Source of the DNA: Myxococcota bacterium
Lineage (GTDB): Bacteria; Myxococcota_A; UBA796; CAJQPC01
Reading direction: 5' to 3'
Length of the DNA: 62,258 nucleotides
NCBI GenBank assembly: GCA_023150845.1
Contig: JAKLKD010000008.1
Coordinates: forward strand, 1 to 62,258
Shown here one piece after another: positions 1 to 62,258 of this stretch; position 1 is the first letter of the stretch; the number at the start of each line of letters is the position of its first letter. The notes below the pieces were generated by a model. The model saw nothing but the letters and a program-made list of their open reading frames with translations. It searched no databases and was not told the origin of the DNA. The translations under genes were made by a program, and so were the position numbers.

Positions 1-227
1 GCGGCGGCCGTCGTTTTTGGCGCAGCGGGTTGGGGCGCGGCGGCCGTCGTTTTCGGCGCAGCGGGCTTCGGCTCAGCAGGCTTCGTCGCAGCGGTGACCG
101 GCGCAGCGGGCGGCGCGGTGGTAGCCGGCGCAGCGGGCGGCGCCTCGGCGGAGGGCGCGGTCTCAAGGCCCGGGTACCGGATCACCTTCGGCGCGCAGGC
201 CAACGTCAGCAGGAGCAGCGGGAGCAT
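1..227 (-). CDS. Alanine/proline-rich lipoprotein, 3' end cut by window edge
   Basis: The reading frame starts at an ATG at 227 and runs off the left edge, so only the first 75 codons are seen. The N-terminus (MLPLLLLTLACAPK) is a very short lipoprotein signal with lipobox L-T-L-A-C. After it comes a low-complexity linker rich in Ala, Pro, Thr and Lys with repeated PAAP and PKTTAAA segments, as used to span the periplasm or reach peptidoglycan. It lies downstream of the kinase and PEGA-like genes on the same strand, 87 bases after the second one, so it may be the third gene of that operon. The function of the missing C-terminal domain cannot be told. Confidence 0.6.
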   Translation of the reverse strand, partial: MLPLLLLTLACAPKVIRYPGLETAPSAEAPPAAPATTAPPAAPVTAATKPAEPKPAAPKTTAAAPQPAAPKTTAA

Positions 228-314
228 GTCCCGATCGTTGCTCTTGACTTGCCAATCGTCAAGCTGAAGTTGAAGATCAGGTGATCAAACGATCGTGCGG
301 CGCCTGAGGACCCC

Positions 315-1118
315 TCAGCGGGAGCGGATGTGCAGGGTGATCCCCGCCGCGGCGCCGACGGCGAGGGCCGGGGTGACGGCGTAGCCAAGCGTCACCGACC
401 GCGCCCGGGCTTGGCTCAGCGCGTCGGCGTCGCCCGCGGCGCTGTACCCGGCCAGCTCACGGTCGATGAGCACGGCCCCGGTGTAGGCCCCGGCGGCGCC
501 CAAGGCCGAGACCACGCCCAAGATGAGGGGCACCGGCGGCTTCTCACGCTCAGGCTCGGGCAGGCCGGTCTCGACCCTCGCCGACTGGCCCGCCTCCATC
601 GTGATCACCCGGCCAAAGACCACGTCCGCGCCGACGGCGACCTGGATGAGGTGGGCGCCCGGCGCCAAGGTGACGGGGCGCTCCTCACGGATGACGCCGT
701 CGATGTAGAGCACGGCGTTGCCGGAGATGGGCCACACGTCGAGGGTCACCTCGCCGGTGACGGTCTGGGCGGCGGCCTCCCAGGCGGCCCGGGGCTCGGG
801 GCCGAGGCGATCGTTAAAGAAGCCCGGCGCCACGGCGGCGGCCTGGGCGAAGTCGGGCGCGGCGGCGGCGGTGTTGCCGTCGTAGACGTCGCTGGCGCCG
901 AGCACCTGCCACAAGGTCGCGAGGTCTTGGGGGTCGGCGACGCGCTGGAGGCAGCCGAGGTTGAGGATGGCCGCCTCGGCCACGCGCCGGGCGTCGTCCA
1001 AGTCGAGGTCGGTGACGCTGCCGACGGCGTACTCAACCTCAGCGTCGAGGTCGATGGCGCTGCACTCCTGGGCGGAGGCCGCTCCTACGAGGCCCAACCA
1101 CATGAAGATCATCGGCAT
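315..1118 (-). CDS. Exported PEGA-like protein with C-terminal membrane segments
   Basis: 267 aa, unknown function. An N-terminal signal peptide (MPMIFMWLGLVGAASAQ) is followed by an alpha-helical region of about 100 residues that could be TPR-like. Residues of about 118-190 form a PEGA-like beta segment (VTLDVWPISGNAVLYIDGV, then LAPGAHLIQV). Two hydrophobic stretches follow near residues 195-220 and 240-262, ending at HIRSR. The ATG at 1118 sits inside the last codons of the kinase gene (10-base overlap) with a GGAG ribosome site, so the two are co-translated. PEGA domains in Myxococcota often accompany Ser/Thr kinases; a role as partner or envelope sensor for the kinase is inference. Confidence 0.7.
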   Translation of the reverse strand: MPMIFMWLGLVGAASAQECSAIDLDAEVEYAVGSVTDLDLDDARRVAEAAILNLGCLQRVADPQDLATLWQVLGASDVYDGNTAAAAPDFAQAAAVAPGFFNDRLGPEPRAAWEAAAQTVTGEVTLDVWPISGNAVLYIDGVIREERPVTLAPGAHLIQVAVGADVVFGRVITMEAGQSARVETGLPEPEREKPPVPLILGVVSALGAAGAYTGAVLIDRELAGYSAAGDADALSQARARSVTLGYAVTPALAVGAAAGITLHIRSR

Positions 1119-2788
1119 TTGTACGGCTCCCTGCGGCTGTCTAACTTCACGCGGGTGTTGTTCTCATCGACCTTCACCGCGCACTCAAACACCGCCTCAC
1201 CCCCCTGGGAGAAGCGCACGGTGTACTCGCCAGGCTTGAGCTCGACCCGGCTGGGTGTGGTCACGCTCTTGCCCGCGACGGTGGCGGTGAGCCCGGCCGG
1301 GTCGGAGAGCAAGGAGTAGCTGATCATCGCCGGGGCGGCGGCGGCCTCAACCGGCGGGGCGACGGCGACGACCTCGGGTGTGACCTCGGGCTTGACGCCG
1401 CTCTCGACCTTCGGCGGGGTCTTGCTGGACGTGCTGGTCGTGGCCTTCGGCGCGGGGCCCGCCGGGGCGACGGGGGCCTCGATGGCGGCGGGGTCCTCGA
1501 CGACGGCGGGCGCGGCGCTCGGGGGCTCCACCGGGGCGGCGGCGGGCTCCACACCATCCACGACGAGGGGCTCAGCGACGGGCTCAGCACGGATGAAGAA
1601 CCACCAGATGAGCACCGCGACGAGCCCGGCGGCCAGCACCGCGCCGCTCCCGACGAGCACGGGCAGCCAGCGCGGCAGCTCCTCTTCGGGGGCGTCGGCG
1701 GGCGGCGGGCGGCTCACGTCGGCGGGGGGCGCGGCGAGGCCCGCGGTCACCACGGGCGGGGTGGCCGAGGGGGAGCCGCGGGTCTGGAGCGTGCCGGAGA
1801 TCTCGCGCAGGTCGGGATCCTTCGCCAAGGCCGCCAGGCGCGCCTCGACGAGGGGCGGCACGACCTTTCGGGCGTAACGCCGCAGCTCCGGCCCAGGGAG
1901 GCTGTCGGTCAGGGCCCCGAGGCGCTCCTCGACCTGCTGGGCGGTGGGGCGGCCGTCTGGGGAGAACGCCAGCATGGCCTCGACGATCTCGATGAGCGGC
2001 TCGCCGCCCTGGAGGCCCCGGAGCTGCTCCAGGTGCTCGCTCCGGCGCTTGACGTAGGAGGCCTCCTGCAACGGCAGGCGCTCGAACCGACCGCCGGTCA
2101 GGAGCTCCCAGAGGGTGATGCCCAAGGAGTAGATGTCGGACTCGGGGCCGGCCTCCCCATGAAGCCAGCGCTCCGGCGCCATGTAGCGCTGGGTGCCGAA
2201 CTGCACGGACTGGGTCTGGGCCTCGCGCTCAAACTCGGCCCGGGCGACGCCGAAGTCCATCACCTTCACCACGCCGCCCGAAGAGAGCAGGAGGTTGGAG
2301 GGCTTGATGTCGCGGTGCACGACGCGGAGGGGCTGGCCGGTCTGGGGCGAGCGGGTCGTCCAGGCCGCGTGCAGGGCCGAGGCGGAGTGCTCGATGATCG
2401 CCGCGCAGACCCGGGGCGGCAGGCCATGCTCCTTCGCGCGCTCGGCGGCGTCCAAGAGCGCGGCGCCGTCTACGCCCTCGACGTACTCCATGAGCACCGC
2501 GGCCCGCTCACCGACCTGGGTGAGCGCGTGGACCTTCACGACGTGGTCGTGGTTGAGCTGGGACATGAGCCGCGCCTCGTCCCGGGCCCGGGCGGCGAGC
2601 TGGCTGTCCCGGGCGAACTCCTCGTGGAGAAGTTTGACCGCCATGCGCTGCACGAGGCCTTCAGGGCTGTACACGTCCGCGAGGTAGACCGCGCCAAAGC
2701 CGCCTTTCCCGAGGGGCTTTAGCAAGCGAATCTTGCGGCGGTTCGTGTCCTGAAGCTCAACCTGCACGGTGCTCACCCGGGCGCTCAA
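1109..2788 (-). CDS. Membrane-anchored Ser/Thr protein kinase (Pkn type)
   Basis: 559 aa. The N-terminal Hanks-type kinase domain (about residues 20-290) has every catalytic element: glycine loop GKGGFGAVY (27-35), Lys52 in AVKLL, HRDIKPSN with Asp160, DFG at 178-180, and MAPER at 203-207. Residues of about 375-398 form one transmembrane helix, preceded by a Pro-rich juxtamembrane linker and followed by a Pro/Ala-rich periplasmic stalk and a PEGA-like end (PAGLTATVAGKSV, LKPGEYTVRF). It should phosphorylate cytoplasmic targets in response to an envelope signal; targets are unknown. The chosen start is a TTG with AAGGTGG upstream; in-frame GTGs at 2776 and 2767 are alternatives that leave the kinase domain intact. 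Confidence 0.93.
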   Translation of the reverse strand: MSARVSTVQVELQDTNRRKIRLLKPLGKGGFGAVYLADVYSPEGLVQRMAVKLLHEEFARDSQLAARARDEARLMSQLNHDHVVKVHALTQVGERAAVLMEYVEGVDGAALLDAAERAKEHGLPPRVCAAIIEHSASALHAAWTTRSPQTGQPLRVVHRDIKPSNLLLSSGGVVKVMDFGVARAEFEREAQTQSVQFGTQRYMAPERWLHGEAGPESDIYSLGITLWELLTGGRFERLPLQEASYVKRRSEHLEQLRGLQGGEPLIEIVEAMLAFSPDGRPTAQQVEERLGALTDSLPGPELRRYARKVVPPLVEARLAALAKDPDLREISGTLQTRGSPSATPPVVTAGLAAPPADVSRPPPADAPEEELPRWLPVLVGSGAVLAAGLVAVLIWWFFIRAEPVAEPLVVDGVEPAAAPVEPPSAAPAVVEDPAAIEAPVAPAGPAPKATTSTSSKTPPKVESGVKPEVTPEVVAVAPPVEAAAAPAMISYSLLSDPAGLTATVAGKSVTTPSRVELKPGEYTVRFSQGGEAVFECAVKVDENNTRVKLDSRREPYKCR

Positions 2789-2862
2789 GTCCGCCCACCT
2801 TGAAGGTCACAATAAACGAGCGCGTTGCCCGAGGCAAGCGGCGCGGCGCGGGGGGATCCGGC

Positions 2863-4059
2863 TCAGGTGAGGAGCTGAAGGCGGCCCTTGAGTAAGGCGC
2901 GGGCGATGGTGACGAGGTGCACCTCGTCGGGGCCATCGGCGATGCGGGCGGCGCGGGCGTAGCGGTACCAGCGGGCGAAGGGCACGTCGTCGCTGTAGCC
3001 GAGGCCTCCGTGGGTCTGGATGGCATCGTCGAGCACCTTACAGAGGGTCTGGGCCACCTGGGTCTTCGCCATCGACGACCACACCTTCACCTCTTGGTGG
3101 TCGAGGCCCTGCTCCAGCATCCAGGCGCAGCGCAGCGTCATGAGGTCGCCCGCGTGCACGGCCATGGCGCCTTCAGCGAGCTTGAGCTGCACGAGCTGGT
3201 GCTCGCCGAGGCGGCGCCCGAAGCTCACCCGGCGGTTGAGGTGCTCGGTGCTGAGCTGCAGGGCGCGGTCGGCGAGGCCCAGCCAGCGCATGCAGTGCGT
3301 GAGCCGGGCGGGCACGAGGCGCTGCTGGGCCAAGGCGAAGCCCCAGCCCTCGCCGCCGAGCACGTCCTCGGGGCCGACCCGCACGCCGTCGAAGGAGAGC
3401 TCCCCCTCACGGTGCGCGAGGAGCGGCTCGGCCATCACGGGGATGTCGCGGAGGTAGTTGACGCCGGGGGCGTGGCGGTCGACGATGAAGAGGGTGGCGC
3501 CGCTGAGCGGATCGTCGCTCGTGCGGGCCATGACGAGGAGGAAGCTCGCGTCCCGGCCGCCGGTCGTGTACCACTTGCGCCCGGTGATGCGCCAGCCGTC
3601 GCCGTCGCGCTCGGCCCGGGTGCGCAGGTTTGTCGGGTCGGCCCCGGCGCCCGGCGCGGGCTCGGTCATGCAGAAGGCGCTCGTGATCTCCCCGGCGCAC
3701 AGGGGCTTGAGCCAGCGGTCCTTCACGGCGTCGGGGGCGACCTGGATGAGCAGGTCCATGTTGCCTTGGTCCGGGGCGTCGCAGTGGAAGACACGGGGCC
3801 CGACCAAGGTGCGGCCCATCTCCCGGAACAGCGCGCACATGCCCATGACGCCGAGGCCGAGGCCGCCGTGCTCGACGGGCAGGTGCGGCGCCCAGAGCCC
3901 GGCGGCCTTCACCTCGGCCTGCAGGGCGCGCAGCGTGTCGTGGCGACCGGCGGCGTCCTCAGCGATGATCACGTCCTCGGCGGGGATCACGCGCTCATCG
4001 ACGAAGCGGCGCACCTGGGCGCGCAGCGCGGCCAAGGCCGGGGGGAAGGTGAAGTCCAT
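2863..4059 (-). CDS. Acyl-CoA dehydrogenase family protein (LvaC/ACAD10-11 type)
   Basis: 398 aa, full length for the FAD-dependent acyl-CoA dehydrogenase fold. The family signature FCMTEPAPGAGADPTNLRT lies in the middle. The C-terminal segment ends QTHGGLGYSDDVPFARWYR...ARIADGPDEVH, where the Asp/Glu of DGPDE is at the usual catalytic-base region of this subgroup. Its ATG shares one base with the stop of the DUF6285 gene, making the last gene of a tightly coupled three-gene operon. In Pseudomonas putida the same trio (LvaA kinase, LvaB small protein, LvaC dehydrogenase-like) converts 4-hydroxyacyl-CoA through a 4-phosphoacyl-CoA; that role is inferred here from order and family. Confidence 0.9.
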   Translation of the reverse strand: MDFTFPPALAALRAQVRRFVDERVIPAEDVIIAEDAAGRHDTLRALQAEVKAAGLWAPHLPVEHGGLGLGVMGMCALFREMGRTLVGPRVFHCDAPDQGNMDLLIQVAPDAVKDRWLKPLCAGEITSAFCMTEPAPGAGADPTNLRTRAERDGDGWRITGRKWYTTGGRDASFLLVMARTSDDPLSGATLFIVDRHAPGVNYLRDIPVMAEPLLAHREGELSFDGVRVGPEDVLGGEGWGFALAQQRLVPARLTHCMRWLGLADRALQLSTEHLNRRVSFGRRLGEHQLVQLKLAEGAMAVHAGDLMTLRCAWMLEQGLDHQEVKVWSSMAKTQVAQTLCKVLDDAIQTHGGLGYSDDVPFARWYRYARAARIADGPDEVHLVTIARALLKGRLQLLT

Positions 4060-4463
4060 CAGAGCTCCCCGACCTGGTCGTCGAGGTCGAAGCGGGGGTT
4101 GGAGAGGGCCAGCTCGCTCGCGAGGAGCGCGCGGAGGCCCTGGAGCACGGTCTCGTCATCAGGCGCGATCTCCCCGGCGAGGAGCCGCGCCGAGAGCCGG
4201 GCCTGCTGATCGTGGAGGCGCCGGGCGCGCTCCTCGGTGTGTACGGGGCCCTCGGGGGCGTCCTCACCGAGCAGCAGGGCCAAGAGGCCGAGCGCCTGCT
4301 CGTCGAGGGCCTCGCCGACCTTGAGCCCCCGGGCGACCCCGCCCAAGAGGTGCGCGGCGACCTTCACCCGAAAGGCCTGGGCGGGATCCTCCACGCGCAG
4401 CTCCTTGGCCAAGAAGGTCGCCACGGCGGCGAGCACGGCGACGGCGTCGGGGGGCGGTCTCAT
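4059..4463 (-). CDS. DUF6285 small protein, LvaB-like
   Basis: 134 aa, helical, starting MRPPPDAVAVLAAVATFL and containing the central stretch AFRVKVAAHLLGGVARGLK typical of DUF6285. No catalytic motif is visible. It is sandwiched between the phosphotransferase gene (4-base ATGA overlap) and the acyl-CoA dehydrogenase gene (1-base overlap). In the P. putida levulinate operon the matching small protein LvaB is needed together with LvaA for 4-hydroxyacyl-CoA kinase activity. I infer the same helper role here; the sequence itself shows only the family resemblance and the invariant gene order. Confidence 0.8.
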   Translation of the reverse strand: MRPPPDAVAVLAAVATFLAKELRVEDPAQAFRVKVAAHLLGGVARGLKVGEALDEQALGLLALLLGEDAPEGPVHTEERARRLHDQQARLSARLLAGEIAPDDETVLQGLRALLASELALSNPRFDLDDQVGEL

Positions 4464-5497
4464 GGGGCGCCTCTGGGGCTCTGGGGCTGGCGGGCGATGA
4501 GGCGCAGGGCCTCGTACTCCATCTCGGCGGCGCGCCAGGGGATCGCGAGGAGCTCGAGGTCACGCTCGGCGCCCGAGAGCACCCGCTGGCCCTGGAGGAT
4601 CGCCCCCGCCGCCCAGCGCAGGTTGCCGTAGACCTCCCAGAAGGTCAGCTCCGCGGCGCTCACCGGCCGCCCCGACGCCGTGGTGTAGGCCGCCACGAAG
4701 GGCGCCCGGCGGCAGATCCCGCCCACGGCGCGGTCCAAGGCCCCAAAACGCCAGTCGCGCACGCAGAGCCAGCCGAGGTCTTCGAGGGGGCTGCCCCAGT
4801 GGGCGAACTCCCAGTCGAGCACGCCTGTGAGGCCCTCGGGCTCAAAGAGCAGGTTCCCCGTGCGGAAGTCGCCATGAACCAGGGTGACCTCCCCCGACGG
4901 CGGCCGGTTCTGCCGCAGCCAGGCCAAGGCGGCGGCCTGGGCGGGGCGGGCGCAGGGCAGGCGCGCCATGGTCTCGGCCAAGGCGTCCAAGGCGGCGGCG
5001 ACGGGGTCGTTGGGCAAGGGCAGAGGCAGCGTGACTCGATCCGGAGTCACGGTGTGAATCGCGGCGAGGGCCTCGGCGAGCTGGGTCGGGGCGCGCTCCC
5101 GCGCCAGGGCGAGCGGGGGATCTCGGGTGACCTTCGCGCCCAAGGCCACGCCGGGCAGCATCACCATGGTGTAGGCCCAGGCGCCGGGCCGCAGCAGGCC
5201 CTCGGTGAGCCAGCGCGCGGCGGGGGTGGGCGCCCCGGCGGCGACGGCGGCGTTGATGACCTCGTGCTCTTCGCGGCGGCCGAGGCTGCCGGGAAGCGCC
5301 ACGGCCGGGTCGCCGCGGATGACGAAGGCGCGCTCCTCCCCCTCGGCGAGGCGGAGGTCGGCCCGCCAGATCTCCTGGCAGGCGCCGCCGCCGAGGGGCT
5401 CCAGGCGGGTGAGCTCGGCCTCGGGACCAAGGGCGCCCTGCAGGTAGGCCAGGGCGCGGGCGCGTAGGGTGGGGTCGGGTGCGTTGGCGGCGATCAT
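4460..5497 (-). CDS. Phosphotransferase (APH/ACAD10-11 kinase family, LvaA-like)
   Basis: 345 aa aminoglycoside-phosphotransferase-fold kinase. Brenner's motif LVHGDFRTGNLLF gives the catalytic Asp and the metal-binding Asn, and VLDWEFAHWGSPLEDLGW gives the second metal Asp. It is first of the three-gene operon with DUF6285 and acyl-CoA dehydrogenase, which points to acyl-CoA substrates, not antibiotics. In vertebrates the same kinase and dehydrogenase domains are fused in ACAD10 and ACAD11. The start lies 63 bases from the divergent hydrolase gene, so the promoter must be in that short gap. The substrate is not readable from the sequence. Confidence 0.88.
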   Translation of the reverse strand: MIAANAPDPTLRARALAYLQGALGPEAELTRLEPLGGGACQEIWRADLRLAEGEERAFVIRGDPAVALPGSLGRREEHEVINAAVAAGAPTPAARWLTEGLLRPGAWAYTMVMLPGVALGAKVTRDPPLALARERAPTQLAEALAAIHTVTPDRVTLPLPLPNDPVAAALDALAETMARLPCARPAQAAALAWLRQNRPPSGEVTLVHGDFRTGNLLFEPEGLTGVLDWEFAHWGSPLEDLGWLCVRDWRFGALDRAVGGICRRAPFVAAYTTASGRPVSAAELTFWEVYGNLRWAAGAILQGQRVLSGAERDLELLAIPWRAAEMEYEALRLIARQPQSPRGAP

Positions 5498-5560
5498 CAG
5501 GCAGGATCATGGACGCTCACCCCGCCCCTCGCAAGCGCCTGAGCAAAAAACGGAGGTCGT

Positions 5561-6466
5561 ATGGAGCCCGAGCGCCTCACGCTGACGATCGAGGGCCAAC
5601 CTTGCCCGGCGCTCGCCTGGGGAGACGGCCCCCTCGTGCTCGCCCTGCACGGCTTCCCCGACCTGCCCCTCACCTGGCGCCACCAGGGCCCCGCCTTCGC
5701 CCGGGCGGGCTTTCGCCTCGTGGCCCCGACGCTGCGCGGCTACCACCCCGACCTTCGCCTGCCCGACGTGCGCGTGGCGACCTTGGCCCGGGACGCGCTC
5801 GCGCAGATCGAGCAGCTCGGCGGCGGCCCGGCGGTGATCCTCGGCCACGACTGGGGCGCGGTCATCGCCGTCGCCGCGGCCCGGCTGGGCGGGGGCTCAC
5901 GGGTCCGGGCGCTCATCACCTTGGCGGTCCCCCACCTCGGCGGGGCGCTCGGGGCCCTCGTCCGCGACCCGGCCCAGCTCCTGCGCTCGGCGTACATGCT
6001 GCGGTTTCAGCGCGCGGCGGCGGCGCGGGCCTGGCTCGGGGCCGGGGACATGCAGGGGGTGCGCACGCTCTGGGCGCGCTGGTCACCCGGCTACGAGCCC
6101 GAGCCTGAGGCCCTCCACGCCGTGCTCGACGCCTTGCGTAGCCCCGAGGCCCAGACCGCCACGACGGCCTATTACCGCCAGGCGCTACGACCCGGCGCCG
6201 GGGAGAGCTGGGGGCTCATGCTCGGCGAGGTGCCCTGCCCGACGCTCCTGATGATGGGCGAAGACGACGGCTGCATGGGCTGGACCTTCGCCCAGCGCGC
6301 CGCGCGGCCGGAACATTTCCCCGCCGGGCTGACGGTCCTGGGCGTCCCCGGCGCCGGCCACTTCGCCCACCAGGAGCGCCCCGACGTGGTCAACGACGCC
6401 GCCTTGGCCTGGCTTCAGCGCGCCCTGCGCGGCCAGAGCGCCCAGAGCCAGAGCGGCGCGAGCTGA
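5561..6466 (+). CDS. Alpha/beta hydrolase, epoxide hydrolase-like
   Basis: 301 aa. The oxyanion segment LHGFPDLPLTW lies near residue 30 and the nucleophile elbow GHDWGA near residue 100, with Asp as nucleophile as in soluble epoxide hydrolases and haloalkane dehalogenases. A later acidic residue lies in MGEDDGC and the catalytic His in GAGHFAHQERPD. A lid of about 80 residues separates the elbow from the acid. A GGAGG ribosome site precedes the ATG. The last 52 bases overlap the 3' end of the convergent YdjM-like gene. An epoxide substrate is the best guess; other Asp-nucleophile hydrolases cannot be excluded. Confidence 0.88.
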   Translation: MEPERLTLTIEGQPCPALAWGDGPLVLALHGFPDLPLTWRHQGPAFARAGFRLVAPTLRGYHPDLRLPDVRVATLARDALAQIEQLGGGPAVILGHDWGAVIAVAAARLGGGSRVRALITLAVPHLGGALGALVRDPAQLLRSAYMLRFQRAAAARAWLGAGDMQGVRTLWARWSPGYEPEPEALHAVLDALRSPEAQTATTAYYRQALRPGAGESWGLMLGEVPCPTLLMMGEDDGCMGWTFAQRAARPEHFPAGLTVLGVPGAGHFAHQERPDVVNDAALAWLQRALRGQSAQSQSGAS

Positions 6467-6936
6467 GCGACCTCGGTGACGGCGACCTTGAGGCCCCGGG
6501 CCGAGACGAAGCCCGCGCCGATGGGCGAGACGGGGATGGGCCGCCAGGGCAAGAAGGCGCGCTCCGTGGACCAGGGCCAGGCCCAGGCCACGCCGAGGCC
6601 GCCAGTGGTCATGGCGTCGAGGAGCGGGTGGCTGGCGACGACGGCGGCGCTAAGCGCGGCGAGGCTGAGCGCCCCCTCGCCGCCACGAAGCCGCGTGAGG
6701 AGGCCGACGAGGGCCCCGACGGCGAGGGCGAAGACGACGGAGTGGCTCGCCCCCCGGTGGCCGAAGGCGTCGGCGTAGGGGATGTCGAACACGAAGGCGA
6801 TGACGTCGGCGTCTGGCGCCAAGGACAGCGCCGAGAAGCCCATCATCGCCCCTACGAGCCGGGACGTCTTCGCCTCCGGCCCGGCCCAGAGGCGCCCGGC
6901 GGCGAGGCCGACGATGACGTGCCCGACGCTCGCCAC
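6415..6936 (-). CDS. Metal-dependent hydrolase-like membrane protein (YdjM/COG1988 family)
   Basis: 173 aa, four or so hydrophobic helices. Typical family features are the early H-V-I-V-G-L-A-A-G-R segment, APDAD in the first loop, and HRGASHSVVFAL, whose His residues are the putative metal ligands; a further ASHPLLDAMTTGG follows. Members of this family are inner-membrane proteins once called LexA-regulated; their reaction is poorly defined. The gene converges on the alpha/beta hydrolase gene and overlaps its last 52 bases in the opposite strand, which is long for a bacterial tail-to-tail overlap. Confidence 0.8.
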   Translation of the reverse strand: MASVGHVIVGLAAGRLWAGPEAKTSRLVGAMMGFSALSLAPDADVIAFVFDIPYADAFGHRGASHSVVFALAVGALVGLLTRLRGGEGALSLAALSAAVVASHPLLDAMTTGGLGVAWAWPWSTERAFLPWRPIPVSPIGAGFVSARGLKVAVTEVAQLAPLWLWALWPRRAR

Positions 6937-6942
6937 CTCGGC

Positions 6943-8019
6943 TCAGGACCGGCGGCGGCGGAGCAAGGCGAGGCCCGCCACGACGAGCCCGCCGAAGGAC
7001 GCGGCCTGGCCCGCCGCGGCGCTGCAGCCGATGCTGCTCGACGGCGCGGCGTAGAAGTCGTCACCGTGGACGACGAGGCTCGACTGCACACCCTCACAGA
7101 CGCTGGTCACGCGGCGCTCCAGGGCCGCGTTGTAGCTGTAGTTGAGGCGCTCGCCCTCCCCGGAGATGGTGAGGTCACCGATGAACCAGGCGCAGCGTGA
7201 GCCGAAGACGGGCTCCCCGGCGGCGTCATAGGTGAGCGCGAGCACGGCCAAGGGGTCCCCAGTGGAGGCCTCATCCTCGTCGTCGCCGTTGAGGTGTACG
7301 CTCGCGACCTCGTAGGGCTCCACAAACTCCACGTCGAGGGCGCCGACCTCGACGCCGTTGATGACGAGCTGAACGGACTGGAGGCCCGCGGCGGCGGCGC
7401 TGAGGGTGAGGTACTGCTCGTCGACGCCGAGGCTCACGGCGGGGGCGTCCACGAGCACACCCTCGGCGCTGAGCCCGGCCAAGGGCGCGAGGCCGTAGAG
7501 GCGCTCGCCCTCGGCGAAATAACGCACCTCAAAGGTGCCCTCGCCGCCGACGACGACCTGGGGCGGCGCCTCGACGCCGACGCGCAGGGGCTCCCCGGCC
7601 AAGGCGTGTGTGCGGGAGTAGAAGCGCAGCTCATCGGGGCGCATCACGACGACCGTGGCGGTGTCCTGAACCTCACCGTCGCCGTCGAGCACGGTGATGT
7701 TGACCTCACCCGGGGCCAAGGCGACGGCGTCGTAGTAGAGCGCGTCGGTGTCAGCCTCGGGGTCTTGGGGCTGGGGCGCGACGCTGAGCACGTTGGGGTC
7801 GGAGCTGACGATCTGCCAGTCGGCCATGTCGTCGCGGAGGCCGCGGCGATCCGCGCTCAGCACGAGCTCGGCGCCCTCGACGAGGCGCGGGGCCAGCTCA
7901 TCCACCCGGCGCGCGCCGACGACGTCGTTGACGACGTTGTCGCGGATCACGACCGGCTCGCCGCAGGCGGCCAAGGCGGTGAGGGCGCTGAGCAGGACGA
8001 CGTTCGGGAAGGCTCGCAT
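6943..8019 (-). CDS. Surface lipoprotein with Ig-like region and MYXO-CTERM-like tail
   Basis: 358 aa with the start at 8019, chosen because AGGAG lies 8 bases upstream and because it puts a perfect lipobox (LTALAAC) at residue 19; a longer frame to 8100 adds no signal. The body is beta-rich with a BIG2-like stretch (WQIVSSDPNVLSV, then VALAPGEVNITVLDGDG). The C-terminus has Gly-Cys, a hydrophobic helix and a final Arg cluster (GCSAAAGQAASF, GLVVAGLALLRRRRS), the plan of the MYXO-CTERM sorting signal. Having both a lipobox and a MYXO-CTERM-like tail in one protein is odd. Likely an outer-surface protein of unknown role. Confidence 0.75.
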   Translation of the reverse strand: MRAFPNVVLLSALTALAACGEPVVIRDNVVNDVVGARRVDELAPRLVEGAELVLSADRRGLRDDMADWQIVSSDPNVLSVAPQPQDPEADTDALYYDAVALAPGEVNITVLDGDGEVQDTATVVVMRPDELRFYSRTHALAGEPLRVGVEAPPQVVVGGEGTFEVRYFAEGERLYGLAPLAGLSAEGVLVDAPAVSLGVDEQYLTLSAAAAGLQSVQLVINGVEVGALDVEFVEPYEVASVHLNGDDEDEASTGDPLAVLALTYDAAGEPVFGSRCAWFIGDLTISGEGERLNYSYNAALERRVTSVCEGVQSSLVVHGDDFYAAPSSSIGCSAAAGQAASFGGLVVAGLALLRRRRS

Positions 8020-8247
8020 AGAGGCTCCTGGTGAGTCGTCAGCGCACCATGCAATCCCTGGGCCAGCCTGACCCACTCGCCCAGAAGATCCTCTCCTCAT
8101 CGGATCTGTCGCCGATCAGCGTCTGCGCCGTCTCCTGAGCCCCCCGTCAAACCACGATCAGAATGTCGCGGTTTGGCCACAGACCGGCCAGGGGAGGTGC
8201 GTGCGGGCCTGCGCCGGGCTAACAGCGCTCGTTCAAAAGGAGTGTCC

Positions 8248-8997
8248 ATGATTCAGGCCGTCACCTTCGACTTCTGGGACACCCTCGTCATCGACGACTC
8301 CGATGAGCCCACCCGCGCCGCCCGGGGCCTGCCGACGAAGGTCGTCGCCCGCCGCCAGAGCTTCGTGGACGAGGTCCTGCGCCACCAGCCCGGCGTCGGC
8401 GCCGACCGCGCGGCCCAGGCGCTCCAGAAGGCCCTCGCCGCCTTCACCCGCCAGTGGAAAGAGGAGCACCGCACCCCGCCCGTCGCCGACCGGCTGCGCG
8501 AGGCCCTGGCGCTCTTGGGCCTCGGCCCCACCCCGGGCTTCGACGCCTTGGTGAGCGCCTGGGAGGAGATGGAGGTCGAGATCCCGCCCGTGCTCGCCCC
8601 CGGCGTCGCCGAGATGATCCCCGCCTTGGCCACCCGCGCCAAGCTCGGCATCATCTCCGACACCATCGTGACCCCCGGCCGCGGCCTGCGCCGGGTGCTC
8701 GCCGACTACGGCCTGCTCCAGCACTTCTCGGCCCTCGTCTTCTCCGACGAGCGCGGCGCCTCAAAACCCGCCGCCCGGGTGTTTGAGCTCGCCGCCGCTG
8801 AGCTGGGTGTGCCCGCCGCCGCCATCGCCCACGTCGGCGACCGTGAGGTGAACGACGTCGAGGGCCCCCAGCGCGCCGGGATGAAGGGCCTGCTCTACAC
8901 CGGCTGCGTCGATCGCCGGGTCGCGGGCGCGCCCACGAAGGCCGACGCCGTGCTCACCCACCACGACCAGCTCCTCACGCTCCTCTCTACGCTCTGA
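8248..8997 (+). CDS. HAD superfamily hydrolase
   Basis: 249 aa with the start at 8248, preceded by AAAAGGAG. All four HAD motifs are visible: motif I DFWDTL at the N-terminus, motif II IISDT, motif III Lys in GASKPAARVFELA, and motif IV HVGDREVNDVEGPQRAG. A helical cap follows motif I, so this is a phosphatase or dehalogenase-like C1 HAD enzyme acting on a small cytoplasmic substrate. The substrate cannot be read. The next gene begins 37 bases downstream on the same strand, so the two may be co-transcribed. Confidence 0.9.
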   Translation: MIQAVTFDFWDTLVIDDSDEPTRAARGLPTKVVARRQSFVDEVLRHQPGVGADRAAQALQKALAAFTRQWKEEHRTPPVADRLREALALLGLGPTPGFDALVSAWEEMEVEIPPVLAPGVAEMIPALATRAKLGIISDTIVTPGRGLRRVLADYGLLQHFSALVFSDERGASKPAARVFELAAAELGVPAAAIAHVGDREVNDVEGPQRAGMKGLLYTGCVDRRVAGAPTKADAVLTHHDQLLTLLSTL

Positions 8998-9034
8998 TCT
9001 TCACGCTCCGATCCCCGCTCGCCGCAGAGGCCCC

Positions 9035-10333
9035 ATGACCTTCACTGACGCCCAGCGCGCCGCTCTCGCCAAGATCACCGCTCGTTTTGACGGCGCATTC
9101 CCCGTGCGCACCGGCCAGTGGCGCCGGGTCGGCCGGGAGTCGGAGCACCCCGTCGTCACCCCCGACGGCCAGGCCGGGGACATCAGCGTGCTCTGGCCGC
9201 GCCTCGCCGAGGGCGGCGACCTCAAGATCAAGCGGGAGGGCGACCTCATCGTCGCCATGGAGGCCGAGGAGTACGGCTACTGCGCGGAGGTGGGCCGAGG
9301 CACCATCGAGGTGATCCTGAGCCCCTCGGACGACCTCGTGGACCTGGAGCGGAAGTACCTCGTTGCGATGGAGCGCCTCGTGCGCGCCGCCGACGCCGAG
9401 GGCCTGCGGGTGCTCGGCTACGGGATGCAGCCCGTTCAGCCAGGCACGCCGGAGTTCATGGCCCCGAAGCAGCGTTATGGCGCGCTCTTGAACGCCTTGG
9501 GCCCCATCTGGCTGTGGTTCACCCTCACCGCGAGCGATCAGGTCCACATCGACGTGAGCCGCGAGGAGTGGGTGCGGCTGGCGAACCTGGGCAACCTGCT
9601 CTCGGCGGTGACGGTGGCGCTCTGCGCCAACTCGTCGGTCTTTGAGGGCAAGTTCCAGGGCATGGCCTCGTCTCGTGAGGGCCAGATGGGCCGGATCGGC
9701 GCCGCCGAGTTCCGCCACGGCATGCCCGCGGGCCCCGCCGCCGACGCCGCGGCGTACATCCTGCAGCGCGCCGTGCAGCCCATGCTCGTGCGTCGGGTGA
9801 ACGGCCTCATCACCCCGGGGCAAGGCACCTTCTTGGACTACGTCGAGGCCGAGCGCCCCGACGACGACACCCTCTGGGACGCCTTCTTGCTCCACGAGCA
9901 CTACATCTGGAACAGCGCCCGGCCCCGCTCGGCCATCGGCACCATCGAGCTGCGCTCGGCCTGCCAGCAGCCCCCGGAGGAGCCCTTCGCCGCCGCCGCC
10001 CTCGGCCTCTCGTTCATCTGCGCCGCCGACGAGCTGGAGGCCCTGCTCAAGGCCCGCCTCGGCGACGACCCCTGGCCCAAGATGCGGACCTGGCACCACG
10101 CCGCCGTGCTCCAGGGCCTCGCCGCCGACGAGCCGACGCCGGGCCTGCTCGACGAGATCGTGCGGGTCTGTGAGGACGGCCTCCGCCGCCGGGGCAAGGG
10201 TGAGGAGCGTTACCTCAAGGCCCTGCGCCGCCGGGTGCAGCGCGCCGAGAACCCGGCGCAAGAGGCCGCCCGGCTCATGACCATCGGCGGCCCGGCGGCC
10301 CTGGTCGAGCGCTTCGCCTGGCCTGTGCCTTAG
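9035..10333 (+). CDS. Glutamate-cysteine ligase family protein (GCS2 type)
   Basis: 432 aa. The fold is that of GCS2 carboxylate-amine ligases: GRESEHPVV near residue 33, the HIDVSREEW segment near 170, then ALCANSSVFEGKFQGMASSR and EFRHGMP, matching the family's A-N-S-P-F-x-E-G and Y-A-S-x-R hallmarks. ATP-dependent joining of glutamate and cysteine (first step to glutathione or a related thiol) is the expected reaction; other amino-acid pairs are possible in this family. No glutathione synthetase gene is in the window. The 3' end overlaps the convergent lipoprotein gene by 4 bases. Confidence 0.78.
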   Translation: MTFTDAQRAALAKITARFDGAFPVRTGQWRRVGRESEHPVVTPDGQAGDISVLWPRLAEGGDLKIKREGDLIVAMEAEEYGYCAEVGRGTIEVILSPSDDLVDLERKYLVAMERLVRAADAEGLRVLGYGMQPVQPGTPEFMAPKQRYGALLNALGPIWLWFTLTASDQVHIDVSREEWVRLANLGNLLSAVTVALCANSSVFEGKFQGMASSREGQMGRIGAAEFRHGMPAGPAADAAAYILQRAVQPMLVRRVNGLITPGQGTFLDYVEAERPDDDTLWDAFLLHEHYIWNSARPRSAIGTIELRSACQQPPEEPFAAAALGLSFICAADELEALLKARLGDDPWPKMRTWHHAAVLQGLAADEPTPGLLDEIVRVCEDGLRRRGKGEERYLKALRRRVQRAENPAQEAARLMTIGGPAALVERFAWPVP

Positions 10334-10734
10334 ACGAGGGCTCGTCGCGACCGAGGTGGCACGGGCGGTCCCCAAGGGACGCAGCCCGTCGAGCCGGAGA
10401 AGTCTTCGCCGTACAGGCACTCCATGGCGGCCTCGCTGCCTTCGCCGTGCTCGGCGTCGCAGGTGACCTTCAGGGCCTCGCAGCAGGACTGGACCTCCTC
10501 GGCGGGCAGGCCGACGCAGCCCGCCTGGGCGCTCGTGTCGACGACGCTCGTGTCCTTGACCTCGGTGTCGAGGGGCTGGGAGTCTTCGCTGTCCCCGCCG
10601 CTCGTGTCGATGACCACGGCGGAGGTGTCGTCGGCCTTCTGCTCGTCGCCGCCGACGCAGGCGGTCATCGCGAGCACGACGCTCGACGCGGCGAGCAGGG
10701 CCTTGTGGCGGAGGAGGGCGCGGGAGATGGACAT
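10330..10734 (-). CDS. Small Cys-containing lipoprotein next to ferritin-like gene
   Basis: 134 aa with the start at 10734, where AAAGGAG precedes the ATG; the longer frame upstream is antisense-like shadow of the ferritin-like gene. The signal ends in lipobox LAMTAC. A Ser/Asp/Thr-rich linker is followed by a compact tail with six cysteines (GCVGLP, SCCEALKVTCD, MECLYG, GCVPWGPPVPP). The gene is 28 bases downstream of the ferritin-like gene and probably in the same transcript. A second lipoprotein/ferritin-like pair lies at 13783-14933. Function unknown; the Cys-rich tail could bind a metal or be disulfide-bonded. Confidence 0.72.
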   Translation of the reverse strand: MSISRALLRHKALLAASSVVLAMTACVGGDEQKADDTSAVVIDTSGGDSEDSQPLDTEVKDTSVVDTSAQAGCVGLPAEEVQSCCEALKVTCDAEHGEGSEAAMECLYGEDFSGSTGCVPWGPPVPPRSRRALV

Positions 10735-10762
10735 GGTGGTTCGCTCCTTTGTGGGTTGAGGG

Positions 10763-11599
10763 TCAGCGCTGGAAGACGTGGCGGGTCTCGGCCTCGGCCT
10801 CGGCCCAGGCGGCCTGGGCGTCGAGGCCAGCCTGGGTGAGCCCAGGGACGATGACGGACTGGATCGTGTCCAAGAAGAGGCTCCGGGCGAAGCCGCCGTC
10901 GCAGACCCCGGCCTGGCCGAGCTCCGGGCGGAGGGCGTCAAAACGTGGCAGCCGAGGCACCTCGTGGTGGACCTGGTGGGCGAAGGCGTCCACGAGGTAG
11001 CGGCTCGTGCGGGCGCGGGCGGCGGCGTCGAGGCGCGGCATGAGCAGGCCCAAGGTCCGCCAGCCGAAGCGGGCGTGGCTCACCTCATCCGCGAGGATCT
11101 CGCCGAGGAGCGTCGCCAAGGGGCCGTCGTCGAGCTCGGCGTGCTCGGCGCGGATGATGCTCACGGCGATGGTCTCGGACATGCAGCCGACGCTGATGAG
11201 GTTGCGGACGGCGCCCTCCAGGGGGGCGACCTCCTCGTGGAGCGGCACGGGCTCCAAGGCCGGGAGCGGCGCGACGGGCACGCCGCCGAGCGCCAGCACG
11301 ACCCCGGCGCACTGCTCGGCGTGGCGCAGCTCATCGGCGATGGCCGTGGGCAGCTCCGCTAAGGCGGCGGGCGGGGCCCCGGCGCGCATGAGGCTCGGCA
11401 CGAGGCCGGCCCAAACCTGGGCGGAGATGTGCTCGTTCACCATGCGTCCCCGCCAGGTGCGCACGGCGACCTGGCGCTCGGCGTCGGACAGCGGCGGCAG
11501 GGCCGAGAGGTCGGGGCGACGGGCCTGGGCCTCGCGGCGGAGGTCGAGGAGGATGGGGGCGGCGGCGGGGGCGCTGGCGTCTTCGTAAGTGGTGTGCAT
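10763..11599 (-). CDS. Ferritin-like diiron protein (copy A)
   Basis: 278 aa, helical. The complete carboxylate-bridged diiron ligand set of ferritin-like proteins can be placed: Glu56, Glu90 and His93 (DELRHAEQCAG), Glu142 (SETIAV), Glu172 and His175 (DEVSHARFGW). Such proteins are oxidases, oxygenases or iron-storage relatives, cytoplasmic here since no signal is present. The start has AAGGAG 7 bases upstream. It is divergent from a LysR gene across a 96-base gap holding a palindrome, and is followed by a small lipoprotein gene. The paralogue at 14241 keeps the same motif spacing (about 50 then 30 residues). The exact family was not identified. Confidence 0.78.
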   Translation of the reverse strand: MHTTYEDASAPAAAPILLDLRREAQARRPDLSALPPLSDAERQVAVRTWRGRMVNEHISAQVWAGLVPSLMRAGAPPAALAELPTAIADELRHAEQCAGVVLALGGVPVAPLPALEPVPLHEEVAPLEGAVRNLISVGCMSETIAVSIIRAEHAELDDGPLATLLGEILADEVSHARFGWRTLGLLMPRLDAAARARTSRYLVDAFAHQVHHEVPRLPRFDALRPELGQAGVCDGGFARSLFLDTIQSVIVPGLTQAGLDAQAAWAEAEAETRHVFQR

Positions 11600-11647
11600 C
11601 GTCGGCTCCTTGTGAAACCATCGTAGCCGGGCCTTCTCTCCTGAGAA

Positions 11648-11661
11648 TCAGAATGTTCTGA
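11648..11661. promoter_or_regulatory. Candidate LysR operator (TCAGAA-TG-TTCTGA)
   Basis: A perfect 6-bp inverted repeat with a 2-base spacer lies in the gap between the divergent ferritin-like and lysR genes, just upstream of a weak minus-strand TTCTCA/TACGAT promoter at 11620-11647. Position and symmetry fit a LysR binding site controlling both genes. Binding is inferred. Confidence 0.45.
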
Positions 11662-11683
11662 ATGTCATTGTCTTGATCTTCCG

Positions 11684-11689
11684 TATAAT
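11684..11689 (+). promoter_or_regulatory. -10 element of lysR, implying leaderless transcript
   Basis: TATAAT ends 6 bases before the lysR ATG at 11696, so transcription would begin at or next to the start codon. No ribosome site is present upstream of that ATG, which fits a leaderless mRNA. No good -35 box is at the normal distance. Confidence 0.4.
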
Positions 11690-11695
11690 GGCCCT

Positions 11696-12568
11696 ATGGA
11701 TCTGCAGTCGCTCCGCTGCTTCGTCGCCGCCGCCGAGACCGAGACCTTCCGTGTGGCCGCGGCGCGGGTGGCGCTGAGCCCGGCGGCGCTCTCCGACCGC
11801 ATCGCGGGGCTGGAGGAGGCGCTCGGCGTCGCCTTGTTCACCCGCACCACCCGCCGGGTGCGCATCACCGAGGCCGGGGCGCGGCTCTTGCCCCACGCCC
11901 GCAGGCTGTTGGACGACGCCGCGCGCTGCCGCTCCGTGGCCACGGGTGACCAGAGCCCCCTGCCCTTCGCCTTGACCTTGGGCACCCGGGCGGAGCTTGG
12001 CCTGAGCTGGCTCTGCCCGGCCTTGGCGCCCCTGGAGGCCGAGCGGCCCGAGCGCACCCTGCACCTCTATATGGCGGACTCCGCGGCGCTCCTCGATCGC
12101 CTGGAGCGCGGCGCCTTAGACGCCGTGGTGCTCAGCGCCCGGCTCACCCGGCCTCACCTGGAGACGGCGCTTCTGCACGAGGAGGCCTACGCCTTCGTCG
12201 CGGCGACGGACGGCCCCCGGGCCGCCGAGGAGGCGCGGGGCTTCGTGCTCATCGACGCCACCCCCGACCTGCCGCTCTTTAGTTACCTGCTCGACGCGCT
12301 CCCCGAGGGGCCGCCCTGGCGGTTTCGGGAGCATCGGTATGTCGGCGGCATCTCGACGATCCGGCACCAGGTGCTCGCCGGGCGGGGCGTCGCGGTGCTG
12401 CCGCGGTACTTCATCGAGGAGGACCTCAGCTCAGGCCACCTCGTCGAGCTGATGCCCAAACGGCCGCCCCGGAGCGACTGGTTCCGGCTCATCTGGCGGG
12501 CGGACCACCCCCGGGCCGATGAGCTCGTGCGCCTCGCGGCGTCTCTCCGCGCCTGGCCCCTGCGCTGA
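11696..12568 (+). CDS. LysR-family transcriptional regulator
   Basis: 290 aa. The N-terminal winged helix is typical (MDLQSLRCFVAAAETETF, then VALSPAALSDRI and LEEALGVALFTRTTRRVRIT), with the effector domain from about residue 90. It is divergent from the diiron ferritin-like gene, the classic layout for a LysR regulator and its target, and a TCAGAA/TTCTGA palindrome lies between them. The mRNA may be leaderless (TATAAT immediately upstream of the ATG). The co-inducer is unknown. Confidence 0.92.
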   Translation: MDLQSLRCFVAAAETETFRVAAARVALSPAALSDRIAGLEEALGVALFTRTTRRVRITEAGARLLPHARRLLDDAARCRSVATGDQSPLPFALTLGTRAELGLSWLCPALAPLEAERPERTLHLYMADSAALLDRLERGALDAVVLSARLTRPHLETALLHEEAYAFVAATDGPRAAEEARGFVLIDATPDLPLFSYLLDALPEGPPWRFREHRYVGGISTIRHQVLAGRGVAVLPRYFIEEDLSSGHLVELMPKRPPRSDWFRLIWRADHPRADELVRLAASLRAWPLR

Positions 12569-12594
12569 GCCGCCGAGCGCGCTACGCTCTCGCC

Positions 12595-13710
12595 ATGACG
12601 CCCCCTCTCGACGCCGCCCTGCGCGGCCACACCCGCGCGCTCCTCTCCCTCTGGCGACCTGACCGGGCCGGGCCGCCGGATCGCCTCACCCACCAAGAGC
12701 TGCGGGAGGTGGCCCAGGCCGTGAAGCGCCTGTCCGCCGGGCTCAGCGGCGAGCGCACCAAGGCGGGCCGGGACTACCTGGGCACCGAGGACGGCCGCAC
12801 GGCGTACCTCCTGCACTTCTGGCCGGTGAGCTACGCCCAGACCCGGGCGGCGCTGCAGCTCGCCGGGCTGCGCCCCCCAGCGGGCGGCGGCCGGGTGCTG
12901 GAGCTCGGCGCGGGCCCGGGCCCCGGCGCGATGGCGCTCTTGGACGAGGGCTGGGGCGAGCTTCACTGCGGCGACCGAAACCCCGACGCCTTGTTGAGCC
13001 TGCGCGCCTTGACCCGCGACCGCGCCTCGACCTTCCTCTGGGACGGCGAGGCCGAGGGCGGCGCCTTGCCGCCGGGAGAGCTCGACCTCATCTTCGCCAG
13101 CCACGTCGTCAGCGAGCTGTGGAAACGTGCCCCCGACCGGATCGAACGCCGCCTCGCCACGCTCCAGCGCCTGCTGGGGCGTCTGCGCCCCGGCGGTCAC
13201 CTCCTGCTCATCGAGCCCGCGACCCACGCTCTGAACGCCGAGCTCCTCACCCTACGCGACGCCGCGGCGGCGGCCGACCTCGTCATCACCGCGCCCTGTG
13301 TGCCCCAAGGCCCCTGCCCGGCCCTGGCCGAGGGCGTGGCCTGCCACGCCGCGACCCGCTGGACCCCGCCGCCGCTGACAGAGCAGCTCACCCGCGCCGC
13401 CTTCATCACCAAGGACGCCCCGGCGTTCTCCTACCTCTGCCTCGCCGCCGCGCCGCCGCCCCACGCGCCGCCGCCCGGGGCGATCCGGGTGATCTCCGAG
13501 CGCCTGACCAACAAGGCGGGCCGGGAGCGGGTGGTGACCTGCGGCGCCGAGGGGCGTCGGTCCTTGTCCGCGGCCCCGGGCCAAGGGGAGAGCTGGCGGG
13601 AGGCCTGGCGTCGCCTGGGCCGCGGGGACGGCCTCGTGGTGGAGGGCGCTGAGGTCCGGGAGACGGGGCTCGGCCTCACCGCGGCGAGCCGGGTCCGCCC
13701 CTGGCCCTAG
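12595..13710 (+). CDS. Rsm22-type SAM-dependent methyltransferase-like protein
   Basis: 371 aa. The SAM site VLELGAGPGPGAMAL is near residue 100 and IFASHVVSELW further on. The later segment CVPQGPCPALAEGVAC matches the cysteine pattern of the Rsm22/METTL17 family (C-x5-C-x8-C here), a set linked to small-ribosomal-subunit assembly and, in mitochondria, to iron-sulfur binding. The C-terminal FSYLCLA motif also fits. Bacterial members are poorly studied. It starts 26 bases after lysR on the same strand but has no obvious link to it. Confidence 0.75.
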   Translation: MTPPLDAALRGHTRALLSLWRPDRAGPPDRLTHQELREVAQAVKRLSAGLSGERTKAGRDYLGTEDGRTAYLLHFWPVSYAQTRAALQLAGLRPPAGGGRVLELGAGPGPGAMALLDEGWGELHCGDRNPDALLSLRALTRDRASTFLWDGEAEGGALPPGELDLIFASHVVSELWKRAPDRIERRLATLQRLLGRLRPGGHLLLIEPATHALNAELLTLRDAAAAADLVITAPCVPQGPCPALAEGVACHAATRWTPPPLTEQLTRAAFITKDAPAFSYLCLAAAPPPHAPPPGAIRVISERLTNKAGRERVVTCGAEGRRSLSAAPGQGESWREAWRRLGRGDGLVVEGAEVRETGLGLTAASRVRPWP

Positions 13711-13782
13711 TCGAAGGCGGCGGACGATCCCTGAGGATCATCGCCGCCATCTCCGGTATCCTGTTCGTGCTGGGAGTCTTCT

Positions 13783-14244
13783 ATGCCTCTGATGTCGAGC
13801 ACCTTCCGCGTCGTCGCCGCTGGCGCCGCGCTCAGCCTCAACGCCTGCGACCGCCAGCGGACCCCGAGCGGCGGCGAGCCCCTGCCCGGCAACCCGCCCG
13901 CCCAGAACGGCGCGGAGGCGACGCCCACCGGCGACGCCCCGGAGGTCCGCTTCACGAACCCGCCGGAGCAGACCGGGCCGCCGACCTGGAACGAGGTGCG
14001 CTCCAGCCACCCCGAGGGCGCGACGAACCCCCCGTCGCCGCTGCTCATCGTCACCGCCGACGGCGCGACCTGCTACAAGGCCTGGCGCCCGGCGCGGCAG
14101 CCCCCGGACCCGGTGGAGAGCCAGTACGGCGGCTGGGTGATCCCGGCGCCGGACCCGAACGCGGGCGTCGAGGTGGTCTGCCCGCCCGACGCCGCCAGGG
14201 TGCTCGCGGCCTGGCGCGCTGAGCAGGACAAACAGAAGCAGTGA
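13783..14244 (+). CDS. Small lipoprotein paired with ferritin-like copy B
   Basis: 153 aa. A lipoprotein signal ends in LSLNAC at residue 22, followed by a Pro/Gly/Asn-rich linker and a C-terminal module with two cysteines (ADGATCYKAW and VVCPPDAARVLAAW). GGGAG precedes the ATG; an in-frame ATG at 13792 is possible. The stop overlaps the GTG of the ferritin-like gene by 3 bases, so the two are translationally coupled. The arrangement mirrors the lipoprotein at 10330-10734. Function unknown. Confidence 0.72.
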   Translation: MPLMSSTFRVVAAGAALSLNACDRQRTPSGGEPLPGNPPAQNGAEATPTGDAPEVRFTNPPEQTGPPTWNEVRSSHPEGATNPPSPLLIVTADGATCYKAWRPARQPPDPVESQYGGWVIPAPDPNAGVEVVCPPDAARVLAAWRAEQDKQKQ

Positions 14245-14933
14245 CGCTGACCCCACGGGCGCTGGACGAGTGGCGCAACCGCGCCGAGGCCGAGTACCGC
14301 TCCGCCGCCGTAGCGGCCCGGGTGGTGCACAACCTCATCGCGACGGGCATGCCCCGGGCCCTCGTGCAGACCGGGCAGCGCATCGTCAACGATGAGCTCG
14401 ACCACGCCGAGCTGAGCCACGGCGTCTGGCTCGCCCTGGGCGGCGAAGGTGGCGTAGACATCGACGTGGCCCAGCTCACCCCTCCGGCGGGCCCGCCGCT
14501 GCTCCTGCTCGCCGAGGACGTGCTGCGGGCCTTCTGTATCGGGGAGACCGTCGCCGTGCCCCTGTTCGCCGCGATGCGCGCAGGGGCGGAGCACCCCGCC
14601 GTCGTCAGCGCCCTGGAGCGGATCCTGCGCGATGAGGCCGTGCACCGCGCCTTCGGCTGGGACGCCCTAGCGGCGCTCTTGGCCCTCGACCCCGAGGGGG
14701 TGCCGCCGTTTATGGCCGCGCGGCTGCCCGAGGCCCTGGAGGGCTGCCGCAGGGCCTACATCGTCCCCCACGACCTCCGGCGCCCCCTGAGCGCCGAGGA
14801 GCGCGGCGCCGGGCTCATCGACCTCGACGAGTACCAACACATCGTCGAGGAGTGCATCCGCTCCAGCATCTTGCCGCGCTTCGCCAAGCTGGGGATCACC
14901 CCGGCCCATGGCGAGGACACGCCCGGGGGCTGA
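14241..14933 (+). CDS. Ferritin-like diiron protein (copy B)
   Basis: 230 aa, GTG start overlapping the lipoprotein stop. Diiron ligands can be placed as Glu18, Glu52 and His55 (DELDHAELSHG), Glu102 (GETVAV), Glu132 and His135 (DEAVHRAFGW). The motifs are near-identical to those of copy A (DELRHAE, SETIAV, DEVSHARFGW), so the two are paralogues. It lacks the longer N- and C-terminal parts of copy A. Cytoplasmic, probably an oxidase or oxygenase-type diiron protein; substrate unknown. A link with the co-translated lipoprotein is inferred from the two separate pairings. Confidence 0.76.
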   Translation: MTLTPRALDEWRNRAEAEYRSAAVAARVVHNLIATGMPRALVQTGQRIVNDELDHAELSHGVWLALGGEGGVDIDVAQLTPPAGPPLLLLAEDVLRAFCIGETVAVPLFAAMRAGAEHPAVVSALERILRDEAVHRAFGWDALAALLALDPEGVPPFMAARLPEALEGCRRAYIVPHDLRRPLSAEERGAGLIDLDEYQHIVEECIRSSILPRFAKLGITPAHGEDTPGG

Positions 14934-14947
14934 CGCGCCGCGGTGGC

Positions 14948-16342
14948 TCAGCCCTGGCCCGCGCCGGGCTCGGGGACCCAGTCGCCGTGGAAGCCATACG
15001 GCACACGGACGGGGAGGAGCACCCGGGCGACGAGGCTGAGGTCTTGGGCCTGGAGCACGACCAGCTCCGAGCGGCCGGCGCCCTCATCAAACACAAAGGT
15101 GAGCAGCCAGCCGTCGTCCTCGGCCTCGCCGCCCGGCCGCGGCGCGAACACGACCTCGCCGCCGACGCGCCTGGGGCCCCAGCTTTGCTCCACCCCGCGC
15201 CCCGCCGCGTGGTCAAACTTGATCACGCCGTCCATGCGTGGGGTGCCGTCGTCCGTCGACGTGAGGCGGGCGGCGTAGGTGTAGCGGTGCGGGCGGCCGA
15301 CCCGGCCCGGGTGAACGCGGGGGAAGTCACACGGCGTGGGGTGGAGCGTCTCTTCAGAGGACACGCCGGTCTTGAGGTTGAACCGAAAGCGGGTGAGGCG
15401 CCCGCGGTCGTCCCCTTCCCCGTCGGTCTTCTCCGCGCCGCCGAGCACGTCGGTGCGCTCCAGCCGGCAGGCGTCGAGCACGACCTCGTCGCCGTCGTCA
15501 TAAGCGTTGGCGGTGTGGAAGATCATGCAGGCCGGGCGGGAGAACCACTGGAGCTGGGACTCGTCGCCGTGCCGGGGCAAGACGCCGAAGCGCGCGCCAC
15601 GCTCAGGCTCCCAGGCCATCATCGGGCCGCCCTCCATCATGCGGTCGAGGCGCATGGTGACCGGGAGGTCCATGAAGATGGAGCGGGTGGCCGTGACGGC
15701 GAAGTCGTGCATCATCACGCCGACGTCGAGGTTGATCTCGCGGGTGAAGACGAGGGCCCCGGAGGCGTCGGCGACGCTGTACCAGCAGTACGGCGGCAGC
15801 GGCGCGTAGCCGAAGAAGATGAGCTCGCCGGTCTCGGGGTCGAGCTTGGGGTGCGCGGTGAGCGGGTGGGTGAGCGCGCCGCCGAAGTCACGGACGCCGA
15901 GGGTGCCGAGGTCGTCGGCCCGGAGCGCGTGGGCGGCCCCGCCCTCCCAGAGCGCCCAGAGCTCTCCTTGAAACTGCACAAAGGCCGTGTTGGCGACGTT
16001 CTTGAACGGGCCGTCCGGGTTTGAGAAGTCCGGCGGCTCGGTGAGCCCCGACCAGATCGCCTCGCCCCGCTCCTGCTCCTTGAGGAAGCCCTCGGTGCGC
16101 ACCCAGCGGTTCTTGTAGCGCGCGCCGCGGCCGTCGAAGCGCACGCTGTGCACCATGCCGTCGCCGTCGAACCAGTGGTAACGGCCCCGAGGCGGGTGCT
16201 GGGGGTTCGGGCCGACCCGCACGAAGTCGCCGCGCAGGGCGGGCGGCAAGGCGCCGACGACCTCCAGCTCGGTGAGGTCGAGCTCGTCGTGGACCGGGGC
16301 GAAGTTGCCAGAGAGGAAGGGGTTCGGGCTCGGCGCGTTCAT
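14948..16342 (-). CDS. Carotenoid cleavage oxygenase family protein
   Basis: 464 aa, full length for the RPE65/apocarotenoid oxygenase beta-propeller. The four iron-binding histidines are in AHPKLD, MHDFAVT, FHTANAY and the C-terminal GFHGDW. N-terminal GDFVRVGPNPQHPP and YHWFDGDGMVH are also family hallmarks. It should cleave a carotenoid or stilbene-like double bond with O2 in the cytoplasm. It has no neighbouring carotenoid biosynthesis gene in the window. The gene is convergent with ferritin-like copy B (14 bases between the stops). Confidence 0.93.
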   Translation of the reverse strand: MNAPSPNPFLSGNFAPVHDELDLTELEVVGALPPALRGDFVRVGPNPQHPPRGRYHWFDGDGMVHSVRFDGRGARYKNRWVRTEGFLKEQERGEAIWSGLTEPPDFSNPDGPFKNVANTAFVQFQGELWALWEGGAAHALRADDLGTLGVRDFGGALTHPLTAHPKLDPETGELIFFGYAPLPPYCWYSVADASGALVFTREINLDVGVMMHDFAVTATRSIFMDLPVTMRLDRMMEGGPMMAWEPERGARFGVLPRHGDESQLQWFSRPACMIFHTANAYDDGDEVVLDACRLERTDVLGGAEKTDGEGDDRGRLTRFRFNLKTGVSSEETLHPTPCDFPRVHPGRVGRPHRYTYAARLTSTDDGTPRMDGVIKFDHAAGRGVEQSWGPRRVGGEVVFAPRPGGEAEDDGWLLTFVFDEGAGRSELVVLQAQDLSLVARVLLPVRVPYGFHGDWVPEPGAGQG

Positions 16343-16396
16343 GGGGGGGCTCGTGAGAGGGGTTCCCCGCCACTTTACACGGTCACCCCGCGCAGA

Positions 16397-17761
16397 TCAG
16401 CCCGGCGTCGCCTCAACCGCGCCCGCGGCGACGAGCACGATCCGGGCGAGGCCCTTCACGTTGGCGCAGCCGGACTGGCCTTTGGGCACGAGCACCCGGA
16501 AGGGCCCACCTTGGGCGGACGGGAGCGGCTCCCCGCTGAGGCTGTGCACCAAGAGCGCGGCCTCGGCCTCCTCAACACGCACAGGGGCCGTCGTGAGGCC
16601 GTCCGTGGCCACGAGCACGAGCTGGTCATCCGGCGAGGGGAAGGTCAAGGCGAGGACCTCCCCCAAGCTCACCGCCGCCCCGACGCGGCCCGGCACCGCG
16701 GCCGCGACGTCGGCGACCTGACCGGGCAGCGCCGCCAAGGCGAAGCGGGTCAGCTCGACGACACGCCCCTGGACATCGACCAAGGTGACGACGGGCTCAT
16801 CGGGGGGCTTGAGGTGGGCGTCGTCGGAGATGCAGGCGTCCAAGGCGGCGAGGAGCTGGTTCACCTCCTCTTGGGGACCGTGATGAATGACGTCCACCGC
16901 CGAGCCCGAGCGCACCGGGGAGACCACCACCCGCACCGCGCCGTTGGCCCGGTCGGCCCGGTACCAGCCGAGGTCGGTGCGGAACAGGCCCTTCACCCGC
17001 TCCACCGTGGCGGCCTGGAGCGCCCGGCGGATCCCGGCGGCGGAGAACACCCGCTCCGGCGGCCACACCCGGCTGCCCGCGGACCAGCCCTCCGTCGAGG
17101 GGGCGCGGCGTGTGTGGTCGTGGTCGTGGTGGGCGTGATCATGGTCGTGGTCATCGTGGATGAAGGGCAGCGGCCTGTCCCGGCGCAGGTCAAAGACGGC
17201 CTCATCGACGACGCCAAAGGAGGACTGCGCCACGGCGAGGGGCGGCGGGTAGTGGTCGCGGAGCTGGGCGCGCAGAGCGGCGTCCCCGGCGGCGGTGCTC
17301 TGGTCGGCGTGGGAGGCGATGACCACGTCCGCGGCGTCGAGCTGCTCCAAGAGTAAGGTCGGCGGCGCGGTGACGAGGCGGCGGGGGTCGAGCACGATGA
17401 CCGTCGGCGCCAGCTCCAGCTCATCGCCCAAGGGGCTGCGCCGCAGGGTGTCGACGATGTCGGCGGGCCGGGCGAGCCCCGTGGACTCGATGAAGACCCG
17501 GTCGGGGCGCACCTCCCGCAGGATGGTCGTGAGGTTGGGGACGAGGGCCTCCGGCGCCGTGCAGCAGACGCAGCCCCCGGCGATCTCCGCGACGGCGACC
17601 CCGCCGCTGAGGAGGGTCGCGTCGATGCGCGCCTCACCAAAATCGTTCACGATGATCGCGCAGCGCTCGCGCCCTTGGCGCCGCGCGAGCTGGTCGATCA
17701 ACATCGTCGTCTTCCCGGCGCCCAAGAAGCCAGAGATGACGTGAACGGGGACTCGCGGCAT
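16397..17761 (-). CDS. CobW/COG0523 GTP-dependent metallochaperone
   Basis: 454 aa. Walker A GFLGAGKTT at the N-terminus, the metal-binding CVCC motif in GGCVCCTAPEA, and a His/Asp-rich loop (HDDHDHDHAHHDHDH) at about residue 200 define the COG0523 family, which loads zinc, cobalt or related metals onto client proteins using GTP. A CobW C-terminal domain follows. It is longer than usual because of an extra C-terminal domain of about 120 residues. No Zur-like palindrome was recognised in the divergent gap to the next gene, so the metal is unknown. Confidence 0.9.
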   Translation of the reverse strand: MPRVPVHVISGFLGAGKTTMLIDQLARRQGRERCAIIVNDFGEARIDATLLSGGVAVAEIAGGCVCCTAPEALVPNLTTILREVRPDRVFIESTGLARPADIVDTLRRSPLGDELELAPTVIVLDPRRLVTAPPTLLLEQLDAADVVIASHADQSTAAGDAALRAQLRDHYPPPLAVAQSSFGVVDEAVFDLRRDRPLPFIHDDHDHDHAHHDHDHTRRAPSTEGWSAGSRVWPPERVFSAAGIRRALQAATVERVKGLFRTDLGWYRADRANGAVRVVVSPVRSGSAVDVIHHGPQEEVNQLLAALDACISDDAHLKPPDEPVVTLVDVQGRVVELTRFALAALPGQVADVAAAVPGRVGAAVSLGEVLALTFPSPDDQLVLVATDGLTTAPVRVEEAEAALLVHSLSGEPLPSAQGGPFRVLVPKGQSGCANVKGLARIVLVAAGAVEATPG

Positions 17762-17898
17762 ACGACTGACCTCCAGACCGATTGGTGTATCCCTTCGTGG
17801 CGCCGCTCGCAGCCTCGGGGCTTGTGTGTGAGGTCACGAGCGGGCACACTAAGGGGCTCTGGACCCCCGAGACTCGCCCTTGCGGGCTTGAAGAGCGT

Positions 17899-19464
17899 AT
17901 GGCGAAGCCCACCCGGCTGATCACCGACCCACAGCAGGCCATCGAGCGTTACTCCGACCGTCTTGAGGAGCTGCTCGCCCTGTGTGAGCGCGCCCTCCAG
18001 ACGGGCGACCAAGAGGCCTTCTTGTGGAACGCGCGCCGGGCCTTGGAGGCGCTCTGTCGGCTGCTCATCACCGTCAAAGAGAACAAGGTCACCCGCGACT
18101 CCAAGGACCTCCAGCGGGATCTGAGCGGGCTCATTCAGCACCTCAAGAACCTCAACATCATCAACGACCCGGTCGAGAAGCAGCTCGACCTCGCCCGAAG
18201 CCAGACCAACCTGGGCGTACACATCCGCCAGCCCGAGCCCGAGGACTACACCGCGGCGATCAAGGACGTGCGCCACCTGCTCCCCCAGCTCGTGATCTGG
18301 GCCATGGAGAGCAGCCCGGACCACGAGCGCCTGTTTAAGCGCCAGATCCTCCAGGCGAAAGCAGAGCGTATCGAGAGCTTCAGCGGCGACAGCCTGAACC
18401 GCGCGGTGTCTCTCGGCGGTATCCCCGCCCCCACGGCGACCACCGACGCCCCGACCACGGAGGACTCCCAGGGCTTCACCGAGAGCCGCACCACAGACGG
18501 CACGGGCACCACCCAGGTCCGCACCCGGGCCCGGGGCTCGGACACCGAGGCCACCGCCGTCACTGATGCGACGGACTCCGGCGACGCGCCCCTCGGCCTG
18601 CTCGTCACCGATCCGACCGTCCCAAAGGCCCCGAGCCGTCGCTGGGGGGTCGGGCTCGGCCTCGTGGGGGCGATCGCCATCGCCGCGCTGATCGGCGTCA
18701 GCTTGTCGCCCAATTCGGCGCCGACCCCCGCCGAGGTGGTCCCTCCCCCGAGCCCTGCCGCCGCGGCCGTCGTCGCCCCGCCCCCTGAAGCCGCCGTTGA
18801 GGCCGTCGCTGAGGCCGAGCTGGAGCCCCGCATCGAGCCCACGCCGCCGCCCCCCGCACCGACCTGCCCCGCGGGCATGACCCTCATCCCGGCGAGCACC
18901 ATCACCATCGGCCAGCCCGTCGGCGGGCGTAAGAACTGGCCCACGCCGCGGCCCGCGCGTATCGCCCCCATCGAGGTGCCCGCCTTTTGTGTGCACAACG
19001 CGCCCATCACCTTCGCCGAGTGGGACACCTGGCCTCGTCGCGACGACGAGGCGCTCAAGTCCGACTGCCAGTGGGGCGTCGCCAAGGCCGACAAGTCGCC
19101 CAGCAGCCCCGCGCACTGCGTCGGGCGCGCCGCCGCCGTGGCGTACTGCGCTGACGCCGTCCCCGGCGGGCATCTGCCCACCATCGCCGAGTGGGAGGCC
19201 CTGGCGCGCTCCCCCGTCCCGAACCTCGGCCAGAGCGGCGTGCAGTTCGAGTGGGCCGAGGACCTCTTCCCCCCGGCGGTCTTCAACCGTCGCGCCGAGC
19301 CCTGCCGCGAGAGCTTCTGTGACGACGGCATGTTCAAGAAGACCCTCGACCCCAAGACCTCCGTGAGCCCCGTCGGGGACGTGCTCTGGTCCTGGAGCCA
19401 GCGCCCCAAGGGCCAGTCCCACAACGAGCTCACCTTCCGCTGCGCCGTCGCGCCGAGCCTCTGA
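17899..19464 (+). CDS. DUF4145-like / transmembrane / FGE-like domain protein
   Basis: 521 aa with the start at 17899 (MAKPTRL); the upstream extension to 17782 is unlikely. Residues of about 10-165 form an all-helical region (ALEALCRLLI, then LIQHLKNLNIINDPV) resembling DUF4145. A Thr/Asp-rich linker leads to one transmembrane helix (GVGLGLVGAIAIAALIGVS) and a Pro/Ala stalk. The C-terminal domain is formylglycine-generating-enzyme-like (CPAGMTLIPASTITIG, HLPTIAEWEAL, ending TFRCA), but the usual catalytic Cys pair and GGSW core are missing, so it is probably a binding domain. Role unknown; a cytoplasmic sensing and extracytoplasmic binding protein is inferred. Confidence 0.75.
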   Translation: MAKPTRLITDPQQAIERYSDRLEELLALCERALQTGDQEAFLWNARRALEALCRLLITVKENKVTRDSKDLQRDLSGLIQHLKNLNIINDPVEKQLDLARSQTNLGVHIRQPEPEDYTAAIKDVRHLLPQLVIWAMESSPDHERLFKRQILQAKAERIESFSGDSLNRAVSLGGIPAPTATTDAPTTEDSQGFTESRTTDGTGTTQVRTRARGSDTEATAVTDATDSGDAPLGLLVTDPTVPKAPSRRWGVGLGLVGAIAIAALIGVSLSPNSAPTPAEVVPPPSPAAAAVVAPPPEAAVEAVAEAELEPRIEPTPPPPAPTCPAGMTLIPASTITIGQPVGGRKNWPTPRPARIAPIEVPAFCVHNAPITFAEWDTWPRRDDEALKSDCQWGVAKADKSPSSPAHCVGRAAAVAYCADAVPGGHLPTIAEWEALARSPVPNLGQSGVQFEWAEDLFPPAVFNRRAEPCRESFCDDGMFKKTLDPKTSVSPVGDVLWSWSQRPKGQSHNELTFRCAVAPSL

Positions 19465-19526
19465 GCGGACCGCACGAATCGCGGCTACGCTGCGCTCACC
19501 GCGCTCCCCCTGGCGTGAGGCCCCCG

Positions 19527-20531
19527 ATGCCGACCCGGCTGTACTCCGACGTGCAGATGCTCGACCACCAGCCCGGCGACGGACACCCCGAGCGCCCGGC
19601 CCGGATCGCCGCGCTCTTGAGCGGCCTGCGCGAGCGCCCGGTGCCCGGCGTGAGCTGGCACACCGCCCGAGAGGCGACGCACGAGGAGCTGCTCCGCGCC
19701 CACGCGCCCCGTCACCTCCGCCTCTTACAGGCCGCCGAGGGCCAGTCCGTCTCCCTCGACCCCGACACCCACACCTCCCCCGACTCTGTGCAGGTCGCGC
19801 GCCTCGCCGCCGGGGCGACGATTCAGGCCGTCGAGTCCGCCCTCGCCGGGACGCCCGCCTTCGCCTTGGTGCGGCCGCCCGGCCACCACGCCGAGCGGGA
19901 CCGGGTGATGGGCTTCTGTCTCATCAACAACGTCGTCGCCGCCGCCGAGGCCGCCTTGGCCTCGGGCCTCGTGGAGCGTGTGCTCATCCTCGACTGGGAT
20001 CTGCACCACGGGAACGGCACCCAGCGCCACTTTGAGGGGCGAGACGACGTGCTGTTCTTCTCCACCCACCGCTTCCCGTTTTATCCGGGCACCGGCGCGC
20101 TCCACGAGCGGGGACACGGCGCGGGGGAAGGCCACACGATCAACGTGCCGCTGCCCTCCGGCGTCGGCGACGGTGACCTCCGCCTCGCCATCGACGCCGT
20201 GCTGCGCCCCGCCGCGGATCGGTTCAGGCCCCAGCTCGTCCTCGTGAGCGCCGGGTTTGACCCCTACCACGAGGATCCTCTGGGTGACATGCGCGTCTCC
20301 ATCGAGGGCTTCGCCTCTCTGTGTGACGCCGCCTTAGACATCGCCCGGACCCACGCCCAAGGCCGCATCGCCTTGACCCTAGAGGGCGGCTACAACCTCA
20401 CCGGGCTCACCGAGGGGGTTCGCGCCTGCCTGGAGGTGCTGGAGGGCGCCACACCTCCGCCGACCCCCGCCCCTGGCCGGGGCGAGCGCGCGGTGATGGA
20501 GGCGATGCGCGCCCACGCCCCGCTGAGCTGA
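19527..20531 (+). CDS. Histone deacetylase family amidohydrolase
   Basis: 334 aa. Zinc-amidohydrolase motifs in order: GHPERPARI, PPGHHAERDRVMGFCLINNV, LDWDLHHGNGTQ with metal ligands Asp and His, STHRFPFYPGTG, SAGFDPYHEDPLG with the second metal Asp, and LEGGYNL. This is the class II HDAC/acetylpolyamine amidohydrolase-type set. The ATG at 19527 is preferred over the GTG at 19515 because GAGG lies 6 bases before it. Substrate could be an acetylated protein, polyamine or other small molecule. Confidence 0.92.
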   Translation: MPTRLYSDVQMLDHQPGDGHPERPARIAALLSGLRERPVPGVSWHTAREATHEELLRAHAPRHLRLLQAAEGQSVSLDPDTHTSPDSVQVARLAAGATIQAVESALAGTPAFALVRPPGHHAERDRVMGFCLINNVVAAAEAALASGLVERVLILDWDLHHGNGTQRHFEGRDDVLFFSTHRFPFYPGTGALHERGHGAGEGHTINVPLPSGVGDGDLRLAIDAVLRPAADRFRPQLVLVSAGFDPYHEDPLGDMRVSIEGFASLCDAALDIARTHAQGRIALTLEGGYNLTGLTEGVRACLEVLEGATPPPTPAPGRGERAVMEAMRAHAPLS

Positions 20532-20538
20532 ACGATTG

Positions 20539-20603
20539 AGCACAGAGATCCGACACAGAGACCTGACACAGATACCCAACGCAGTGATCTAACACAGAGA
20601 CGG
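20539..20603. repeat. Five tandem 13-bp degenerate repeats (RACACAGAGAYCY)
   Basis: Units start at 20539, 20552, 20565, 20578 and 20591; each is exactly 13 bases and most keep the core ACACAGAGA with one to four changes. They fill the whole gap between two convergent genes. No hairpin is formed, so this is not an ordinary terminator. Confidence 0.7.
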
Positions 20604-20605
20604 GC

Positions 20606-21571
20606 TCAGCCCGGCGCTAACCAGACCTCGGCGTCCACCGGCCCCTGCACCGTCGCGAGGTGCCGGAAACGTCTCGCCTCGGGCTGGGCCGCCACCCACG
20701 CGGCGAAGCGGGCGCGGAGGTCGTCGCCGGGGCCGAGGGTCGGCGCGTCCACCAAGGCCCCGAGGCGCTCGATGAGGCCCTCCTCCCCGAGCCGCTCGTA
20801 CACAAAGAGCAGGCGATCCTCCTCGGCCTCGGTGCCACGCCAGGACAGGCGCTCCCGCAAGGCGAGGTCGAGGCCGTGGAGCGCGGCGCGGTCCAAGGCG
20901 CGCCGGGCGCGCTGCAGCTCCGCGGGGGTCGGGGCCTGGCCGTGGGCCTGGACGAGGCGGGTGATCTCCTCCTCCGTCGGGCCGCGCAGGTTCCGCCAGT
21001 CGGCCTCGGCGGCCCAGTCACGCTGCAGGTCGTCGGCGAACCGCTCCGGGCTCGTGTGCAGCGGGCGCTCGCCGCCGACGGCCTCGGTCAGCGCGCGCAG
21101 CAGGTCCTCCGGCCCCTGGCCGGGCAGGCGCCGCAGCTCGGTCCAAGGCGGCGGCGTGATCTCCGCGCCGTGGGTGTCCGTCGTGAGCACGAGGCGCCGC
21201 GGGCCGGGGAGGCTCACCCAGAGGTCGAGCCACACACCGAGGCGGCTGTGCGTCCAGATCGCCGCGGACACGCCGCGCCCGGGGTGGACGAGGCCGAGGA
21301 GCCGCAGGCGGGGGATGCCCTCGGCGTAGAACGCGCCGACCTCGACGAAGCCGAGGCGCAGCAGCTCCGCGCGCAGGCGCCGGGGCTCACCCAAGGCAAG
21401 GCCGAGGGGCGCGGGCACGAGGCGCAGGCGCACAGGCGGGCCCGCCAGGGGCGCGAGGCGATCCCCAAACCGGGCCAGCCAGCGGCGAAGCACGACGGCG
21501 CCGCCGCCCGCCATGGTGAGCAGGCTGATGAGCCCAACGGACTGAAGGAGGCCGAACATCGCGGTCAGCAT
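20606..21571 (-). CDS. Hypothetical membrane-anchored protein
   Basis: 321 aa, not recognised. A single N-terminal hydrophobic segment (MLTAMFGLLQSVGLISLLTMAGGGAVVL) with a following Arg cluster would anchor it with the bulk in the cytoplasm. The body is Leu/Arg/Glu-rich with an N-terminal alpha/beta half (FVEVGAFYAEGIPRLRLLG, then LVLTTDTHGAEI) and a helical C-terminal half. No motif was identified. Codon use matches its neighbours and the start is divergent from the PQQ-type dehydrogenase gene. Confidence 0.62.
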   Translation of the reverse strand: MLTAMFGLLQSVGLISLLTMAGGGAVVLRRWLARFGDRLAPLAGPPVRLRLVPAPLGLALGEPRRLRAELLRLGFVEVGAFYAEGIPRLRLLGLVHPGRGVSAAIWTHSRLGVWLDLWVSLPGPRRLVLTTDTHGAEITPPPWTELRRLPGQGPEDLLRALTEAVGGERPLHTSPERFADDLQRDWAAEADWRNLRGPTEEEITRLVQAHGQAPTPAELQRARRALDRAALHGLDLALRERLSWRGTEAEEDRLLFVYERLGEEGLIERLGALVDAPTLGPGDDLRARFAAWVAAQPEARRFRHLATVQGPVDAEVWLAPG

Positions 21572-21640
21572 AGCCCAGCGGACCCGAACGCGCCCAGACC
21601 CGCCGCGAGCGGACTAAGCTATGCGTCGGAGCACCCCACC

Positions 21641-22894
21641 ATGCCACCTCTCCCCTCTCGCCGCGCCGTGGCCCTCGGACTCGGCCTGATCGCCGCCGTC
21701 GGCGCGCTCGCCTGGGCCAACCGCGTCGGCCTGCGCTGGTTCGCCATCGAGCAGCTACAGCCCACCATGCCCGCCTTGGCGCGCTCGCTGGAGGCCGGCC
21801 CCGACTTTGAGGGCCCCGACGCAAGCCGCCCCAAGCTCGACGTGCGCCTCAGGACCGTCGCCGAGGGCTTCACCCAGCCTACGGATCTCCAGCCCGTCCC
21901 CGGCCTGCCCGGCCTCGCCGTGCTCACCGAGAAGACCGGCGCCGCGCAGTGGGTGAACCTCAAGGACGGCGCCCACGGCGCCTGGTTCAACGTCACCGTA
22001 CGCACGGCGTCGGAGCAGGGTCTCCTCGGCCTCACCTTTCACCCCAAGTTCGCCGAGAACGGCCGCTTCTTCATCCATTATGTCGATCGCCGGGAGGGCC
22101 GCGACCTCTCCATCGTCGAGGAGTGGCGCGCGCCGGGCCACGACCCCCGCGCCGGGGCGCCCAAGGCCGAGCGTGTCATCTTCACCGTCGAGCAGCCCTA
22201 CCAGAACCACAACGCCGGGCAGCTCCTCTTCGGGCCCGACGGCATGCTCTACGTCGCTCATGGCGACGGCGGCTACATGGGTGACCCCCACGGTCACGGC
22301 CAGAACCTCGGCACCCACCTGGGCACGATGCTTCGCCTCGACGTCGATAGCGGCGTCCCCTACGCCGTGCCTGCGGACAACCCCTTCGTCTCGACCCCTG
22401 GCGCCTTGCCCGAGATCTGGGCCTACGGCCTCCGAAACCCCTGGCGCTTCTCCTTTGACCCCAAAGGCCGCCTGATCATCGCCGACGTCGGCCAGAACAA
22501 GTGGGAGGAGGTCTCCATCGCCGAGCGCGGCGACAACCTCGGCTGGAAGGTGCTGGAGGGCCGCGCCTGCTACGAGCCTGAGACAGGATGCGACAAACGC
22601 GACAAACGCCCGCCGATCTACGTCTACGGCCATGACGAGGGCATCTCCATCACCGGGGGCTACGTCTACACCGGCGCGGCGGTCCCGGCGCTTAAGGGGC
22701 GCTACGTCTTCGGAGACTTCGGCTCGGGCCGCCTCTGGGCCCTCGATCTCCCGGCCAAGGCTGGTGATGACGCCAAGGTCTACGCCTTGGGCTCCTTCGG
22801 GGTCCACCCGTCGAGCTTCGCCCGGGACGAGGCCGGGGAGCTCTACCTCCTCGACTTCGGCGCCGGGAAGGTGCTTCAGCTCGTCGCGCCCTGA
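21641..22894 (+). CDS. PQQ-dependent sugar dehydrogenase-type beta-propeller protein
   Basis: 417 aa with the start at 21641. An N-terminal hydrophobic signal or anchor (RAVALGLGLIAAVGALAWAN) sends it out of the cytoplasm. The propeller shows GLLGLTFHPKFAENGRFFIHYV, NHNAGQLLFGPDGMLYVAHGDGG, EIWAYGLRNPWRFSFDP and DVGQNKWEEV, the signature set of the soluble glucose/sorbosone dehydrogenase (HHIP-like) family. It would oxidise a sugar or similar alcohol with PQQ; no PQQ synthesis genes are seen here. The bases 5' of the start are shared with the divergent hypothetical gene. Confidence 0.88.
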   Translation: MPPLPSRRAVALGLGLIAAVGALAWANRVGLRWFAIEQLQPTMPALARSLEAGPDFEGPDASRPKLDVRLRTVAEGFTQPTDLQPVPGLPGLAVLTEKTGAAQWVNLKDGAHGAWFNVTVRTASEQGLLGLTFHPKFAENGRFFIHYVDRREGRDLSIVEEWRAPGHDPRAGAPKAERVIFTVEQPYQNHNAGQLLFGPDGMLYVAHGDGGYMGDPHGHGQNLGTHLGTMLRLDVDSGVPYAVPADNPFVSTPGALPEIWAYGLRNPWRFSFDPKGRLIIADVGQNKWEEVSIAERGDNLGWKVLEGRACYEPETGCDKRDKRPPIYVYGHDEGISITGGYVYTGAAVPALKGRYVFGDFGSGRLWALDLPAKAGDDAKVYALGSFGVHPSSFARDEAGELYLLDFGAGKVLQLVAP

Positions 22895-22913
22895 GCGACC
22901 GGCTGAAATAAAC

Positions 22914-22954
22914 GCGACATGCGACATGCGACATGCGACATGCGACATGCGACA
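22914..22954. repeat. Heptamer tandem repeat GCGACAT, 5.9 copies
   Basis: Full units at 22914, 22921, 22928, 22935 and 22942 and a partial unit GCGACA at 22949. It sits 17 bases before the cobQ ATG. Each junction creates an ATG, in all three frames in turn; those at 22926 and 22947 are in frame with cobQ. Confidence 0.9.
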
Positions 22955-22970
22955 ACCGACGAGGGGCAGG

Positions 22971-24368
22971 ATGCGCGCGGTGATGGTGCAAGGCACGGCG
23001 AGCGGCGTCGGCAAGTCTTGGGTGGCCGCGGCGCTCTGCCGCCTCGCGGCCCGGCGTGGGGTGAAGGTCGCGCCGTTTAAGGCCCAGAACCTCAGCAACA
23101 ACGCCGCCCCGGCCCGGGCCCTCGACGGGGGCTGGGGGGAGATCGGCCGCGCCCAGGCGCTCCAGGCCCTCGCCTGCGGCCTTGAGCCCCACGTCGACAT
23201 GAACCCCCTGCTCATCAAGCCCCTGCACCAAGGGGGCGCCGAGGTCATCGTGCAGGGGCGGTCCACGGGGCCGCTCAGCGGCCTCGGCGGCGACGCCCGC
23301 CGGGCGCTGTGGTGGCGGGCGATCACCGAGAGCTACGCCCGCCTCGACGCGGAGCTGGTGATCCTGGAGGGCGCGGGCAGCCCGGCGGAGATGAACCTCC
23401 AGGCAACAGATCTGGTGAACATGCGCATGGCCCGGCACGCCGACGCCAAGGTGCTGCTCATCGGCGACATCGACCGGGGCGGGGTCTTCGCGGCCTTGCT
23501 CGGCACCCTCGATCTCTTGGCCCCCGAGGACCGGGCCCGGGTGGCGGGCCTCGTCGTGAACCGTTTCCGGGGAGATCCCGCCCTGTTCGCGCCGGGGCTC
23601 GGGCCCCTCGCCGCCCGGGCGGGGACGCCTGTGCTCGGCGTGCTGCCCTTCCGCCACGACGTTCACCTCGACGAGGAGGACGCCGCGCAGCTCGGCGGCA
23701 GCGCCGGGCTCATCGACGTCTGCGTCCTGCGCCTGCCCACCGTCGCGAACTTCACCGACCTCAACGCCCTCTCCCAGACCCCCGGCGTCGGCGTGCGCTA
23801 CGAGGCCGCCCCGGAGCGGGTCGGGCGCCCCGACCTCTTGGTGATCCCCGGCAGCCGCGACACCGAGGCCGACCTCGCCTGGATGCGCCGCCTGGGCCTC
23901 GACCGGGTCGTCATCGCCTTGGCCCCGCACACGCCGATCCTCGGGCTCTGCGGCGGTTACCAGCTCTTGGGCGAGCGCCTCGGCGACTCCGCGGGCCTGG
24001 GCCTCTTGCCGGTGACCACTCACTACGCCGAGGCAAAACACATCAACCCTGTTGCGTCAGTGACCACAGGCCGCTGGCTCCTGCCGCCGGGCCTCCAGGT
24101 GGCGGGCTACGAGATTCACCTCGGCCGCACCGAGGCCGCGGCCCCCTTGGTGGAGGGCGACGGCGCGGTGATGGGCCTCGTCGCGGGCACCTACTTTCAT
24201 GGCCTCTTGGACAACGAGGCGCCGCGCCGTGCCTTGGTGAACGCCCTGCGGGCCCGGCGAGGGCTCGACCCCCTGGCCAACGCCGCCGTCCCCGACCCCT
24301 TGGCCCAGCTCGACGCCGCCGCGGACACCCTCGAGCGGCACCTCAACCTCGACGGGCTCTTGCCTTAA
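22971..24368 (+). CDS. cobQ: Cobyric acid synthase
   Basis: 465 aa with the start at 22971 behind GAGGGGCAGG. The N-terminal ATP-binding domain has MVQGTASGVGKSWVAAALCR and FKAQNLSNNA, then EGAGSPAEMNL and DIDRGGVFA. The C-terminal class I amidotransferase-like domain has the nucleophile Cys in LGLCGGYQLLGE and the His in YFHGLLDN. It amidates adenosylcobyrinic acid a,c-diamide at four side chains in cobalamin synthesis. It stands alone: no other cobalamin gene is nearby, so the pathway is encoded elsewhere or this is a salvage remnant. The short tandem repeat in its leader is unusual. Confidence 0.96.
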   Translation: MRAVMVQGTASGVGKSWVAAALCRLAARRGVKVAPFKAQNLSNNAAPARALDGGWGEIGRAQALQALACGLEPHVDMNPLLIKPLHQGGAEVIVQGRSTGPLSGLGGDARRALWWRAITESYARLDAELVILEGAGSPAEMNLQATDLVNMRMARHADAKVLLIGDIDRGGVFAALLGTLDLLAPEDRARVAGLVVNRFRGDPALFAPGLGPLAARAGTPVLGVLPFRHDVHLDEEDAAQLGGSAGLIDVCVLRLPTVANFTDLNALSQTPGVGVRYEAAPERVGRPDLLVIPGSRDTEADLAWMRRLGLDRVVIALAPHTPILGLCGGYQLLGERLGDSAGLGLLPVTTHYAEAKHINPVASVTTGRWLLPPGLQVAGYEIHLGRTEAAAPLVEGDGAVMGLVAGTYFHGLLDNEAPRRALVNALRARRGLDPLANAAVPDPLAQLDAAADTLERHLNLDGLLP

Positions 24369-24382
24369 GCGGCGCGGCCCGC

Positions 24383-24709
24383 TCAGATCGTCGTCGACAC
24401 CTGGGTCTTGCTCGCCCGGGGGAGCTTGATCTCGGGGTCTTTTTTGCGACGGCGGTAGAGCACGATGACGTGGCCGATGATCTGCACCAGGGCCGCGCGG
24501 CAGGATTCGGCGAGCTGCTCGCCGGCCTCGTCGGCGCTCTCTAAGCAGTTGCCGCCGACCTTCACCTTGATCAGCTCGTGGTGCTCCAGCTCATCGTTCA
24601 CCTTGTCCACGACCGCCTCGGAGAGCCCTTGGGGGCCGAGGTGGACGACGGGGTTGAGGTGGTGGGCGAGCCCGCGAAGGTACGCGCGCTGTTTGCCGGT
24701 GAGCTCCAT
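24383..24709 (-). CDS. yhbY: YhbY-type CRM domain RNA-binding protein
   Basis: 108 aa, single CRM domain: LTGKQRAYLRGLAHHLNPVV at the N-terminus, then HLGPQGLSEAVV, ELEHHELIKVKV and the ending VIVLYRR. Family members bind RNA and associate with pre-50S ribosomal subunits. The basic C-terminal tail (RRRKKDPEIKLPRASK) is typical. It is convergent with cobQ, with only 14 bases between them. Confidence 0.93.
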   Translation of the reverse strand: MELTGKQRAYLRGLAHHLNPVVHLGPQGLSEAVVDKVNDELEHHELIKVKVGGNCLESADEAGEQLAESCRAALVQIIGHVIVLYRRRKKDPEIKLPRASKTQVSTTI

Positions 24710-24772
24710 AAGACACCTGGGAGGACGGGGCGGCCAACGTAAGCCACCCTCGCCCGCGCGGCTATCCGAGTC

Positions 24773-25219
24773 TTAGCCGAGGAGCGGCTTCAGCTTCACC
24801 CCGGCGACGCTCGCGGAGATCGACGCCGCGGCCTCAGCCTCCAGGCGCTCACGCTCGGCGGCGGGGTCTTCAGTGAGGGCGCGCAGCGAGGCGAGGGCGG
24901 CGTCGACGCCCTCACCGTCCTGTTGGCCCCAGGCCGCGGCGAGCTGGCCCGTGAGGCGCTGAATGGCCTCGACGTCTAAGGCGCGGCCCGGCGTGATCTC
25001 CCCGTCGAGGCGCGCGGCCCGGGCCTCGGCCTGAAACGCCTGGAGCTCGGGCAGAAACTCCTGGAGCGAGGCCTTGAGCCGCTCAGGATCGCCGGGGCCG
25101 ACCTCGGCGGCGAGGCTCGTCATGGCGTCTTGAAGCTCGGGGGGCAGGGTGACCTTGGCGGCGCCGAGCAGAGCCTCGACGGCGCTGAGCACGTCGGCGG
25201 GGTGGACCTTGGCGCTCAT
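24773..25219 (-). CDS. Hypothetical helical protein, downstream member of a coupled pair
   Basis: 148 aa with the start at 25219, where the ATG overlaps the previous gene's TGA (ATGA). The protein is Ala/Leu/Glu-rich and almost wholly helical, with no signal, membrane segment or motif recognised. The longer upstream frame is only a shadow of the preceding gene. Translational coupling with the 222-aa protein suggests a two-subunit unit, but function is unknown. Confidence 0.65.
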   Translation of the reverse strand: MSAKVHPADVLSAVEALLGAAKVTLPPELQDAMTSLAAEVGPGDPERLKASLQEFLPELQAFQAEARAARLDGEITPGRALDVEAIQRLTGQLAAAWGQQDGEGVDAALASLRALTEDPAAERERLEAEAAASISASVAGVKLKPLLG

Positions 25220-25884
25220 GGGGCGCTCCCGGGCCACATCTTCTGGCGCAGGCGGCTGGCCTCGTCCGCGGGGAGCTGGCGCCACACCGAGGCCGTGAGC
25301 ACCGTAGGCGTCTCGGCGGGCCAGGGCGCCAGGGCGTCGATGAGGGCGTCGCGCTGGGCGGGGCTGAGCTTGAGCAGCACGCCGATGTGGCCGTGGGGCA
25401 CAAGGCCCCGGGCGTTCTTGACGAGCCAGTCGCCGTCGGCCCGGGCGAGGTCGTTCAGCAAGAAGTTGCCCCAAGGGCGGCGCTGGGCGAGCTGCCGCAG
25501 CCAGGCGACGGCCTCGGCGTCCTTGGGGGTGACGCTCGGGGCGATGGCGACGGCGGCGGTGTGCTCCAGGTCGTCGAAGGACACCCGCCAGGCCGGGGTG
25601 ACGCCGCGGTAGAGGGCCTCGTTGTCGCGGATGATCTTGGCGAGGCGCTCAGCGCCGACCTCGGCGCGGATCTCCGGGAGCACGGCCACGGCGCCGGTGC
25701 GGTGGCGCACATCCTCGGAGATCAGCATCGCCACGACGGCGGCGACATAGAGCGGGCGCTCGCCCCCCGCGGCCTGGAGGCCGAGCTTGAGGCCGTCGTC
25801 GGGGGTGACGCTGTCCCGGCCACCCCAGACCCCGCCGCCCTCAAGCTGGCTTCGGATCTGGGCGAAGATCTTGTCGGTGTTCAT
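25216..25884 (-). CDS. Hypothetical cytoplasmic protein
   Basis: 222 aa, starting MNTDKIFAQIRSQL. No signal peptide or membrane segment. Mixed alpha-helical sequence with several Trp residues (VAWLRQLAQRRPWGNFLLNDL, SVWRQLPADEASRL); no family recognised. Its last codons overlap the start of the next gene by 4 bases, so both are one transcription unit. The 253 bases upstream (25885-26137) hold no gene I can support. Confidence 0.65.
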   Translation of the reverse strand: MNTDKIFAQIRSQLEGGGVWGGRDSVTPDDGLKLGLQAAGGERPLYVAAVVAMLISEDVRHRTGAVAVLPEIRAEVGAERLAKIIRDNEALYRGVTPAWRVSFDDLEHTAAVAIAPSVTPKDAEAVAWLRQLAQRRPWGNFLLNDLARADGDWLVKNARGLVPHGHIGVLLKLSPAQRDALIDALAPWPAETPTVLTASVWRQLPADEASRLRQKMWPGSAP

Positions 25885-26137
25885 TCCTGCACCTCATGAG
25901 GCGGCCTGAGAGACCGCTCGTTCGTTTTATCCTACCGCCGCGCACGGGCCCGTGGGGCGCAGATTTGGCAGGCGCCGTCATTCACCCCGTTCAGCGGCCA
26001 AGGGCCCAAGATCCCGCGGCGCGCGGCGGTCAACGCGGCCGTCACGACGAACACAACAAGCTCGTTTCATTCTTCCGAGGGCGCGCGCCGGGTGAGGTCC
26101 TGAGGTCACAACACCGTTGCTGCGTCTGTGGGGCGGC
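25885..26137. other. Intergenic stretch, no supported gene
   Basis: 253 bases between the 222-aa gene start and the 76-aa gene stop. Short open frames exist on both strands but lack ribosome sites and sensible protein sequence. It must carry the promoter of the 25884 gene; no clear -35/-10 pair or terminator hairpin was seen. Confidence 0.5.
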
Positions 26138-26368
26138 TCAGGGCAGCCTGACACGTCGCGCGGCGAAGGCCTGCGGGTCATCGCGGATGGTCCGCGCCAA
26201 GGCCACTAGCGCCGGGGCGCCCTCGGCGCGGTACGCGGCGACCTCGGCCTCGTTCATCACCACCGGGAGCTCGTAGAGCCCCACGCCGCCCACCATCGCC
26301 GAGAGGATCAGGCGATCGCCGTCCTCAAAGAGGGTGTAGACCCAGGGCTCTACGGCGAGCTGATGCAT
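26138..26368 (-). CDS. Small hypothetical protein near toxin locus
   Basis: 76 aa with the start at 26368, chosen because GAGG lies about 8 bases upstream; an in-frame start at 26392 is possible. The sequence (MHQLAVEPWVYTLFEDGDRL, then MVGGVGLYELPVVMNEAEV) looks like a small folded protein with beta strands then helix. It lies 180 bases after the immunity candidate on the same strand. Its base composition is as rich in G+C as the rest of the window, unlike the toxin tip. It could be an unrelated gene or a second immunity-type gene; unknown. Confidence 0.55.
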   Translation of the reverse strand: MHQLAVEPWVYTLFEDGDRLILSAMVGGVGLYELPVVMNEAEVAAYRAEGAPALVALARTIRDDPQAFAARRVRLP

Positions 26369-26548
26369 CGGTGACCTCAGCGCCCACCTCACCTTAAGCC
26401 CGAGCGCGGCGGGAGCAGGATCTGGCGGCTCTGAAAGCTATTGGGCTTGAGGCCCATATCACGATGCAACGGCTGCAGCCCATCGTTTCCTGACGCGCAC
26501 GAGCTCACGACCACCCAGTCGCCCGGCGGGGTGGCCAGCTTAGGCGGC

Positions 26549-26857
26549 TTAGGGCGCCTCTTGAATAGAGGCCCCCTCAGCAGGAACGACGGCCGCGGGA
26601 GGATCGTCTGAGCGAATGGAGCCGACACGGCCAGGAACGAGGACAGTCAATGCGCGCGGACCAGGAACCAGGCTCTGCAATACGTCCACCACGCACTCCT
26701 CGACGCCTTCATCGTTGTCATCGCTCCCGAACAGGGTGTCGTATCGCACACGGATACGCTCGCCATCAGGCCATGTCACATCTGCGATGCCCGCGTGATT
26801 GGCATTCGCCACAACAGCGCGAATCATGGGATGCACGATCTCGTTTAGTGTGCTCAT
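26549..26857 (-). CDS. Candidate immunity protein for Ntox50-type toxin
   Basis: 102 aa, not recognised by family. The ATG is one base after the toxin's stop, with GAGG about 8 bases upstream inside the toxin's last codons, so it is translated right after the toxin. The protein is small, acidic and cytoplasmic (GIADVTWPDGERIRVRYDTL, SDDNDEGVEECVVDVL), as expected of an immunity protein for a basic nuclease-type tip. Its DNA is less G+C-rich than the surroundings (58-62% in two 60-base rows I counted), suggesting it moved with the toxin tip. Function is inferred from position. Confidence 0.65.
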   Translation of the reverse strand: MSTLNEIVHPMIRAVVANANHAGIADVTWPDGERIRVRYDTLFGSDDNDEGVEECVVDVLQSLVPGPRALTVLVPGRVGSIRSDDPPAAVVPAEGASIQEAP

Positions 26858-26858
26858 A

Positions 26859-29800
26859 TCAGGGCCTCGCTGGGACGATGTGCGCCCCGTTCTTTGAATA
26901 GTGGATGATCCCGTTCGTGGTCGGGACCCCCACGCCTGTGTTCGGATCGATGTATTCCCCTATCACTTTTTCAAAGTTCACGCGCTCTTTTGAGCCAGGC
27001 GCAGGAGGAGTTCCCGTAATGGTATCGCCCGTTCCCGCATGCTTGATTAGCTCGTGAGGATCTGCGGTGAGCTTGCTTCGGCCCTCGATGTAGTTATTAT
27101 GTGACTGCAAATGTTTACCCTGCTGCCCATCGTGAATTTTTACGCCGTCAATGCCTGATGAGGACTTACCAGTAAGGTCACCCGCCTCAGCATTCTCCGG
27201 CGTCGTCTCCGGGGCGTTCACCGTCTCATCCACCACCGGCGTGGTCTTGGGCGCCGTGTTGGTGCTCACCGCGGCGAAGTCCGGGTTGCTCGCCAGCACG
27301 TCGTTGTAGACGTCTTGGCTCGACTTGCCGGGGTTCGCCTTCACCTGGGCCTCAAACTCCTTGAGGAACCGGGCCTTCACGTCGTTCGACGCGCTGGAGC
27401 CGATCACGCCGTCCACGAGGGCCGCGCCCGTCGTGTCCCCGGCGTTGGTGAAGGTCTCCTTGAGCGGGTTGCCGCGGCCGGTGACGAGCTGGTCGGGGGT
27501 GCCCGCGAACACCTCGATCTGGCCGATCTGCTCGACCTCGATGCGGGGGGCCACGCCCTCCTGCTTGCCGCCGCCGGTGACGCCGAAGGGGTTGTCCACG
27601 TCGGTGGGCACCCACTCGGGGAACATGCCGTCAAACGCCGTCGGCTTGGTCACGCCGGCGTTCGCCATGGTCTCCGGCGTCGCGTTGAACCGGATGCCGC
27701 CCTGCTGGTAGTACTCGGGGTTCAGGGCCAAGGCGTCGATGAGCTCGGTGACGTTCGTGGCCACACCCTCGGACTGCAGACCCCACCAGGCCACGTCGTT
27801 GTAGCCCTCGACGAAGGCCTTGGGATCGAGGTTGGTGCGCAGGTCGTAGCTGGGGTTGTTCGCCAAGAAGCTGCCGAAGTTGTCCTTCGTCACGCCCGCG
27901 GCGGTGAGGTCGGCCTTGGCCTGGGGGGTGAGCATGTTGAACACCTTGTCGGTGCCATACAGTCGGCTCATGTTCCCGGCGTTCTGCAGGTCGGCGAGCG
28001 GGATGGCCTCACCCTGCTTGAGGTACTTGTTCTGGATCTGACCGTTCGCGTCCTTCACCGACGCGGCGTTCACCGTGTCGCGGATGAGCGTGAACATGTC
28101 CTTGCCCGCGTTCGCCGGGTTGGCGATCTGCGCGGCGAGCTCGTCCATGAACTGCATCTTGAGGGTGTCGGTGACGCCGGGGGCCTGCTCGTCGAGGATC
28201 TGGCGGACCTTCTCCGCGGCGGCCTCGTTGTTGGCCTTCACCTTGGGATCGGTGACCGTCGCGTTGGCGTCGTTGATCTGCTTGAGGACGTCGTTGGCCT
28301 TGGTCTGGAGCTCCGGCGGCGGCTGGCGGCGCGTCGTCGTGGGCGTCTCATCCCCCGTGGGCGTCGTCTTGGTCGTCGTCTCATCCACGACGGCGACCAC
28401 CGTCTCGTCGGTCTGTGTCGTCACCGTCTCATCAACCGCGGGCTTCGTCTCAGGCGTCGTCGTCGTCTCGTCCACGACGGGCTTCGTCTCAGGCGTCGTC
28501 GTCGTCTCGTCCACGACGGGCTTCGTCTCAGGCGTCGTCGTCGTCTCATCGACGATCGGCTTCGTCTCGGGCGTCGTCGTCGTCTCATCGACGATCGGCT
28601 TCGTCTCAGGCGTCGTGACCGTCTCGTCCACGGCGGGCGTGGTGTCGACCTTCGTCGTCGTCTCCGGCGTCGTGGTCGTCTCGGGGGTCGTCGTGGTCTC
28701 GGGCGTCGTGGTCGTCTCCGGAGTCGTCGTCTTCGTCTCGGCCACAGGCGTCACGGGCGTCTCGTCCACCTGGGGCGTGACGGGCTCGTTGACGCGGGGC
28801 TCCTGCACGGTCGGCTCGCGGACCGTGGGCTCCTGCACAGTCGGCGCGGGCGTCTCATCCACCTGCGGGTTGGGCGTAGTGGTCGGCGGGGGCGTGGTGT
28901 TGACGGTCGGGCGCAGGCCCTTGCCGAAGTCGGTGCCGACGGTCTGGAAGTGCTCGGTGATGCCCTTGATGCGCGGGTGCGTCGTCGCGCCGTTCATGAT
29001 GACGGAGCTGATGAGCGACTGTGCGAAGTTCTCCCAGGTGAGCTGGCCGGTGAGCGCGTTGATCGTTGTGTCCACGACCATATCGACGCCGACGGCGATG
29101 CCGAACTCCTTGAGCGCGCTGATGGCGACGGTGCCGCCCTTCGTCGCGACGTTCGAGGCGACGGCGCCGAGGCCCGCGCCGAGACCGCCGCCCAGCGCGC
29201 CGAGGAGCGTCGCCTGGAGCAGGCCCTCGGTGAGCGGGTTGCCGTCGAAGGCGTTCGTGATGAGTGTGGTCGCCGCGCCGGAGATGGCGCCGACGATGGC
29301 GCCGCCGACGACGGTGGCCAGCATGCCCGAGCCGAGCACACCGCCGACCGCGCCGATGACCAGGGGCCCGAGCACGAGCGCCACGACCACGATGACGGCG
29401 ATGATACAGACCCACTTGAGCACAGACTTCCAGCGGGGCTGCACCTTCGCCGCGGCCTTCTCGGCCTCTTCATGGATCTTGCCGTCCATGTCGGTGAAGG
29501 AGCCGCGCAGGCCGTCGCGCAGGGCGTTGGCGTTCGCCTCCATGCCCGTGGTGAGCTGCTGGGCGATGGCGCTGTAGCCCTGGGCGAGGCCATCGACGAT
29601 CTGCTGGTAGCCGGTCTTCGCGCTCTCGACGGTGGCGGCGACGCCCTGGTCGTGGCCCGAGGTGACCTGCTGGAAGGTCTGGGCGGCCTGCTGGTCGAGG
29701 CCCTGGAGCTGGCTGACGAGCTGCGCCGCGGTCTCCCCGGCGACCTGGGCCGCGCCCGCGCCCGTGGCGTTGAGGCCCGCGACCGCGCCCTGGGCGGACT

Positions 29801-31583
29801 GCATGAGCCCGGCGACGGCGCCGTCTACGCCCGTCCTGATGGAGTCCTTGGCGAAGTCTAAGGTCTGCTGGAAGGAGGCGCCCGCCTCACCCAAGCTCGC
29901 CGCGAACTCCTCGGGGCCGGGGATCGTGGGGGTGCCCAGGGCCTCGGAGACCCGAGCCAAGGCGGCGTCGAGGTCGGTCAAGGCCGAGGTGATGCCGCCG
30001 TTGATGCCGCTGATCGCCTGGGCGGCCTGGCCCTGAATCCCGGCCTGGGCCTGAGACGCGGCGCCGTCCAAAGCCGCCATCTGGCTCGACTGGTGGGCGT
30101 CGAGCGCGCTGTTGCCCGACGCCAAGGAGGTGTCGATGGCGGTCATGAGCCCGGCGGCGGACTGGTTCGCGGCCTGGGTGGACGCCGCGGCGGACTGGTC
30201 GAGCTGGGCGACCATGGTGTTGTAGTGGGTCTCGAGCTGGTCGCGGGCGGCCTTGGCGGCGGCGGCGACACCCTCAAGATCCCGGGCCATGTTCGCCTTG
30301 GCGGCGTCGGCCTGCTTGATCGCCTCGTCCTGGAGCCCCTTCTGGTAGGCCTTGCCGACCTCGCGGGCCGCGTTCGCCCGGGCCTCACACTTGTTGTCGG
30401 TGACCGGGCCGTCGAGGAAGCTGTCGTCGCGGTTGATCTTCTGGCTGAGGTAGCCGCTGGCCTTGCCCTCGGCGCGGGCCAGGGCCTCGCCGCCGACCTG
30501 CACGCCGACGGCGCGGTACTTCTGGTCGGCGGAGGCGTAGGCGGCCTCGATGGCGGCGCGCTGGGCGGCTTCAGCGGCGTCGACCTGGCCCACGGCGGCG
30601 GACTTGTCGCCGAGCAGGGTGGCTTTCGCGCCTTCAGTAGACGCGGCGATGCTCGCCAAGGCGGCGCTGAGCTGGCCGGAGACCGAGGCCCGGCTGGACT
30701 CGGCCTGGGCGGCGATCTGGCCGCGGGCGGCGGAAACGGCGGCGGACACCGTGGCCTTCTGGGTCTCGGCGGCGGCGGCGACCTGGGCGCTGGCCTCCCC
30801 GGCGGCGCCCTGGATGCGCCCGGTGACCTCGTTCGCCATGCCCGCGAGGCCCGCGGAGTCGGCCTGGCGCGCGGAGAGGAAGCCAGCGGCGGCCTCAGCG
30901 TTCTGGGCGCGCATCTCGGCGAGGATGCCGTAGACCTGCTCGATGGCCTCGGGGGGGAGCTTGCTGGCGTCGATGCCGTTGGCCTCAAGGGAGATGTCTC
31001 CATAGGAGACATTGTCAACGGAGGCGACGGCGTCGGCGGGGTTCTCGCTGGCGCCGACGTTGAGGCCGGGGCCGACCGGCGCGGGCACGTCTACGACGGG
31101 CGTCTCGGGGACGGCCTCGGTGAGCCCGCTGGCGTCCTCTTCGCCGCCCTCGACCTCCGGGGCCTCCTCCTCACCGGGGCCCTCGTCCTCGGTGATCGCG
31201 CCGATCTCTTCAGCGCTCTTGTCGCCGTCGGCGGCGTTCTTGGTCTCCTCTTCAGTGCCTTCGGTCTGCGGGGTCTGGCTCTTGACGTCGGGCTCCATCT
31301 TGGTCTCGTCGCCCGGCGGAGGGCCCTCGCCCTCGCCGTCCCCGCCGCCGCCCGCAGCGTCGGTCTTGGTCGGATCAACGGTGTCGAGGCCGCCCTCGCC
31401 CTCCTCCTCACCCGCGCCGAGCTCAGGGCCTACGCCCTCGGGGCCGATGGGCCCACGAAGCTGCTCCTGCAGGAAGGAGTTGTCCTGCTCAAGCCCGCCG
31501 GGCAGGAGGTCGTAGTCCTGGTGGTGCTGCTGATCGTTGGCCTGAACGATCGGCGCCGCGCGGCGCCGAGAAGGTGAGGGCAT
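26859..31583 (-). CDS. Polymorphic toxin with Ntox50-type C-terminal domain
   Basis: 1574 aa. Order of parts: a Glu/Gly-rich acidic N-terminal region (to about 165); a long Ala/Gln-rich helical region, probably coiled coil, to about 710; a glycine-rich hydrophobic region at about 720-840 (WVCIIAVIVVVALVLG and Ala/Gly helices) of the pretoxin or pore kind; a Thr/Pro/Glu repeat linker at about 900-1080; a middle domain; and the last 85 residues as toxin tip. The tip shows GKHLQSHNNYIEGRSKL, KVIGEYIDPNTG and NGIIHYSKNGAHIVPARP, the hallmarks of polymorphic toxin type 50, a predicted RNase. AAGGAG precedes the ATG. No classical signal peptide; export route unknown. Confidence 0.85.
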   Translation of the reverse strand: MPSPSRRRAAPIVQANDQQHHQDYDLLPGGLEQDNSFLQEQLRGPIGPEGVGPELGAGEEEGEGGLDTVDPTKTDAAGGGGDGEGEGPPPGDETKMEPDVKSQTPQTEGTEEETKNAADGDKSAEEIGAITEDEGPGEEEAPEVEGGEEDASGLTEAVPETPVVDVPAPVGPGLNVGASENPADAVASVDNVSYGDISLEANGIDASKLPPEAIEQVYGILAEMRAQNAEAAAGFLSARQADSAGLAGMANEVTGRIQGAAGEASAQVAAAAETQKATVSAAVSAARGQIAAQAESSRASVSGQLSAALASIAASTEGAKATLLGDKSAAVGQVDAAEAAQRAAIEAAYASADQKYRAVGVQVGGEALARAEGKASGYLSQKINRDDSFLDGPVTDNKCEARANAAREVGKAYQKGLQDEAIKQADAAKANMARDLEGVAAAAKAARDQLETHYNTMVAQLDQSAAASTQAANQSAAGLMTAIDTSLASGNSALDAHQSSQMAALDGAASQAQAGIQGQAAQAISGINGGITSALTDLDAALARVSEALGTPTIPGPEEFAASLGEAGASFQQTLDFAKDSIRTGVDGAVAGLMQSAQGAVAGLNATGAGAAQVAGETAAQLVSQLQGLDQQAAQTFQQVTSGHDQGVAATVESAKTGYQQIVDGLAQGYSAIAQQLTTGMEANANALRDGLRGSFTDMDGKIHEEAEKAAAKVQPRWKSVLKWVCIIAVIVVVALVLGPLVIGAVGGVLGSGMLATVVGGAIVGAISGAATTLITNAFDGNPLTEGLLQATLLGALGGGLGAGLGAVASNVATKGGTVAISALKEFGIAVGVDMVVDTTINALTGQLTWENFAQSLISSVIMNGATTHPRIKGITEHFQTVGTDFGKGLRPTVNTTPPPTTTPNPQVDETPAPTVQEPTVREPTVQEPRVNEPVTPQVDETPVTPVAETKTTTPETTTTPETTTTPETTTTPETTTKVDTTPAVDETVTTPETKPIVDETTTTPETKPIVDETTTTPETKPVVDETTTTPETKPVVDETTTTPETKPAVDETVTTQTDETVVAVVDETTTKTTPTGDETPTTTRRQPPPELQTKANDVLKQINDANATVTDPKVKANNEAAAEKVRQILDEQAPGVTDTLKMQFMDELAAQIANPANAGKDMFTLIRDTVNAASVKDANGQIQNKYLKQGEAIPLADLQNAGNMSRLYGTDKVFNMLTPQAKADLTAAGVTKDNFGSFLANNPSYDLRTNLDPKAFVEGYNDVAWWGLQSEGVATNVTELIDALALNPEYYQQGGIRFNATPETMANAGVTKPTAFDGMFPEWVPTDVDNPFGVTGGGKQEGVAPRIEVEQIGQIEVFAGTPDQLVTGRGNPLKETFTNAGDTTGAALVDGVIGSSASNDVKARFLKEFEAQVKANPGKSSQDVYNDVLASNPDFAAVSTNTAPKTTPVVDETVNAPETTPENAEAGDLTGKSSSGIDGVKIHDGQQGKHLQSHNNYIEGRSKLTADPHELIKHAGTGDTITGTPPAPGSKERVNFEKVIGEYIDPNTGVGVPTTNGIIHYSKNGAHIVPARP
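28441..28635. repeat. Five tandem 39-bp units in the toxin linker
   Basis: Units begin at 28441, 28480, 28519, 28558 and 28597. Each encodes 13 residues of the type TTPETKPxVDETT, with x as Val, Ile or Ala. Two units are almost identical at DNA level, so copy number may change by slippage without breaking the frame. Confidence 0.9.
28654..28731. repeat. About four tandem 18-bp units in the toxin linker
   Basis: Units encode the six-residue repeat TTTTPE. Together with the 39-bp units this makes a long extended Thr/Pro linker between the hydrophobic region and the C-terminal part of the toxin. Confidence 0.85.
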
Positions 31584-31759
31584 GAGGGTACTCCTTGGCC
31601 CGTACTTTAGCGGGAGTCTCCGTAAATCAAAGCGAAAAAATGCCTGGAGGATCGCTGAGTTGCTGTGCCAATGCGCTCACAGCGATTGAGCGTAATTTGG
31701 CCTCGCCTGGGGCTGGGAGAGCGCGTCCTGGGCCGCGACTGCGCGGACCCGCGATGCGC

Positions 31760-34700
31760 TCAGACGCCAGCCATCCAGCTCCCGAGGGTCTCTTCGGCCT
31801 CGGTGACGCGGCGCACGGCCTCGGGCACGCCGAGGCGCTCCCACTGGGTGCGCGCGAGGGTGTACAGGGCGCGGGCCTTGTCCGGGCGGCGGAGCTTCTG
31901 GGCGCGCTCGGCGGCGAGCTCCATCGGGAAGGCGATGTCCTGCTCGGCGATCTCGCTCGTCTCGACGGCGCGGTGTACGCGGCGGTAGAGGCTCTCCCAC
32001 TCGGCGTCGTCGGGGTGCATCGCCGCCAGGCGAAAGCCGTCGAGGAAGAAGCGTAAGGCGTGGCCGCCGCGGCGCTCGACGTCGGGGGCGATGTGCTCGA
32101 AGTGGCGCTGGGCCTCCTCGAACCGATCACGCCCCAAGAGCACCTGCCCGAGGTTGAGCTGGGGCACGAGCACCTTCGAGGAGCTGAGGCGACTGTAGAG
32201 GGAGATCGCCCGGCGGTAGGTCAGCTCGGCAAGATCGAGGCGGTTCTGGTAGCGGTGCAGCTCGCCGAGGTTGTTGAGGCACTCGGCCTCACCGAGCAGG
32301 TAGCCGACCCGGCGGAAGGAGCTGAGCGCGTCCTGGTAGAAGGTCTCGGCGACGTCGTACCGCTGGCGAGACACGGCGAGGCTGCCCAGGTCGAGGCGCA
32401 CGCGGCCGACGGTGCGCCAGCTCCCCACGGCCTCGGCCATGGCCGTCGCCTCGTGGTAGTACTCCTCGGCCTCCTCCAGGCGGCCCATCGCGCGGGCGAC
32501 GCGGCCGAGCTGTTTGGTGCAGCGGGCGACGCCGTCGGTGTCGTTGCGGTCGCGCAGGAGCTCCCGGGCGTCGGTGAAAGCCGACCAGGCGTCCTCCCAG
32601 GCCCCGGTGTCCAAGAGCGCGCGGCCCCGGAAGTAGAGGCCCCAGGGCAGGTGAACCCGCCAGCCGTAACGCCGGGCGTACTCGACGATCTTCTGGCTGT
32701 AACGAGTGATCTCTTGGATGAAGCCCCGCTCGATGCCGACCTCGGCGCGGGCGAGCCAGAGCAGGCCCCAGCGGGGATCGTCGTCGGCGGCGCCGACGGA
32801 GCGCAGGGCGTCCTCCCAGAGCTCCATGAGCCCGGCGGCCTCGTCGGGGCGGCCGGCGCGGAGGTGGGCCTCGACGGCCTCCCGCACGGGCTCGATGGCC
32901 TGCTCGGGCTCCCCGGCGCGCATGCGCAGCACGGCGACCCGGGCGCGGTCTTGCTCGCGGCCCCGGGACTGGAGCATCGCGGCGCAGGCGCGGCGCCAGC
33001 GGGCGGCGCGGTGGGCGCGCTCGGCGTCGAGCTCCAGGCCCTCCCGCAGCATGGCGTGCACGAAGGCGAAGCCGCCAGCCCGGCGCTCGATGACCGCCTC
33101 CTCCAAGAGCACATCCTCAAGGCGCGGGGGCAGCTCAAGCCCGGCGAAGGCGCAGGCCTCTTGCCAGTCCAGGCGCTCGACCTGGATGTCCCCCATCACC
33201 GCCGCGACCTCCAAGGCGAGGCGCGCGGTCTCCCCGCGGCGGGCGTGGAGGCGGTCCATCCGGGCGCTCCACCGGGCGTGGATGTGGGCGGGGAGCGCGT
33301 CCGCGGCGCCGTGGCGGAGGTGGTAACCGCCCTCTCCGGCGCGGAGGTAGTCACGTTTGGCCCACTCCCCGACGAGCTCGATGGCGAAGGCCGGGTTGCC
33401 CGCGGAGCGCCGCGCGACCTCGGCGGAGAGCGCGTCCTCCAGGTTCAGGAGGCTGTGGACCAGCTCGAAGCGCACGTCGACGGGCAAGGGGCCGACGCGC
33501 AGCTCCTCGATGAGCCCCCGGACACGCAGCTCCTCGACGGCGCGGGCGGCGTCGGGGGACTCGGCGAGATCCTCGTCGTTGGCGGTCATGACGATGACGA
33601 CGCCGCAGGGGCCCGAGACGGAGCCCTCCAGGAGCGGCCGGATGAGCGCGAGGCTCGCCGCGCCCCACTGCACCTCGTCCAGGGCGATCACGACGGGGCG
33701 CACGACGCTGAGGTGCACCGTGGCGGTGAGCAAGGCGTGGTCGTGGAAGGCCGTGCGCTCGCCGTTGAGCGCCTCGGTGAGCAGGGCCGCGCTGAGCTTG
33801 CCCTCAAGCTCCTGGGCGCGGATCCACTCCGCGAGGCGGCGGCGCTGCTCGACGTCCGAGAGCGCCTGCACCCGGAGCCGCCGGGCCAAGGCGTCGGCGA
33901 AGGAGCGTGTGTCGCCCTGCTTGTGCTCCACCCGGAGCAACGAGGCCTGCCCCAAGGTGTAGGCCCGCTCGGCGAGCCAGCCCGCGAGGCGGCTCTTGCC
34001 GAAGCCCGAGGGCCCGCTCAGGAGCAGGCAGCGCACCCCGCCTTGGGCGACGACGGTGAGCAAGGAGGACCAGAGGCTGTCGCGCTCGGTCTCCCGGCCC
34101 AAGAGCGGGATGGGGCGCAGGCCGAAGAGGCCGAGGCCGACGGTGCGCACGAGCGGCGGGGCGCCACGGGGGCCGCGGCGGCGCCAGTCCACCGGGGCCG
34201 GCGGCACGACGATGGGCATGGGCTCGATGGCCACACCTTGGGGCGCCGAGGCGTGCTGGGGCCCGGGGCCGCGCTCGACCTCGTCGAGGAAGAAGGTGTG
34301 GGCCTCGGTCTCGCTGCCGATGAGGCTCTGCACGTCGTCCAGGGGCGGCACGAAGGTCGAGAAGTCGGGGTCGCCGAGCTGGGTGAGGGCCCAGGCGGCG
34401 TCGGCGGCGCAGGTGAAGCGCTCCTCGGCACGTTTGCGCAGGAGCCGGGAGATCCAGCGCTCCAGGCCCGCGGGCACGGCCATACGCGGCGCGAGGGGCG
34501 GCGGGTCGAGGAGCCAGTGCGCCCGGCGCAGGGCCTCCAGGCTGTCGCCTTGGAAGGGCGGGCGCCCGGAGACGAGGGTGACGGCGAGGCAGCCCAAGGC
34601 GTAGAGGTCGGTCCAGGGGCCGTGCTGGCGCAGATCGGAGGAGAACTGCTCCGGGGCCATGTACTCCGGCGTGCCCGCGGCGCGGCCCTGGATGGGCCCC

Positions 34701-37582
34701 TCACGCAAGGCGTGGGCGATGCCGAAGTCGGAGAGCTTGACGCCGGAGCTGGGGTCGTGGGCGCGCTCCAAGAGCACGTTCGCGGGCTTCACGTCGCGGT
34801 GGGTGACGCCCCGGGCGTGGGCGTGGGCCAAGGCGTCGAGCAGGCTCAGGAGCACCGAGCGGCAGGCGGACCACTCCAGGCGCCCGCAGACCGGGGAGAG
34901 CGAGCCGCCGCGGCAGTACTCCATCGCGAGGTAGGGGCTCCCGGCGACGAGGCGGCCCTCGGACATACGCTCGGCGATCTCGCTCACCCGGCCGTTCTCC
35001 AAGACGAGCACGATGTTCGGGTGGTCGAGGCTCGCGACGGAGCGCACCTCTTGGCGGAAGCTCTCCAGGACCTCGGGGCGGCGGGCGCCCTCCGCGGTCA
35101 AGACCTTCACGGCGATCTGCACGCCCTCTTGGCGGTGCCAGCCGGTCCACACCGCGCCGGAGCCGCCCTCGCCGCGCTGGCGCTCAAGGTCGAAGGGGCC
35201 GAGCGGGATCGGCGAGCCCTCCCGGGCCAGCTCGATGAGGCGGTCGTTCACCCGACGCAGGCCCTCGTCATCGGCGAGGCCGATAAACTGTGCGGCGGCG
35301 ATCTCCAGCGAGCGCGCGGCCCGGGAGAGCTCCCGCACGTCGCGGACGGCGGCGCGGCACCACTCCCCGGAGAGCTCGGCGGCCCAGGCGAGGTCGCGGT
35401 CGATGAGCCGGGTGCCCTCCAGGAGCGCCGTGGCCCGCTGGTAGACCGACTCCCACTGCTCCCACTCCCGCTCGGCGGCGCAGCAGGGCAAGAGGAAGGT
35501 CAGCACGCAGCACAAGACGGCCCGGCGCACGCGCTCCTCAGCCTCGGCGGCGACCTGCTCAAAGAGCTCCTTCGCCTGCCGGGTGAGCCCGCGGCCCAAG
35601 AGCACGAGGCCGAGGTTCATCCGAGGCAGGAGCGCGTCGCCGGAGCCCACCTCGTCGAGCACGGTGATCGCCCGGCGGTACTGCTGCTCGGCGGTGCGCA
35701 GCTCGCCGCGCTGGCGGGAGATCTCGGCCAAGGCGTTGAGGAAGTGGGCCTCGCCGATGCGGTTGCCCATGCGCTCCATGAGCTCGAGGCCCTTGTTGAG
35801 CGCCAGCTCGGCCTCGCCGAGCTGCCCCTGGCTCAAGAAGATCGCGCCACGCCCGAGCAGGCTCGTCGCCTGGACAAAACGGTGCCCGACGCTCGCCGCG
35901 GCGGCCTCGGCGCTGGAGTAGACGGCGAGCGCCTCCTCGTTCTGGCCCCGGGAGCGCAGGCACTGGGCGAGGCGCCAGGCCGTGGACGAGATGATGTGCG
36001 GCTCATTCAGCGCGCTGCCGATCTCTTGGACCTCGCGGAGGATCTCCTCCATCTTGGCGCTGTTGCCCCGCCGCTCGGCGATGGTGGCCATGTCGAGGAG
36101 CAAGAACGCACGGAGCTGCTCCGCGCCGATGTCCAAGGCGATGTTCACGCCGCGCTGGAACATCGCCTCGGCCCGGTCGAGCTCGGCGAGCTCCATGTAG
36201 ATCTGGGCGAGGCTCTTGAGGGTCTGGACGAGGCCGCGGTCCTCGGGGCGGCCGCTGGCGATCTCAAGCTGCAGGGCGCGCTCGGCGAGGCGCAGGCCCT
36301 CGTCCAGGCGGCTCCGGAGCCGGGCGAGGCGGGAGCGCTGGTTGAGCAGCTCGACGCGCTGGGGGTGGTCCTCGGCGAGCCCGATGCGGTCGGCGAGGCG
36401 CTCCTGGGCGAGGATCAGGCGCTCCCAGGAGCTGTACGCCCCGCCGATCCACCGGCGCTGGGCGGCCTCGGCCAAGGTCGCCATCGCGTCTTCGGGCTGG
36501 TCGCTCGCCAAGAGGTGCCAGGCGAGGCGCTCGGCGGCCAAAGAGGCGCCGTAGCGGGCGCGCAGGCCGTCGGCGCAGGCGGCGTGGTGGCTCCGGGCGC
36601 GCCCCGCGTTGGCCGCTCGGGCCAACATGCGGCGCCAGACGCGCTCGGTGACGAAGGCCCAGCCGCCCCGCCAAGGCTCGATGATGCCCGCCTGCTGGAG
36701 CTTCGTGAGGAGCTGCTGGCCGCTCGGCGTCACCCGCGGTCGGAGCGCGACCCACTCGGCCCCGGCGCAGCGCATGCCCAAGAAGGCGAGGCGCTCGACG
36801 AGGCGCTGGTCCTCCTCGACGGCGCGGTCCATGGCCGCGTCGAGGGCCTGGATGAGCGGGCCCCGGGTGACCGTGGGGCGCGCGCTCAGCGCGAGCTCCG
36901 CCGCGCCGCCCACGGGGCGAAGCAGCTCCCGGACCTGCTCCAGGTTGAGCGGCGGGCGGCTGATCTCGTACTCGTCGGGGCCCTCGGCGTCGGTGCGCAG
37001 GGTGAGCACGACGAGGATCGGCGTCGGCCGCTCGCTGTGGGACTGGATGAGCTGGACGACGAGGCTCACCGCGGCCTCGCTCCACTGCACGTCCTCGAGC
37101 ACCAAAACGACCGGACGCTCGGCGGCGATCTTGCGCAAGAGCCGAACATGCAAGGTGTTTCGTTCGAGGCGCGGGACCGGCTGGTGACTTTCTTTGGGCC
37201 AGATCGTCGCCGCGAGATCCACCGCCTCGTCAGCGGCGCAGATGTTCAAGGCGACGCAACGTTCGGTGAGGGCGGCGGCCAGGGCGTCGCTGGACTCCGG
37301 CGCCGGGACGCCGAGGTGATCGGCCAGGGCCGAGCCGAGGCCGTCCGAGATGGACGGCGTGACGCTGTGGTGGGCCAGGATGAACGCCGAGCGCTCCTGC
37401 CGAGCCACGAATCCTTGGAGCCAGCGCACCACCAAGGTCTTGCCGCTGCCCTCGACGCCGTGGATGACCACGACACGAGTCCGCCCGTCGAGCGCCACTC
37501 GGTTGTTGGCGCTCAAAAGCTCGCTGCACGCAGCGTCGAGCCCTTCGGGGAAGGGGAGGCGGTTGGGGGGGCCGCGGGTCAT
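31760..37582 (-). CDS. Giant NTPase-TPR-kinase-NTPase-TPR signalling protein (catalytically complete)
   Basis: 1940 aa with the ATG at 37582. The order is: STAND-like NTPase with P-loop GVEGSGKT (42-49) and Walker B VLEDVQW; TPR-like helices from about 300 to 780; Hanks Ser/Thr kinase at about 785-1055 with AVKVL, HRDVKPAN (near 930), LSDFGIA and MAPEQ; second NTPase with SGPSGFGKSRL (near 1190) and Walker B IALDEVQWG; then TPR-like repeats to the end. It resembles PknK-type kinases but carries two NTPase and two TPR blocks. It lies 47 bases downstream of a degenerate paralogue and 176 bases upstream of the polymorphic toxin, all on one strand. Soluble; signal and targets unknown. Confidence 0.9.
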   Translation of the reverse strand: MTRGPPNRLPFPEGLDAACSELLSANNRVALDGRTRVVVIHGVEGSGKTLVVRWLQGFVARQERSAFILAHHSVTPSISDGLGSALADHLGVPAPESSDALAAALTERCVALNICAADEAVDLAATIWPKESHQPVPRLERNTLHVRLLRKIAAERPVVLVLEDVQWSEAAVSLVVQLIQSHSERPTPILVVLTLRTDAEGPDEYEISRPPLNLEQVRELLRPVGGAAELALSARPTVTRGPLIQALDAAMDRAVEEDQRLVERLAFLGMRCAGAEWVALRPRVTPSGQQLLTKLQQAGIIEPWRGGWAFVTERVWRRMLARAANAGRARSHHAACADGLRARYGASLAAERLAWHLLASDQPEDAMATLAEAAQRRWIGGAYSSWERLILAQERLADRIGLAEDHPQRVELLNQRSRLARLRSRLDEGLRLAERALQLEIASGRPEDRGLVQTLKSLAQIYMELAELDRAEAMFQRGVNIALDIGAEQLRAFLLLDMATIAERRGNSAKMEEILREVQEIGSALNEPHIISSTAWRLAQCLRSRGQNEEALAVYSSAEAAAASVGHRFVQATSLLGRGAIFLSQGQLGEAELALNKGLELMERMGNRIGEAHFLNALAEISRQRGELRTAEQQYRRAITVLDEVGSGDALLPRMNLGLVLLGRGLTRQAKELFEQVAAEAEERVRRAVLCCVLTFLLPCCAAEREWEQWESVYQRATALLEGTRLIDRDLAWAAELSGEWCRAAVRDVRELSRAARSLEIAAAQFIGLADDEGLRRVNDRLIELAREGSPIPLGPFDLERQRGEGGSGAVWTGWHRQEGVQIAVKVLTAEGARRPEVLESFRQEVRSVASLDHPNIVLVLENGRVSEIAERMSEGRLVAGSPYLAMEYCRGGSLSPVCGRLEWSACRSVLLSLLDALAHAHARGVTHRDVKPANVLLERAHDPSSGVKLSDFGIAHALREGPIQGRAAGTPEYMAPEQFSSDLRQHGPWTDLYALGCLAVTLVSGRPPFQGDSLEALRRAHWLLDPPPLAPRMAVPAGLERWISRLLRKRAEERFTCAADAAWALTQLGDPDFSTFVPPLDDVQSLIGSETEAHTFFLDEVERGPGPQHASAPQGVAIEPMPIVVPPAPVDWRRRGPRGAPPLVRTVGLGLFGLRPIPLLGRETERDSLWSSLLTVVAQGGVRCLLLSGPSGFGKSRLAGWLAERAYTLGQASLLRVEHKQGDTRSFADALARRLRVQALSDVEQRRRLAEWIRAQELEGKLSAALLTEALNGERTAFHDHALLTATVHLSVVRPVVIALDEVQWGAASLALIRPLLEGSVSGPCGVVIVMTANDEDLAESPDAARAVEELRVRGLIEELRVGPLPVDVRFELVHSLLNLEDALSAEVARRSAGNPAFAIELVGEWAKRDYLRAGEGGYHLRHGAADALPAHIHARWSARMDRLHARRGETARLALEVAAVMGDIQVERLDWQEACAFAGLELPPRLEDVLLEEAVIERRAGGFAFVHAMLREGLELDAERAHRAARWRRACAAMLQSRGREQDRARVAVLRMRAGEPEQAIEPVREAVEAHLRAGRPDEAAGLMELWEDALRSVGAADDDPRWGLLWLARAEVGIERGFIQEITRYSQKIVEYARRYGWRVHLPWGLYFRGRALLDTGAWEDAWSAFTDARELLRDRNDTDGVARCTKQLGRVARAMGRLEEAEEYYHEATAMAEAVGSWRTVGRVRLDLGSLAVSRQRYDVAETFYQDALSSFRRVGYLLGEAECLNNLGELHRYQNRLDLAELTYRRAISLYSRLSSSKVLVPQLNLGQVLLGRDRFEEAQRHFEHIAPDVERRGGHALRFFLDGFRLAAMHPDDAEWESLYRRVHRAVETSEIAEQDIAFPMELAAERAQKLRRPDKARALYTLARTQWERLGVPEAVRRVTEAEETLGSWMAGV

Positions 37583-37629
37583 GCGCCGCCTATCAAAGCA
37601 TGACCGGCGGGGGGGTGGCAAGGGCGCCC

Positions 37630-40600
37630 CTAAGCCGACGGCCGCAGGAGGCCGAGGGCGTCCAGCCAGTCACCGAGCTCGGGGTCTGCGCGTTCGCGAA
37701 GCCGCGCCAGGAGCGGCCCACCCTTGACCCGAGGCCCTCTCCCGAGGCTCCGGGTGAGCCGGGCCCAGGCCGCGCGCCGCGGCAGGCTCCCGGGCGCCGC
37801 CAAGGCGGCGTTCAGCACGCAGAGCTGGAGCTGATCGACGGCCTCCCAGGGCCGCCAGCCGCCCCGGGCGGCGGCGTCGAGGTCGAGGCGGGCGAGCTCG
37901 TCCTGGCCGAGCAGGGCGAGCACCCAGGCCTTGAGGAGCAGGGCGCGGCGCTCAGCGAGGCTGTCGTCGACGCCACGGAGCACGTCGACGGCCTCCTGCA
38001 GCGTCGTGATGGCCTCGCCGTACTGGCCGCCCAGCGCCAGCACCTCGCCGCGCTGGAGGAGCGCCCTCCCCTGCAGCCCGGGCAGGCCCGCGGCGACGGC
38101 GGCCCGGCAGACGTCTACGACGGCGTCGTGGCCCTCCTCCAGGCGCCCGAGGGCCGTCAGCGACCGGGCGACGGCGAGGCCGCTCTCGACGATGAGCCGC
38201 TCCTTCTTGGACTCCTCCGCGACGCCCAGAGCGCGCTGGGCCGAGGCCAAGGCTCCGGCGTGCTCCCCGGAGGAGAGCTGGGCGTCCACCCAGCTCAGGG
38301 CGACCTCGACGATGTCGACGGGGTTGTGGGCGCCTTCAGCGAGCTCGCGGGCGCGGCTGAGCAGCTCCAGGGCCTCCATGAAGCGCCGCCGCCGCAGCAA
38401 GACCACGCCCATGAGCCGCAGCGCCGTCGGCATCTGCTCCGACCACTCGTGGCGGTAGCAGTGCATGAGCAGGCGCCGGGCCGGGGAGGCCAAGGTGTCC
38501 ACCTCCTGCCGCGCCTCGGCGAGCCGCGCCCGGAGCATGAGCATTCCGCCCCACTCCGGGCCGCTGTCCGAGACGCCCATCGACGTGAGCGCCCCCAGAT
38601 ACAGCGAGAGCGCAGACTCCGCCGACTGCAGAGACCCCCCTCGGATCGCCCCGTGAATAAATCGTAAGAGATACGGGCAGGCCAGCGAGGGCTGCCCCGC
38701 CCGCAGGAGGTGGGTCGCCGCGCGCAGGCCGTCCTCACGCCGGGCCAAGAGCGCCGCCGCGCAGGCCTCGTGGAGCGCACGGCTGTCTCGCGCGGCCTCC
38801 CGCAGGAGCGCCTCCCGCAGCCCCGGGTGGGTGAAGGCCCAGCCCTGGGACGCGCTCTCGGCGAGCTGGTCCGTGAAGAGGCGCTGGGTGAGGGCCTCGG
38901 GGATGAGCACCCCGAGCCGCACGCAGGCGTCACGCCAGAGCTCGTCGTCCACGTCGGGGCCGAGGAGCGCGGCGAGCTGCAGCGCCACCCGCGCCCCGAA
39001 GGGCAGCCCCGCGACGAGGCGGTCCACACGGCCCGACCAGACCGAGAGGTGGTCGTCGGGCAGGCCCACCTCGGCCCCCGGCCCGAGGCTCAGCCCCGCC
39101 GCCGTCCAGACCTGCGGGGTGCGGCGCACACACTCCCGCAGCAGCTCCAGCATAAAAGCCGGGTGCCCCGCGGCGCGCTGGTTGAGCTGCTCCAAGAGCG
39201 CCGGCTCGACGGCGACGACGCTCTGGGCGAGCTCCGCGCAGGCCGCGGGCTCCAGGGGCCGCAGCACGACCTCGATGAGCCAGCCCAGGCGCTCCAGGCG
39301 CTCCAAAGCCACGGCCTCCCGGGGCCGCTCGGCGAGGAGGTCGGTCTGGGTGGTGATCACGAACAGGAGCGGCTTGGGGGACCGCATCGTCATCAGGAGC
39401 GTGTCTTCGAGGGTCAGGAGGCTCTGGAGCCCCCACTCCGCGGCGCTGATCACGACGATGACCGGGCCCCGGGTCGCGAGGCCGATGAGCGCGTCGCGGG
39501 CGGCGTCGCGGGCGCGGCGGGGCAGAATCGACGCCCGACCGGGCACCTCGACGCTCTCCTCCAGGCCCGCGGCGATGGACTCCAGGGCCCCCTCACGGTG
39601 CCCCTCGGCGCCGATCAGGCGCTCCACCCGGGCCCGTAGCGCGACGCCGCCGTGCTCGCTGTCGACGCCGACGAGGGCCCGCAGCGCCTCCATGAGCGCC
39701 GCCGGGCGCACCGGGCTGTGATCGACCCGCAGCGCCCAGGCCCCCGTGCGCCGGGAGAGCTCGGCGAGCAGCTCTTGCACGAGCCGGGCCTTGCCCACCC
39801 CCGCCGAGCCCGAGATGAGCAGCGCCGAGGTGTCGCGCCCGCGGAGCACGGCCTCGGCCCGGCTGAGGGTCAAGGCGAGCTCCTCGTCGCGGCCGACGAA
39901 GCGCGGCAGGCGCTCCAAGGCGAGGCCCGGCCCAAACCAGCGCTCCCAGGGGGAGGGCCCCCGCGGCGGCGGGTCGGGCGGGCCCCCGTCGGGCGCGGCG
40001 AGGAGGGCCGCCCAGGCCGAGGGGTGCTCACCGGCCTCCAGGGCCGCGCGCCAGCGCTCCCAGCCCTCCGTCGGCGGCGGACCCCAAGCGCGCATCATCT
40101 CGCCGAGCGCGCGCAGCTCGTCTTGTTGAGCGTTCGGGCCCTTGGCGCGGCTCGGGCAGAGGTCAAACCAGCGCACGAGGTCGGGCTCACCCTCGACGAG
40201 GGCGAGGTGCAGGCGACAGGACTTCACCGCGCCGAACACGCCCCCGGCCCCATGAATCGCCGCCAGCGCCGAGAGCGCGCCCCGAGCCGCCCGCGCCCAG
40301 CGCGTCGGCTCCAGGGGGGCGTAGCGGAATAACTGACCCTGGGTCATTTCTACCGCGGTCCAGGGCGCGCCCAGCGGCAGGCTGCGCCCAGGGAGGTCGG
40401 CGGTCATCTCCGCGGCGGCGCGGCTCACCACCCCGGCGTCGAGCAAGGTGACGAGGTTCGGGTGCAGGGTCTTGAGCGCCTTGGCGCGGTCCTCCCGCCA
40501 GGCGCGCCAGCGCGCCGCGTTCGTTTGGGTGGGCGAGGCGACGATCAGCGCGACCCCGGTGCGACGGTCTCGGGCGCCCCAGCCGGTGACGCCGTCCTCG

Positions 40601-42975
40601 GAGCCGACGGAGCCGGTGAGGTCGAGGCCCCCGAGCGGCACCGGCATGCCCGCCGCCGCGGCCTCGCGCAGCCGGGCGCCGAGGGCGCGCACCCCGTCGG
40701 CGTCTTTGAGCGCGACGCGCTGCTCCAGGGCGATCTCCCACAACCTCGGCGCCATCGCCCGCAGCCGGGGGAGCTCTTGGGCGTAGGCGCGGTCCCCGGC
40801 GAGCTGCGCGGTGTAGGCGATGTCGGGCTCGGCGAGGCGGGACTGGGCGAGGAGCGCCGTCGCCCGCTCGTACTGCGCGTCGACGGCGTCGGCGTCCCGC
40901 TCAGAGACGGCCATCGCCATGAGCAGCATATGCGCCGCCGCCAACACCCCGGCCCGGCCTCGGCTCGCGGCCTGGGCGCGCACCCCCTCGACGAGGGGCC
41001 TCGCCCGCACCATGTCGCCGAGGTCTACATAGAGCAGCGCCAGGTTGAGCCGGGGCGTGATGGTCTCCGGCGACCGGATGGACTCCATCACCCGCAGCGC
41101 CCGGAGGTATGCCTGCTCGGCCTGCTCGACGTCCCCGCTCGCGCGCAGGATGTCGCCCAGGGTGTTGTGGCAGAGCGCCAGGCCGTCCCGGCGGCCCACC
41201 AGCACCATCAACGCCTCGGCGCTGCGCACGAGGCGCTTCGCCTCGTCGAGCTGCCCCAGGCCCCAGCGCGCCACGGCCTCTCCGCGCAGGCTCACGGCGA
41301 GGCCGTAACGGTAGGAGGCCTCCCGGGCGATTCGGGCGGAGGCCGAGAACGCCTGGAGCGCCTCCTTCACCCGCCCTTGCTGCCGCCGGGCCCGGCCCAA
41401 CAAGGACAAGGTCAAGGCGTGGCGGCGTGGTCGCCCGAGGTGGACCTCGTGGGTGAGGGCCTCCTCAAAGAGCGCCTCGGAGACGGACTCTTGGCCCCTT
41501 CGCCCGGCGACGGCGGCGCGGTCGTGCAGGCAGTCGGCCACCCCCGCGGCGCTGCCCAGCGCCCGAAAACGCTCCTCGGCGCTGCGCAGGAGCGACTCGG
41601 CCCGATCCAGGGCGCTGGCCTCATAGGCGACCTGCCCCAAGGCGCGCAGGGCGTGGGCGAGGAGCTCGGGATCCTCCGCGCGGCCCGCGCAGGCCACGGC
41701 GGTCTCCCCGAGGCGCAGGGCCTCGTCGAGGCGACCCCGCTGCCGCAGGAGCCGCACGCGCTCCAGCTTCACGGCGAGGCGGTGGGGGTCGTTGTCGTGG
41801 AGCCCCAAGATGTCCACGAGCTGCCCCGCCCGGGCGACCAAGGCGCTGGCGACGTCGAGGTGCCCCGCCTCTCGGGCCATCGCGATCGCCGCGGTGAGGG
41901 CGTGCAGGGCGCCGACCTCGTCCTTGGCGTTGAGCAGGTGCAGGGCCACCCGGCGGGCGTCCAGGACCGGGCCGTAGCGCTCGACCAACATCGCCGCGAC
42001 CTCGGCGCTGCGGCGCTCCATGCTGCCCTCGTCGCGGAGCACCTGGAGCAGCGCCTCACGCGCCTCCGGCCAGCGGAGCGTCCAGGTCCCCTCGTGGGGG
42101 CTGATGTCGTCGGCGGCGAGCAGCGCGCCGAGGCCGGAGTGCTCCGGGAGCGGGACCACGCCCCCGGAGATGAGCGCCCACTCCTGGGCCGTCACGCTCT
42201 GATCGAGGACCATGAAGCGGTCGAAGGACGCCCGCTCCTCGTCGTTGAGGGCCGCCCGGACGCTGAGCGCCCGGCGAATGGCGTCCTCACGCAGCGCGGG
42301 GTTCGTCTCGGGCAAGGTCACCCGGCGCACCACCGCGCCGGCCGCGGTGAGGCGCTCGTGCACCTCCTGCATGCTCAGCTCACCCTCGACGCTCAGGAGC
42401 CGCTCGACGCCGGGGGAGACCACCAAGGGCGCGAACCACATGACGAGCTCAAGGCCCTGGGGCAGGCCCTCGTCGTGGCTCCAATCCTCCAGGAGCTGCA
42501 CGACCTCCTGGGCTTGCTCCGCCCGGCCCACAAAGAGCAGCAGCCGCGACTCCGCGGCGAAGGCCGAGAGCAGGCGCCTAGAGATCGCCGCGCGCTCCTC
42601 ACCTTCGGGGGCGAAGCTCCCCGGCATCGGCCAGAACGCGGCCGCGAGCGCCTCGGCCTCCCCCTCCCCTGTGAGCCCCAAGGCCCCCAGCCGCTCCCGC
42701 AGGGCCTCCACCAGGGGCTCGCCCCGGGCGCCCTCGACCCCGAGCGCGCGGCAGAAGGTCCCGTACAGGCCGTCCCCCGGCGTGGGGATCGCCGAGAAAC
42801 GCACGACGAGCGCACGAATGGCGGCGCTCTCGCTCAGCGCCTCCGCGAGCTGCGCACGCGACCAGCAGGAGAAGGCGTAGATCGTGTCCGCCCGCACCAG
42901 CGTCACCCGGAGCGCCGCCCCAGCGTTGGGCTTGGGGGGCTGGTGGTCCGGGGTCGTGGCGCCGGATTCGCTCAC
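37630..42975 (-). CDS. Giant pseudokinase paralogue (NTPase-like, TPR, pseudokinase, NTPase, TPR)
   Basis: 1781 aa, GTG start with AGGTGAG upstream. It follows the same plan as the next gene but with catalytic sites lost. The N-terminal NTPase region reads RVTLVRADTIYAFSC where a P-loop should be. The kinase region (about 785-960) has HGAGGVFGAVKSCRLHL in place of HRDxKxxN, and no DFG. The second NTPase keeps GSAGVGKA (near 1060), but its Walker B reads VVISAAEWG, without the Asp. TPR-like helices fill the rest. I read it as a pseudoenzyme scaffold or regulator of the active paralogue downstream, in one operon. It is not a decayed gene: the frame is intact over 5.3 kb. Confidence 0.87.
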   Translation of the reverse strand: MSESGATTPDHQPPKPNAGAALRVTLVRADTIYAFSCWSRAQLAEALSESAAIRALVVRFSAIPTPGDGLYGTFCRALGVEGARGEPLVEALRERLGALGLTGEGEAEALAAAFWPMPGSFAPEGEERAAISRRLLSAFAAESRLLLFVGRAEQAQEVVQLLEDWSHDEGLPQGLELVMWFAPLVVSPGVERLLSVEGELSMQEVHERLTAAGAVVRRVTLPETNPALREDAIRRALSVRAALNDEERASFDRFMVLDQSVTAQEWALISGGVVPLPEHSGLGALLAADDISPHEGTWTLRWPEAREALLQVLRDEGSMERRSAEVAAMLVERYGPVLDARRVALHLLNAKDEVGALHALTAAIAMAREAGHLDVASALVARAGQLVDILGLHDNDPHRLAVKLERVRLLRQRGRLDEALRLGETAVACAGRAEDPELLAHALRALGQVAYEASALDRAESLLRSAEERFRALGSAAGVADCLHDRAAVAGRRGQESVSEALFEEALTHEVHLGRPRRHALTLSLLGRARRQQGRVKEALQAFSASARIAREASYRYGLAVSLRGEAVARWGLGQLDEAKRLVRSAEALMVLVGRRDGLALCHNTLGDILRASGDVEQAEQAYLRALRVMESIRSPETITPRLNLALLYVDLGDMVRARPLVEGVRAQAASRGRAGVLAAAHMLLMAMAVSERDADAVDAQYERATALLAQSRLAEPDIAYTAQLAGDRAYAQELPRLRAMAPRLWEIALEQRVALKDADGVRALGARLREAAAAGMPVPLGGLDLTGSVGSEDGVTGWGARDRRTGVALIVASPTQTNAARWRAWREDRAKALKTLHPNLVTLLDAGVVSRAAAEMTADLPGRSLPLGAPWTAVEMTQGQLFRYAPLEPTRWARAARGALSALAAIHGAGGVFGAVKSCRLHLALVEGEPDLVRWFDLCPSRAKGPNAQQDELRALGEMMRAWGPPPTEGWERWRAALEAGEHPSAWAALLAAPDGGPPDPPPRGPSPWERWFGPGLALERLPRFVGRDEELALTLSRAEAVLRGRDTSALLISGSAGVGKARLVQELLAELSRRTGAWALRVDHSPVRPAALMEALRALVGVDSEHGGVALRARVERLIGAEGHREGALESIAAGLEESVEVPGRASILPRRARDAARDALIGLATRGPVIVVISAAEWGLQSLLTLEDTLLMTMRSPKPLLFVITTQTDLLAERPREAVALERLERLGWLIEVVLRPLEPAACAELAQSVVAVEPALLEQLNQRAAGHPAFMLELLRECVRRTPQVWTAAGLSLGPGAEVGLPDDHLSVWSGRVDRLVAGLPFGARVALQLAALLGPDVDDELWRDACVRLGVLIPEALTQRLFTDQLAESASQGWAFTHPGLREALLREAARDSRALHEACAAALLARREDGLRAATHLLRAGQPSLACPYLLRFIHGAIRGGSLQSAESALSLYLGALTSMGVSDSGPEWGGMLMLRARLAEARQEVDTLASPARRLLMHCYRHEWSEQMPTALRLMGVVLLRRRRFMEALELLSRARELAEGAHNPVDIVEVALSWVDAQLSSGEHAGALASAQRALGVAEESKKERLIVESGLAVARSLTALGRLEEGHDAVVDVCRAAVAAGLPGLQGRALLQRGEVLALGGQYGEAITTLQEAVDVLRGVDDSLAERRALLLKAWVLALLGQDELARLDLDAAARGGWRPWEAVDQLQLCVLNAALAAPGSLPRRAAWARLTRSLGRGPRVKGGPLLARLRERADPELGDWLDALGLLRPSA

Positions 42976-43065
42976 GGACGCTCACCTGGGGCGGAGTTGT
43001 TGGAAGCTGCGTACACAGAGTCTCCCGCGATCATCATAATGAAGTTGAAACCCCCGGTGCGCTCC

Positions 43066-43539
43066 ATGACGAGAATCCCCCACCTAACTTCGCCACTCAC
43101 CAGTATCTTCCTGGCGGCTTGCCTGCCTGAACTTGGAGCGCCCGACGCGACGGGCGCGCTGCAGGCTGGCGCCTGGACCTTCACGATCGCCGAGGTGCTC
43201 GACGACGAGTGCGGCTATGAGCCCTCGACGGGGGACACCCTCGACGCCGAGCTCACCCCAGACGGCGCCGCGCTCACCCTGCGCCTGGGCGACGCCGAGC
43301 CGCGCACGCTCTTGCGCGACGGCCCCCAGCTCACCGGCCAGTGGACCGAAGAGGAGCAGCTCCTGGCGAGCTGCCTCTACACCGTCTCCGGCCAAGACGC
43401 CGGGGAGGTCTACGAGCCGACCCACCTGAGCCTCACCGTCTCCGCCACGGAGTCGCTCTCCGGCGACTGCAGCGCGCTCAACCCCATCGGATTTCCCTGC
43501 GCTTGGGCCGTGGTCTACGACGGCCGCGCCAACCCTTAA
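43066..43539 (+). CDS. Small lipoprotein, unknown function
   Basis: 157 aa from the ATG at 43066; an ATG at 43039 in the same frame would add nine residues with more positive charge, and neither has a strong ribosome site. The signal ends in lipobox FLAAC at residue 19. The mature part is beta-rich with four cysteines (DDECGYE, ASCLYTV, GDCSA, PCAWAVVY). No family recognised. The next lipoprotein gene starts 6 bases after its stop, so they are co-transcribed. Confidence 0.72.
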   Translation: MTRIPHLTSPLTSIFLAACLPELGAPDATGALQAGAWTFTIAEVLDDECGYEPSTGDTLDAELTPDGAALTLRLGDAEPRTLLRDGPQLTGQWTEEEQLLASCLYTVSGQDAGEVYEPTHLSLTVSATESLSGDCSALNPIGFPCAWAVVYDGRANP

Positions 43540-43545
43540 GGAGCC

Positions 43546-44916
43546 ATGATGACCCCGACCCGCACCTTCGCCCTGCTCGCGGCGCTCCTCGCCGTCGGCT
43601 GCAAGACCCCCGAGACCAACGTCGAGACCGGCCTGGAGCCCCCAGACGAGGAGCCCATCGACGCCGACGGCGACGGCACCCCCGCTGAAGAGGACTGCGA
43701 CGACGAAGACGCCGCGGTGAACCCCGCCGCTGAGGAGACCTGCGACGGACGCGACAACAACTGCGACGGCGCCGTCGATGAGGGCACGCTCACGACCGTC
43801 TACACCGACGCCGACGGCGACACCTACGGCGACGACAGCACCGCCAGCGAGGCCTGCGCCCCGACCGACGGCCAGGCGCTCGTCGGCGGGGACTGCGACG
43901 ACGCCGACCCGGCCTACAACCCCGGGGCGTCCGAGGACGACTGCGCCGACCCCAACGACTACAACTGCGACGGCTCCACGGGCTACGCCGACGCCGACGC
44001 CGACGGCTACGCCGCCTGTGAGGACTGCGACGACGCCGACCCCGCCGTGAGCCCCGCCGCCACCGAGGTCTGCGACGACCGCGACAATAACTGCGACAAC
44101 CTCACGGACGAGAACGTCACCGAGACCTGGTGGCAAGACAAGGACGGCGACCTCTACGGCGACCCCGACTTCGCCTACATCGGCTGCGCCCAGCCCGAGG
44201 GCTACACCGACAACGTCGCCGACTGCGACGACGATGAGAGCGGCGTGAACCCCGACGCCGATGAGCTCTGCGACGGGATCGACAACGACTGCGATGGGGT
44301 CATCGACGGGCCCGACGCCCTCGACCCCTCGACCTACTACACCGACGCCGACGGCGACGGCCACGGCGACGCGACGGCGACGGTCACGGGCTGTGAGGCC
44401 CCGAGCGGCGCCGTCACCCTGAGCGACGACTGCGACGACGGAGACGGCGCGGTCTACCCCGGCGCCGCTGAAGCATGTGACAACGCAGACAACGACTGCG
44501 ACAGCGAGGCGGACGAGGAGGTCTGCGACTGCAGCTTCACCAGCTACGGCGGCCACGAGTACCTGTTCTGCGTCGAGAGCCTCGCCTGGGCCGACGCCTA
44601 CGCGGCCTGCGTCGATTACGGCTACGACCTCGTCGCCATCAACGACGCCGCCGAGGACGCCTGGCTCTGGTCAACGGCCTACGCCCTCACCGACGCCGAC
44701 TGGTGGATCGGCCTCAACGACCACACGAGCGAGGGCACCTTCGTCTGGACCAACGGCGAGGCCACGAGCTACACCGGCTGGGCGGGCGGTGAGCCCAACA
44801 ACAGCTACCACGACGGCAGCCCCGAGAACTGCGTGCACATCGGCTGGTACGCCCCGACGAGCCAGTGGAACGACTACGGCTGCGCCGCGGGGAACTACTT
44901 CATCTGTGAGGGCTGA
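43546..44916 (+). CDS. MopE-like calcium-repeat lipoprotein with C-type lectin domain
   Basis: 456 aa. Signal with lipobox LAVGC. Residues of about 38-325 hold repeated metal-binding units of the pattern DxDGD, DCDDxD, NPxAxE, CDGxDNxCDG, as in MopE and many Myxococcota surface proteins; they bind calcium. The last 125 residues form a C-type lectin-like domain: WADAYAACVDYGYDLVAIND, WWIGLND, GWAGGEPNN, WNDYGC and ICEG, with the paired cysteines in place. Likely outer-surface, calcium-dependent glycan or protein binding. It is the second gene of an operon with the small lipoprotein. Confidence 0.9.
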   Translation: MMTPTRTFALLAALLAVGCKTPETNVETGLEPPDEEPIDADGDGTPAEEDCDDEDAAVNPAAEETCDGRDNNCDGAVDEGTLTTVYTDADGDTYGDDSTASEACAPTDGQALVGGDCDDADPAYNPGASEDDCADPNDYNCDGSTGYADADADGYAACEDCDDADPAVSPAATEVCDDRDNNCDNLTDENVTETWWQDKDGDLYGDPDFAYIGCAQPEGYTDNVADCDDDESGVNPDADELCDGIDNDCDGVIDGPDALDPSTYYTDADGDGHGDATATVTGCEAPSGAVTLSDDCDDGDGAVYPGAAEACDNADNDCDSEADEEVCDCSFTSYGGHEYLFCVESLAWADAYAACVDYGYDLVAINDAAEDAWLWSTAYALTDADWWIGLNDHTSEGTFVWTNGEATSYTGWAGGEPNNSYHDGSPENCVHIGWYAPTSQWNDYGCAAGNYFICEG

Positions 44917-44931
44917 AGCGTCGCCTCAATC

Positions 44932-44977
44932 GCTGAGCGTGTTCAGTGAACAAGTTCATTGAACACGCAGACTCAGC
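44932..44977. terminator. Large inverted repeat between convergent genes
   Basis: Arms 44938-44951 (CGTGTTCAGTGAAC) and 44954-44967 match with one mismatch across a 2-base loop, and outer GCTGAG/CTCAGC (44932-44937, 44972-44977) extend it. It can serve as terminator for both convergent genes. Each arm is itself a palindrome (GTTCA-N-TGAAC), so protein binding is an alternative. Confidence 0.6.
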
Positions 44978-45929
44978 GCCGGAGTCGCGCCCAGGCCGCC
45001 TGCAGCTCATCGGGGTGAAACCAGGCCGGGTACAGCGCGAGCATCGCCCAAGGGAAGATGCCGAGCTGCATCGTCGCCGCGATCCCCAGGTGCAGCAGCA
45101 CGCCGACGAACACCCAGACGTGTAAGAGCCGGAGCCGCTTCGCCCAGGCGCGCAGGCGGCCCGGCTGGCCGTCGGTCATGCGGTAGTGCATGAGCACGAG
45201 CATGAGCGGCGCGGAGTTCTCCCAGAGGTGGGTCGTCGCCGTGGCGAGGCTCGTGAGCGGCCACACCGACGAGAGCCACTCGAAGCTGTGCCGGGCGATG
45301 TGGGGATCCTGCAGGATGATGTAGAGGGCGTGGTAGCCGCCGAAGGGCGTCCAGGTGAGCGCGGTCTTCTGCACCCCGGCCATCCAGTACATCACGACGA
45401 TCTGGAGGATGATGAGGTGCCGCGGCCAAGCCGGGACCGCCTGGTCATCCCCCACGAAGCTCCCCGTGCGGCGCCAGGCGTCGAAAGACAAGGCGTCGCC
45501 GCAGCGTGAGAACAGCAGGATGAACATCACGTCGCGCATCATGAGGTCGATGCCGCGGTCGCCGAGCGGCAAGATCTGCGCGAGCTGGGCGTAGGCCAAG
45601 AGCGTGATGAGCCCGGTGAGCCGGGTGAACAGCCCCAAGGCCCAGGCCAAGGAGCCGAAGAGGGTGACCGCGTGGAGCGCCACCGCCGTCGCCTCCGTCG
45701 GCGGGAAGAGGCGGTAGACCTCGGGCACCGGGTCGCGGTTGAGCAGGTTCGACGGGAAACCCCCGGCCTCGGGCGGCGCCCAGAGCGTCGAGACGAGGTC
45801 CAGGCGCCAGGCATCCACAAGATCCCAGCAGAGCACGAGGCCCAAGAGCAGGCGCACGAGGGCGAGCGCCGTCGCGGGCTCCTTGTGGTCCCAGAGCGAC
45901 ACCCACCAGCGCCAAAGCCGCCCGGTCAT
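44973..45929 (-). CDS. HTTM (vitamin K-dependent carboxylase-like) membrane protein, copy A
   Basis: 318 aa with many hydrophobic helices. The N-terminus (ATALALVRLLLGLVLCWDLVD), MRDVMFILLFSRCGDALSFDAWRR and the central LIILQIVVMYWMAGVQKT ... WTPFGGYHALYYI-like stretch fit the HTTM family related to vitamin K-dependent gamma-carboxylase. Its start overlaps the stop of the partner gene by 4 bases. A paralogous cassette lies at 59896-61520 and shares LVxYWxxGxQK and WTPFGG. Reaction unknown; the family may modify proteins or lipids at the membrane. Confidence 0.85.
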   Translation of the reverse strand: MTGRLWRWWVSLWDHKEPATALALVRLLLGLVLCWDLVDAWRLDLVSTLWAPPEAGGFPSNLLNRDPVPEVYRLFPPTEATAVALHAVTLFGSLAWALGLFTRLTGLITLLAYAQLAQILPLGDRGIDLMMRDVMFILLFSRCGDALSFDAWRRTGSFVGDDQAVPAWPRHLIILQIVVMYWMAGVQKTALTWTPFGGYHALYIILQDPHIARHSFEWLSSVWPLTSLATATTHLWENSAPLMLVLMHYRMTDGQPGRLRAWAKRLRLLHVWVFVGVLLHLGIAATMQLGIFPWAMLALYPAWFHPDELQAAWARLRR

Positions 45930-46591
45930 GGCCCCTCCTCGCCGCGCTTCACGACCCGCACGAGGCGGACTTCAGCCTTGGGGTCGGGCTCCTGGCCCGG
46001 GGTCACGACGTGGGTGCGGATCATCTTCACCCGCACCCGCGTGGCGTCCGGCCAGTCCTCAAAGGCGTGGCGGGCCACCCAGCGGGCGAAGCTCTCGTAC
46101 GAGGGCCGCACCTTGGAGGCGTTGTCGTCGTAGACGCCGCGCACCCGGCGGAAGGTGAGCTGGGGCTCAAGGTAGGTGTGCTCGGGGTCGAGGGCCCGGT
46201 AGACCACCTGAAACTCCCCGTCGCGCTCGACCTCAATCACGAGGCGGTGGGGGTGGGTGTTCGGGTAGGTGAACAGGCCCCAGCCTTGGCCGGTCCCGGT
46301 GATCCGCATGAGCGGCCGGAAGGGCTTGATCACCGCGCTGCGCAGCTCGCTCGTCACGACGGAGCTCTCGATGGCGATCTCCGTGAGCTGGGCGCGGTTG
46401 GTCGTGACGCCAAAGCCGCTGAGCAGGCGCACCCAGCCGTTGAGCTCCTCGACGGCGATCGGGTTTGACAGCGCCTTCGCCGTGGTGGGGGACGGGGGCA
46501 GCGGAGAGGCCGCCACGCCGTGCACAAAGACCACGACCGCGAGGAGCGCAGCACGCAGCGTTGGGACACGATCTTCGGGGGGACTAGACAT
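45926..46591 (-). CDS. Partner protein of HTTM, copy A
   Basis: 221 aa with the start at 46591 (MSSPPEDRV). One N-terminal hydrophobic segment (LRAALLAVVVFVHGVAASPLP) is a signal or anchor, followed by an alpha/beta domain. Shared with copy B: a G-W/G-W segment near the start of the domain, F-R-P before the strand block, HRLVIEVERDGEFQVVYRALDPE versus the corresponding LELEVKEGDDWRLVYKERDAE, and a late R-V-R-V-K-M or F-R-A-R-F strand. It is translated with the HTTM gene and is either a subunit or substrate; inferred from the two cassettes. Confidence 0.75.
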   Translation of the reverse strand: MSSPPEDRVPTLRAALLAVVVFVHGVAASPLPPSPTTAKALSNPIAVEELNGWVRLLSGFGVTTNRAQLTEIAIESSVVTSELRSAVIKPFRPLMRITGTGQGWGLFTYPNTHPHRLVIEVERDGEFQVVYRALDPEHTYLEPQLTFRRVRGVYDDNASKVRPSYESFARWVARHAFEDWPDATRVRVKMIRTHVVTPGQEPDPKAEVRLVRVVKRGEEGP

Positions 46592-46638
46592 GCGCGATAA
46601 GGGTAGCGCAGCGCGGCAGGCGGAGGTAGCCTGCGCCC

Positions 46639-48000
46639 ATGTGGTTGTGGCTCCTCGCCTGCGCCGGATCATCCGATCCCCTCGTCCTCACCCCGGTCGT
46701 AGACGCCGCGAGGCTCACGATTGAAGGCCCTGAAGGCGCGCTCATCGGCGGGGTGTACAACCTGGGGCCCCTCGACGGCGCCCCGGGCGACGAGCTGGGC
46801 CTCGCGGTGAGCCGGGGCACGACGCTGAGCGACGGCGCGGACCTCTACATCTTCTCCGGCGGGCGGGAGGGCGCGCTCACCCTCGACGACGCCGATCAGG
46901 TCATCGTCAACGACGAGGGCGCCTGGTGGATCGTCGATGGCGGCCAGTGTACGCCGGAGGGCGCCGCGGGGCATCGTAACGCCGTGGGCCTGGGCGACCT
47001 CGACGGCGACGGCCTCGGCGAGCTGATGTTGGCCTTCGGGGATGACGCTGGGGAGGGCGTCGTCTACCTCTTGACCGGCGCCCAGCGCGCCGCGTCGCGG
47101 GAGACCCCCCTCTCCACCGCCGAGCTCGTGCTCTTTGGCCCCGGCGACACCTTCGCGCTGGGCACGGACCTCGCCGTCGGCGACTACGACGGGGACGGCC
47201 TCAAGGACGTCGTGATCGGGGCCCCGGTCACGGCGAGCCCGGAGCGCGCCGGGGAGATCGCGGTGGTGTACGGCTTCCTCATGGCCAGCGCCCGGGGCGG
47301 CCGCCGCGTGCTGGAGCTGGGCGGCGTGGGCTGGAGCACGGTGACCGGCGAGCTCTCCGGGGAGCGGGTGCTCTCTGTCGGCGACGTCGATCGGGACGAC
47401 CGCGACGACCTCGCCATCTTGGCGCCGGGCTGCGCGTCGGGGCTGCCGGGCCGGGTGCTCGTCGTCTCGGGGGCGGCGCTCCCCCGGGTGGGCCGCAATG
47501 AGCGCCTGCTCGTCGCCGCGACCTACCAGAGCGGCGCCGTGCTGCGCGGAAACCTCCAGCGCCTCCCCGACCTGGACGGCGTCGGCCAAGATGAGCTCAT
47601 CGTCGGCGGCGACACCGACGAGCACGGCGATCGGGTCCTCGTGTTCTCCGGCGAGGATCTCCTGAGCGCGCCGAGCCTGCGCCCCAAGACGAGCTTCCAG
47701 ATCGGCGCAAACTCCCGGTCCCAGCTCACGACCCGGCGCCTGCCCGGGGGTGAGGTCGAGCTGGTGTCCCACGACGGCGACCAGCTCGTGCGGGTGCGTG
47801 ACCCCGAGCGCGCCGTCGGCTGGCACAAGGTCGAGGGCTGGGCGCCGCCTTGCCTCGTGGACGACCGACCGGACCGCCACCGGCTCCTCGACGCCGTAGA
47901 TCACGACGGCGACGGCCTCTCCGAGCTCGTCACCGTCGAGCCGCTCTGGCCCACCTGCGACGAAGACAGCCTCAACCGCGGACTCGTCATCGTCTGGTGA
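46639..48000 (+). CDS. FG-GAP repeat beta-propeller lipoprotein
   Basis: 453 aa. The signal is extremely short: lipobox LLAC is reached at residue 8 (MWLWLLACAG), so lipidation is plausible but unusual. The body has repeated FG-GAP/integrin-alpha-like blades with calcium loops, for example GLGDLDGDGLGELMLAFG, VGDYDGDGLKDVVIGAP, VGDVDRDDRDDLAILAP and AVDHDGDGLSELVTVEP. Likely a surface or periplasmic binding protein. GGAGG lies 12 bases before the ATG. It is divergent from the HTTM partner gene. Confidence 0.85.
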   Translation: MWLWLLACAGSSDPLVLTPVVDAARLTIEGPEGALIGGVYNLGPLDGAPGDELGLAVSRGTTLSDGADLYIFSGGREGALTLDDADQVIVNDEGAWWIVDGGQCTPEGAAGHRNAVGLGDLDGDGLGELMLAFGDDAGEGVVYLLTGAQRAASRETPLSTAELVLFGPGDTFALGTDLAVGDYDGDGLKDVVIGAPVTASPERAGEIAVVYGFLMASARGGRRVLELGGVGWSTVTGELSGERVLSVGDVDRDDRDDLAILAPGCASGLPGRVLVVSGAALPRVGRNERLLVAATYQSGAVLRGNLQRLPDLDGVGQDELIVGGDTDEHGDRVLVFSGEDLLSAPSLRPKTSFQIGANSRSQLTTRRLPGGEVELVSHDGDQLVRVRDPERAVGWHKVEGWAPPCLVDDRPDRHRLLDAVDHDGDGLSELVTVEPLWPTCDEDSLNRGLVIVW

Positions 48001-48013
48001 GGGGCGCGGGTGC

Positions 48014-48069
48014 CCACGAAATGTCGTGGCTTCGCGGGGGATGCTCACGACGGATCGTGGCGGATCGTG
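48014..48069. promoter_or_regulatory. Paired CACGA-N4-TCGTG inverted repeats (candidate enhancer sites)
   Basis: CCACGA-AATG-TCGTGG at 48014-48029 and CACGA-CGGA-TCGTG at 48046-48059, with centres 31 bp apart, plus a further TCGTG half at 48065-48069 in a direct repeat of CGGATCGTGG. They lie about 70-120 bases upstream of the predicted sigma-54 transcription start, the usual place for activator binding. Confidence 0.6.
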
Positions 48070-48112
48070 GTGGAGCCCGCCCCGGCGTGGCGCTGAGGCG
48101 CGGGCGCGGCCT

Positions 48113-48128
48113 TGGCACGGAGCTTGCT
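48113..48128 (+). promoter_or_regulatory. Sigma-54 promoter of the sulfate transport operon
   Basis: TGGCACGGAGCTTGCT matches the -24/-12 consensus (TGGCAC-N5-TTGCW) at every position. Predicted transcription start is near 48139, leaving a leader of about 50 bases before the binding-protein ATG. Confidence 0.85.
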
Positions 48129-48189
48129 CAAGGCGGTGCGAGGCGCCACGACCCTGGCGCCGCGACAACCCTCCGCCGGGAGCCTGACG

Positions 48190-49224
48190 ATGCGCCGAGT
48201 GGTCGTGCCTGTGTCCGCGCTGTGTGTGCTGCTCACCGCCTGCGCCGGGGAGGCGGAGCCGGAGCAAGACGGCGCCCGCACCCTCGTCATTGGCGCCTAC
48301 ACCACGCCCCGAGAGGTGATGAACGATCACCTCATCCCCAAGTTCCAGGAGGCCTGGCTGGCGAAGACCGGGGAGCGGGTCGAGTTTGAGACCTCGTTCC
48401 AGGCCTCGGGCAGCCAGGCCCGCGCCATCGCCGGGGGCTTCGAGGCCGACGTGGCCTGGCTCTCCTTGGAGCCCGACGTGCAGACCCTCGTGGACGCCGG
48501 GCTCATCACCCGCGACTGGCGGGCCACCCCCACGAAGGGCGTCGTCTCCTCCTCCGTCGTCGTGATCGGCGTGCGGCCGGGCAACCCCAAGGGTGTCACG
48601 GACTGGGCCGACCTCGGGAAGCCGGGCATCGAGGTGCTCACCCCGAACGTGCGCACCAGCGGCGGCGCGATGTGGAACGTGCTCGGCGTCGTCGGCGCCG
48701 CCCGCCGGGGCCACGTCGGCGCGGACACGAGCGAGGCCCACGCCGAGGCCGTGCTCGCGGGGGTGCTGCAGAACGTGCGGGTGATGGACAAGGGCGCCCG
48801 GGACTCGATGATCTCCTTCGAGAAGGGCATCGGCGACGCCATCATCTCCTACGAGAACGAGCTCGTCGTCGCCGCCTTGGCCGGGCAGAAGCTCGACACG
48901 GTGATCCCCAAGTCGACGGTCATCATTCAGAACCCCGCCGCCGTCATTGACGTCTACGCCCAGCGCCACGGCGTCACCGACCTCGCCGACGCCTTCGTGG
49001 CCTTCCTCACCGAGCCCGCCCAGCAGGCGGCCTTGGCCCGCTACGGCCTGCGCCCCGTGGTGGACGGCGTGCCCGTCGAAGGTTTCCCGCCGCTCGGCGA
49101 CACCTTCACCGCCGCGGATCTCGGCGGCTGGGCCACGCTCAAGACGACGGTGTTTGAGGACGGCGCGCTGTACGACCGCGCCTTGACCCGCGCCCAGAGC
49201 GGCGCCGCCGGTCAGGCCCCGTGA
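48190..49224 (+). CDS. Sulfate/thiosulfate ABC transporter substrate-binding lipoprotein
   Basis: 344 aa with the start at 48190 (GGGAG upstream). The Sbp/CysP family pattern is clear: EFETSFQASGSQARAI, ADVAWLSLEPDVQTL, WADLGKPGIEVLTPN and RTSGGAMWN, with late GDAIISYENE. Sbp proteins in enterobacteria are soluble periplasmic; here the signal has lipobox VLLTAC, so the protein is probably lipid-anchored. It heads an operon with two permeases, an ATPase and a sigma-54 activator, all on the plus strand with short gaps or overlaps. Sulfate is the likely ligand; thiosulfate or a related oxyanion is possible. Confidence 0.9.
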   Translation: MRRVVVPVSALCVLLTACAGEAEPEQDGARTLVIGAYTTPREVMNDHLIPKFQEAWLAKTGERVEFETSFQASGSQARAIAGGFEADVAWLSLEPDVQTLVDAGLITRDWRATPTKGVVSSSVVVIGVRPGNPKGVTDWADLGKPGIEVLTPNVRTSGGAMWNVLGVVGAARRGHVGADTSEAHAEAVLAGVLQNVRVMDKGARDSMISFEKGIGDAIISYENELVVAALAGQKLDTVIPKSTVIIQNPAAVIDVYAQRHGVTDLADAFVAFLTEPAQQAALARYGLRPVVDGVPVEGFPPLGDTFTAADLGGWATLKTTVFEDGALYDRALTRAQSGAAGQAP

Positions 49225-50033
49225 GCGCGTCCCGGGCCGTCTGGGCGCCGCGGCTGATGCGGGGCTCCTTCGGGGTGTGGATCTGCGCCCTGGTCGCCTT
49301 GCCGATGATCGCCGTGATCGCCCGGGCCGCCGAGGGTGGGCTCGGCGGCGCCTGGGAGGCCATCACCCGGCCCGCGGCGGCCCACGCCTTGGGCTTGTCC
49401 TTTGGCCTCAGCCTGCTCGTCGTGGGGATCGACCTCGTGTTTGGCCTCGCGACGGCCTGGGCGCTTGTGCGCTGGGAGATCCCCGGGCGCCGCCTCGTGA
49501 ACGCGCTCGTGGACCTGCCCTTCGCCGTGCCCACCCTCGTCGCGGGCATCCTGCTCGTGGTGATGTTGGGGCCCCAGTCCACCTTGGGCGGGGCCCTCGC
49601 CGACGTCGGCGTGGACGTGATCTACGCCTGGCCCGGCATGGTGCTCGCGCTCTGCTTCGTGACCTTGCCCTTCGTGGTGCGCGCCGTCGAGCCCGTCCTG
49701 GAGGAGCTTGACCCCGCCGAGGAGGAGGCCGCCCGCACCTTAGGCGCCAGCGAGGCGCTCATCGTGCGGCAGGTGCTCTTGCCGCCGCTCTTCCCGGCCT
49801 TGGCCGTGGGCGCCGGGCAGAGCTTCGCCCGGGCCATCGGCGAGTTCGGCGCGATGGCGGTGCTCTCGGGCAACGTGCCCCGGGAGACCTTGGTCGGCAG
49901 CGTCTACGTCTTGGGTGAGGTCGAGGCCGGAGACAGCGTCGAGGCCGCGGCGGTCAGCGTGGTGCTGCTCGTCGTCTCTATCATCGCCCAGCTCGTCGTG
50001 AGCCGGGTGAACCAGCCTTGGGGGCGCTCATGA
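49221..50033 (+). CDS. cysT: Sulfate ABC transporter permease CysT
   Basis: 270 aa, GTG start overlapping the binding-protein stop. About six membrane helices with the permease EAA loop (EEEAARTLGASEALIVRQV then LLPPLFPALAVG) that docks onto the ATPase. The RAIGEFGAMAVLSGN stretch is typical of CysT/CysW-type permeases. It pairs with the CysW-like protein to make the channel. Its stop overlaps the next ATG by 4 bases. Confidence 0.9.
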   Translation: MSASRAVWAPRLMRGSFGVWICALVALPMIAVIARAAEGGLGGAWEAITRPAAAHALGLSFGLSLLVVGIDLVFGLATAWALVRWEIPGRRLVNALVDLPFAVPTLVAGILLVVMLGPQSTLGGALADVGVDVIYAWPGMVLALCFVTLPFVVRAVEPVLEELDPAEEEAARTLGASEALIVRQVLLPPLFPALAVGAGQSFARAIGEFGAMAVLSGNVPRETLVGSVYVLGEVEAGDSVEAAAVSVVLLVVSIIAQLVVSRVNQPWGRS

Positions 50034-50842
50034 CGCCACGTCGTCGCACCACCCCGCGGGGCGTCGGCCTCGTCGTCACCGCGGCCGCGCTCTTGTGGGT
50101 CGTGGGCCTCGTCGGTGTGCCCCTGGGCGCGCTGCTCTTCGCCGTCGCCTCCGAGCCCGCCCGGGTCGTCTCCGAGCTCGTTGAGCAAGGCGGCTTAGAC
50201 GCCTTGGGGCGCTCCGTCGGGCTCGCGGTCTTCGCCGTGCTCGTCAGCGGCGTCACCGGCACCATCGGCGGCATCGTGCTCGCCCGGCAGCGCTTCTGGG
50301 GCCGCGCCGCCCTCGACGTGGCCGTGGACCTCCCCCTCGCCGTGAGCCCGGTGATCGTCGGCCTCGCCTTCGTCATCCTCTACGGCCGCGGCGGCTGGCT
50401 GGAGCCCCTGGCGACGGCGATGGGCGTGAAGGTGCTCTTCGCGACGCCGGGCCTGCTCCTGGCGACGGTCTTCGTGTGCCTGCCCTTCTTTGTGCGAGAG
50501 GTGGCCTTGGTGCTGGAGGAGGTCGGCACGAGCGAAGAGGACGCCGCCCGCACCTTAGGCGCGAGCGAGTGGCAGGTGTTCATGTGGGTGACCTTGCCCC
50601 AGCTCCGCGGCGCCCTGCGCGTCGGCACGCTCTTGACCGTGGCCCGGGCGCTCGGGGAGTTCGGCGCGGTGCTCGTGCTCGGCGGCGCCATCGAGGGCCG
50701 CACCCAGACCGCCACGACCTTCGTTCACACCATGATGGAGGAGCGACACGACGCCGGGGCCTTCGGCATGTCGCTCATCCTCGCCGCGATGACCGCGCTG
50801 CTCGTCCAGGCTTTGCCGACGGGCGCCCGCACCAAACACTGA
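50030..50842 (+). CDS. cysW: Sulfate ABC transporter permease CysW
   Basis: 270 aa with the start at 50030 (ATGA overlap with cysT). Six or so membrane helices; EAA loop EEDAARTLGASEWQVFMWV; late ALGEFGAVLVLGGAIEGRTQ and FVHTMMEERHDAGAFGMSL, matching CysW. N-terminus is Arg-rich before the first helix. Forms the channel with CysT. Confidence 0.9.
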   Translation: MTPRRRTTPRGVGLVVTAAALLWVVGLVGVPLGALLFAVASEPARVVSELVEQGGLDALGRSVGLAVFAVLVSGVTGTIGGIVLARQRFWGRAALDVAVDLPLAVSPVIVGLAFVILYGRGGWLEPLATAMGVKVLFATPGLLLATVFVCLPFFVREVALVLEEVGTSEEDAARTLGASEWQVFMWVTLPQLRGALRVGTLLTVARALGEFGAVLVLGGAIEGRTQTATTFVHTMMEERHDAGAFGMSLILAAMTALLVQALPTGARTKH

Positions 50843-50879
50843 CCCAGGTCTAGGCCTGAACCGCGCTCCGAGGTGAACC

Positions 50880-51911
50880 ATGGGCATCGTCGCCAAGAAC
50901 CTGCACAAACAGTTCGGTGAGACGCGGGTGATCCGCGGGGTGAGCCTCAGCGTCGAGCCCGGGGAGATGGTCTCGCTTCTCGGGCCCTCGGGCGGCGGAA
51001 AGAGCACGGTCCTGCGGATCCTCGCGGGGCTGGAGCGCGCCGACGCCGGCGAGGTGTGGCTCGACGGGCAGCGTGTGGACCACCTCGACGCGGCCTCACG
51101 CGGCGTCGGCTTCGTGTTCCAGCACTACGCCTTGTTCCGGCACATGCGCGTCGTGGACAACGTCGCGTTCGGGCTCAAGGTGCGGAAGGTCAACCCCGAC
51201 GAGGCGCGGCGGCGCGCGGAGGCCCTGCTCGCGCGGGTCGGCCTCGGCGGGCTCAGCGAGCGCTGGCCAGACGAGCTCTCCGGCGGTCAGCGCCAGCGGG
51301 TGGCCTTGGCCCGGGCCCTGGCCCCGGCGCCTCGGGTGCTGCTCCTGGACGAGCCCTTCGGGGCCCTCGACGCCCGGGTGCGCGCCGACCTGCGGGAGTG
51401 GCTGCGCCGCCTGCACGACGAGGTGGGCGCCACGACGGTGCTCGTCACCCACGACCAGGAGGAGGCGCTCTCTGTGTCGGATCGGGTCGTGCTCGTGCGG
51501 GACGGCCTCATCGAGCAAGACGGCAGCCCGGCGGAGATCGTGGACAGCCCCCGGACGGAGTTCGTCGCGCGTTTTGTCGGGGAGGTGAACGTCGTCGAGG
51601 GCGTCGTCGACGCCGAGGGCCTGCTCGTGGCGGGGGGCTTACGCCTGCGTGTGCCGGGCGCGGTGAAGGCCGGGACCCGGCTGCGCGCCGTGCTCCGTTC
51701 CCATGAGCTGCAGGTCTTGGCCGACCCCGCCGGGCGCGGCGTGGTGCGCCGAGTGGTGCCCCTGGACGATCGTGCCCGCGTCGAGCTCACCTTGGACGGC
51801 GCCTCTCTCGTGGCGCGTGTGCCCCGGGCCGAGGCCCAGGCGCTCCATGTGGGCAGCGCCGTCGGCGTCGCCTCGCAGGGCCCCGCGCGTGTATGGGCCA
51901 TCGAGGCCTGA
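50880..51911 (+). CDS. cysA: Sulfate ABC transporter ATPase CysA
   Basis: 343 aa. Walker A LGPSGGGKSTVLR, Q-loop FVFQHYALFRHM, signature LSGGQRQRVALARAL, Walker B VLLLDEPFGALD and H-loop LVTHDQEEAL, followed by a C-terminal TOBE-type regulatory domain of about 100 residues. GAGGTGA lies just before the ATG. It energises sulfate import through CysTW. Fourth gene of the operon. Confidence 0.94.
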   Translation: MGIVAKNLHKQFGETRVIRGVSLSVEPGEMVSLLGPSGGGKSTVLRILAGLERADAGEVWLDGQRVDHLDAASRGVGFVFQHYALFRHMRVVDNVAFGLKVRKVNPDEARRRAEALLARVGLGGLSERWPDELSGGQRQRVALARALAPAPRVLLLDEPFGALDARVRADLREWLRRLHDEVGATTVLVTHDQEEALSVSDRVVLVRDGLIEQDGSPAEIVDSPRTEFVARFVGEVNVVEGVVDAEGLLVAGGLRLRVPGAVKAGTRLRAVLRSHELQVLADPAGRGVVRRVVPLDDRARVELTLDGASLVARVPRAEAQALHVGSAVGVASQGPARVWAIEA

Positions 51912-51950
51912 GCCCGGATACGTTCCTCCAACCCTCTGCCCGGAGCGGCT

Positions 51951-53531
51951 ATGGATCCTCGCTGGAGCGCGTCGCCCTGGACGTCCCTCTTGCTCAACAC
52001 CTGGCGACAGGTCTCGGAGCACCTCGACATCGCGGCCTGCCTCGACGAGCTGGCCCCCGGCCTGACCGCGGGGCTGCCGCTGCGCCGGATCTGGGTGCGC
52101 CGCCTGGACCCCCAGCACGCCTGGTTAGAGACCGCGGCGGTGTCCCCCTGGGATCGGGGCCTCGGCGAGCTGCCCGCGCGCCGGGCCTTAGACGCCGAGG
52201 AGCTGCGCCTGGTGAGCGCCTGGGTGAGCCGTGGGCGCGTCGAGGCCCTCTCCCCGCGCCTCGCCGGGGTGGTCTCGCCCCAGCGGCCCCGGGGCGGGGT
52301 GACCTTGGCCGGTGGGCTCGTCGACGCCCAGAAGCCCGTCGGGGTGGTGCTGTTTGAGGGCGGTGAGGCCCTCTCGGCGCAGACGGAGCTGCTCACGGCC
52401 CTGCTCGCGCCGCTGCTCGTGGCCTTGCGGAACGACCAGCGGGTGCACGAGCTCGCGCGGCTGCGTGAGGCCGTCGAGGCCGAGAACCGCGCCCTGCTCT
52501 CCCGCCTGGCCCGCGACGGCGTCGCCGGGGCCGTGGTCGGCGCCGACGCCGGGATGCGGGAGGTCATGGCCCGGGTCCAGCGCGTGAGCCAGACCGACGC
52601 CCCGGTGCTCATCCTCGGGGAGACCGGCACAGGCAAAGAGCTCGTCGCCCGTGAGGTCCACGCCCGCAGCGCCCGGGCCCAGGGCCCCTTCCTCAAGGTG
52701 AACTGCGGTGGCATCCCGCCGGAGCTCATCGACAGCGAGCTCTTCGGCCACGAGCGCGGCAGCTTCACCGGCGCGGTCTCCGAGCGCCGCGGCTGGTTCG
52801 AGCGCGCCGACGGCGGCACCCTCTTCTTGGACGAGATCGGCGAGCTGCCCCCGGCCGCCCAGGTGCGGCTCTTGCGGGTGCTCCAGGACGGCACCTTTGA
52901 GCGTGTGGGCGGCCAGCGGCCCCTGCACGCCGACGTGCGTATCCTCGCCGCTACCCACCGCGACCTCGGCCTCATGGTGTCCGAGGGGCGCTTCCGTGAG
53001 GATCTCTGGTACCGGATCGGCGTGTTCCCCCTGCGGCTCCCGCCGCTGCGGGAGCGCCTCGGCGACCTGCCGGCCTTGGTCGCCACCTTCGCCGGGCGCG
53101 CCGGGCAGCGGCTCTTCGGCCGCCCCCTCGCCGCCACCTCGGAGGACCTCAACCTGCTCGGCGCCTACCACTGGCCGGGCAACGTGCGGGAGCTCGGCGC
53201 CGTGGTCGAGCGCGCGGCGATCCTCGGCGACGGCCACGGCCTCGACGTGCGCGGGGCCCTCGGCGTGCAGGCCGACGCGGCGCCGGGGCGCCTGGGGCGA
53301 CCGGCGCTCGACCCGACGCTCCCCCACCGTGAGCCGCCGACCAAGAGCCCAGCGGGGCCAGCCTCGCTGGAGGAGGTGAACCGCCGGGCGATTCAGGAGG
53401 CGCTGCGCGCGTCCGCGGGGCGAATCGAGGGCCGGGGCGGGGCCGCGGGGCGCCTGGGGCTCTCGCCGTCCACCCTGCGCTCACGCATGAAGCGCCTCAA
53501 CATTGAGTGGGACTCGTTTCGGCCCGTCTAA
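51951..53531 (+). CDS. Sigma-54-dependent transcriptional activator with GAF-like sensor
   Basis: 526 aa. N-terminal sensor of about 180 residues, GAF-like. The central AAA+ domain has Walker A GETGTGKE, ELFGHERGSFTGA, Walker B GGTLFLDEIGELP and WPGNVREL. The C-terminus has a Fis-type helix-turn-helix (RLGLSPSTLRSRMKRLNI). The sigma-54 contact loop is GSFTGA, not the consensus GAFTGA. The gene is the last of the sulfate transporter operon, which itself has a consensus sigma-54 promoter and upstream inverted repeats, so autoregulation of sulfate uptake is likely. The signal sensed is unknown. Confidence 0.92.
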   Translation: MDPRWSASPWTSLLLNTWRQVSEHLDIAACLDELAPGLTAGLPLRRIWVRRLDPQHAWLETAAVSPWDRGLGELPARRALDAEELRLVSAWVSRGRVEALSPRLAGVVSPQRPRGGVTLAGGLVDAQKPVGVVLFEGGEALSAQTELLTALLAPLLVALRNDQRVHELARLREAVEAENRALLSRLARDGVAGAVVGADAGMREVMARVQRVSQTDAPVLILGETGTGKELVAREVHARSARAQGPFLKVNCGGIPPELIDSELFGHERGSFTGAVSERRGWFERADGGTLFLDEIGELPPAAQVRLLRVLQDGTFERVGGQRPLHADVRILAATHRDLGLMVSEGRFREDLWYRIGVFPLRLPPLRERLGDLPALVATFAGRAGQRLFGRPLAATSEDLNLLGAYHWPGNVRELGAVVERAAILGDGHGLDVRGALGVQADAAPGRLGRPALDPTLPHREPPTKSPAGPASLEEVNRRAIQEALRASAGRIEGRGGAAGRLGLSPSTLRSRMKRLNIEWDSFRPV

Positions 53532-53616
53532 CGGACAGCGGATGAGCGGCGACCTCTGCGACTCCGCGATCCGTCGGTCACTTTTGGGCGCCCCACCACG
53601 CTATGGCTCCGGGGCC

Positions 53617-54594
53617 ATGAGCAGCCCACACGACGCCTTCTTCAAGAGCCTGTTCAGCGACACCGCCGAGCTGGTCCATCTGCTTCGAGACCTCCTCCAC
53701 CCCGAGGTCGTGCGACTCCTCGATCTCGACGCGGTGGAGCCGCTCCCCACCGAGGTCGTGCGGGAGTCTCTGCGCATCGGCCTGAGCGACCTTCGGTTCC
53801 ACGTTCCGTGGCGGGCGGGCGGCCACCTCGCGCTGCGTGTGCTCCTTGAGCACCAGTCCACCGTCGATCCCGCCATGCCGCTGCGCGCGCTGCGGTACAT
53901 CCTCGACGTGTGGAGCACGCCCCCACGCACCGACCACAAGCTGCCCGTCGCCCTGACGCTGATCCTCTTCCATGGTCCACGCCCTTGGAGCGCCGCGCGC
54001 GCCTTGAGCGAGCTCTACGACGCCCCGCCCGGGGCCTTGCCCTTCCTCGCGCCTTACCTCCCCGAGCTGCGCCTGCGCCTCATCGACCTCGCCGCGACCG
54101 ACGAAGACGCCATCCCAGGCCAGGGCGCGGGCAAGCTCGGCCTTCTGCTGATGCGAGACGCCCACAAGCCCGACCTCTGGCCCACGCTTCACCGCCGCGT
54201 GGACCTCTGGGTCGAAGGGTACCGCCAGCATGGCCCCTCGACGATGGCCAAGACCTTACGGTACATTTATGAGGTCACTGACCCTGAGCTCCCCGCGGAG
54301 CTCAAGGCGAAGCTGATCTCCCTCGTCCACCCCAAAGATCAGGAGGTGCTGATGTCCGCCGCAGAGCGACTTCGACAAGAAGGGCGCGTTGAAGGGCGCA
54401 TTGAGGGGCGCATTGAAGGTGAGCTCCGCGCCAAGCGCGAGTTCACGCTCAAGATGCTCACGCGGCGCTTCGGCCCCTCGTCCGACGCCGTCGCCGCGCG
54501 GGTCATGGCCGCCGACCTCGACACCCTAGAGCGCCTCACCGACGGCCTCCTCTCGGCGCCATCCCTCGACGCGCTCCTGGCGAGCGCAGGCTGA
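53617..54594 (+). CDS. Rpn family nuclease / putative transposase (YhgA-like)
   Basis: 325 aa with the start at 53617. N-terminal HDAFFKSLFSD, then LSDLRFHVPW and LRVLLEHQST, and YILDVWS followed by LPVALTLILFHG are the hallmarks of the Rpn/PDDEXK_2 family (D...E-x-Q nuclease core). A helical middle and a charged repeat (EGRVEGRIEGRIEGELRAKREF) follow. Relatives promote recombination or act as recombination-linked nucleases and are often called transposases although they lack mobile ends. No inverted repeats were seen here. Confidence 0.85.
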   Translation: MSSPHDAFFKSLFSDTAELVHLLRDLLHPEVVRLLDLDAVEPLPTEVVRESLRIGLSDLRFHVPWRAGGHLALRVLLEHQSTVDPAMPLRALRYILDVWSTPPRTDHKLPVALTLILFHGPRPWSAARALSELYDAPPGALPFLAPYLPELRLRLIDLAATDEDAIPGQGAGKLGLLLMRDAHKPDLWPTLHRRVDLWVEGYRQHGPSTMAKTLRYIYEVTDPELPAELKAKLISLVHPKDQEVLMSAAERLRQEGRVEGRIEGRIEGELRAKREFTLKMLTRRFGPSSDAVAARVMAADLDTLERLTDGLLSAPSLDALLASAG

Positions 54595-54606
54595 GCCCTC
54601 GCCCCC

Positions 54607-56382
54607 TCACTCCTGGGGAAAGAGCACCGCGTCGGCGTCGGGCAGGCGCTGGCCCTTGAGCTCGGCGAGCACCTCGTGGGGCGTGTGGAACCACCGGAGG
54701 TGCTCAAAGTCGGCGGTCATGGGGAGCTCGTCCTCCAAGGTGAGCCCCGGCGCGGCCGCCACGGCCTCGTCTACGATGCGCCGCGCCTGGCGGAGGTAGT
54801 CCTCCAAGACCCACTCGGGCTCCGTCGCGTGGCGGGAGCGGAACTGGAGCTTGCCGCCGCGGTAGCTGAGGTCGTGGAGGCTCATCGCCGCGCCCGGGCG
54901 CCCGGCGCGGTGCCGCCATTGGCCGGTCTTGGGGCAGAAGCGGTAGTGCGGCACGAGCTTCCAGCCCTCGTCCGCCACAAACCGCACGGCCTGGATCAAG
55001 AAGTCGAAGACGGCCTCAGAGATGAAGTAGTTGAAGTTCACCCGCACCCAGCCGGGCTTGATGCCCTCGCAGCCGCGCAGGATCTCCCGCTCAAACTCCC
55101 GTGAGGTCTCCAGATCGATGCCCAACAGCCGGTGGCCGTAGGGCCCTGCGCAGGAGCAGCCGCCCCGGGCCTGCACGCCGAACAGGTCGTTGAGCAAGGC
55201 CACGACGAGGTTGTGGTGCAGGTAGCGCCCCTGGTGGCGGACCACGAAGGACACGATGGAGAGCCGCCACGCCTTGTGGTTGCCGAGGATGGTGAGGTTC
55301 TCCGACTGATCCCAGGCGTCGATGGCCCGGCGGATAAACGACTCCTCCCGCGCCCGAATCGCCGCGGCGCCCACCGCCTCCTTGAGCTGGAACGCGAGCC
55401 CCGCCCGGATCGACTCGACGATGGCCGGGGTGCCGCCCTCCTCCCGGTGCTCGGGGTCGTCGAGGTAACGATGCTCTTGGGGGTTGACGTAGGCCACCGT
55501 GCCGCCGCCAGGCACCGCGGGCACACGGTTCTTGAGGATGTTGCGCTTCACGACGAGCACGCCCGGGGTGCCGGGGCCGCCGATGAGCTTGTGCGGCGAC
55601 ATGAAGATCGCGTCTTTGTAGATGAGGTGGCCATCGGGCAGCTCGTCCCGCATGTTCATCTCGATCTTGACGTAGGGGCCCGCCGCCGCGAAGTCCCAGA
55701 AGCTCAAGGCCCCGTGGCGGTGCAGCAAGGAGGCGATGGCCCGGGTGTCGCTGCCGATGCCCGTGACGTTCGACGCCGCGGAGAAGCTGCCGATCTTGAG
55801 CGGCCGGTTGGCGAAGCGCAGCAGCGCGGCCTCCAGGGCCTTGAGGTCGACGCGCCCGTCGGCGTCTTCCGGGATGGTCACCACGTCGCAGATGGACTCC
55901 CGCCACGGCAGCTCATTCGAGTGGTGCTCGTAGGGCCCGATGAACACGACCGGGCGCTCCTCCGCCGGGATGTGCTGGCTGAGGCCGTAGCGCTGGTCGA
56001 GGTCCTGGGGGATGCGCAGGTTGAGGCACTCCACGAGCTTATGAATCGCCCCGGTCGCCCCAGAGCCGCAGAAGATGACCGCGTCCCGCTCGTCGCCGCC
56101 GACGGCCCGCTTGATGATCTGCCGGGCGTCCTCGCGGAAGCGGGTGGTCTGCAGGCCCGTCCCCGAGGTCTCGGTGTGCGTGTTCGCGTAGAGCGGCATC
56201 ACCTCGTTGCGGATGAAGTCCTCGATGAAGCTGAGGCTCCGCCCCGACGCCGTGTAGTCGGCGTAGGTCACCCGGCGCGGCCCGTAGGGGCCCTCGATGA
56301 CCGCGTCGTCGCCGATCACCGAGGCGCGCACCAGCTCGATGAGGCGCTCAGAGTCGTTCACGTCGCGGGCTGGGGTGTTCAT
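54607..56382 (-). CDS. Class V aminotransferase / cysteine desulfurase-like PLP enzyme
   Basis: 591 aa, AAAGGAG upstream of the ATG. PLP-fold motifs: YADYTASGRSLSFIEDFI, NTHTETSGTGLQTT, FCGSGATGAIHKL, FWDFAAAGPYV and the Schiff-base Lys in MSPHKLIGGPGTPG. A possible active-site Cys loop is RGGCSCAGPYGH. The protein is some 180 residues longer than SufS/CsdA, with a C-terminal extension (RFCPKTGQWRHR, MSLHDLSYRGGKLQF). Related long proteins are annotated as aminotransferase class V; the reaction is not established and a selenocysteine lyase or desulfurase role is only possible. Confidence 0.85.
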   Translation of the reverse strand: MNTPARDVNDSERLIELVRASVIGDDAVIEGPYGPRRVTYADYTASGRSLSFIEDFIRNEVMPLYANTHTETSGTGLQTTRFREDARQIIKRAVGGDERDAVIFCGSGATGAIHKLVECLNLRIPQDLDQRYGLSQHIPAEERPVVFIGPYEHHSNELPWRESICDVVTIPEDADGRVDLKALEAALLRFANRPLKIGSFSAASNVTGIGSDTRAIASLLHRHGALSFWDFAAAGPYVKIEMNMRDELPDGHLIYKDAIFMSPHKLIGGPGTPGVLVVKRNILKNRVPAVPGGGTVAYVNPQEHRYLDDPEHREEGGTPAIVESIRAGLAFQLKEAVGAAAIRAREESFIRRAIDAWDQSENLTILGNHKAWRLSIVSFVVRHQGRYLHHNLVVALLNDLFGVQARGGCSCAGPYGHRLLGIDLETSREFEREILRGCEGIKPGWVRVNFNYFISEAVFDFLIQAVRFVADEGWKLVPHYRFCPKTGQWRHRAGRPGAAMSLHDLSYRGGKLQFRSRHATEPEWVLEDYLRQARRIVDEAVAAAPGLTLEDELPMTADFEHLRWFHTPHEVLAELKGQRLPDADAVLFPQE

Positions 56383-56431
56383 CGTTGCTCCTTTCTCACG
56401 GGAGGGACGCTCCTGCGGCCAGCGTACCCGG

Positions 56432-57133
56432 TCAACCGGACAGCGCCCAGGCCAACAGCGCCAGCAGCGCGACGGGCGTGAGCAGGACGACCCAAGAGAC
56501 GACCTTCATACCCAAGATGCGGCGCTTAAAGTCCGCCGTGTCGTTCACGTTGGGGAAGGGCGTAGACGGGACGGGCACCCCCAAGAACGCGCAGAGCGGG
56601 CCCCAGCCCTGCTTCACCTCGTAGACGAGCAGCCGCTCCGCCGGGATGACCCGCCGCACCTCCTCGATGTGGCGCTCGAAGACCGCGACGCAGTGGGCCT
56701 CGTCCTCCAGGCGGTGGTCGAAGGTGGCGTGTACGATTCGCTCGACGATGGGCATCATACGATTCATCGGCGGCAGGAGCCGCGCGACGACGCTCACCGG
56801 GAACGTGCGCCCGACGGTGAAGATGGTCTCTGACGCCGAGCGGTACCAGCTCTGGGGGCTGCGCACGCTGAGCACGACCTTGGCGTCGGGGTAACGCTCA
56901 GAGAGCTCCCGCCAGAACCGCGCCCCGGGCCAGTCTACCGTCGCGGTGTAGTTTTCGAAGAGCTTGTCCCAGTCCGTCGGCTGCCCACGGGAGGCCGTGT
57001 CCCAGTAGGGGAGGTGCTCGGGGTGCTTAAACAGCTCCTCCATGTGGTAGCAGGGGAACCCCAGCTCATTGAGCGCCGTCTTCAGCGAGAGGGTGCCCGT
57101 GCGGCCGAAGCCAGCGCCGATGATCTTGAGCAT
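56432..57133 (-). CDS. Sulfotransferase family protein with C-terminal membrane anchor
   Basis: 233 aa. The 5'-phosphosulfate-binding loop GAGFGRTGTLSLKTAL is at the N-terminus and the 3'-phosphate segment VVLSVRSPQSWYRSA follows, the pattern of the PF17784-type sulfotransferase family. The last 22 residues (WVVLLTPVALLALLAWALSG) form a transmembrane tail, so the enzyme sits on the cytoplasmic face of the membrane. PAPS is the expected donor; acceptor unknown. The next gene on the left (PLP enzyme) starts 50 bases downstream. Confidence 0.83.
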   Translation of the reverse strand: MLKIIGAGFGRTGTLSLKTALNELGFPCYHMEELFKHPEHLPYWDTASRGQPTDWDKLFENYTATVDWPGARFWRELSERYPDAKVVLSVRSPQSWYRSASETIFTVGRTFPVSVVARLLPPMNRMMPIVERIVHATFDHRLEDEAHCVAVFERHIEEVRRVIPAERLLVYEVKQGWGPLCAFLGVPVPSTPFPNVNDTADFKRRILGMKVVSWVVLLTPVALLALLAWALSG

Positions 57134-57278
57134 AAAGACTCCGTCTCCTCGATTTTACCTCATGGGCCCGGGCGCGGCTCCGAACCGGCGGTCCAAGGAT
57201 CACCATCGGACTGACCGCGCGCAACAAAGTGACCTCTGAGGCGTCATCTTCAGCGCACCCTCTCCCGGCGACGCCTCC

Positions 57279-58562
57279 ATGCGCCTCCACCCGCTCCTCG
57301 CGCTCCTCGCCTTGGCCTCGTCCTGCGGCGACAAAGAGACCACCGACGACTCCCCGGCGCAGGACAGCGCCGAGGACTCCGCCGCGGCCGTAGACGCCGA
57401 CGGTGACGGCGTGCCCTCGGACCTCGACTGCGACGACGACGACGCCAGCGTGGCCCCTGGCCTCACCGAGACCTGCGACGGCCGCGACCAAGACTGCGAC
57501 GGCGCCGTCGATGAGGACGCCGCCGACGCGACCTCTTGGCTGAGCGACCTCGACGGGGACGGCTACGGCGCCGGAGCGGTGGTCGTGGTGTCCTGCGAGG
57601 CGCCCTCCGGCGGCGTGGCCCTCAGCGGCGACTGCGACGACCAGAACCCCGAGGCTTACCCCGGCGCCCCCGAGGAGTGTGAGGTCGCCGCCGACCTCAA
57701 CTGCGACGGCTCCATCGGCGGAGACGACGCCGACGCTGACGGGGTCGTGGCCTGCGAGGACTGCGACGACACCAACGCCCAGGCCTTCCCCGGCAACGTC
57801 GAGCGCGCGGACGACGGAGTGGACGGCGACTGCGACGGCCTTGAGGGCGGCGAAGACCGCGACGGCGACGGGCTCAACGAGGTCGAGGAGGCCCAGGCTG
57901 GCACCGACCCCCTCGCCGCGGACACCGACGCCGACGGCCTCTCCGACGGCGACGAGCGCGGCGAGCACGGCACCGACCCCCTCACCGCCGACAGCGACGG
58001 CGACGGCGCCGACGACGGCGCCGAGGTCTCCGGCAACACCGACCCCACCGACGCCACGGACAAGCCCTACATCGGCGGCTGGGAGATCGACGCCTGCCGC
58101 GGGTCCATCACCCCTTCAGGCACGACCGTCGGCAAGATCGCCCCCAGCTTCTCCTTGACCGACCAGCACGGCGACAAGGTCAAGCTCCACGACTTCTGCG
58201 GGAAGGTGGTCTTGCTGGACTTCGGCACCTTCTGGTGACCCCGCTGCCAGTCGGCGGTCGCCGACCTTCAGACCCGCCAAGACAAGTACGGCGCCTACGG
58301 CTTCATCGCCATCGGGCTCTATTCCGAGACCACGAGCTACCGCGTGCCGACCGCCGCCGACCTCATGGCCTGGGCGACCTTCTACGGCCTCAGCTTCCCC
58401 GTGCTCTCCGACCCCGGCGGGACGGAGGACAAACGGTATGACCCCGGCGACCGCAGCCGCCCGAGCTACGTGCTCCTCGGGCCCGGCGCGGAGATCCTCG
58501 TCGTCGGGACGAGCGTGACCGACGCCCAGATCGAGGCGGCCCTGCCGACGCCTTACCCATGA
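57279..58562 (+). CDS. Predicted selenoprotein: calcium-repeat lipoprotein with UxxC thioredoxin-like domain
   Basis: 427 aa if the TGA at 58236-58238 is read as selenocysteine (residue 320); read as stop it gives 319 aa lacking most of the redox domain. Signal with lipobox LASSC. Residues 37-190 hold MopE-like DCDDxD and CDGxDQDCDG units, then thrombospondin-3-like DGDGLNEVEEAQAGTDPLAADTDADG-type repeats to about 265. From about 285 a TlpA/AhpC-like domain begins: GKIAPSFSLTDQHGDKV, VVLLDFGTFW, then U-P-R-C. After the TGA the frame stays open for 107 more codons, with the expected cis-Pro segment RPSYVLLGPGAEIL. The Sec replaces the first catalytic Cys. Likely an extracytoplasmic thiol/peroxide redox enzyme. 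A sequencing error or nonsense mutation is the alternative. Confidence 0.85.
58236..58271 (+). other. Sec codon (TGA) and candidate bacterial SECIS hairpin
   Basis: TGA at 58236-58238. Stem GTCGGC (58250-58255) pairs perfectly with GCCGAC (58260-58265) around loop GGTC (58256-58259); lower CTG/CAG (58244-58246, 58269-58271) can extend it across an internal loop. Counting U of UGA as 1, the loop G-U is at 22-23; in E. coli fdhF it is 23-24 with the same GGUC loop. Confidence 0.78.
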
Positions 58563-58618
58563 TCGCCCCCTCACCGACCCGGCGCACGTTCGGCGACGCT
58601 ATGGGTTAGCTTGAGCGT

Positions 58619-59338
58619 ATGGAGATCATCGCCGCCATCGGCTGGATCCTCGCCCTCGCCGCCTGCGCGGGCGCCGCGAGCTTTTGGTCCCAGCTCCAGG
58701 CCGCCCAGGCCCAGCTCCAGGCCCAGGCCCAGCAGCTCCAGGTCCAGCAGCGAGCGAGCCAGCAGGCCATCGAGGAGCGCGACGCCACCCTCACCCGGGT
58801 CCGCCGCCAGGCCGAGGACGACCGCCGCTTCGCCGCCGAGTCGGTCATCGCCGCCCTCATGCCCGCCCTGGACGACTTCGACCGCGCCCTTGAGACCCTC
58901 TCTGAAGGCCCCCTGGCCCAGGGGGTGCGCCTCATCCACGCCACGCTCAGCCAGGCCCTCGGGCGGCACGGCCTAGAGCGTTACGACGCCCAGGGCCAGC
59001 CCTTTGATCCCGCGCTGCACGAGGCCATCGACACCGCCGCGGCCCCGGGTGTACCCCCGGGCGTCGTGCTCAAGGAGCATGGCCGGGGTTACCGCCTCAA
59101 TGGCCGGGTGATTCGCCCCGCGAAGGTCGTCGTCTCGATCGAGGCGCCCGCGCCGCCCGCCGCCGAGCCGCCCGCCCTCGACCCGACGACCACCGCCATC
59201 GACGCCGAGCCCACCATCGAGCTCCTGTGGGAGGCCCCACGCACCGCGGGCGAGCTGACCCTCGATGAGCTCGTGCTCGCCGCCCAGGCCCGCAACGCCG
59301 ACGACAGCTCGGCCCACCCCTGGCCCCCCGACGAGTAG
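58619..59338 (+). CDS. Membrane-anchored GrpE-like protein
   Basis: 239 aa. An N-terminal hydrophobic helix (MEIIAAIGWILALAACAGA) is followed by a Gln/Ala coiled coil (about 25-75) and the GrpE core: LMPALDDFDRALE, then LGRHGLERYDAQGQPFDPALHEAI and GRGYRLNGRVIRPAKVVVS, the beta-wing head that opens the DnaK nucleotide site. An acidic C-terminal tail of about 60 residues follows. Normal GrpE is soluble; a membrane anchor is unusual and suggests a DnaK-type chaperone acting at the membrane. No dnaK or dnaJ is nearby. A second, soluble GrpE is expected elsewhere in the genome. Confidence 0.82.
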   Translation: MEIIAAIGWILALAACAGAASFWSQLQAAQAQLQAQAQQLQVQQRASQQAIEERDATLTRVRRQAEDDRRFAAESVIAALMPALDDFDRALETLSEGPLAQGVRLIHATLSQALGRHGLERYDAQGQPFDPALHEAIDTAAAPGVPPGVVLKEHGRGYRLNGRVIRPAKVVVSIEAPAPPAAEPPALDPTTTAIDAEPTIELLWEAPRTAGELTLDELVLAAQARNADDSSAHPWPPDE

Positions 59339-59401
59339 ACGCCGCGACGGCTTGCGCTGAGGCGCGCTCCTTGTCATGCTCAGCGTCCCCACGAGGTGCG
59401 C

Positions 59402-59884
59402 ATGACTGATCGAGAGGCCCTGCTCTACGCCATCGAGCCCGTGCTCAACGCCGTCCGGGGCGTGAACGTCGACGACCCCGACGACGCCCTCCGCCTCCTC
59501 AACCACTACTATCCCCTGCACGGCCACGCCTTGACCGAGCTCAAGCGCCTCGTGCGCGCCGGGATCGAGGCGGGCTGGCTCTGCGACCGCGAGGCCAACG
59601 GCGTGCGCTTCTCGCGCCTCTCGAAGCCGACCGACCCCGCCACCAAGCCCTTCTCCATCGACGTCGTGCACATGAACGACGTCGTCGGCCCGGGCCACGA
59701 GCACGGCCTCGGCGAGGTGGACCTCTGCTTCCCCGTCTCCGGCGAGCCCTTGTTCGACGGGCGGCCCCCGGGCTGGACGGTCTACCCCTCGGGCTCTTGG
59801 CATGAGCCGACGGTGACCGGCGGGGCGATGGACATCCTCTACTTCTTGCCCAACGGCGCCATCCGTTTTGGCCCCAAGGCCTGA
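59402..59884 (+). CDS. DUF4863 family protein (4-hydroxylaminobenzoate lyase-like)
   Basis: 160 aa with the start at 59402, GAGG 5 bases upstream; a GTG at 59396 is the alternative. The C-terminal cupin-like half shows HEHGLGEVDLCFPVSG, LFDGRPPGWTVYPSGSWHEP and ILYFLPNGAIRF, as in DUF4863 and PnbB-type 4-hydroxylaminobenzoate lyases. His and Glu residues there could hold a metal. A nitroaromatic substrate is not implied by the neighbours, so the actual reaction is uncertain. The next gene begins 11 bases after its stop. Confidence 0.72.
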   Translation: MTDREALLYAIEPVLNAVRGVNVDDPDDALRLLNHYYPLHGHALTELKRLVRAGIEAGWLCDREANGVRFSRLSKPTDPATKPFSIDVVHMNDVVGPGHEHGLGEVDLCFPVSGEPLFDGRPPGWTVYPSGSWHEPTVTGGAMDILYFLPNGAIRFGPKA

Positions 59885-59895
59885 AGGACCCCGCC

Positions 59896-60558
59896 GTGGA
59901 GCGCCTCAAGGCCAACCTCTTGGCGCTCTTCGTCGCGGCGCACCTCCTGGCGATCACGCTCCAGGCCCTGCCCGCGCCCGGCGGCGGCATGAGCCGCTCC
60001 ACCTGGAAAGACCCGACGGTCCAGGCGGAGTTTGACGCCTGGCGGGTGCGGCTGAACGGCTGGGGCTGGGAGGGCACCACGGCGGAGCTGGAGGAGCGCC
60101 TCTGGGACTTCGCCCGGGACTTCATGGACCGCCGCGACCAGGTGCTCACGCCCTTTCGCCCCTACTACCTCCACGCCGGGACCACCCAGGCCTGGCGGAT
60201 GTTCGTCGCGCCCCACCGCTTCCCCGCGCGCCTTGAGCTTGAGGTGAAGGAGGGGGACGACTGGCGCCTCGTCTACAAGGAGCGTGACGCCGAGGCGACC
60301 TGGCGGGCGCGCTGGCTCGATCACGACCGCGTGCGCTCCCTCATCTTCCGCTTCTCTTGGCGCCCCTACCGCAAGCAGTACGAGCTCTTTGTGCGTCGGC
60401 TCGCCAAGGAGGCCGCCCTGGACTTCCCCGAGGCGACGAGCTTCCGCGCCCGGTTCTACAAGTACCAGACCCTCACCCCCGAGGCCGCCCGGGCGGGTGA
60501 GGCCCCGTCGGGGCGTTACGTCGAGTCCATCACCGTGTCCTTGCGGAGCACACCATGA
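59896..60558 (+). CDS. Partner protein of HTTM, copy B
   Basis: 220 aa, GTG start with AAGGA 7 bases upstream. An N-terminal hydrophobic segment (LLALFVAAHLLAITLQALPAP) anchors or exports it. The domain shares with copy A an early NGWGWEGT-like segment, the order F-R-P, WRMFVAPHRFPARLELEVKEG (copy A: WGLFTYPNTHPHRLVIEVER), LVYKERDAEATW and a final strand before the stop. Its last codon overlaps the HTTM ATG. No known family recognised; a fixed HTTM partner on the evidence of the two cassettes. Confidence 0.75.
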   Translation: MERLKANLLALFVAAHLLAITLQALPAPGGGMSRSTWKDPTVQAEFDAWRVRLNGWGWEGTTAELEERLWDFARDFMDRRDQVLTPFRPYYLHAGTTQAWRMFVAPHRFPARLELEVKEGDDWRLVYKERDAEATWRARWLDHDRVRSLIFRFSWRPYRKQYELFVRRLAKEAALDFPEATSFRARFYKYQTLTPEAARAGEAPSGRYVESITVSLRSTP

Positions 60559-61520
60559 GCGCCCCCGGTCGCTGGGCGCGCTGGGTCAGCTTTGTGCAGG
60601 AGCGGGAGCCCGCGGACACCCTGGCGCTGCTGCGGATCTGCCTCGGCCTCGCGGTCATCGGCACCATCAGCACCGTGGTCGCCCACGACCTCGTGGCGTT
60701 CTTGTGGCTCGACGCGGCGAACGGTGGCTACCGGGAGACGGTGACGCCGGGCTTCCTCTACGGGCTCATCGGGGTCACGCCGACCACCGTCTGGGGCGGC
60801 GTGATCCTCGGCCTCGTCGCGGGGCTCTTTGTGACCATCGGCCTCGGCGGGCGGCTGCCGGCCTTCGTCGCGCTCAAGGCCATCCAAGAGCTCACCGACC
60901 TCAACGGCAGCGCCGGGGGCAGCTACGACGCCCTGCTCACGAACGCCCTGTGGCTGCTCGTGCTCAGCGACGCCACCCGCACCCTGTCGATGGACTGTTA
61001 CCACCGCTCGGGGCGCTTTCGTGACGACACGCCGGTCTTGGCGATCCCACGGCGGCTGTTCTTGTTCCAGCTCGTGCTCGTGTACTGGAGCACCGGGGCG
61101 CAGAAGGTCTCCAACTACTGGACGCCCTTCGGCGGCTTCTCGGCGCTGTACTACATCCTGCAGCAGCCCACCTGGCACCGCGCCGACATGACCTGGGTGG
61201 CCTGGATCTACCCGCTCACCCAGGTGATGACCGCGGCGGTGTGGCTCTTTGAGCTCGGCGCGCCGCTCCTGCTCCTGGGCCTCTGGGCGCGGAGCTGGCC
61301 CGAGGGTCGGCTCGCGGCGCTCTCTCGGCGCCTGCCGCTCCGGGGCATGTTCGCCCTCTTCGGCCTGGGCATGCACCTCGGCATCGAGGCGCTGATGAAC
61401 GTCGGGCCCTTCTCGTTCATCTCGATGAGCTACTACCTCGCCCTGCTCCAGCCGGAGGAGGCCCGCGCCGCCTGGGCGCGGCTCACCCGGGGCGTTTCCA
61501 GCCGGGCCCCAGCGGGCTAA
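60555..61520 (+). CDS. HTTM membrane protein, copy B
   Basis: 321 aa with about eight hydrophobic segments. Shared with copy A: N-terminal ADTLALLRICLGLAVI, LLVLSDATRTLSMDCYHRSG (copy A: FSRCGDALSFDAWRRTG), LFQLVLVYWSTGAQK, WTPFGGFSALYYILQ and C-terminal LGMHLGIEALMNVGPFSF. The start overlaps the partner gene by 4 bases. HTTM proteins are relatives of vitamin K-dependent gamma-carboxylase; the reaction in bacteria is unknown. Confidence 0.86.
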   Translation: MSAPGRWARWVSFVQEREPADTLALLRICLGLAVIGTISTVVAHDLVAFLWLDAANGGYRETVTPGFLYGLIGVTPTTVWGGVILGLVAGLFVTIGLGGRLPAFVALKAIQELTDLNGSAGGSYDALLTNALWLLVLSDATRTLSMDCYHRSGRFRDDTPVLAIPRRLFLFQLVLVYWSTGAQKVSNYWTPFGGFSALYYILQQPTWHRADMTWVAWIYPLTQVMTAAVWLFELGAPLLLLGLWARSWPEGRLAALSRRLPLRGMFALFGLGMHLGIEALMNVGPFSFISMSYYLALLQPEEARAAWARLTRGVSSRAPAG

Positions 61521-61547
61521 CCTGTAGCGGTCCCTCAGGAGTCCTGC

Positions 61548-62258
61548 ATGTCTACGGCCTTCCCTCGCGCGCTCATCGTCGGCGCCTCCTCGGGCATCGG
61601 CGCCACCCTCGCGCTCAAGCTCGCGGCTTCAGGCGCAAAGGTCGCCGCCGTCGCCCGGCGACAGACCGAGCTCGACGCCTTGGCCGCCCAGTCCGGCGGG
61701 AAGATCCTCCCCTACGCCGGGGACGTGCTCGACTACGTCTCCACCCCGGCGCTCTTTGACCGCATCGTCGAGGACCTCAGCGGCCTCGACCTCTTCATCT
61801 ACAACGCCGGGGTCATGCCCCCTGTGGAGGAGAGCGAGTACAACTTCGACAAGGACCGCCAGATGTTGGAGGTGAACCTCGTCGCGGCGGTGCAGTGGTC
61901 GAACCTCGCCGGGGCGCACTTTGAGGCGGCGCGGTCCGGGGTGCTCTGCGGGATCTCCTCCGTCGCCGGTGAGCGTGGCCGCCGGGGCAGCCCGGTGTAC
62001 ACCGCGTCCAAGGCGGGGCTCACGGCGTACCTGGAGGCGATGCGCAACCGCCTCACCCGCTACGGCGTGCGCGTCGTCACCATCAAGCCCGGCCCCGTCC
62101 AGACCCCGATGACCGCGGGCCTCAAGCTGCCCCTCATGATCCCCGCCGAGCGCGCCGCGGACGAGATCATCAGCGCCCTGGAGGGCGGCGCCATCGAGGC
62201 CTTCGTGCCTGCGATCTGGCGGCCGATCATGTTCGTGGTCCGAAACGTCCCGTCGTTT
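61548..62258 (+). CDS. Short-chain dehydrogenase/reductase, 3' end cut by window edge
   Basis: 237 codons seen; the gene runs past the right edge. Classical SDR motifs: VGASSGIGATLAL for NAD(P) binding, YNAGV, GISSVAGERG with the Ser of the triad, and YTASKAG (Tyr-x3-Lys). KPGPVQTPM follows. AGGAG lies 6 bases before the ATG. A membrane-leaning C-terminus begins at the edge. Substrate unknown. The upstream HTTM cassette ends 27 bases earlier on the same strand. Confidence 0.92.
   Translation, partial: MSTAFPRALIVGASSGIGATLALKLAASGAKVAAVARRQTELDALAAQSGGKILPYAGDVLDYVSTPALFDRIVEDLSGLDLFIYNAGVMPPVEESEYNFDKDRQMLEVNLVAAVQWSNLAGAHFEAARSGVLCGISSVAGERGRRGSPVYTASKAGLTAYLEAMRNRLTRYGVRVVTIKPGPVQTPMTAGLKLPLMIPAERAADEIISALEGGAIEAFVPAIWRPIMFVVRNVPSF

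Follow-up and report, generated by a model that had tools for sequence, protein, structure and literature searches.

A tandem pair of giant STAND-TPR-kinase genes in a Myxococcota genus, one intact by motif and one with its catalytic centres lost

Two giant genes lie as neighbours, head to tail, on the minus strand of the window, by which we mean the whole 62,258-nt stretch of Myxococcota DNA analysed here, taken from a genome (G000) assembled in 444 contigs. The upstream gene, B (37630–42975, 1781 aa), encodes a putative pseudoenzyme, and the downstream gene, A (31760–37621, up to 1953 aa), an enzyme with intact motifs. Both proteins follow the module order STAND-NTPase/TPR/protein kinase/STAND-NTPase/TPR and align collinearly in two blocks, the first covering the first NTPase, the TPR region and the kinase N-lobe (31% over B residues 56–923, E = 1.9e-72) and the second B residues 1003–1549; the two adjacent frames and the common architecture described in an earlier note on this DNA were thus both recovered. 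Gene A probably starts at the ATG at 37582 and not at the TTG at 37621, since this ATG is kept in a congeneric genome, G001. Assuming that start, the two genes, on the same strand, are separated by ~47 bp, and no terminator-like site was seen at their junction. Directly 5′ of the ATG lies the arrangement TTGCCA-N18-TTTGATAG (window 37582–37630), also kept in G001, which could be a promoter giving A an almost leaderless transcript; a consensus promoter scan did not flag it. At 75% GC an open frame by itself is weak evidence for a gene, as the antisense strand of A carries one of 1847 aa. We therefore rely for B on its codon-position GC (0.79/0.52/0.94), its dN/dS and its freedom from indels relative to the congener (detailed below), which together argue for a real, selected gene.

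The pair is flanked by genes of other kinds. Beyond A on the minus strand lies a 1574-aa protein (26859–31583) composed of a helical body, a membrane-like stretch rich in glycine, repeats of the TTTPETKP type and, at the C-terminus, an Ntox50 domain (Pfam); part of its body is found at three further loci (L121, L122 and L123) with differing C-terminal ends, as in polymorphic toxins. On the plus strand, 43546–44916 and 57279–58238 encode MopE-type metal-binding repeat proteins, one of which also has a C-type lectin domain; the former gene is divergent from B, and the stretch collinear with G001 extends into it.

Gene A retains every motif that was checked (all module coordinates in A and B are on the minus strand). 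Its first STAND NTPase (residues 20–390, 36452–37564; Pfam and motifs) has the P-loop GVEGSGKT and the Walker B sequence VLVLEDVQW, and is followed by a Pfam-recognized TPR region (residues 391–790, 35252–36451). The protein kinase domain (residues 800–1075, 34397–35224; Pfam Pkinase at 812–1071, E = 7e-41) displays GEGGSG, AVK, HRDVKPAN, DFG and APE, and thereby the Gly-rich loop, VAIK Lys, αC Glu, HRD Asp, DFG Asp and APE of a Hanks-type Ser/Thr kinase, the closest solved kinases being PknA and PknB. A second STAND NTPase with a winged-helix region (residues 1166–1560, 32942–34126; Pfam and motifs), bearing GPSGFGKS and VIALDEVQW, leads into the final TPR region (residues 1561–1953, 31763–32941; Pfam). 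Pfam places AAA_16 in two stretches of A alongside many TPRs, and both modules combine a GK[ST] P-loop, a Walker B acid and a TPR sensor, as in MalT-like STANDs. The earlier description of the downstream protein as catalytically complete is thus borne out at the level of motifs. In its own genome, A gives 74 tblastn matches (E <= 0.001), mostly through the kinase domain, which corresponds to a large set of Ser/Thr kinases.

In B, Pfam recognizes only the C-terminal AAA_16 (residues 1025–1206, E = 4e-12) and TPRs; neither a Pkinase nor an N-terminal AAA match was returned. The first module opens with a STAND NTPase-like region (residues ~20–340, 41956–42918; motifs and Foldseek) in which the P-loop is deleted and Walker B is replaced by LLLFVGRAEQA, without its acid; a TPR superhelix follows (residues 341–770, 40666–41955; Pfam TPR_12/TPR_MalT, model pLDDT mostly >90). 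The candidate pseudokinase (residues 775–1000, 39976–40653), delimited by hhalign, alignment and a predicted N-lobe, keeps its N-lobe, has its catalytic loop replaced and its C-lobe shortened: the Gly-loop reads GSEDGVTG, the VAIK Lys is Ala, HRD has become FGA, APE is absent and ~77 kinase residues of A are unmatched in the alignment. Homology of the N-lobe and αE region to protein kinases is nevertheless recovered by profile (hhalign probability 97%, E = 1.1e-10, against the kinase domains of 26 relatives). The second STAND NTPase and the winged-helix region after it (residues 1021–1420, 38716–39915; AAA_16, motifs and a Foldseek match to 6mfv) have the P-loop GSAGVGKA, in which the Ser/Thr is lost (the congener has GKN for GKA), and the Walker B motif, VIVVISAAEW, lacks the acid. 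A second TPR superhelix, delimited by comparison of the model with MalT domain III, completes the protein (residues 1421–1781, 37633–38715).

By its residues, B therefore qualifies neither as a Hanks-type kinase nor, by P-loop and Walker B, as a STAND NTPase. Motifs and alignment agree with the earlier note that the first P-loop, the kinase HRD and the second Walker B acid have been lost from an intact frame. That note had, however, also listed DFG among the losses, and here the Asp is probably still present, as FDLC, a motif that, like GKA/GKN, is found in both B orthologues. All three centres are indeed broken, but the extent of the damage had been understated: the Ser/Thr of the second P-loop, the first Walker B and the ~77 kinase residues are gone as well.

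AlphaFold2 models of B (residues 1–780, mean pLDDT 81; residues 755–1781, mean pLDDT 77) both had the STAND protein PH0952 (6mfv) as their best Foldseek match (TMt 0.57 and 0.47, respectively), giving moderate support to an NTPase-winged helix-TPR fold. The modelled second TPR domain superposes on MalT domain III (1hz4) with Z 23.0, rmsd 4.3 and 338 aligned residues, although many other TPR chains reach similar or higher Z values. The pseudokinase was modelled within the 755–1781 segment, where N-lobe strands and helix C appear with moderate confidence; the assignment of a kinase fold draws on these predicted strands and on hhalign, and the structure lists for this model (the best 50 Foldseek matches and the VIA list) were filled with chains of the STAND, TPR and ORC/Cdc6 types, and kinases were absent from them.

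The pair is conserved in G001 (JAKLKE01, Myxococcota MAG.430), a metagenome-assembled genome and, apart from G000, the sole member of the genus examined, with the gene order kept and the same losses in B. The two genomes are collinear over 13 kb at 83% DNA identity, a stretch that spans both genes, and the B orthologues show zero indels across 1,781 residues. Pairwise NG86 comparison of the window with G001 (60 bootstraps, domain limits chosen by us) gave a dN/dS of 0.29 for B (bootstrap 0.25–0.33), with 0.27 for the pseudokinase (bootstrap 0.14–0.39), 0.44 for the first NTPase and 0.21 for the first TPR region, compared to 0.15 for A as a whole and 0.05 for its kinase. Upon this dN/dS and the absence of indels, we conclude that B is kept by purifying selection, which is looser than on A; by dN (0.161 versus 0.058) the B protein is changing ~3 times faster. 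As for the expectation of side-by-side conservation, the pair does persist in the one other congeneric genome, but this amounts to two genomes and a giant form confined to one genus, and no test across Myxococcota. No stand-alone orthologue of A or B was found in the genomes searched (58 related, 71 of the class and 377 of the phylum), so that the outcome feared in the earlier note, either gene occurring alone as often as paired, did not appear in what is a tiny sample of two genomes.

Kinase-STAND-TPR proteins as such are abundant in the class, where 54 of 67 genomes match the kinase-NTPase2 part of A at E <= 1e-60, and a kinase directly followed by AAA_16 and TPRs on one chain is present in A by Pfam and in B by homology. 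What sets A and B apart is the ~770–790 residues of STAND-TPR that precede the kinase, in place of the N-terminal kinase typical of the family: the kinase starts by residue 120 in 46 of the 59 frames with both kinase and NTPase matches (A and its congener counted). Among the matches listed from 58 related genomes, the N-terminal module of B occurs together with a kinase region in G000 and G001 only. The same two genomes gave the only full-length matches to a profile of this module (71 genomes of the class searched at E <= 1e-15 and 377 of the phylum at E <= 1e-40), and in a wider contig scan G001 was the sole full-length match among those listed. Within the collections searched, the extra N-terminal NTPase-TPR module is thus found in this genus only (2/2 genomes). 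Further apparent double-STAND giants that surfaced at five loci (L103, L104, L109, L078 and L106) have Pfam-blank, low-complexity Ala/Gly/Arg-rich extensions and were treated as spurious.

Alignment of the relatives allowed the losses in B to be placed against the family. Kinase rows were dropped when the match spanned <200 residues, and NTPase rows when the span was <370 residues or started before residue 10; the 12 relatives without a kinase match all run off the fetched stretch, and a very degenerate kinase might escape the phmmer step used. Nearly all of the 55 kinase rows (58 minus A0, B0 and B1) retain the Lys, the HxD Asp and the DFG Asp. The two exceptions are L004, from the window's own genome, with HRN for HRD and DMG for DFG, and a row with no residue at the Lys column, where the locus is cut. 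Among 56 NTPase rows, 42 have both the P-loop Lys and the Walker B acid and 14 lack the Lys only, with Thr, Arg, Cys or Leu instead and the acid kept; none lacks the acid. Loss of the P-loop Lys hence recurs in the family, and the combined loss seen in B is unique in this set.

Other degenerate or clustered members of the family were also observed. The genus has a second degenerate kinase-STAND-TPR protein (L124:9360–12278 on G000:C224 and L125:1762–5130 on G001:C96; 86% identity between the genomes), with HRN, DMG or DLG and the P-loop GPAGVGLS; in the stretches examined, no active kinase-STAND-TPR gene lies directly beside it. At L108, two adjacent kinase-STAND-TPR genes (2762–6436 and 7815–11354, 1.4 kb gap) differ in their P-loops, GASGSGKS versus GTEGSGTS, with no kinase motif loss in either, which recalls A and B in milder form. 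Kinase-STAND-TPR genes also lie near one another, ~1.4–5 kb apart, on three further contigs (G045 C19, G067 C189 and G017 C258); their kinases show no loss of Lys, HRD or DFG, and no shared neighbour gene was apparent in the frame maps.

The gene duplication proposed in the earlier note gained support from phylogeny. When 69 STAND-TPR modules were placed in one tree, module 1 of A came out as sister to module 1 of B (SH-aLRT 98), in the midst of those from ordinary kinase-STAND-TPR proteins, and both proteins share the same TPR-kinase junction. The second modules separate in this tree, that of B sitting on a very long branch with the long-branch relative L004. In a quick tree built without the first modules and without 7 rows, of which 6 were long-branched and 1 was a duplicate, they come near each other, split by L094. 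We considered an independent origin of the second halves, as suggested by the first tree, and did not retain it: constraining the second modules together gave a log-likelihood 5.2 higher (p-AU 0.62), so that joint grouping is neither rejected nor proven, on a set of 20 of the 69 rows picked after the trees had been seen. We infer that A and B are fused, tandem-duplicated paralogues of the Myxococcota kinase-STAND-TPR proteins. A STAND-TPR module would have been fused in front of a kinase-STAND-TPR gene, the fused gene would then have been duplicated in tandem, and B would have lost all of its catalytic centres before the two species split.

We hypothesize that A is a Ser/Thr kinase under the control of its STAND switches and that B serves A as a nucleotide-independent scaffold or allosteric subunit, a reading to which we give about an even chance. 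In STANDs with TPR sensors, ligand opens an ADP-bound core, ATP replaces ADP and the protomers multimerise, as described in PMC6468293. Transferred from MalT/PH0952 by homology, this switch would make the two STAND NTPase-TPR modules of A ligand-operated controls of an active Ser/Thr kinase: the TPR superhelix would sense ligand, the NTPase would swap ADP for ATP and the protomers would assemble, whereupon each kinase could phosphorylate the others as well as a target downstream. B would bind A through the homologous modules and hold, nucleate or allosterically tune its assembly, in the way that Fam20A, a pseudoenzyme paralogue, acts on Fam20C. Judging from its motifs, a nucleotide cycle is not expected in B, least of all in the first module, and both TPR sensors and the folds appear to be kept; a nucleotide-independent subunit is the most likely role for B because its folds are retained under purifying selection with all nucleotide chemistry lost. 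A partnership is favoured by the juxtaposition of an intact A with a triple-loss B, by the persistence of the pair in G001, by the 47-bp gap and by the PH0952-like folds of B. Against it stand the restriction of the pair to two genomes of one genus, the ~3-fold faster change of B, the failure of the second modules to group in the full tree and the lone degenerate protein of L124/L125, which, having no active gene beside it, indicates that a pseudo-form need not adjoin an active partner. A stronger version, in which A and B would be obligate partners in a hetero-oligomeric STAND-kinase machine, with B sensing ligand and templating assembly and A supplying all of the chemistry, strikes us as unlikely; if true, the bacterial locus would encode an inflammasome-like kinase platform in which one subunit is a dedicated pseudoenzyme.

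The main rival is that B is an independent sensor or scaffold that no longer works with A, its degenerate domains binding other proteins, and that adjacency is only a leftover of tandem duplication. Such duplication would by itself account for adjacency in two close genomes, neighbouring myxobacterial kinase genes have been described as a sign of it (PMC11032199), and the genus also conserves a lone degenerate relative (86% identity). However, with DNA identity down to 83%, order, strand and short spacing are still preserved, and the searches turned up neither gene's orthologue without the other; we regard independence as possible but clearly less probable than the scaffold or allosteric role. 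Still more doubtful is a conflict module (defence or contact-dependent competition) in which the STAND sensors, one of them inactive, control an effector such as the Ntox50 protein. The start of that protein is 176 bp downstream of A, in the same orientation, G001 has its N-terminal end at the corresponding position, and published conflict systems feature inactive STANDs and inactive effector enzymes (PMC7159879). Nevertheless, among the matches listed, PADLOC reported the kinase and TPR domains of A, one weak TPR match in B and none in the Ntox50 protein; no kinase or STAND gene lies in the fetched 7–9 kb around relatives of the Ntox50 body in two other genomes; and no MoxR or vWA gene was found among the neighbouring frames scanned with Pfam (30 entries, one frame entered twice, covering part of the window's frames). 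NCBIfam gave nothing above its curated cut-off. That B is a decaying, pseudogene-like copy, open by chance in a 75% GC genome, would fit the disappearance of every catalytic centre and the commonness of long chance frames such as that antisense to A, but is highly improbable given a dN/dS whose bootstrap upper bound is 0.33, 1,781 codons free of indels and the presence of all major losses in both species. Least probable of all is catalysis of a new kind in B, for instance another transferase activity as in the pseudokinase SelO (PMC10211241), to which the possible DFG Asp and the P-loop Lys of the second NTPase, FDLC and GKA/GKN in both orthologues, would lend themselves, but for which the VAIK Lys, the HRD Asp, the activation segment and both Walker B acids are missing.

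Bacterial pseudokinases have been counted and seldom explained; in M. xanthus, 11 were reported among 99 kinases (PMC6791715). Since B adjoins an intact paralogue, has lost three centres together and is under selection, the role of a dead STAND-kinase becomes testable with two genes. The claim that no described system has this pair stood in part: none was found in the open-access literature searched, but the architecture is less isolated than supposed, as kinase-STAND-TPR proteins and partial pseudo-forms recur in the class. The family is widespread, and the A/B pair is known from this genus only, in the collections searched. The closest counterparts are the Myxococcota kinase-AAA_16/STAND-TPR proteins (~1,100–1,250 aa), which the second half of A resembles (best matches mostly 38–46% identical) and of whose architecture B carries a degenerate version; A and B differ from them by the additional STAND-TPR module before the kinase. 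M. tuberculosis PknK is a similar kinase-STAND-TPR case. The iSTAND ternary conflict systems likewise use inactive STAND NTPases (PMC7159879), as in B, but have adjacent MoxR and vWA genes, of which none was seen among the A/B neighbouring frames tested. Fam20C and Fam20A offer the analogy of one active and one inactive paralogue (PMC10211241); that pair, however, is eukaryotic and a shown heterodimer, whereas a complex of A and B is a proposal and three centres are lost at once in B. Finally, A resembles MalT/PH0952 in its NTPase motifs and B in the predicted fold of both modules and the likeness of its second TPR domain to MalT domain III, but A and B have two STAND modules per chain with a kinase between them, and B lacks the nucleotide site needed for the STAND switch. 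Work on A and B would also show whether a STAND assembly can hold subunits that do not bind nucleotide.

Follow-up and report, generated by a model that had tools for sequence, protein, structure and literature searches.

A probable lipid-anchored selenoprotein oxidoreductase borne on a MopE/TSP3-repeat stalk in a Myxococcota bacterium

In the window (the whole 62,258-nt stretch of Myxococcota DNA analyzed here), a frame beginning with ATG at 57279 is interrupted only once, by a TGA at codon 320, and then runs on for 107 sense codons to a second TGA, as a previous sequence-only reading had described (Table 1). That reading had placed the first TGA at the first Cys of the CxxC motif in a TlpA/thioredoxin-type site. 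In agreement with this, the active-site string is VVLLDFGTFW-U-PRC, the AhpC-TSA match of the read-through product in Pfam covers residues 284–389 and spans the TGA (62.9 bits against a gathering score of 26 for PF00578), and homologues carry TGA or Cys at this position. The lipobox of this copy, read by eye as A-S-S-C, is not of the strictest form; homologue N-termini have typical and stronger lipoboxes (LLGC, LTAC, and LVAC). Another secreted MopE-repeat protein is encoded at 43546–44916 (plus strand) of the window, and its C-terminal domain appears C-type-lectin-like by eye.

Table 1 Features of the probable selenoprotein gene in the window.
Feature	Position	Strand	Basis
Probable selenoprotein gene, 427 residues with Sec320	57279..58562	+	Frame read through TGA; sister genome G001 keeps the TGA and the downstream frame
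Putative signal peptide with lipobox-like end, MRLHPLLALLALASS-C16	57279..57326	+	Sequence and homologue N-termini; lipidation predicted
Three MopE-type metal-binding motifs	57420..57839	+	PF11617 (2.3e-21), three stretches; outer limits by eye
Bacterial TSP3 (calcium) repeats	57855..58061	+	PF18884 (7.7e-11), two stretches; outer limits by eye
Redox domain, YxGGW..CR..-AhpC/TlpA fold	58068..58559	+	PF00578 (3.5e-17); AlphaFold pLDDT 91.5; nearest folds ResA and Etrx2
In-frame TGA, predicted Sec320 at the N-end of the active-site helix	58236..58238	+	TGA or Cys in all catalytic homologues compared; model helix 58-77 begins beside the Sec position
Putative resolving Cys323 of UPRC	58245..58247	+	Column C60, invariant in the domain alignment
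Candidate bSECIS hairpin GUCGGC-GGUC-GCCGAC, 11-nt spacer, apical loop 17 nt after UGA	58250..58265	+	Fits the bSECIS constraints of PMC13188914
Terminating TGA	58560..58562	+	Sequence; homologue alignment stops there

In the AlphaFold model of the redox domain, the Sec position lies at the start of the active-site helix. The nearest solved structures were ResA (E = 8e-12) and Etrx2, a pneumococcal surface lipoprotein thioredoxin (E = 6e-11), and the sequence search agreed with them. The best reading of the product is therefore a lipid-anchored, calcium-repeat-borne selenoprotein thiol:disulfide oxidoreductase with a ResA/Etrx-like fold, whose function and secretion we infer. A peroxiredoxin-like selenoperoxidase, which would change the function and leave the Sec reading as it is, was also considered, since the top match in Pfam is AhpC-TSA, some members of the redox family match GSHPx, and peroxiredoxin folds appear lower in the list of fold matches. 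However, in both sequence and fold, ResA and Etrx2 rank ahead of the peroxiredoxins, and the WUxxC motif lies on the active-site helix, a conserved proline preceding the last strands. Thus, a selenoperoxidase is the less likely function, though one with some claim to attention.

In this GC-rich window, ten TGAs in UxxC or CxxU context are flanked on both sides by long open stretches, so that a frame staying open beyond a TGA is weak evidence by itself and homology must decide. Three of the other nine were inspected, and all were in low-complexity, non-gene frames. We compared the 162-residue redox domain with 58 related genomes by translated search. The sister species (G001) has TGA at the same codon with 96% identity, and the position of codon 320 is TGA in about 40 homologues and Cys in 12. 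The W-C-x-x-C predicted for relatives was found in two genomes of the same family, G003 (W-C-G-T-C, 59% identity) and G002 (W-C-G-V-C, 55% identity). Synteny with the sister extends over 53.5–62.3 kb, covering the gene and its neighbourhood. The adjoining segment at 48006–53485, which encodes a sulfate-type ABC transporter (binding protein, two permeases, and ATPase) and a sigma-54-type regulator, is absent from the corresponding place on the sister contig.

Between the two genomes, the 107 codons downstream of the TGA differ by 33 synonymous and 7 nonsynonymous changes, and omega was 0.051 there compared with 0.357 for the stalk. None of the first 15 codons past the TGA had changed, compared with 35 of 108 codons changed (P = 0.0017); such a gap in variation would be expected of an RNA element at that place. 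Additionally, a search of the 7.1-Mb genome for the pattern TTYTGGTGANNNNNNTGY gave two occurrences and no more, each within a redox-family member, and the reversed control gave none. At the level of sequence, conservation raises the case for TGA 58236 above chance.

The genome (7.13 Mb, 444 contigs, 95.7% complete) contains selA (487 bits), selB (311 bits), and selD (374 bits), all above curated cut-offs. selD (L017; G000:C167:174-1097, minus strand) has an in-frame TGA within CAG-TGA-ASK, the classical Sec site of selenophosphate synthetase (SelD). This is strong independent evidence that the organism decodes UGA as Sec. selD is thus a second selenoprotein gene in this genome, and ordinary annotation cuts it short.

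Among the Sec genes that the sequence-only reading had named, only selC (tRNA-Sec) was not found. Searches of this assembly and of the sister assembly with Rfam RF01852, a 24-sequence lineage model, and anticodon-arm patterns did not detect it, and scans around selA, selB, and selD gave only Ser/Leu-type tRNAs or chance matches. Its site could not be located by synteny with G002 either, the neighbours of the G002 tRNA-Sec not being common to other relatives. tRNA-Sec was present in 44 of the 58 relatives, with the anticodon UCA in those checked. No tRNA-Sec was detected in eight of the 51 selA-positive genomes, namely this genome, the sister, and six other relatives. An assembly gap is the likeliest explanation; in a 95.7% complete draft of 444 contigs, absence of the tRNA gene is indistinguishable from such a gap. 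Among the matches listed, TGA forms went with Sec machinery in 36 of 37 genomes (Fisher P = 0.02, approximate), and genomes without detected Sec machinery had Cys forms only, the exception being G049 (77% complete).

A bacterial SECIS (bSECIS) hairpin is described as having a loop of 3–9 nt with G in the first two loop positions, a stem of 4–16 bp, a distance of 16–37 nt after UGA, and an MFE of at most -7.5 (PMC13188914). The hairpin found past TGA 58236 lies within all these limits (loop GGUC of 4 nt, stem of 6 bp, 17 nt, and MFE of -13.1 for a 48-nt segment). Compared with synonymous recodings, it is by itself only moderately unusual (P = 0.116 with any loop and P = 0.026 with GGU in the loop). 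A test restricted to GGU missed many hairpins with GGC, GGG, or AGUC loops, and therefore a motif-free test was used for the family. Over the 48 nt that follow the Sec codon, the mean hairpin score of 41 Sec members was 17.1 against 9.4 in synonymous recodings, while that of 12 Cys members was 4.4 against 5.9. The difference between Sec and Cys members gave P = 2.7e-7, a value that is approximate because the sequences are related. In a 19-member subgroup, the stem showed covariation with two-sided changes in five cells; none of 500 shuffles scored as high, and slid versions failed. No clear hairpin was found by the simple scorer in two Sec members (L085 and L028).

In general, UGA decoding competes with termination. 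UGA might accordingly be decoded mostly as Cys (SelB-dependent, via thiophosphate) or by near-cognate read-through, yielding a mixture of the full-length protein and a 319-residue calcium-binding lipoprotein, and the truncated form may be useful when selenium is short. The N-terminal stalk forms a secreted unit that is complete in itself, and the lack of a detected tRNA-Sec in this assembly would also fit such a mixture. However, the SECIS-type hairpin, the complete selA/selB/selD set, and the Sec form of selD make Sec the expected residue, and we regard this reading as very unlikely.

A nonsense mutation, or a sequencing or assembly error, might have turned a Cys (or Trp) codon into TGA and left the rest as a decaying remnant; errors are possible in a draft genome of 444 contigs, and ordinary annotation would end the gene at TGA 58236. 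Sequencing error is unlikely, because the independent sister genome has the same TGA. The TGA is also shared by dozens of homologues from other genera, the region downstream of it is under strong purifying selection, and no downstream start codon could retain the CxxC-like site, so that error or decay is extremely improbable. Genome-wide reassignment of TGA, for instance to Trp, would account for the one TGA read through and deserves hardly any credence, since the window gene and several homologues terminate at TGA, TGA occurs only where relatives carry Cys, and the W right before it is coded by TGG; no set of conserved genes with in-frame TGA at Trp positions, which such a reassignment would require, was seen.

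Common to the redox family are an N-terminus of lipobox type, an acidic stalk built of TSP3 repeats and in some members also of MopE repeats, a YxGGW..CR leader, and a redox head. C10, C44, C57 (Sec/Cys), and C60 are invariant in the alignment of the redox domain. In a phylum-wide sample, the profile of the redox domain matched at E < 1e-25 in 61 of 284 genomes. These 61 genomes are concentrated in the order and class of this organism, with a few matches elsewhere in the phylum. A scan of genome contigs with a six-row domain alignment gave matches in named records, among them Myxococcota bacterium MAG.430 (the sister), Deltaproteobacteria CH-Jul18-23, and Myxococcales Baikal-deep-G128.

This genome itself has three TGA members and one Cys member (contig C150). 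Besides the window gene, the TGA members are L087 (G000:C359:2136-2615; FWUGSC) and L093 (G000:C179:6258-6719; FTUSTC). In G037, the TGA members number about six, and one copy has lost both catalytic residues. In its locus L092 (G037:C15, 1917-4563), four redox-family members are arranged in tandem, three of them with TGA; the fourth, which reads GASQDGPTR, retains neither catalytic residue and is possibly a pseudo-enzyme. In a maximum-likelihood tree, Cys members sit among Sec members, and five Sec/Cys changes are needed, two of which are forced by well-supported branches. The tree is unrooted, and the changes may have gone in either direction. The Sec-to-Cys direction is regarded as rare in bacteria.

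The sequence-only reading had called the selenoprotein undescribed, which holds for its architecture and lineage, neither of which was found in the catalogue or NCBIfam, and does not hold for its kind. UxxC selenoproteins of the AhpC/TSA, redoxin, and TlpA types, listed as Prx-like thiol:disulfide oxidoreductase, redoxin, and thiol-disulfide isomerase-like proteins with PF00578, PF08534, or cd02966, have been catalogued (PMC13188914, Table 1, 2026). As predicted for the window protein, Sec replaces the first Cys and a bSECIS lies downstream; in contrast, that paper mentions no MopE/thrombospondin (TSP3) stalk, lipobox or lipoprotein layout, or Myxococcota. The window family stands apart as a separate subfamily through its YxGGW..CR leader and two further invariant cysteines, Cys10 and Cys44. 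Our search for Myxococcota or TSP3 selenoproteins in open-licence papers found nothing relevant, an absence that is not proof.

ResA of Bacillus (1st9, 4nmu), the best relative in fold and sequence, is likewise membrane-tethered and extracytoplasmic with CxxC on the same helix, but has Cys instead of Sec and no repeat stalk. The window product scored below the NCBIfam ResA model (NF002854; 42.6 bits against a cut-off of 170), and no NCBIfam model, including PrxU and SelL-related ones, reached its cut-off. Pneumococcal Etrx1 and Etrx2 (4hqs, 4hqz), whose partner is MsrAB2, are lipid-anchored surface thioredoxin folds and close fold matches, but are Cys forms without a calcium-repeat stalk (PMC3914529). 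The PF11617 and PF18884 repeats of MopE/TSP3 proteins form the stalk of the window protein; elsewhere they stand on unrelated heads, as at 43546–44916, whereas here they carry a redox enzyme. The combination of a lipobox, a MopE/TSP3 stalk, and a redox head, with about six TGA copies in one genome and repeated Sec/Cys exchange in the order of this organism, was absent from the sources searched and is apparently uncatalogued.

Taken together, the gene very probably encodes one 427-residue exported, lipid-anchored, stalk-borne selenoprotein oxidoreductase with Sec320 inserted by means of SelB and the hairpin. The selenoprotein proposal of the sequence-only reading is thus strengthened by the TGA conserved in the sister, the omega of 0.051, the hairpin, and selA/selB/selD. 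The frame, the TGA conservation, the Sec/Cys exchange, the hairpin, the fold, and the Sec genes are evident from sequence comparison; Sec insertion, lipidation, calcium binding, and the substrate are predicted. During translation, SelB with Sec-tRNA would bind the hairpin directly past the UGA, Sec would be inserted at position 320, and the second in-frame TGA would terminate the protein. The product would be exported and lipid-anchored via Cys16, with the acidic calcium-binding MopE/TSP3 stalk bearing the thioredoxin-fold domain. Sec320 would act as the attacking nucleophile and Cys323 would resolve the mixed selenenyl-sulfide, so that the protein would be a cell-surface or periplasmic thiol:disulfide oxidoreductase of the ResA/TlpA/Etrx type, with disulfides, sulfoxides, or peroxides outside the cytoplasm as its probable substrates.

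More broadly, there is about an even chance that these genes represent an uncatalogued, lineage-wide family of surface selenoproteins with calcium-repeat stalks and Sec heads, which in places reach half a dozen per genome and have exchanged Sec and Cys repeatedly, maybe also from Sec to Cys. If so, selenium chemistry would be taking place outside the cytoplasm of uncultured Myxococcota to an extent previously unrecognised. The gene models of standard annotation end at the catalytic residue, and a whole enzyme family of an environmental bacterial group would therefore be recorded as truncated lipoproteins and fragments. The selenoprotein catalogue would gain an extracellular, repeat-borne architecture, and Myxococcota would be indicated as an overlooked selenium-using lineage. 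The natural ortholog pairs within one family, Sec in G000 and G001 versus Cys in G002 and G003, would make the cost and benefit of Sec directly testable.

Follow-up and report, generated by a model that had tools for sequence, protein, structure and literature searches.

The 62,258-nucleotide stretch of Myxococcota DNA analyzed here (the window) contains an open reading frame that opens at position 57279 and reaches an in-frame TGA at 58236-58238; if this codon is decoded, the frame continues to a second TGA at 58560-58562. Domain profile matches and translation of this frame suggest the following features:

57279-58562, + strand: putative selenoprotein gene (427 aa, predicted Sec at residue 320)
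58125-58559, + strand: redox domain AhpC/TSA, PF00578 (TlpA/ResA-like), coded on both sides of the TGA
58236-58238, + strand: predicted selenocysteine codon (UGA), at the position of the first Cys in CxxC (FW-U-PRC)
58250-58265, + strand: candidate SECIS hairpin (5' arm 58250-58255, GTCGGC; loop 58256-58259, GGTC; 3' arm 58260-58265, GCCGAC)
58560-58562, + strand: second in-frame TGA, an ordinary stop that is also found in the sister species

According to Pfam profiles, the C-terminal AhpC/TSA domain spans residues 284-389 of the 427-residue product, and PF00578 matches across the first TGA with 62.9 bits against a cut-off of 26. MopE-type metal-binding motifs and bacterial TSP3 repeats, all exceeding their Pfam cut-offs, lie N-terminal to this domain, and the N-terminus of the product carries what, judged by eye, is an export-type signal. 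When the ResA chain 4nmu is aligned with the product, its first active-site Cys (CxxC) coincides with the TGA at 58236-58238. The gene has the arrangement of a PF00578 UxxC thiol:disulfide selenoprotein, namely an AhpC/TSA domain in which TGA replaces the catalytic Cys at the first position of CxxC.

The hairpin taken alone

A preliminary description of this DNA claimed a 6-bp stem (GTCGGC/GCCGAC) with a GGTC loop just downstream of the TGA, located inside the coding sequence and devoid of a bulged U. The sequence bears out each of these points: the stem is perfect, the frame running from 57279 encloses it, and, with the U of UGA numbered 1, the loop occupies positions 21-24 with its G-U at 22-23, as had been stated. 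The E. coli fdhF SECIS carries a bulged U in its stem and a GGUC loop whose G-U lies at 23-24 from the UGA; the window hairpin differs from it in having no evident bulge. The general bacterial model, as given in the available portion of PMC13188914, does not demand one. Its limits are an apical loop of 3-9 nt that has a G within its first two positions, an upper stem of 4-16 bp, a spacing of 16-37 nt, and a minimum free energy (MFE) of -7.5 kcal/mol or lower (PMC13188914). The window hairpin falls within all of them, with a 4-nt loop opening on G, a 6-bp stem, 17 nt between the UGA and the apical loop (58239-58255), and an MFE of -9.6 kcal/mol for the 16-nt hairpin folded by itself or -13.1 kcal/mol for the 50 nt from the TGA, the latter not being low relative to shuffles.

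Folding of the sequence downstream of the TGA, which had been proposed as a check, yielded a 50-nt MFE structure that includes the hairpin at 58250-58265, though its z-score is only -0.63 (50 of 200 shuffles equal it), and a 100-nt fold gave z = 0. The pair probability of the stem varied from 0.03 to 0.69 with the stretch folded (nine stretches). In a score for hairpins with uninterrupted stems and a G among the first two loop nucleotides, the window hairpin reaches 17; of 20,000 synonymous recodings, all coding for the same peptide, 22% matched or beat this value. At exactly this distance, a 4-nt loop closed by a 6-bp Watson-Crick stem follows 54 of 124,396 window positions (both strands), and Rfam returned zero matches at E <= 5 within 58150-58400. 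The single hairpin is thus not by itself beyond chance in GC-rich DNA; because it is ordinary by z-score, recoding, and ensemble probability, the case rests on its homologues.

Sec and Cys homologues

The sister species, represented by L021 (MAG.430, Myxococcota) and L028 (G001), is approximately 86% identical to the window over this part of the sequence and keeps both the TGA and the hairpin. Of the 40 differences in the 327 nt that begin with the TGA, 37 are silent, which indicates a domain that continues through the TGA under purifying selection. No third position differs in codons 1-18 (0/18), compared with 32 of 88 across codons 19-106 (Fisher 0.00125). Since the slow synonymous stretch also reaches about 90 nt upstream of the TGA, where 3 of 39 third positions changed, the slowness is not specific to the hairpin; the hairpin does not account for its upstream part, and constraint may act on more than this element around the TGA. 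The slowest-changing stretch relative to the sister species corresponds to window positions 58148-58294, on both sides of the TGA.

For a broader comparison, the domain was searched in the genomes of 58 relatives, in 63 genomes of the order, and in 377 of the phylum, and the better-scoring matches from the 58 relatives were combined with those from the order and phylum searches, a subset of the homologues. Aligned to the TGA, the 128 distinct homologous sites comprise 65 with TGA, 44 with TGC, 16 with TGT, and three others; the last, in which the active-site residue is Asp, Glu, or Ser, were excluded from the Sec/Cys counts, and 18 further rows, picked for holding TGA, stand outside the 65/60 comparison. 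The preliminary description had named equal conservation of the hairpin in Cys homologues as the outcome that would speak against a SECIS. The opposite was found: a score of at least 17 is reached by 42 of 65 TGA homologues and by none of the 60 with TGC or TGT (background over all window positions, 4.4%), and a score of at least 14 by 54 of 65 and 7 of 60, respectively (background, 14%). At the higher score, therefore, the hairpin is present with Sec and absent with Cys. The nearest Cys homologues of the window gene, L029 (58% identical) and L031 (53%), likewise have no comparable hairpin. When L021, which duplicates L028 within the domain, is left out, 62 of 64 TGA rows have a G-type loop on a stem of 4 bp or more; in the two rows without one, L030 and L085, a stem broken by one mismatch can be discerned by eye around a GGTCT loop. 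In the 29 rows whose loop is centred at 26, five stem pairs are intact in every row (29 of 29), compared with 16-35 of the 60 Cys rows. Plasmid records yielded only distant relatives, all below 60% identity (28 records). At L093, L094, L095, L097, L099, and L100, the TGA-containing domain occurs as two or three copies packed into a single short stretch, and every copy has a hairpin to itself.

The distance from the UGA to the hairpin varies among these homologues: in the 64 TGA rows, loop centres fall at 21-23 in 8, 26-28 in 37, 29.5-30.5 in 8, and 34 in 9, with none in 2. Such a spread is unusual. A quick tree of 120 rows required at least 12 Sec/Cys changes, and 12 shifts between offset classes within the Sec rows, both counts being rough since the tree was built from 136 columns and left 54 of 117 forks open; it omits 8 of the 128 rows (the three non-Sec/Cys sites, L021-L023, and too-short rows). 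We consider the chances even that the SECIS of this redox-domain family, within this order of Myxococcota, has not kept a fixed place by inheritance but has been re-formed again and again in different codons while Sec and Cys were frequently exchanged. Repeated rebuilding would mean that the protein sequence following the active site has been shaped by the RNA signal, for example as Gly-Gly where a GGN loop lies in frame.

In the window's own genome, 5 of 30 PF00578 matches hold a single in-frame TGA, and each of the five is followed by a stem whose loop has a G within its first two places. Together with selD, this gives six hairpins: the window's, with GGTC at 21; L194, GTCCGA-GGTC-TCGGAC, with its loop at 21; L082, with GTC at 21; L196, GTGAGC-AGGTC-GCTCAC, with its loop at 20; L195, with CGGGTT at 27; and selD, with GGT at 24. 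The L194 type belongs to a Sec family, here called U-PVC, that comprises eight rows from five genomes including the window's own and places its GGTC loop at 21-24, as in the window. A covariation test had also been suggested beforehand, and this Sec sister family does retain the stem through paired changes: relative to U-PVC, both partners are changed in two stem pairs of the window, where pair 20/25 is C-G instead of A-U and pair 18/27 is G-C instead of C-G, and one of these paired changes connects two third codon positions. In the combined U-PVC and window alignment, 98% of cells are paired, compared with 19-48% for slid structures, and the covariation level was equalled in 6 of 500 shuffles; the paired changes represent one divergence, that between the window and the U-PVC family, rather than many. 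Separately, three AhpC/TSA-type genes (L202, L207, and L210) carry a TGA in G-U-T-EGCGYRD, followed by a stem of 8-9 bp with a GTA loop at 21.

These paired changes bear on a different account of the RNA element, in which Sec is inserted and the working SECIS is an alternative fold, such as a longer pairing with an 11-nt loop, or a hairpin located further down. Indeed, the local fold of the 39 nt at 58245-58283 favours the 11-nt-loop pairing, and the short hairpin can have a pair probability as low as 0.03 depending on the stretch folded. However, the U-PVC family matches the short hairpin in both place and loop while changing its pairs in concert, and we regard an alternative fold as unlikely.

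Selenium machinery and proposed decoding of the UGA

The window's genome encodes SelA (405 bits), SelB (311 bits against a cut-off of 242, with wing_2, wing_3, and beta-barrel domains), and SelD (374 bits), the three proteins of the Sec-decoding trait, which also includes tRNA-Sec. The selD gene (L018, G000:C167:174-1097) itself contains an in-frame TGA, in the context VDCAG-U-ASK, and downstream of this codon lies an 8-bp stem capped by the GGT loop. Next to the window gene, on the minus strand at 54607-56382, lies a gene for a class-V aminotransferase (PF00266). This fold class includes cysteine desulfurases and selenocysteine lyases.

The main gap in the Sec reading is the tRNA-Sec. In the window's genome it was sought by pattern matching (two patterns), with the Rfam model, and with a further model derived from nine relatives; the candidates proved to be Leu, Ser, or Thr tRNAs, or nothing above 13 bits. 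It was likewise not found in the genus mate G001 or in G003. Because few candidates were scored (131-150 per genome) and the assemblies are drafts (444 contigs for the window's genome and approximately 840 for the genus mate), these searches do not demonstrate its absence. Overall, 15 of the 19 genomes searched have a tRNA-Sec over the cut-off, and ARAGORN calls SeC(tca) at all 10 loci examined.

A missing tRNA-Sec in the drafts of the window's genome and its genus mate would fit another route of decoding, in which a Cys- or other tRNA with a UCA anticodon, or hairpin-aided readthrough, makes residue 320 Cys or something else. Cys-type opal tRNAs are reportedly present in deltaproteobacteria, which counts for this route. 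On the other hand, ARAGORN found no UCA tRNA either at the tested loci of the window's genome, the hairpin lies within the bacterial SECIS limits of the available portion of PMC13188914, relatives possess a standard tRNA-Sec, and the TGA-bearing SelD implies selenium use; we therefore hold this route to be highly unlikely. That the TGA is a real stop, with the domain sequence beyond it either degenerate or due to a sequencing error, and with the hairpin a product of chance in GC-rich coding DNA, is extremely improbable and already refuted in large part: the hairpin alone is indeed ordinary (22% of synonymous recodings as high, z = -0.63), but the sister species retains the TGA with nearly all downstream differences silent (37/40), 65 of 128 homologous sites have TGA precisely there, and SelA, SelB, and SelD are present.

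Interpretation and relation to known systems

The association of the hairpin with Sec and not Cys, the paired changes in U-PVC, and the presence of the SelA, SelB, and SelD genes support the SECIS reading put forward in the preliminary description. The hairpin at 58250-58265 is very probably a bacterial SECIS that would be bound by SelB and direct Sec incorporation at the UGA at 58236. With this UGA in the A site of the ribosome, the downstream hairpin would be held by the winged-helix end of SelB, which would deliver Sec-tRNA so that selenocysteine is inserted in place of termination. We infer SelB binding, Sec insertion, and the redox function and location of the product, which would be an exported, probably membrane-anchored UxxC thiol-disulfide oxidoreductase in which MopE/TSP3 metal-binding repeats precede a C-terminal TlpA/ResA-like domain.

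Under this SECIS reading, a gene that automatic annotation would probably present as encoding a truncated protein would instead encode a full redox selenoprotein. Many TlpA/ResA-like proteins of this Myxococcota order appear to be Sec-containing. Moreover, the 65 Sec and 60 Cys homologues constitute a natural experiment on the requirements of SelB, offering one protein site with several hairpin offsets and loops of a shared G-G-U type.

Among characterized proteins, the ResA/TlpA thiol-disulfide oxidoreductases (PDB 4nmu, 1st9, and 1jfu) share the domain and the motif position; unlike the window protein, which is predicted to have Sec, they have Cys. The window protein scores below the ResA NCBIfam cut-off (42.6 versus 170 bits). 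A literature search for selenoproteins or SECIS elements in Myxococcota or myxobacteria, with most subscription journals outside its range, found none, and the term 'Myxococc' does not occur in the available text of PMC13188914, PMC12013277, or PMC9312934. The kind of protein is already known: Table 1 of PMC13188914 describes both a Prx-like thiol:disulfide oxidoreductase family (PF00578, UxxC) and a thiol-disulfide isomerase-like family (cd02966, UxxC) of selenoproteins. Compared with the bacterial SECIS elements in the available portion of that source, the window hairpin is alike in being an in-frame hairpin just past the UGA, with a 4-nt loop opening G-G-U, a 6-bp stem, and a 17-nt spacing, and differs in that homologues of a single domain adopt several offsets (PMC13188914). 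Similarly, the protein resembles the UxxC families of Table 1 in its domain type and in having Sec at the first Cys place of CxxC, whereas its fusion behind MopE metal-binding motifs and TSP3 repeats, and its Myxococcota lineage, set it apart from them (PMC13188914).
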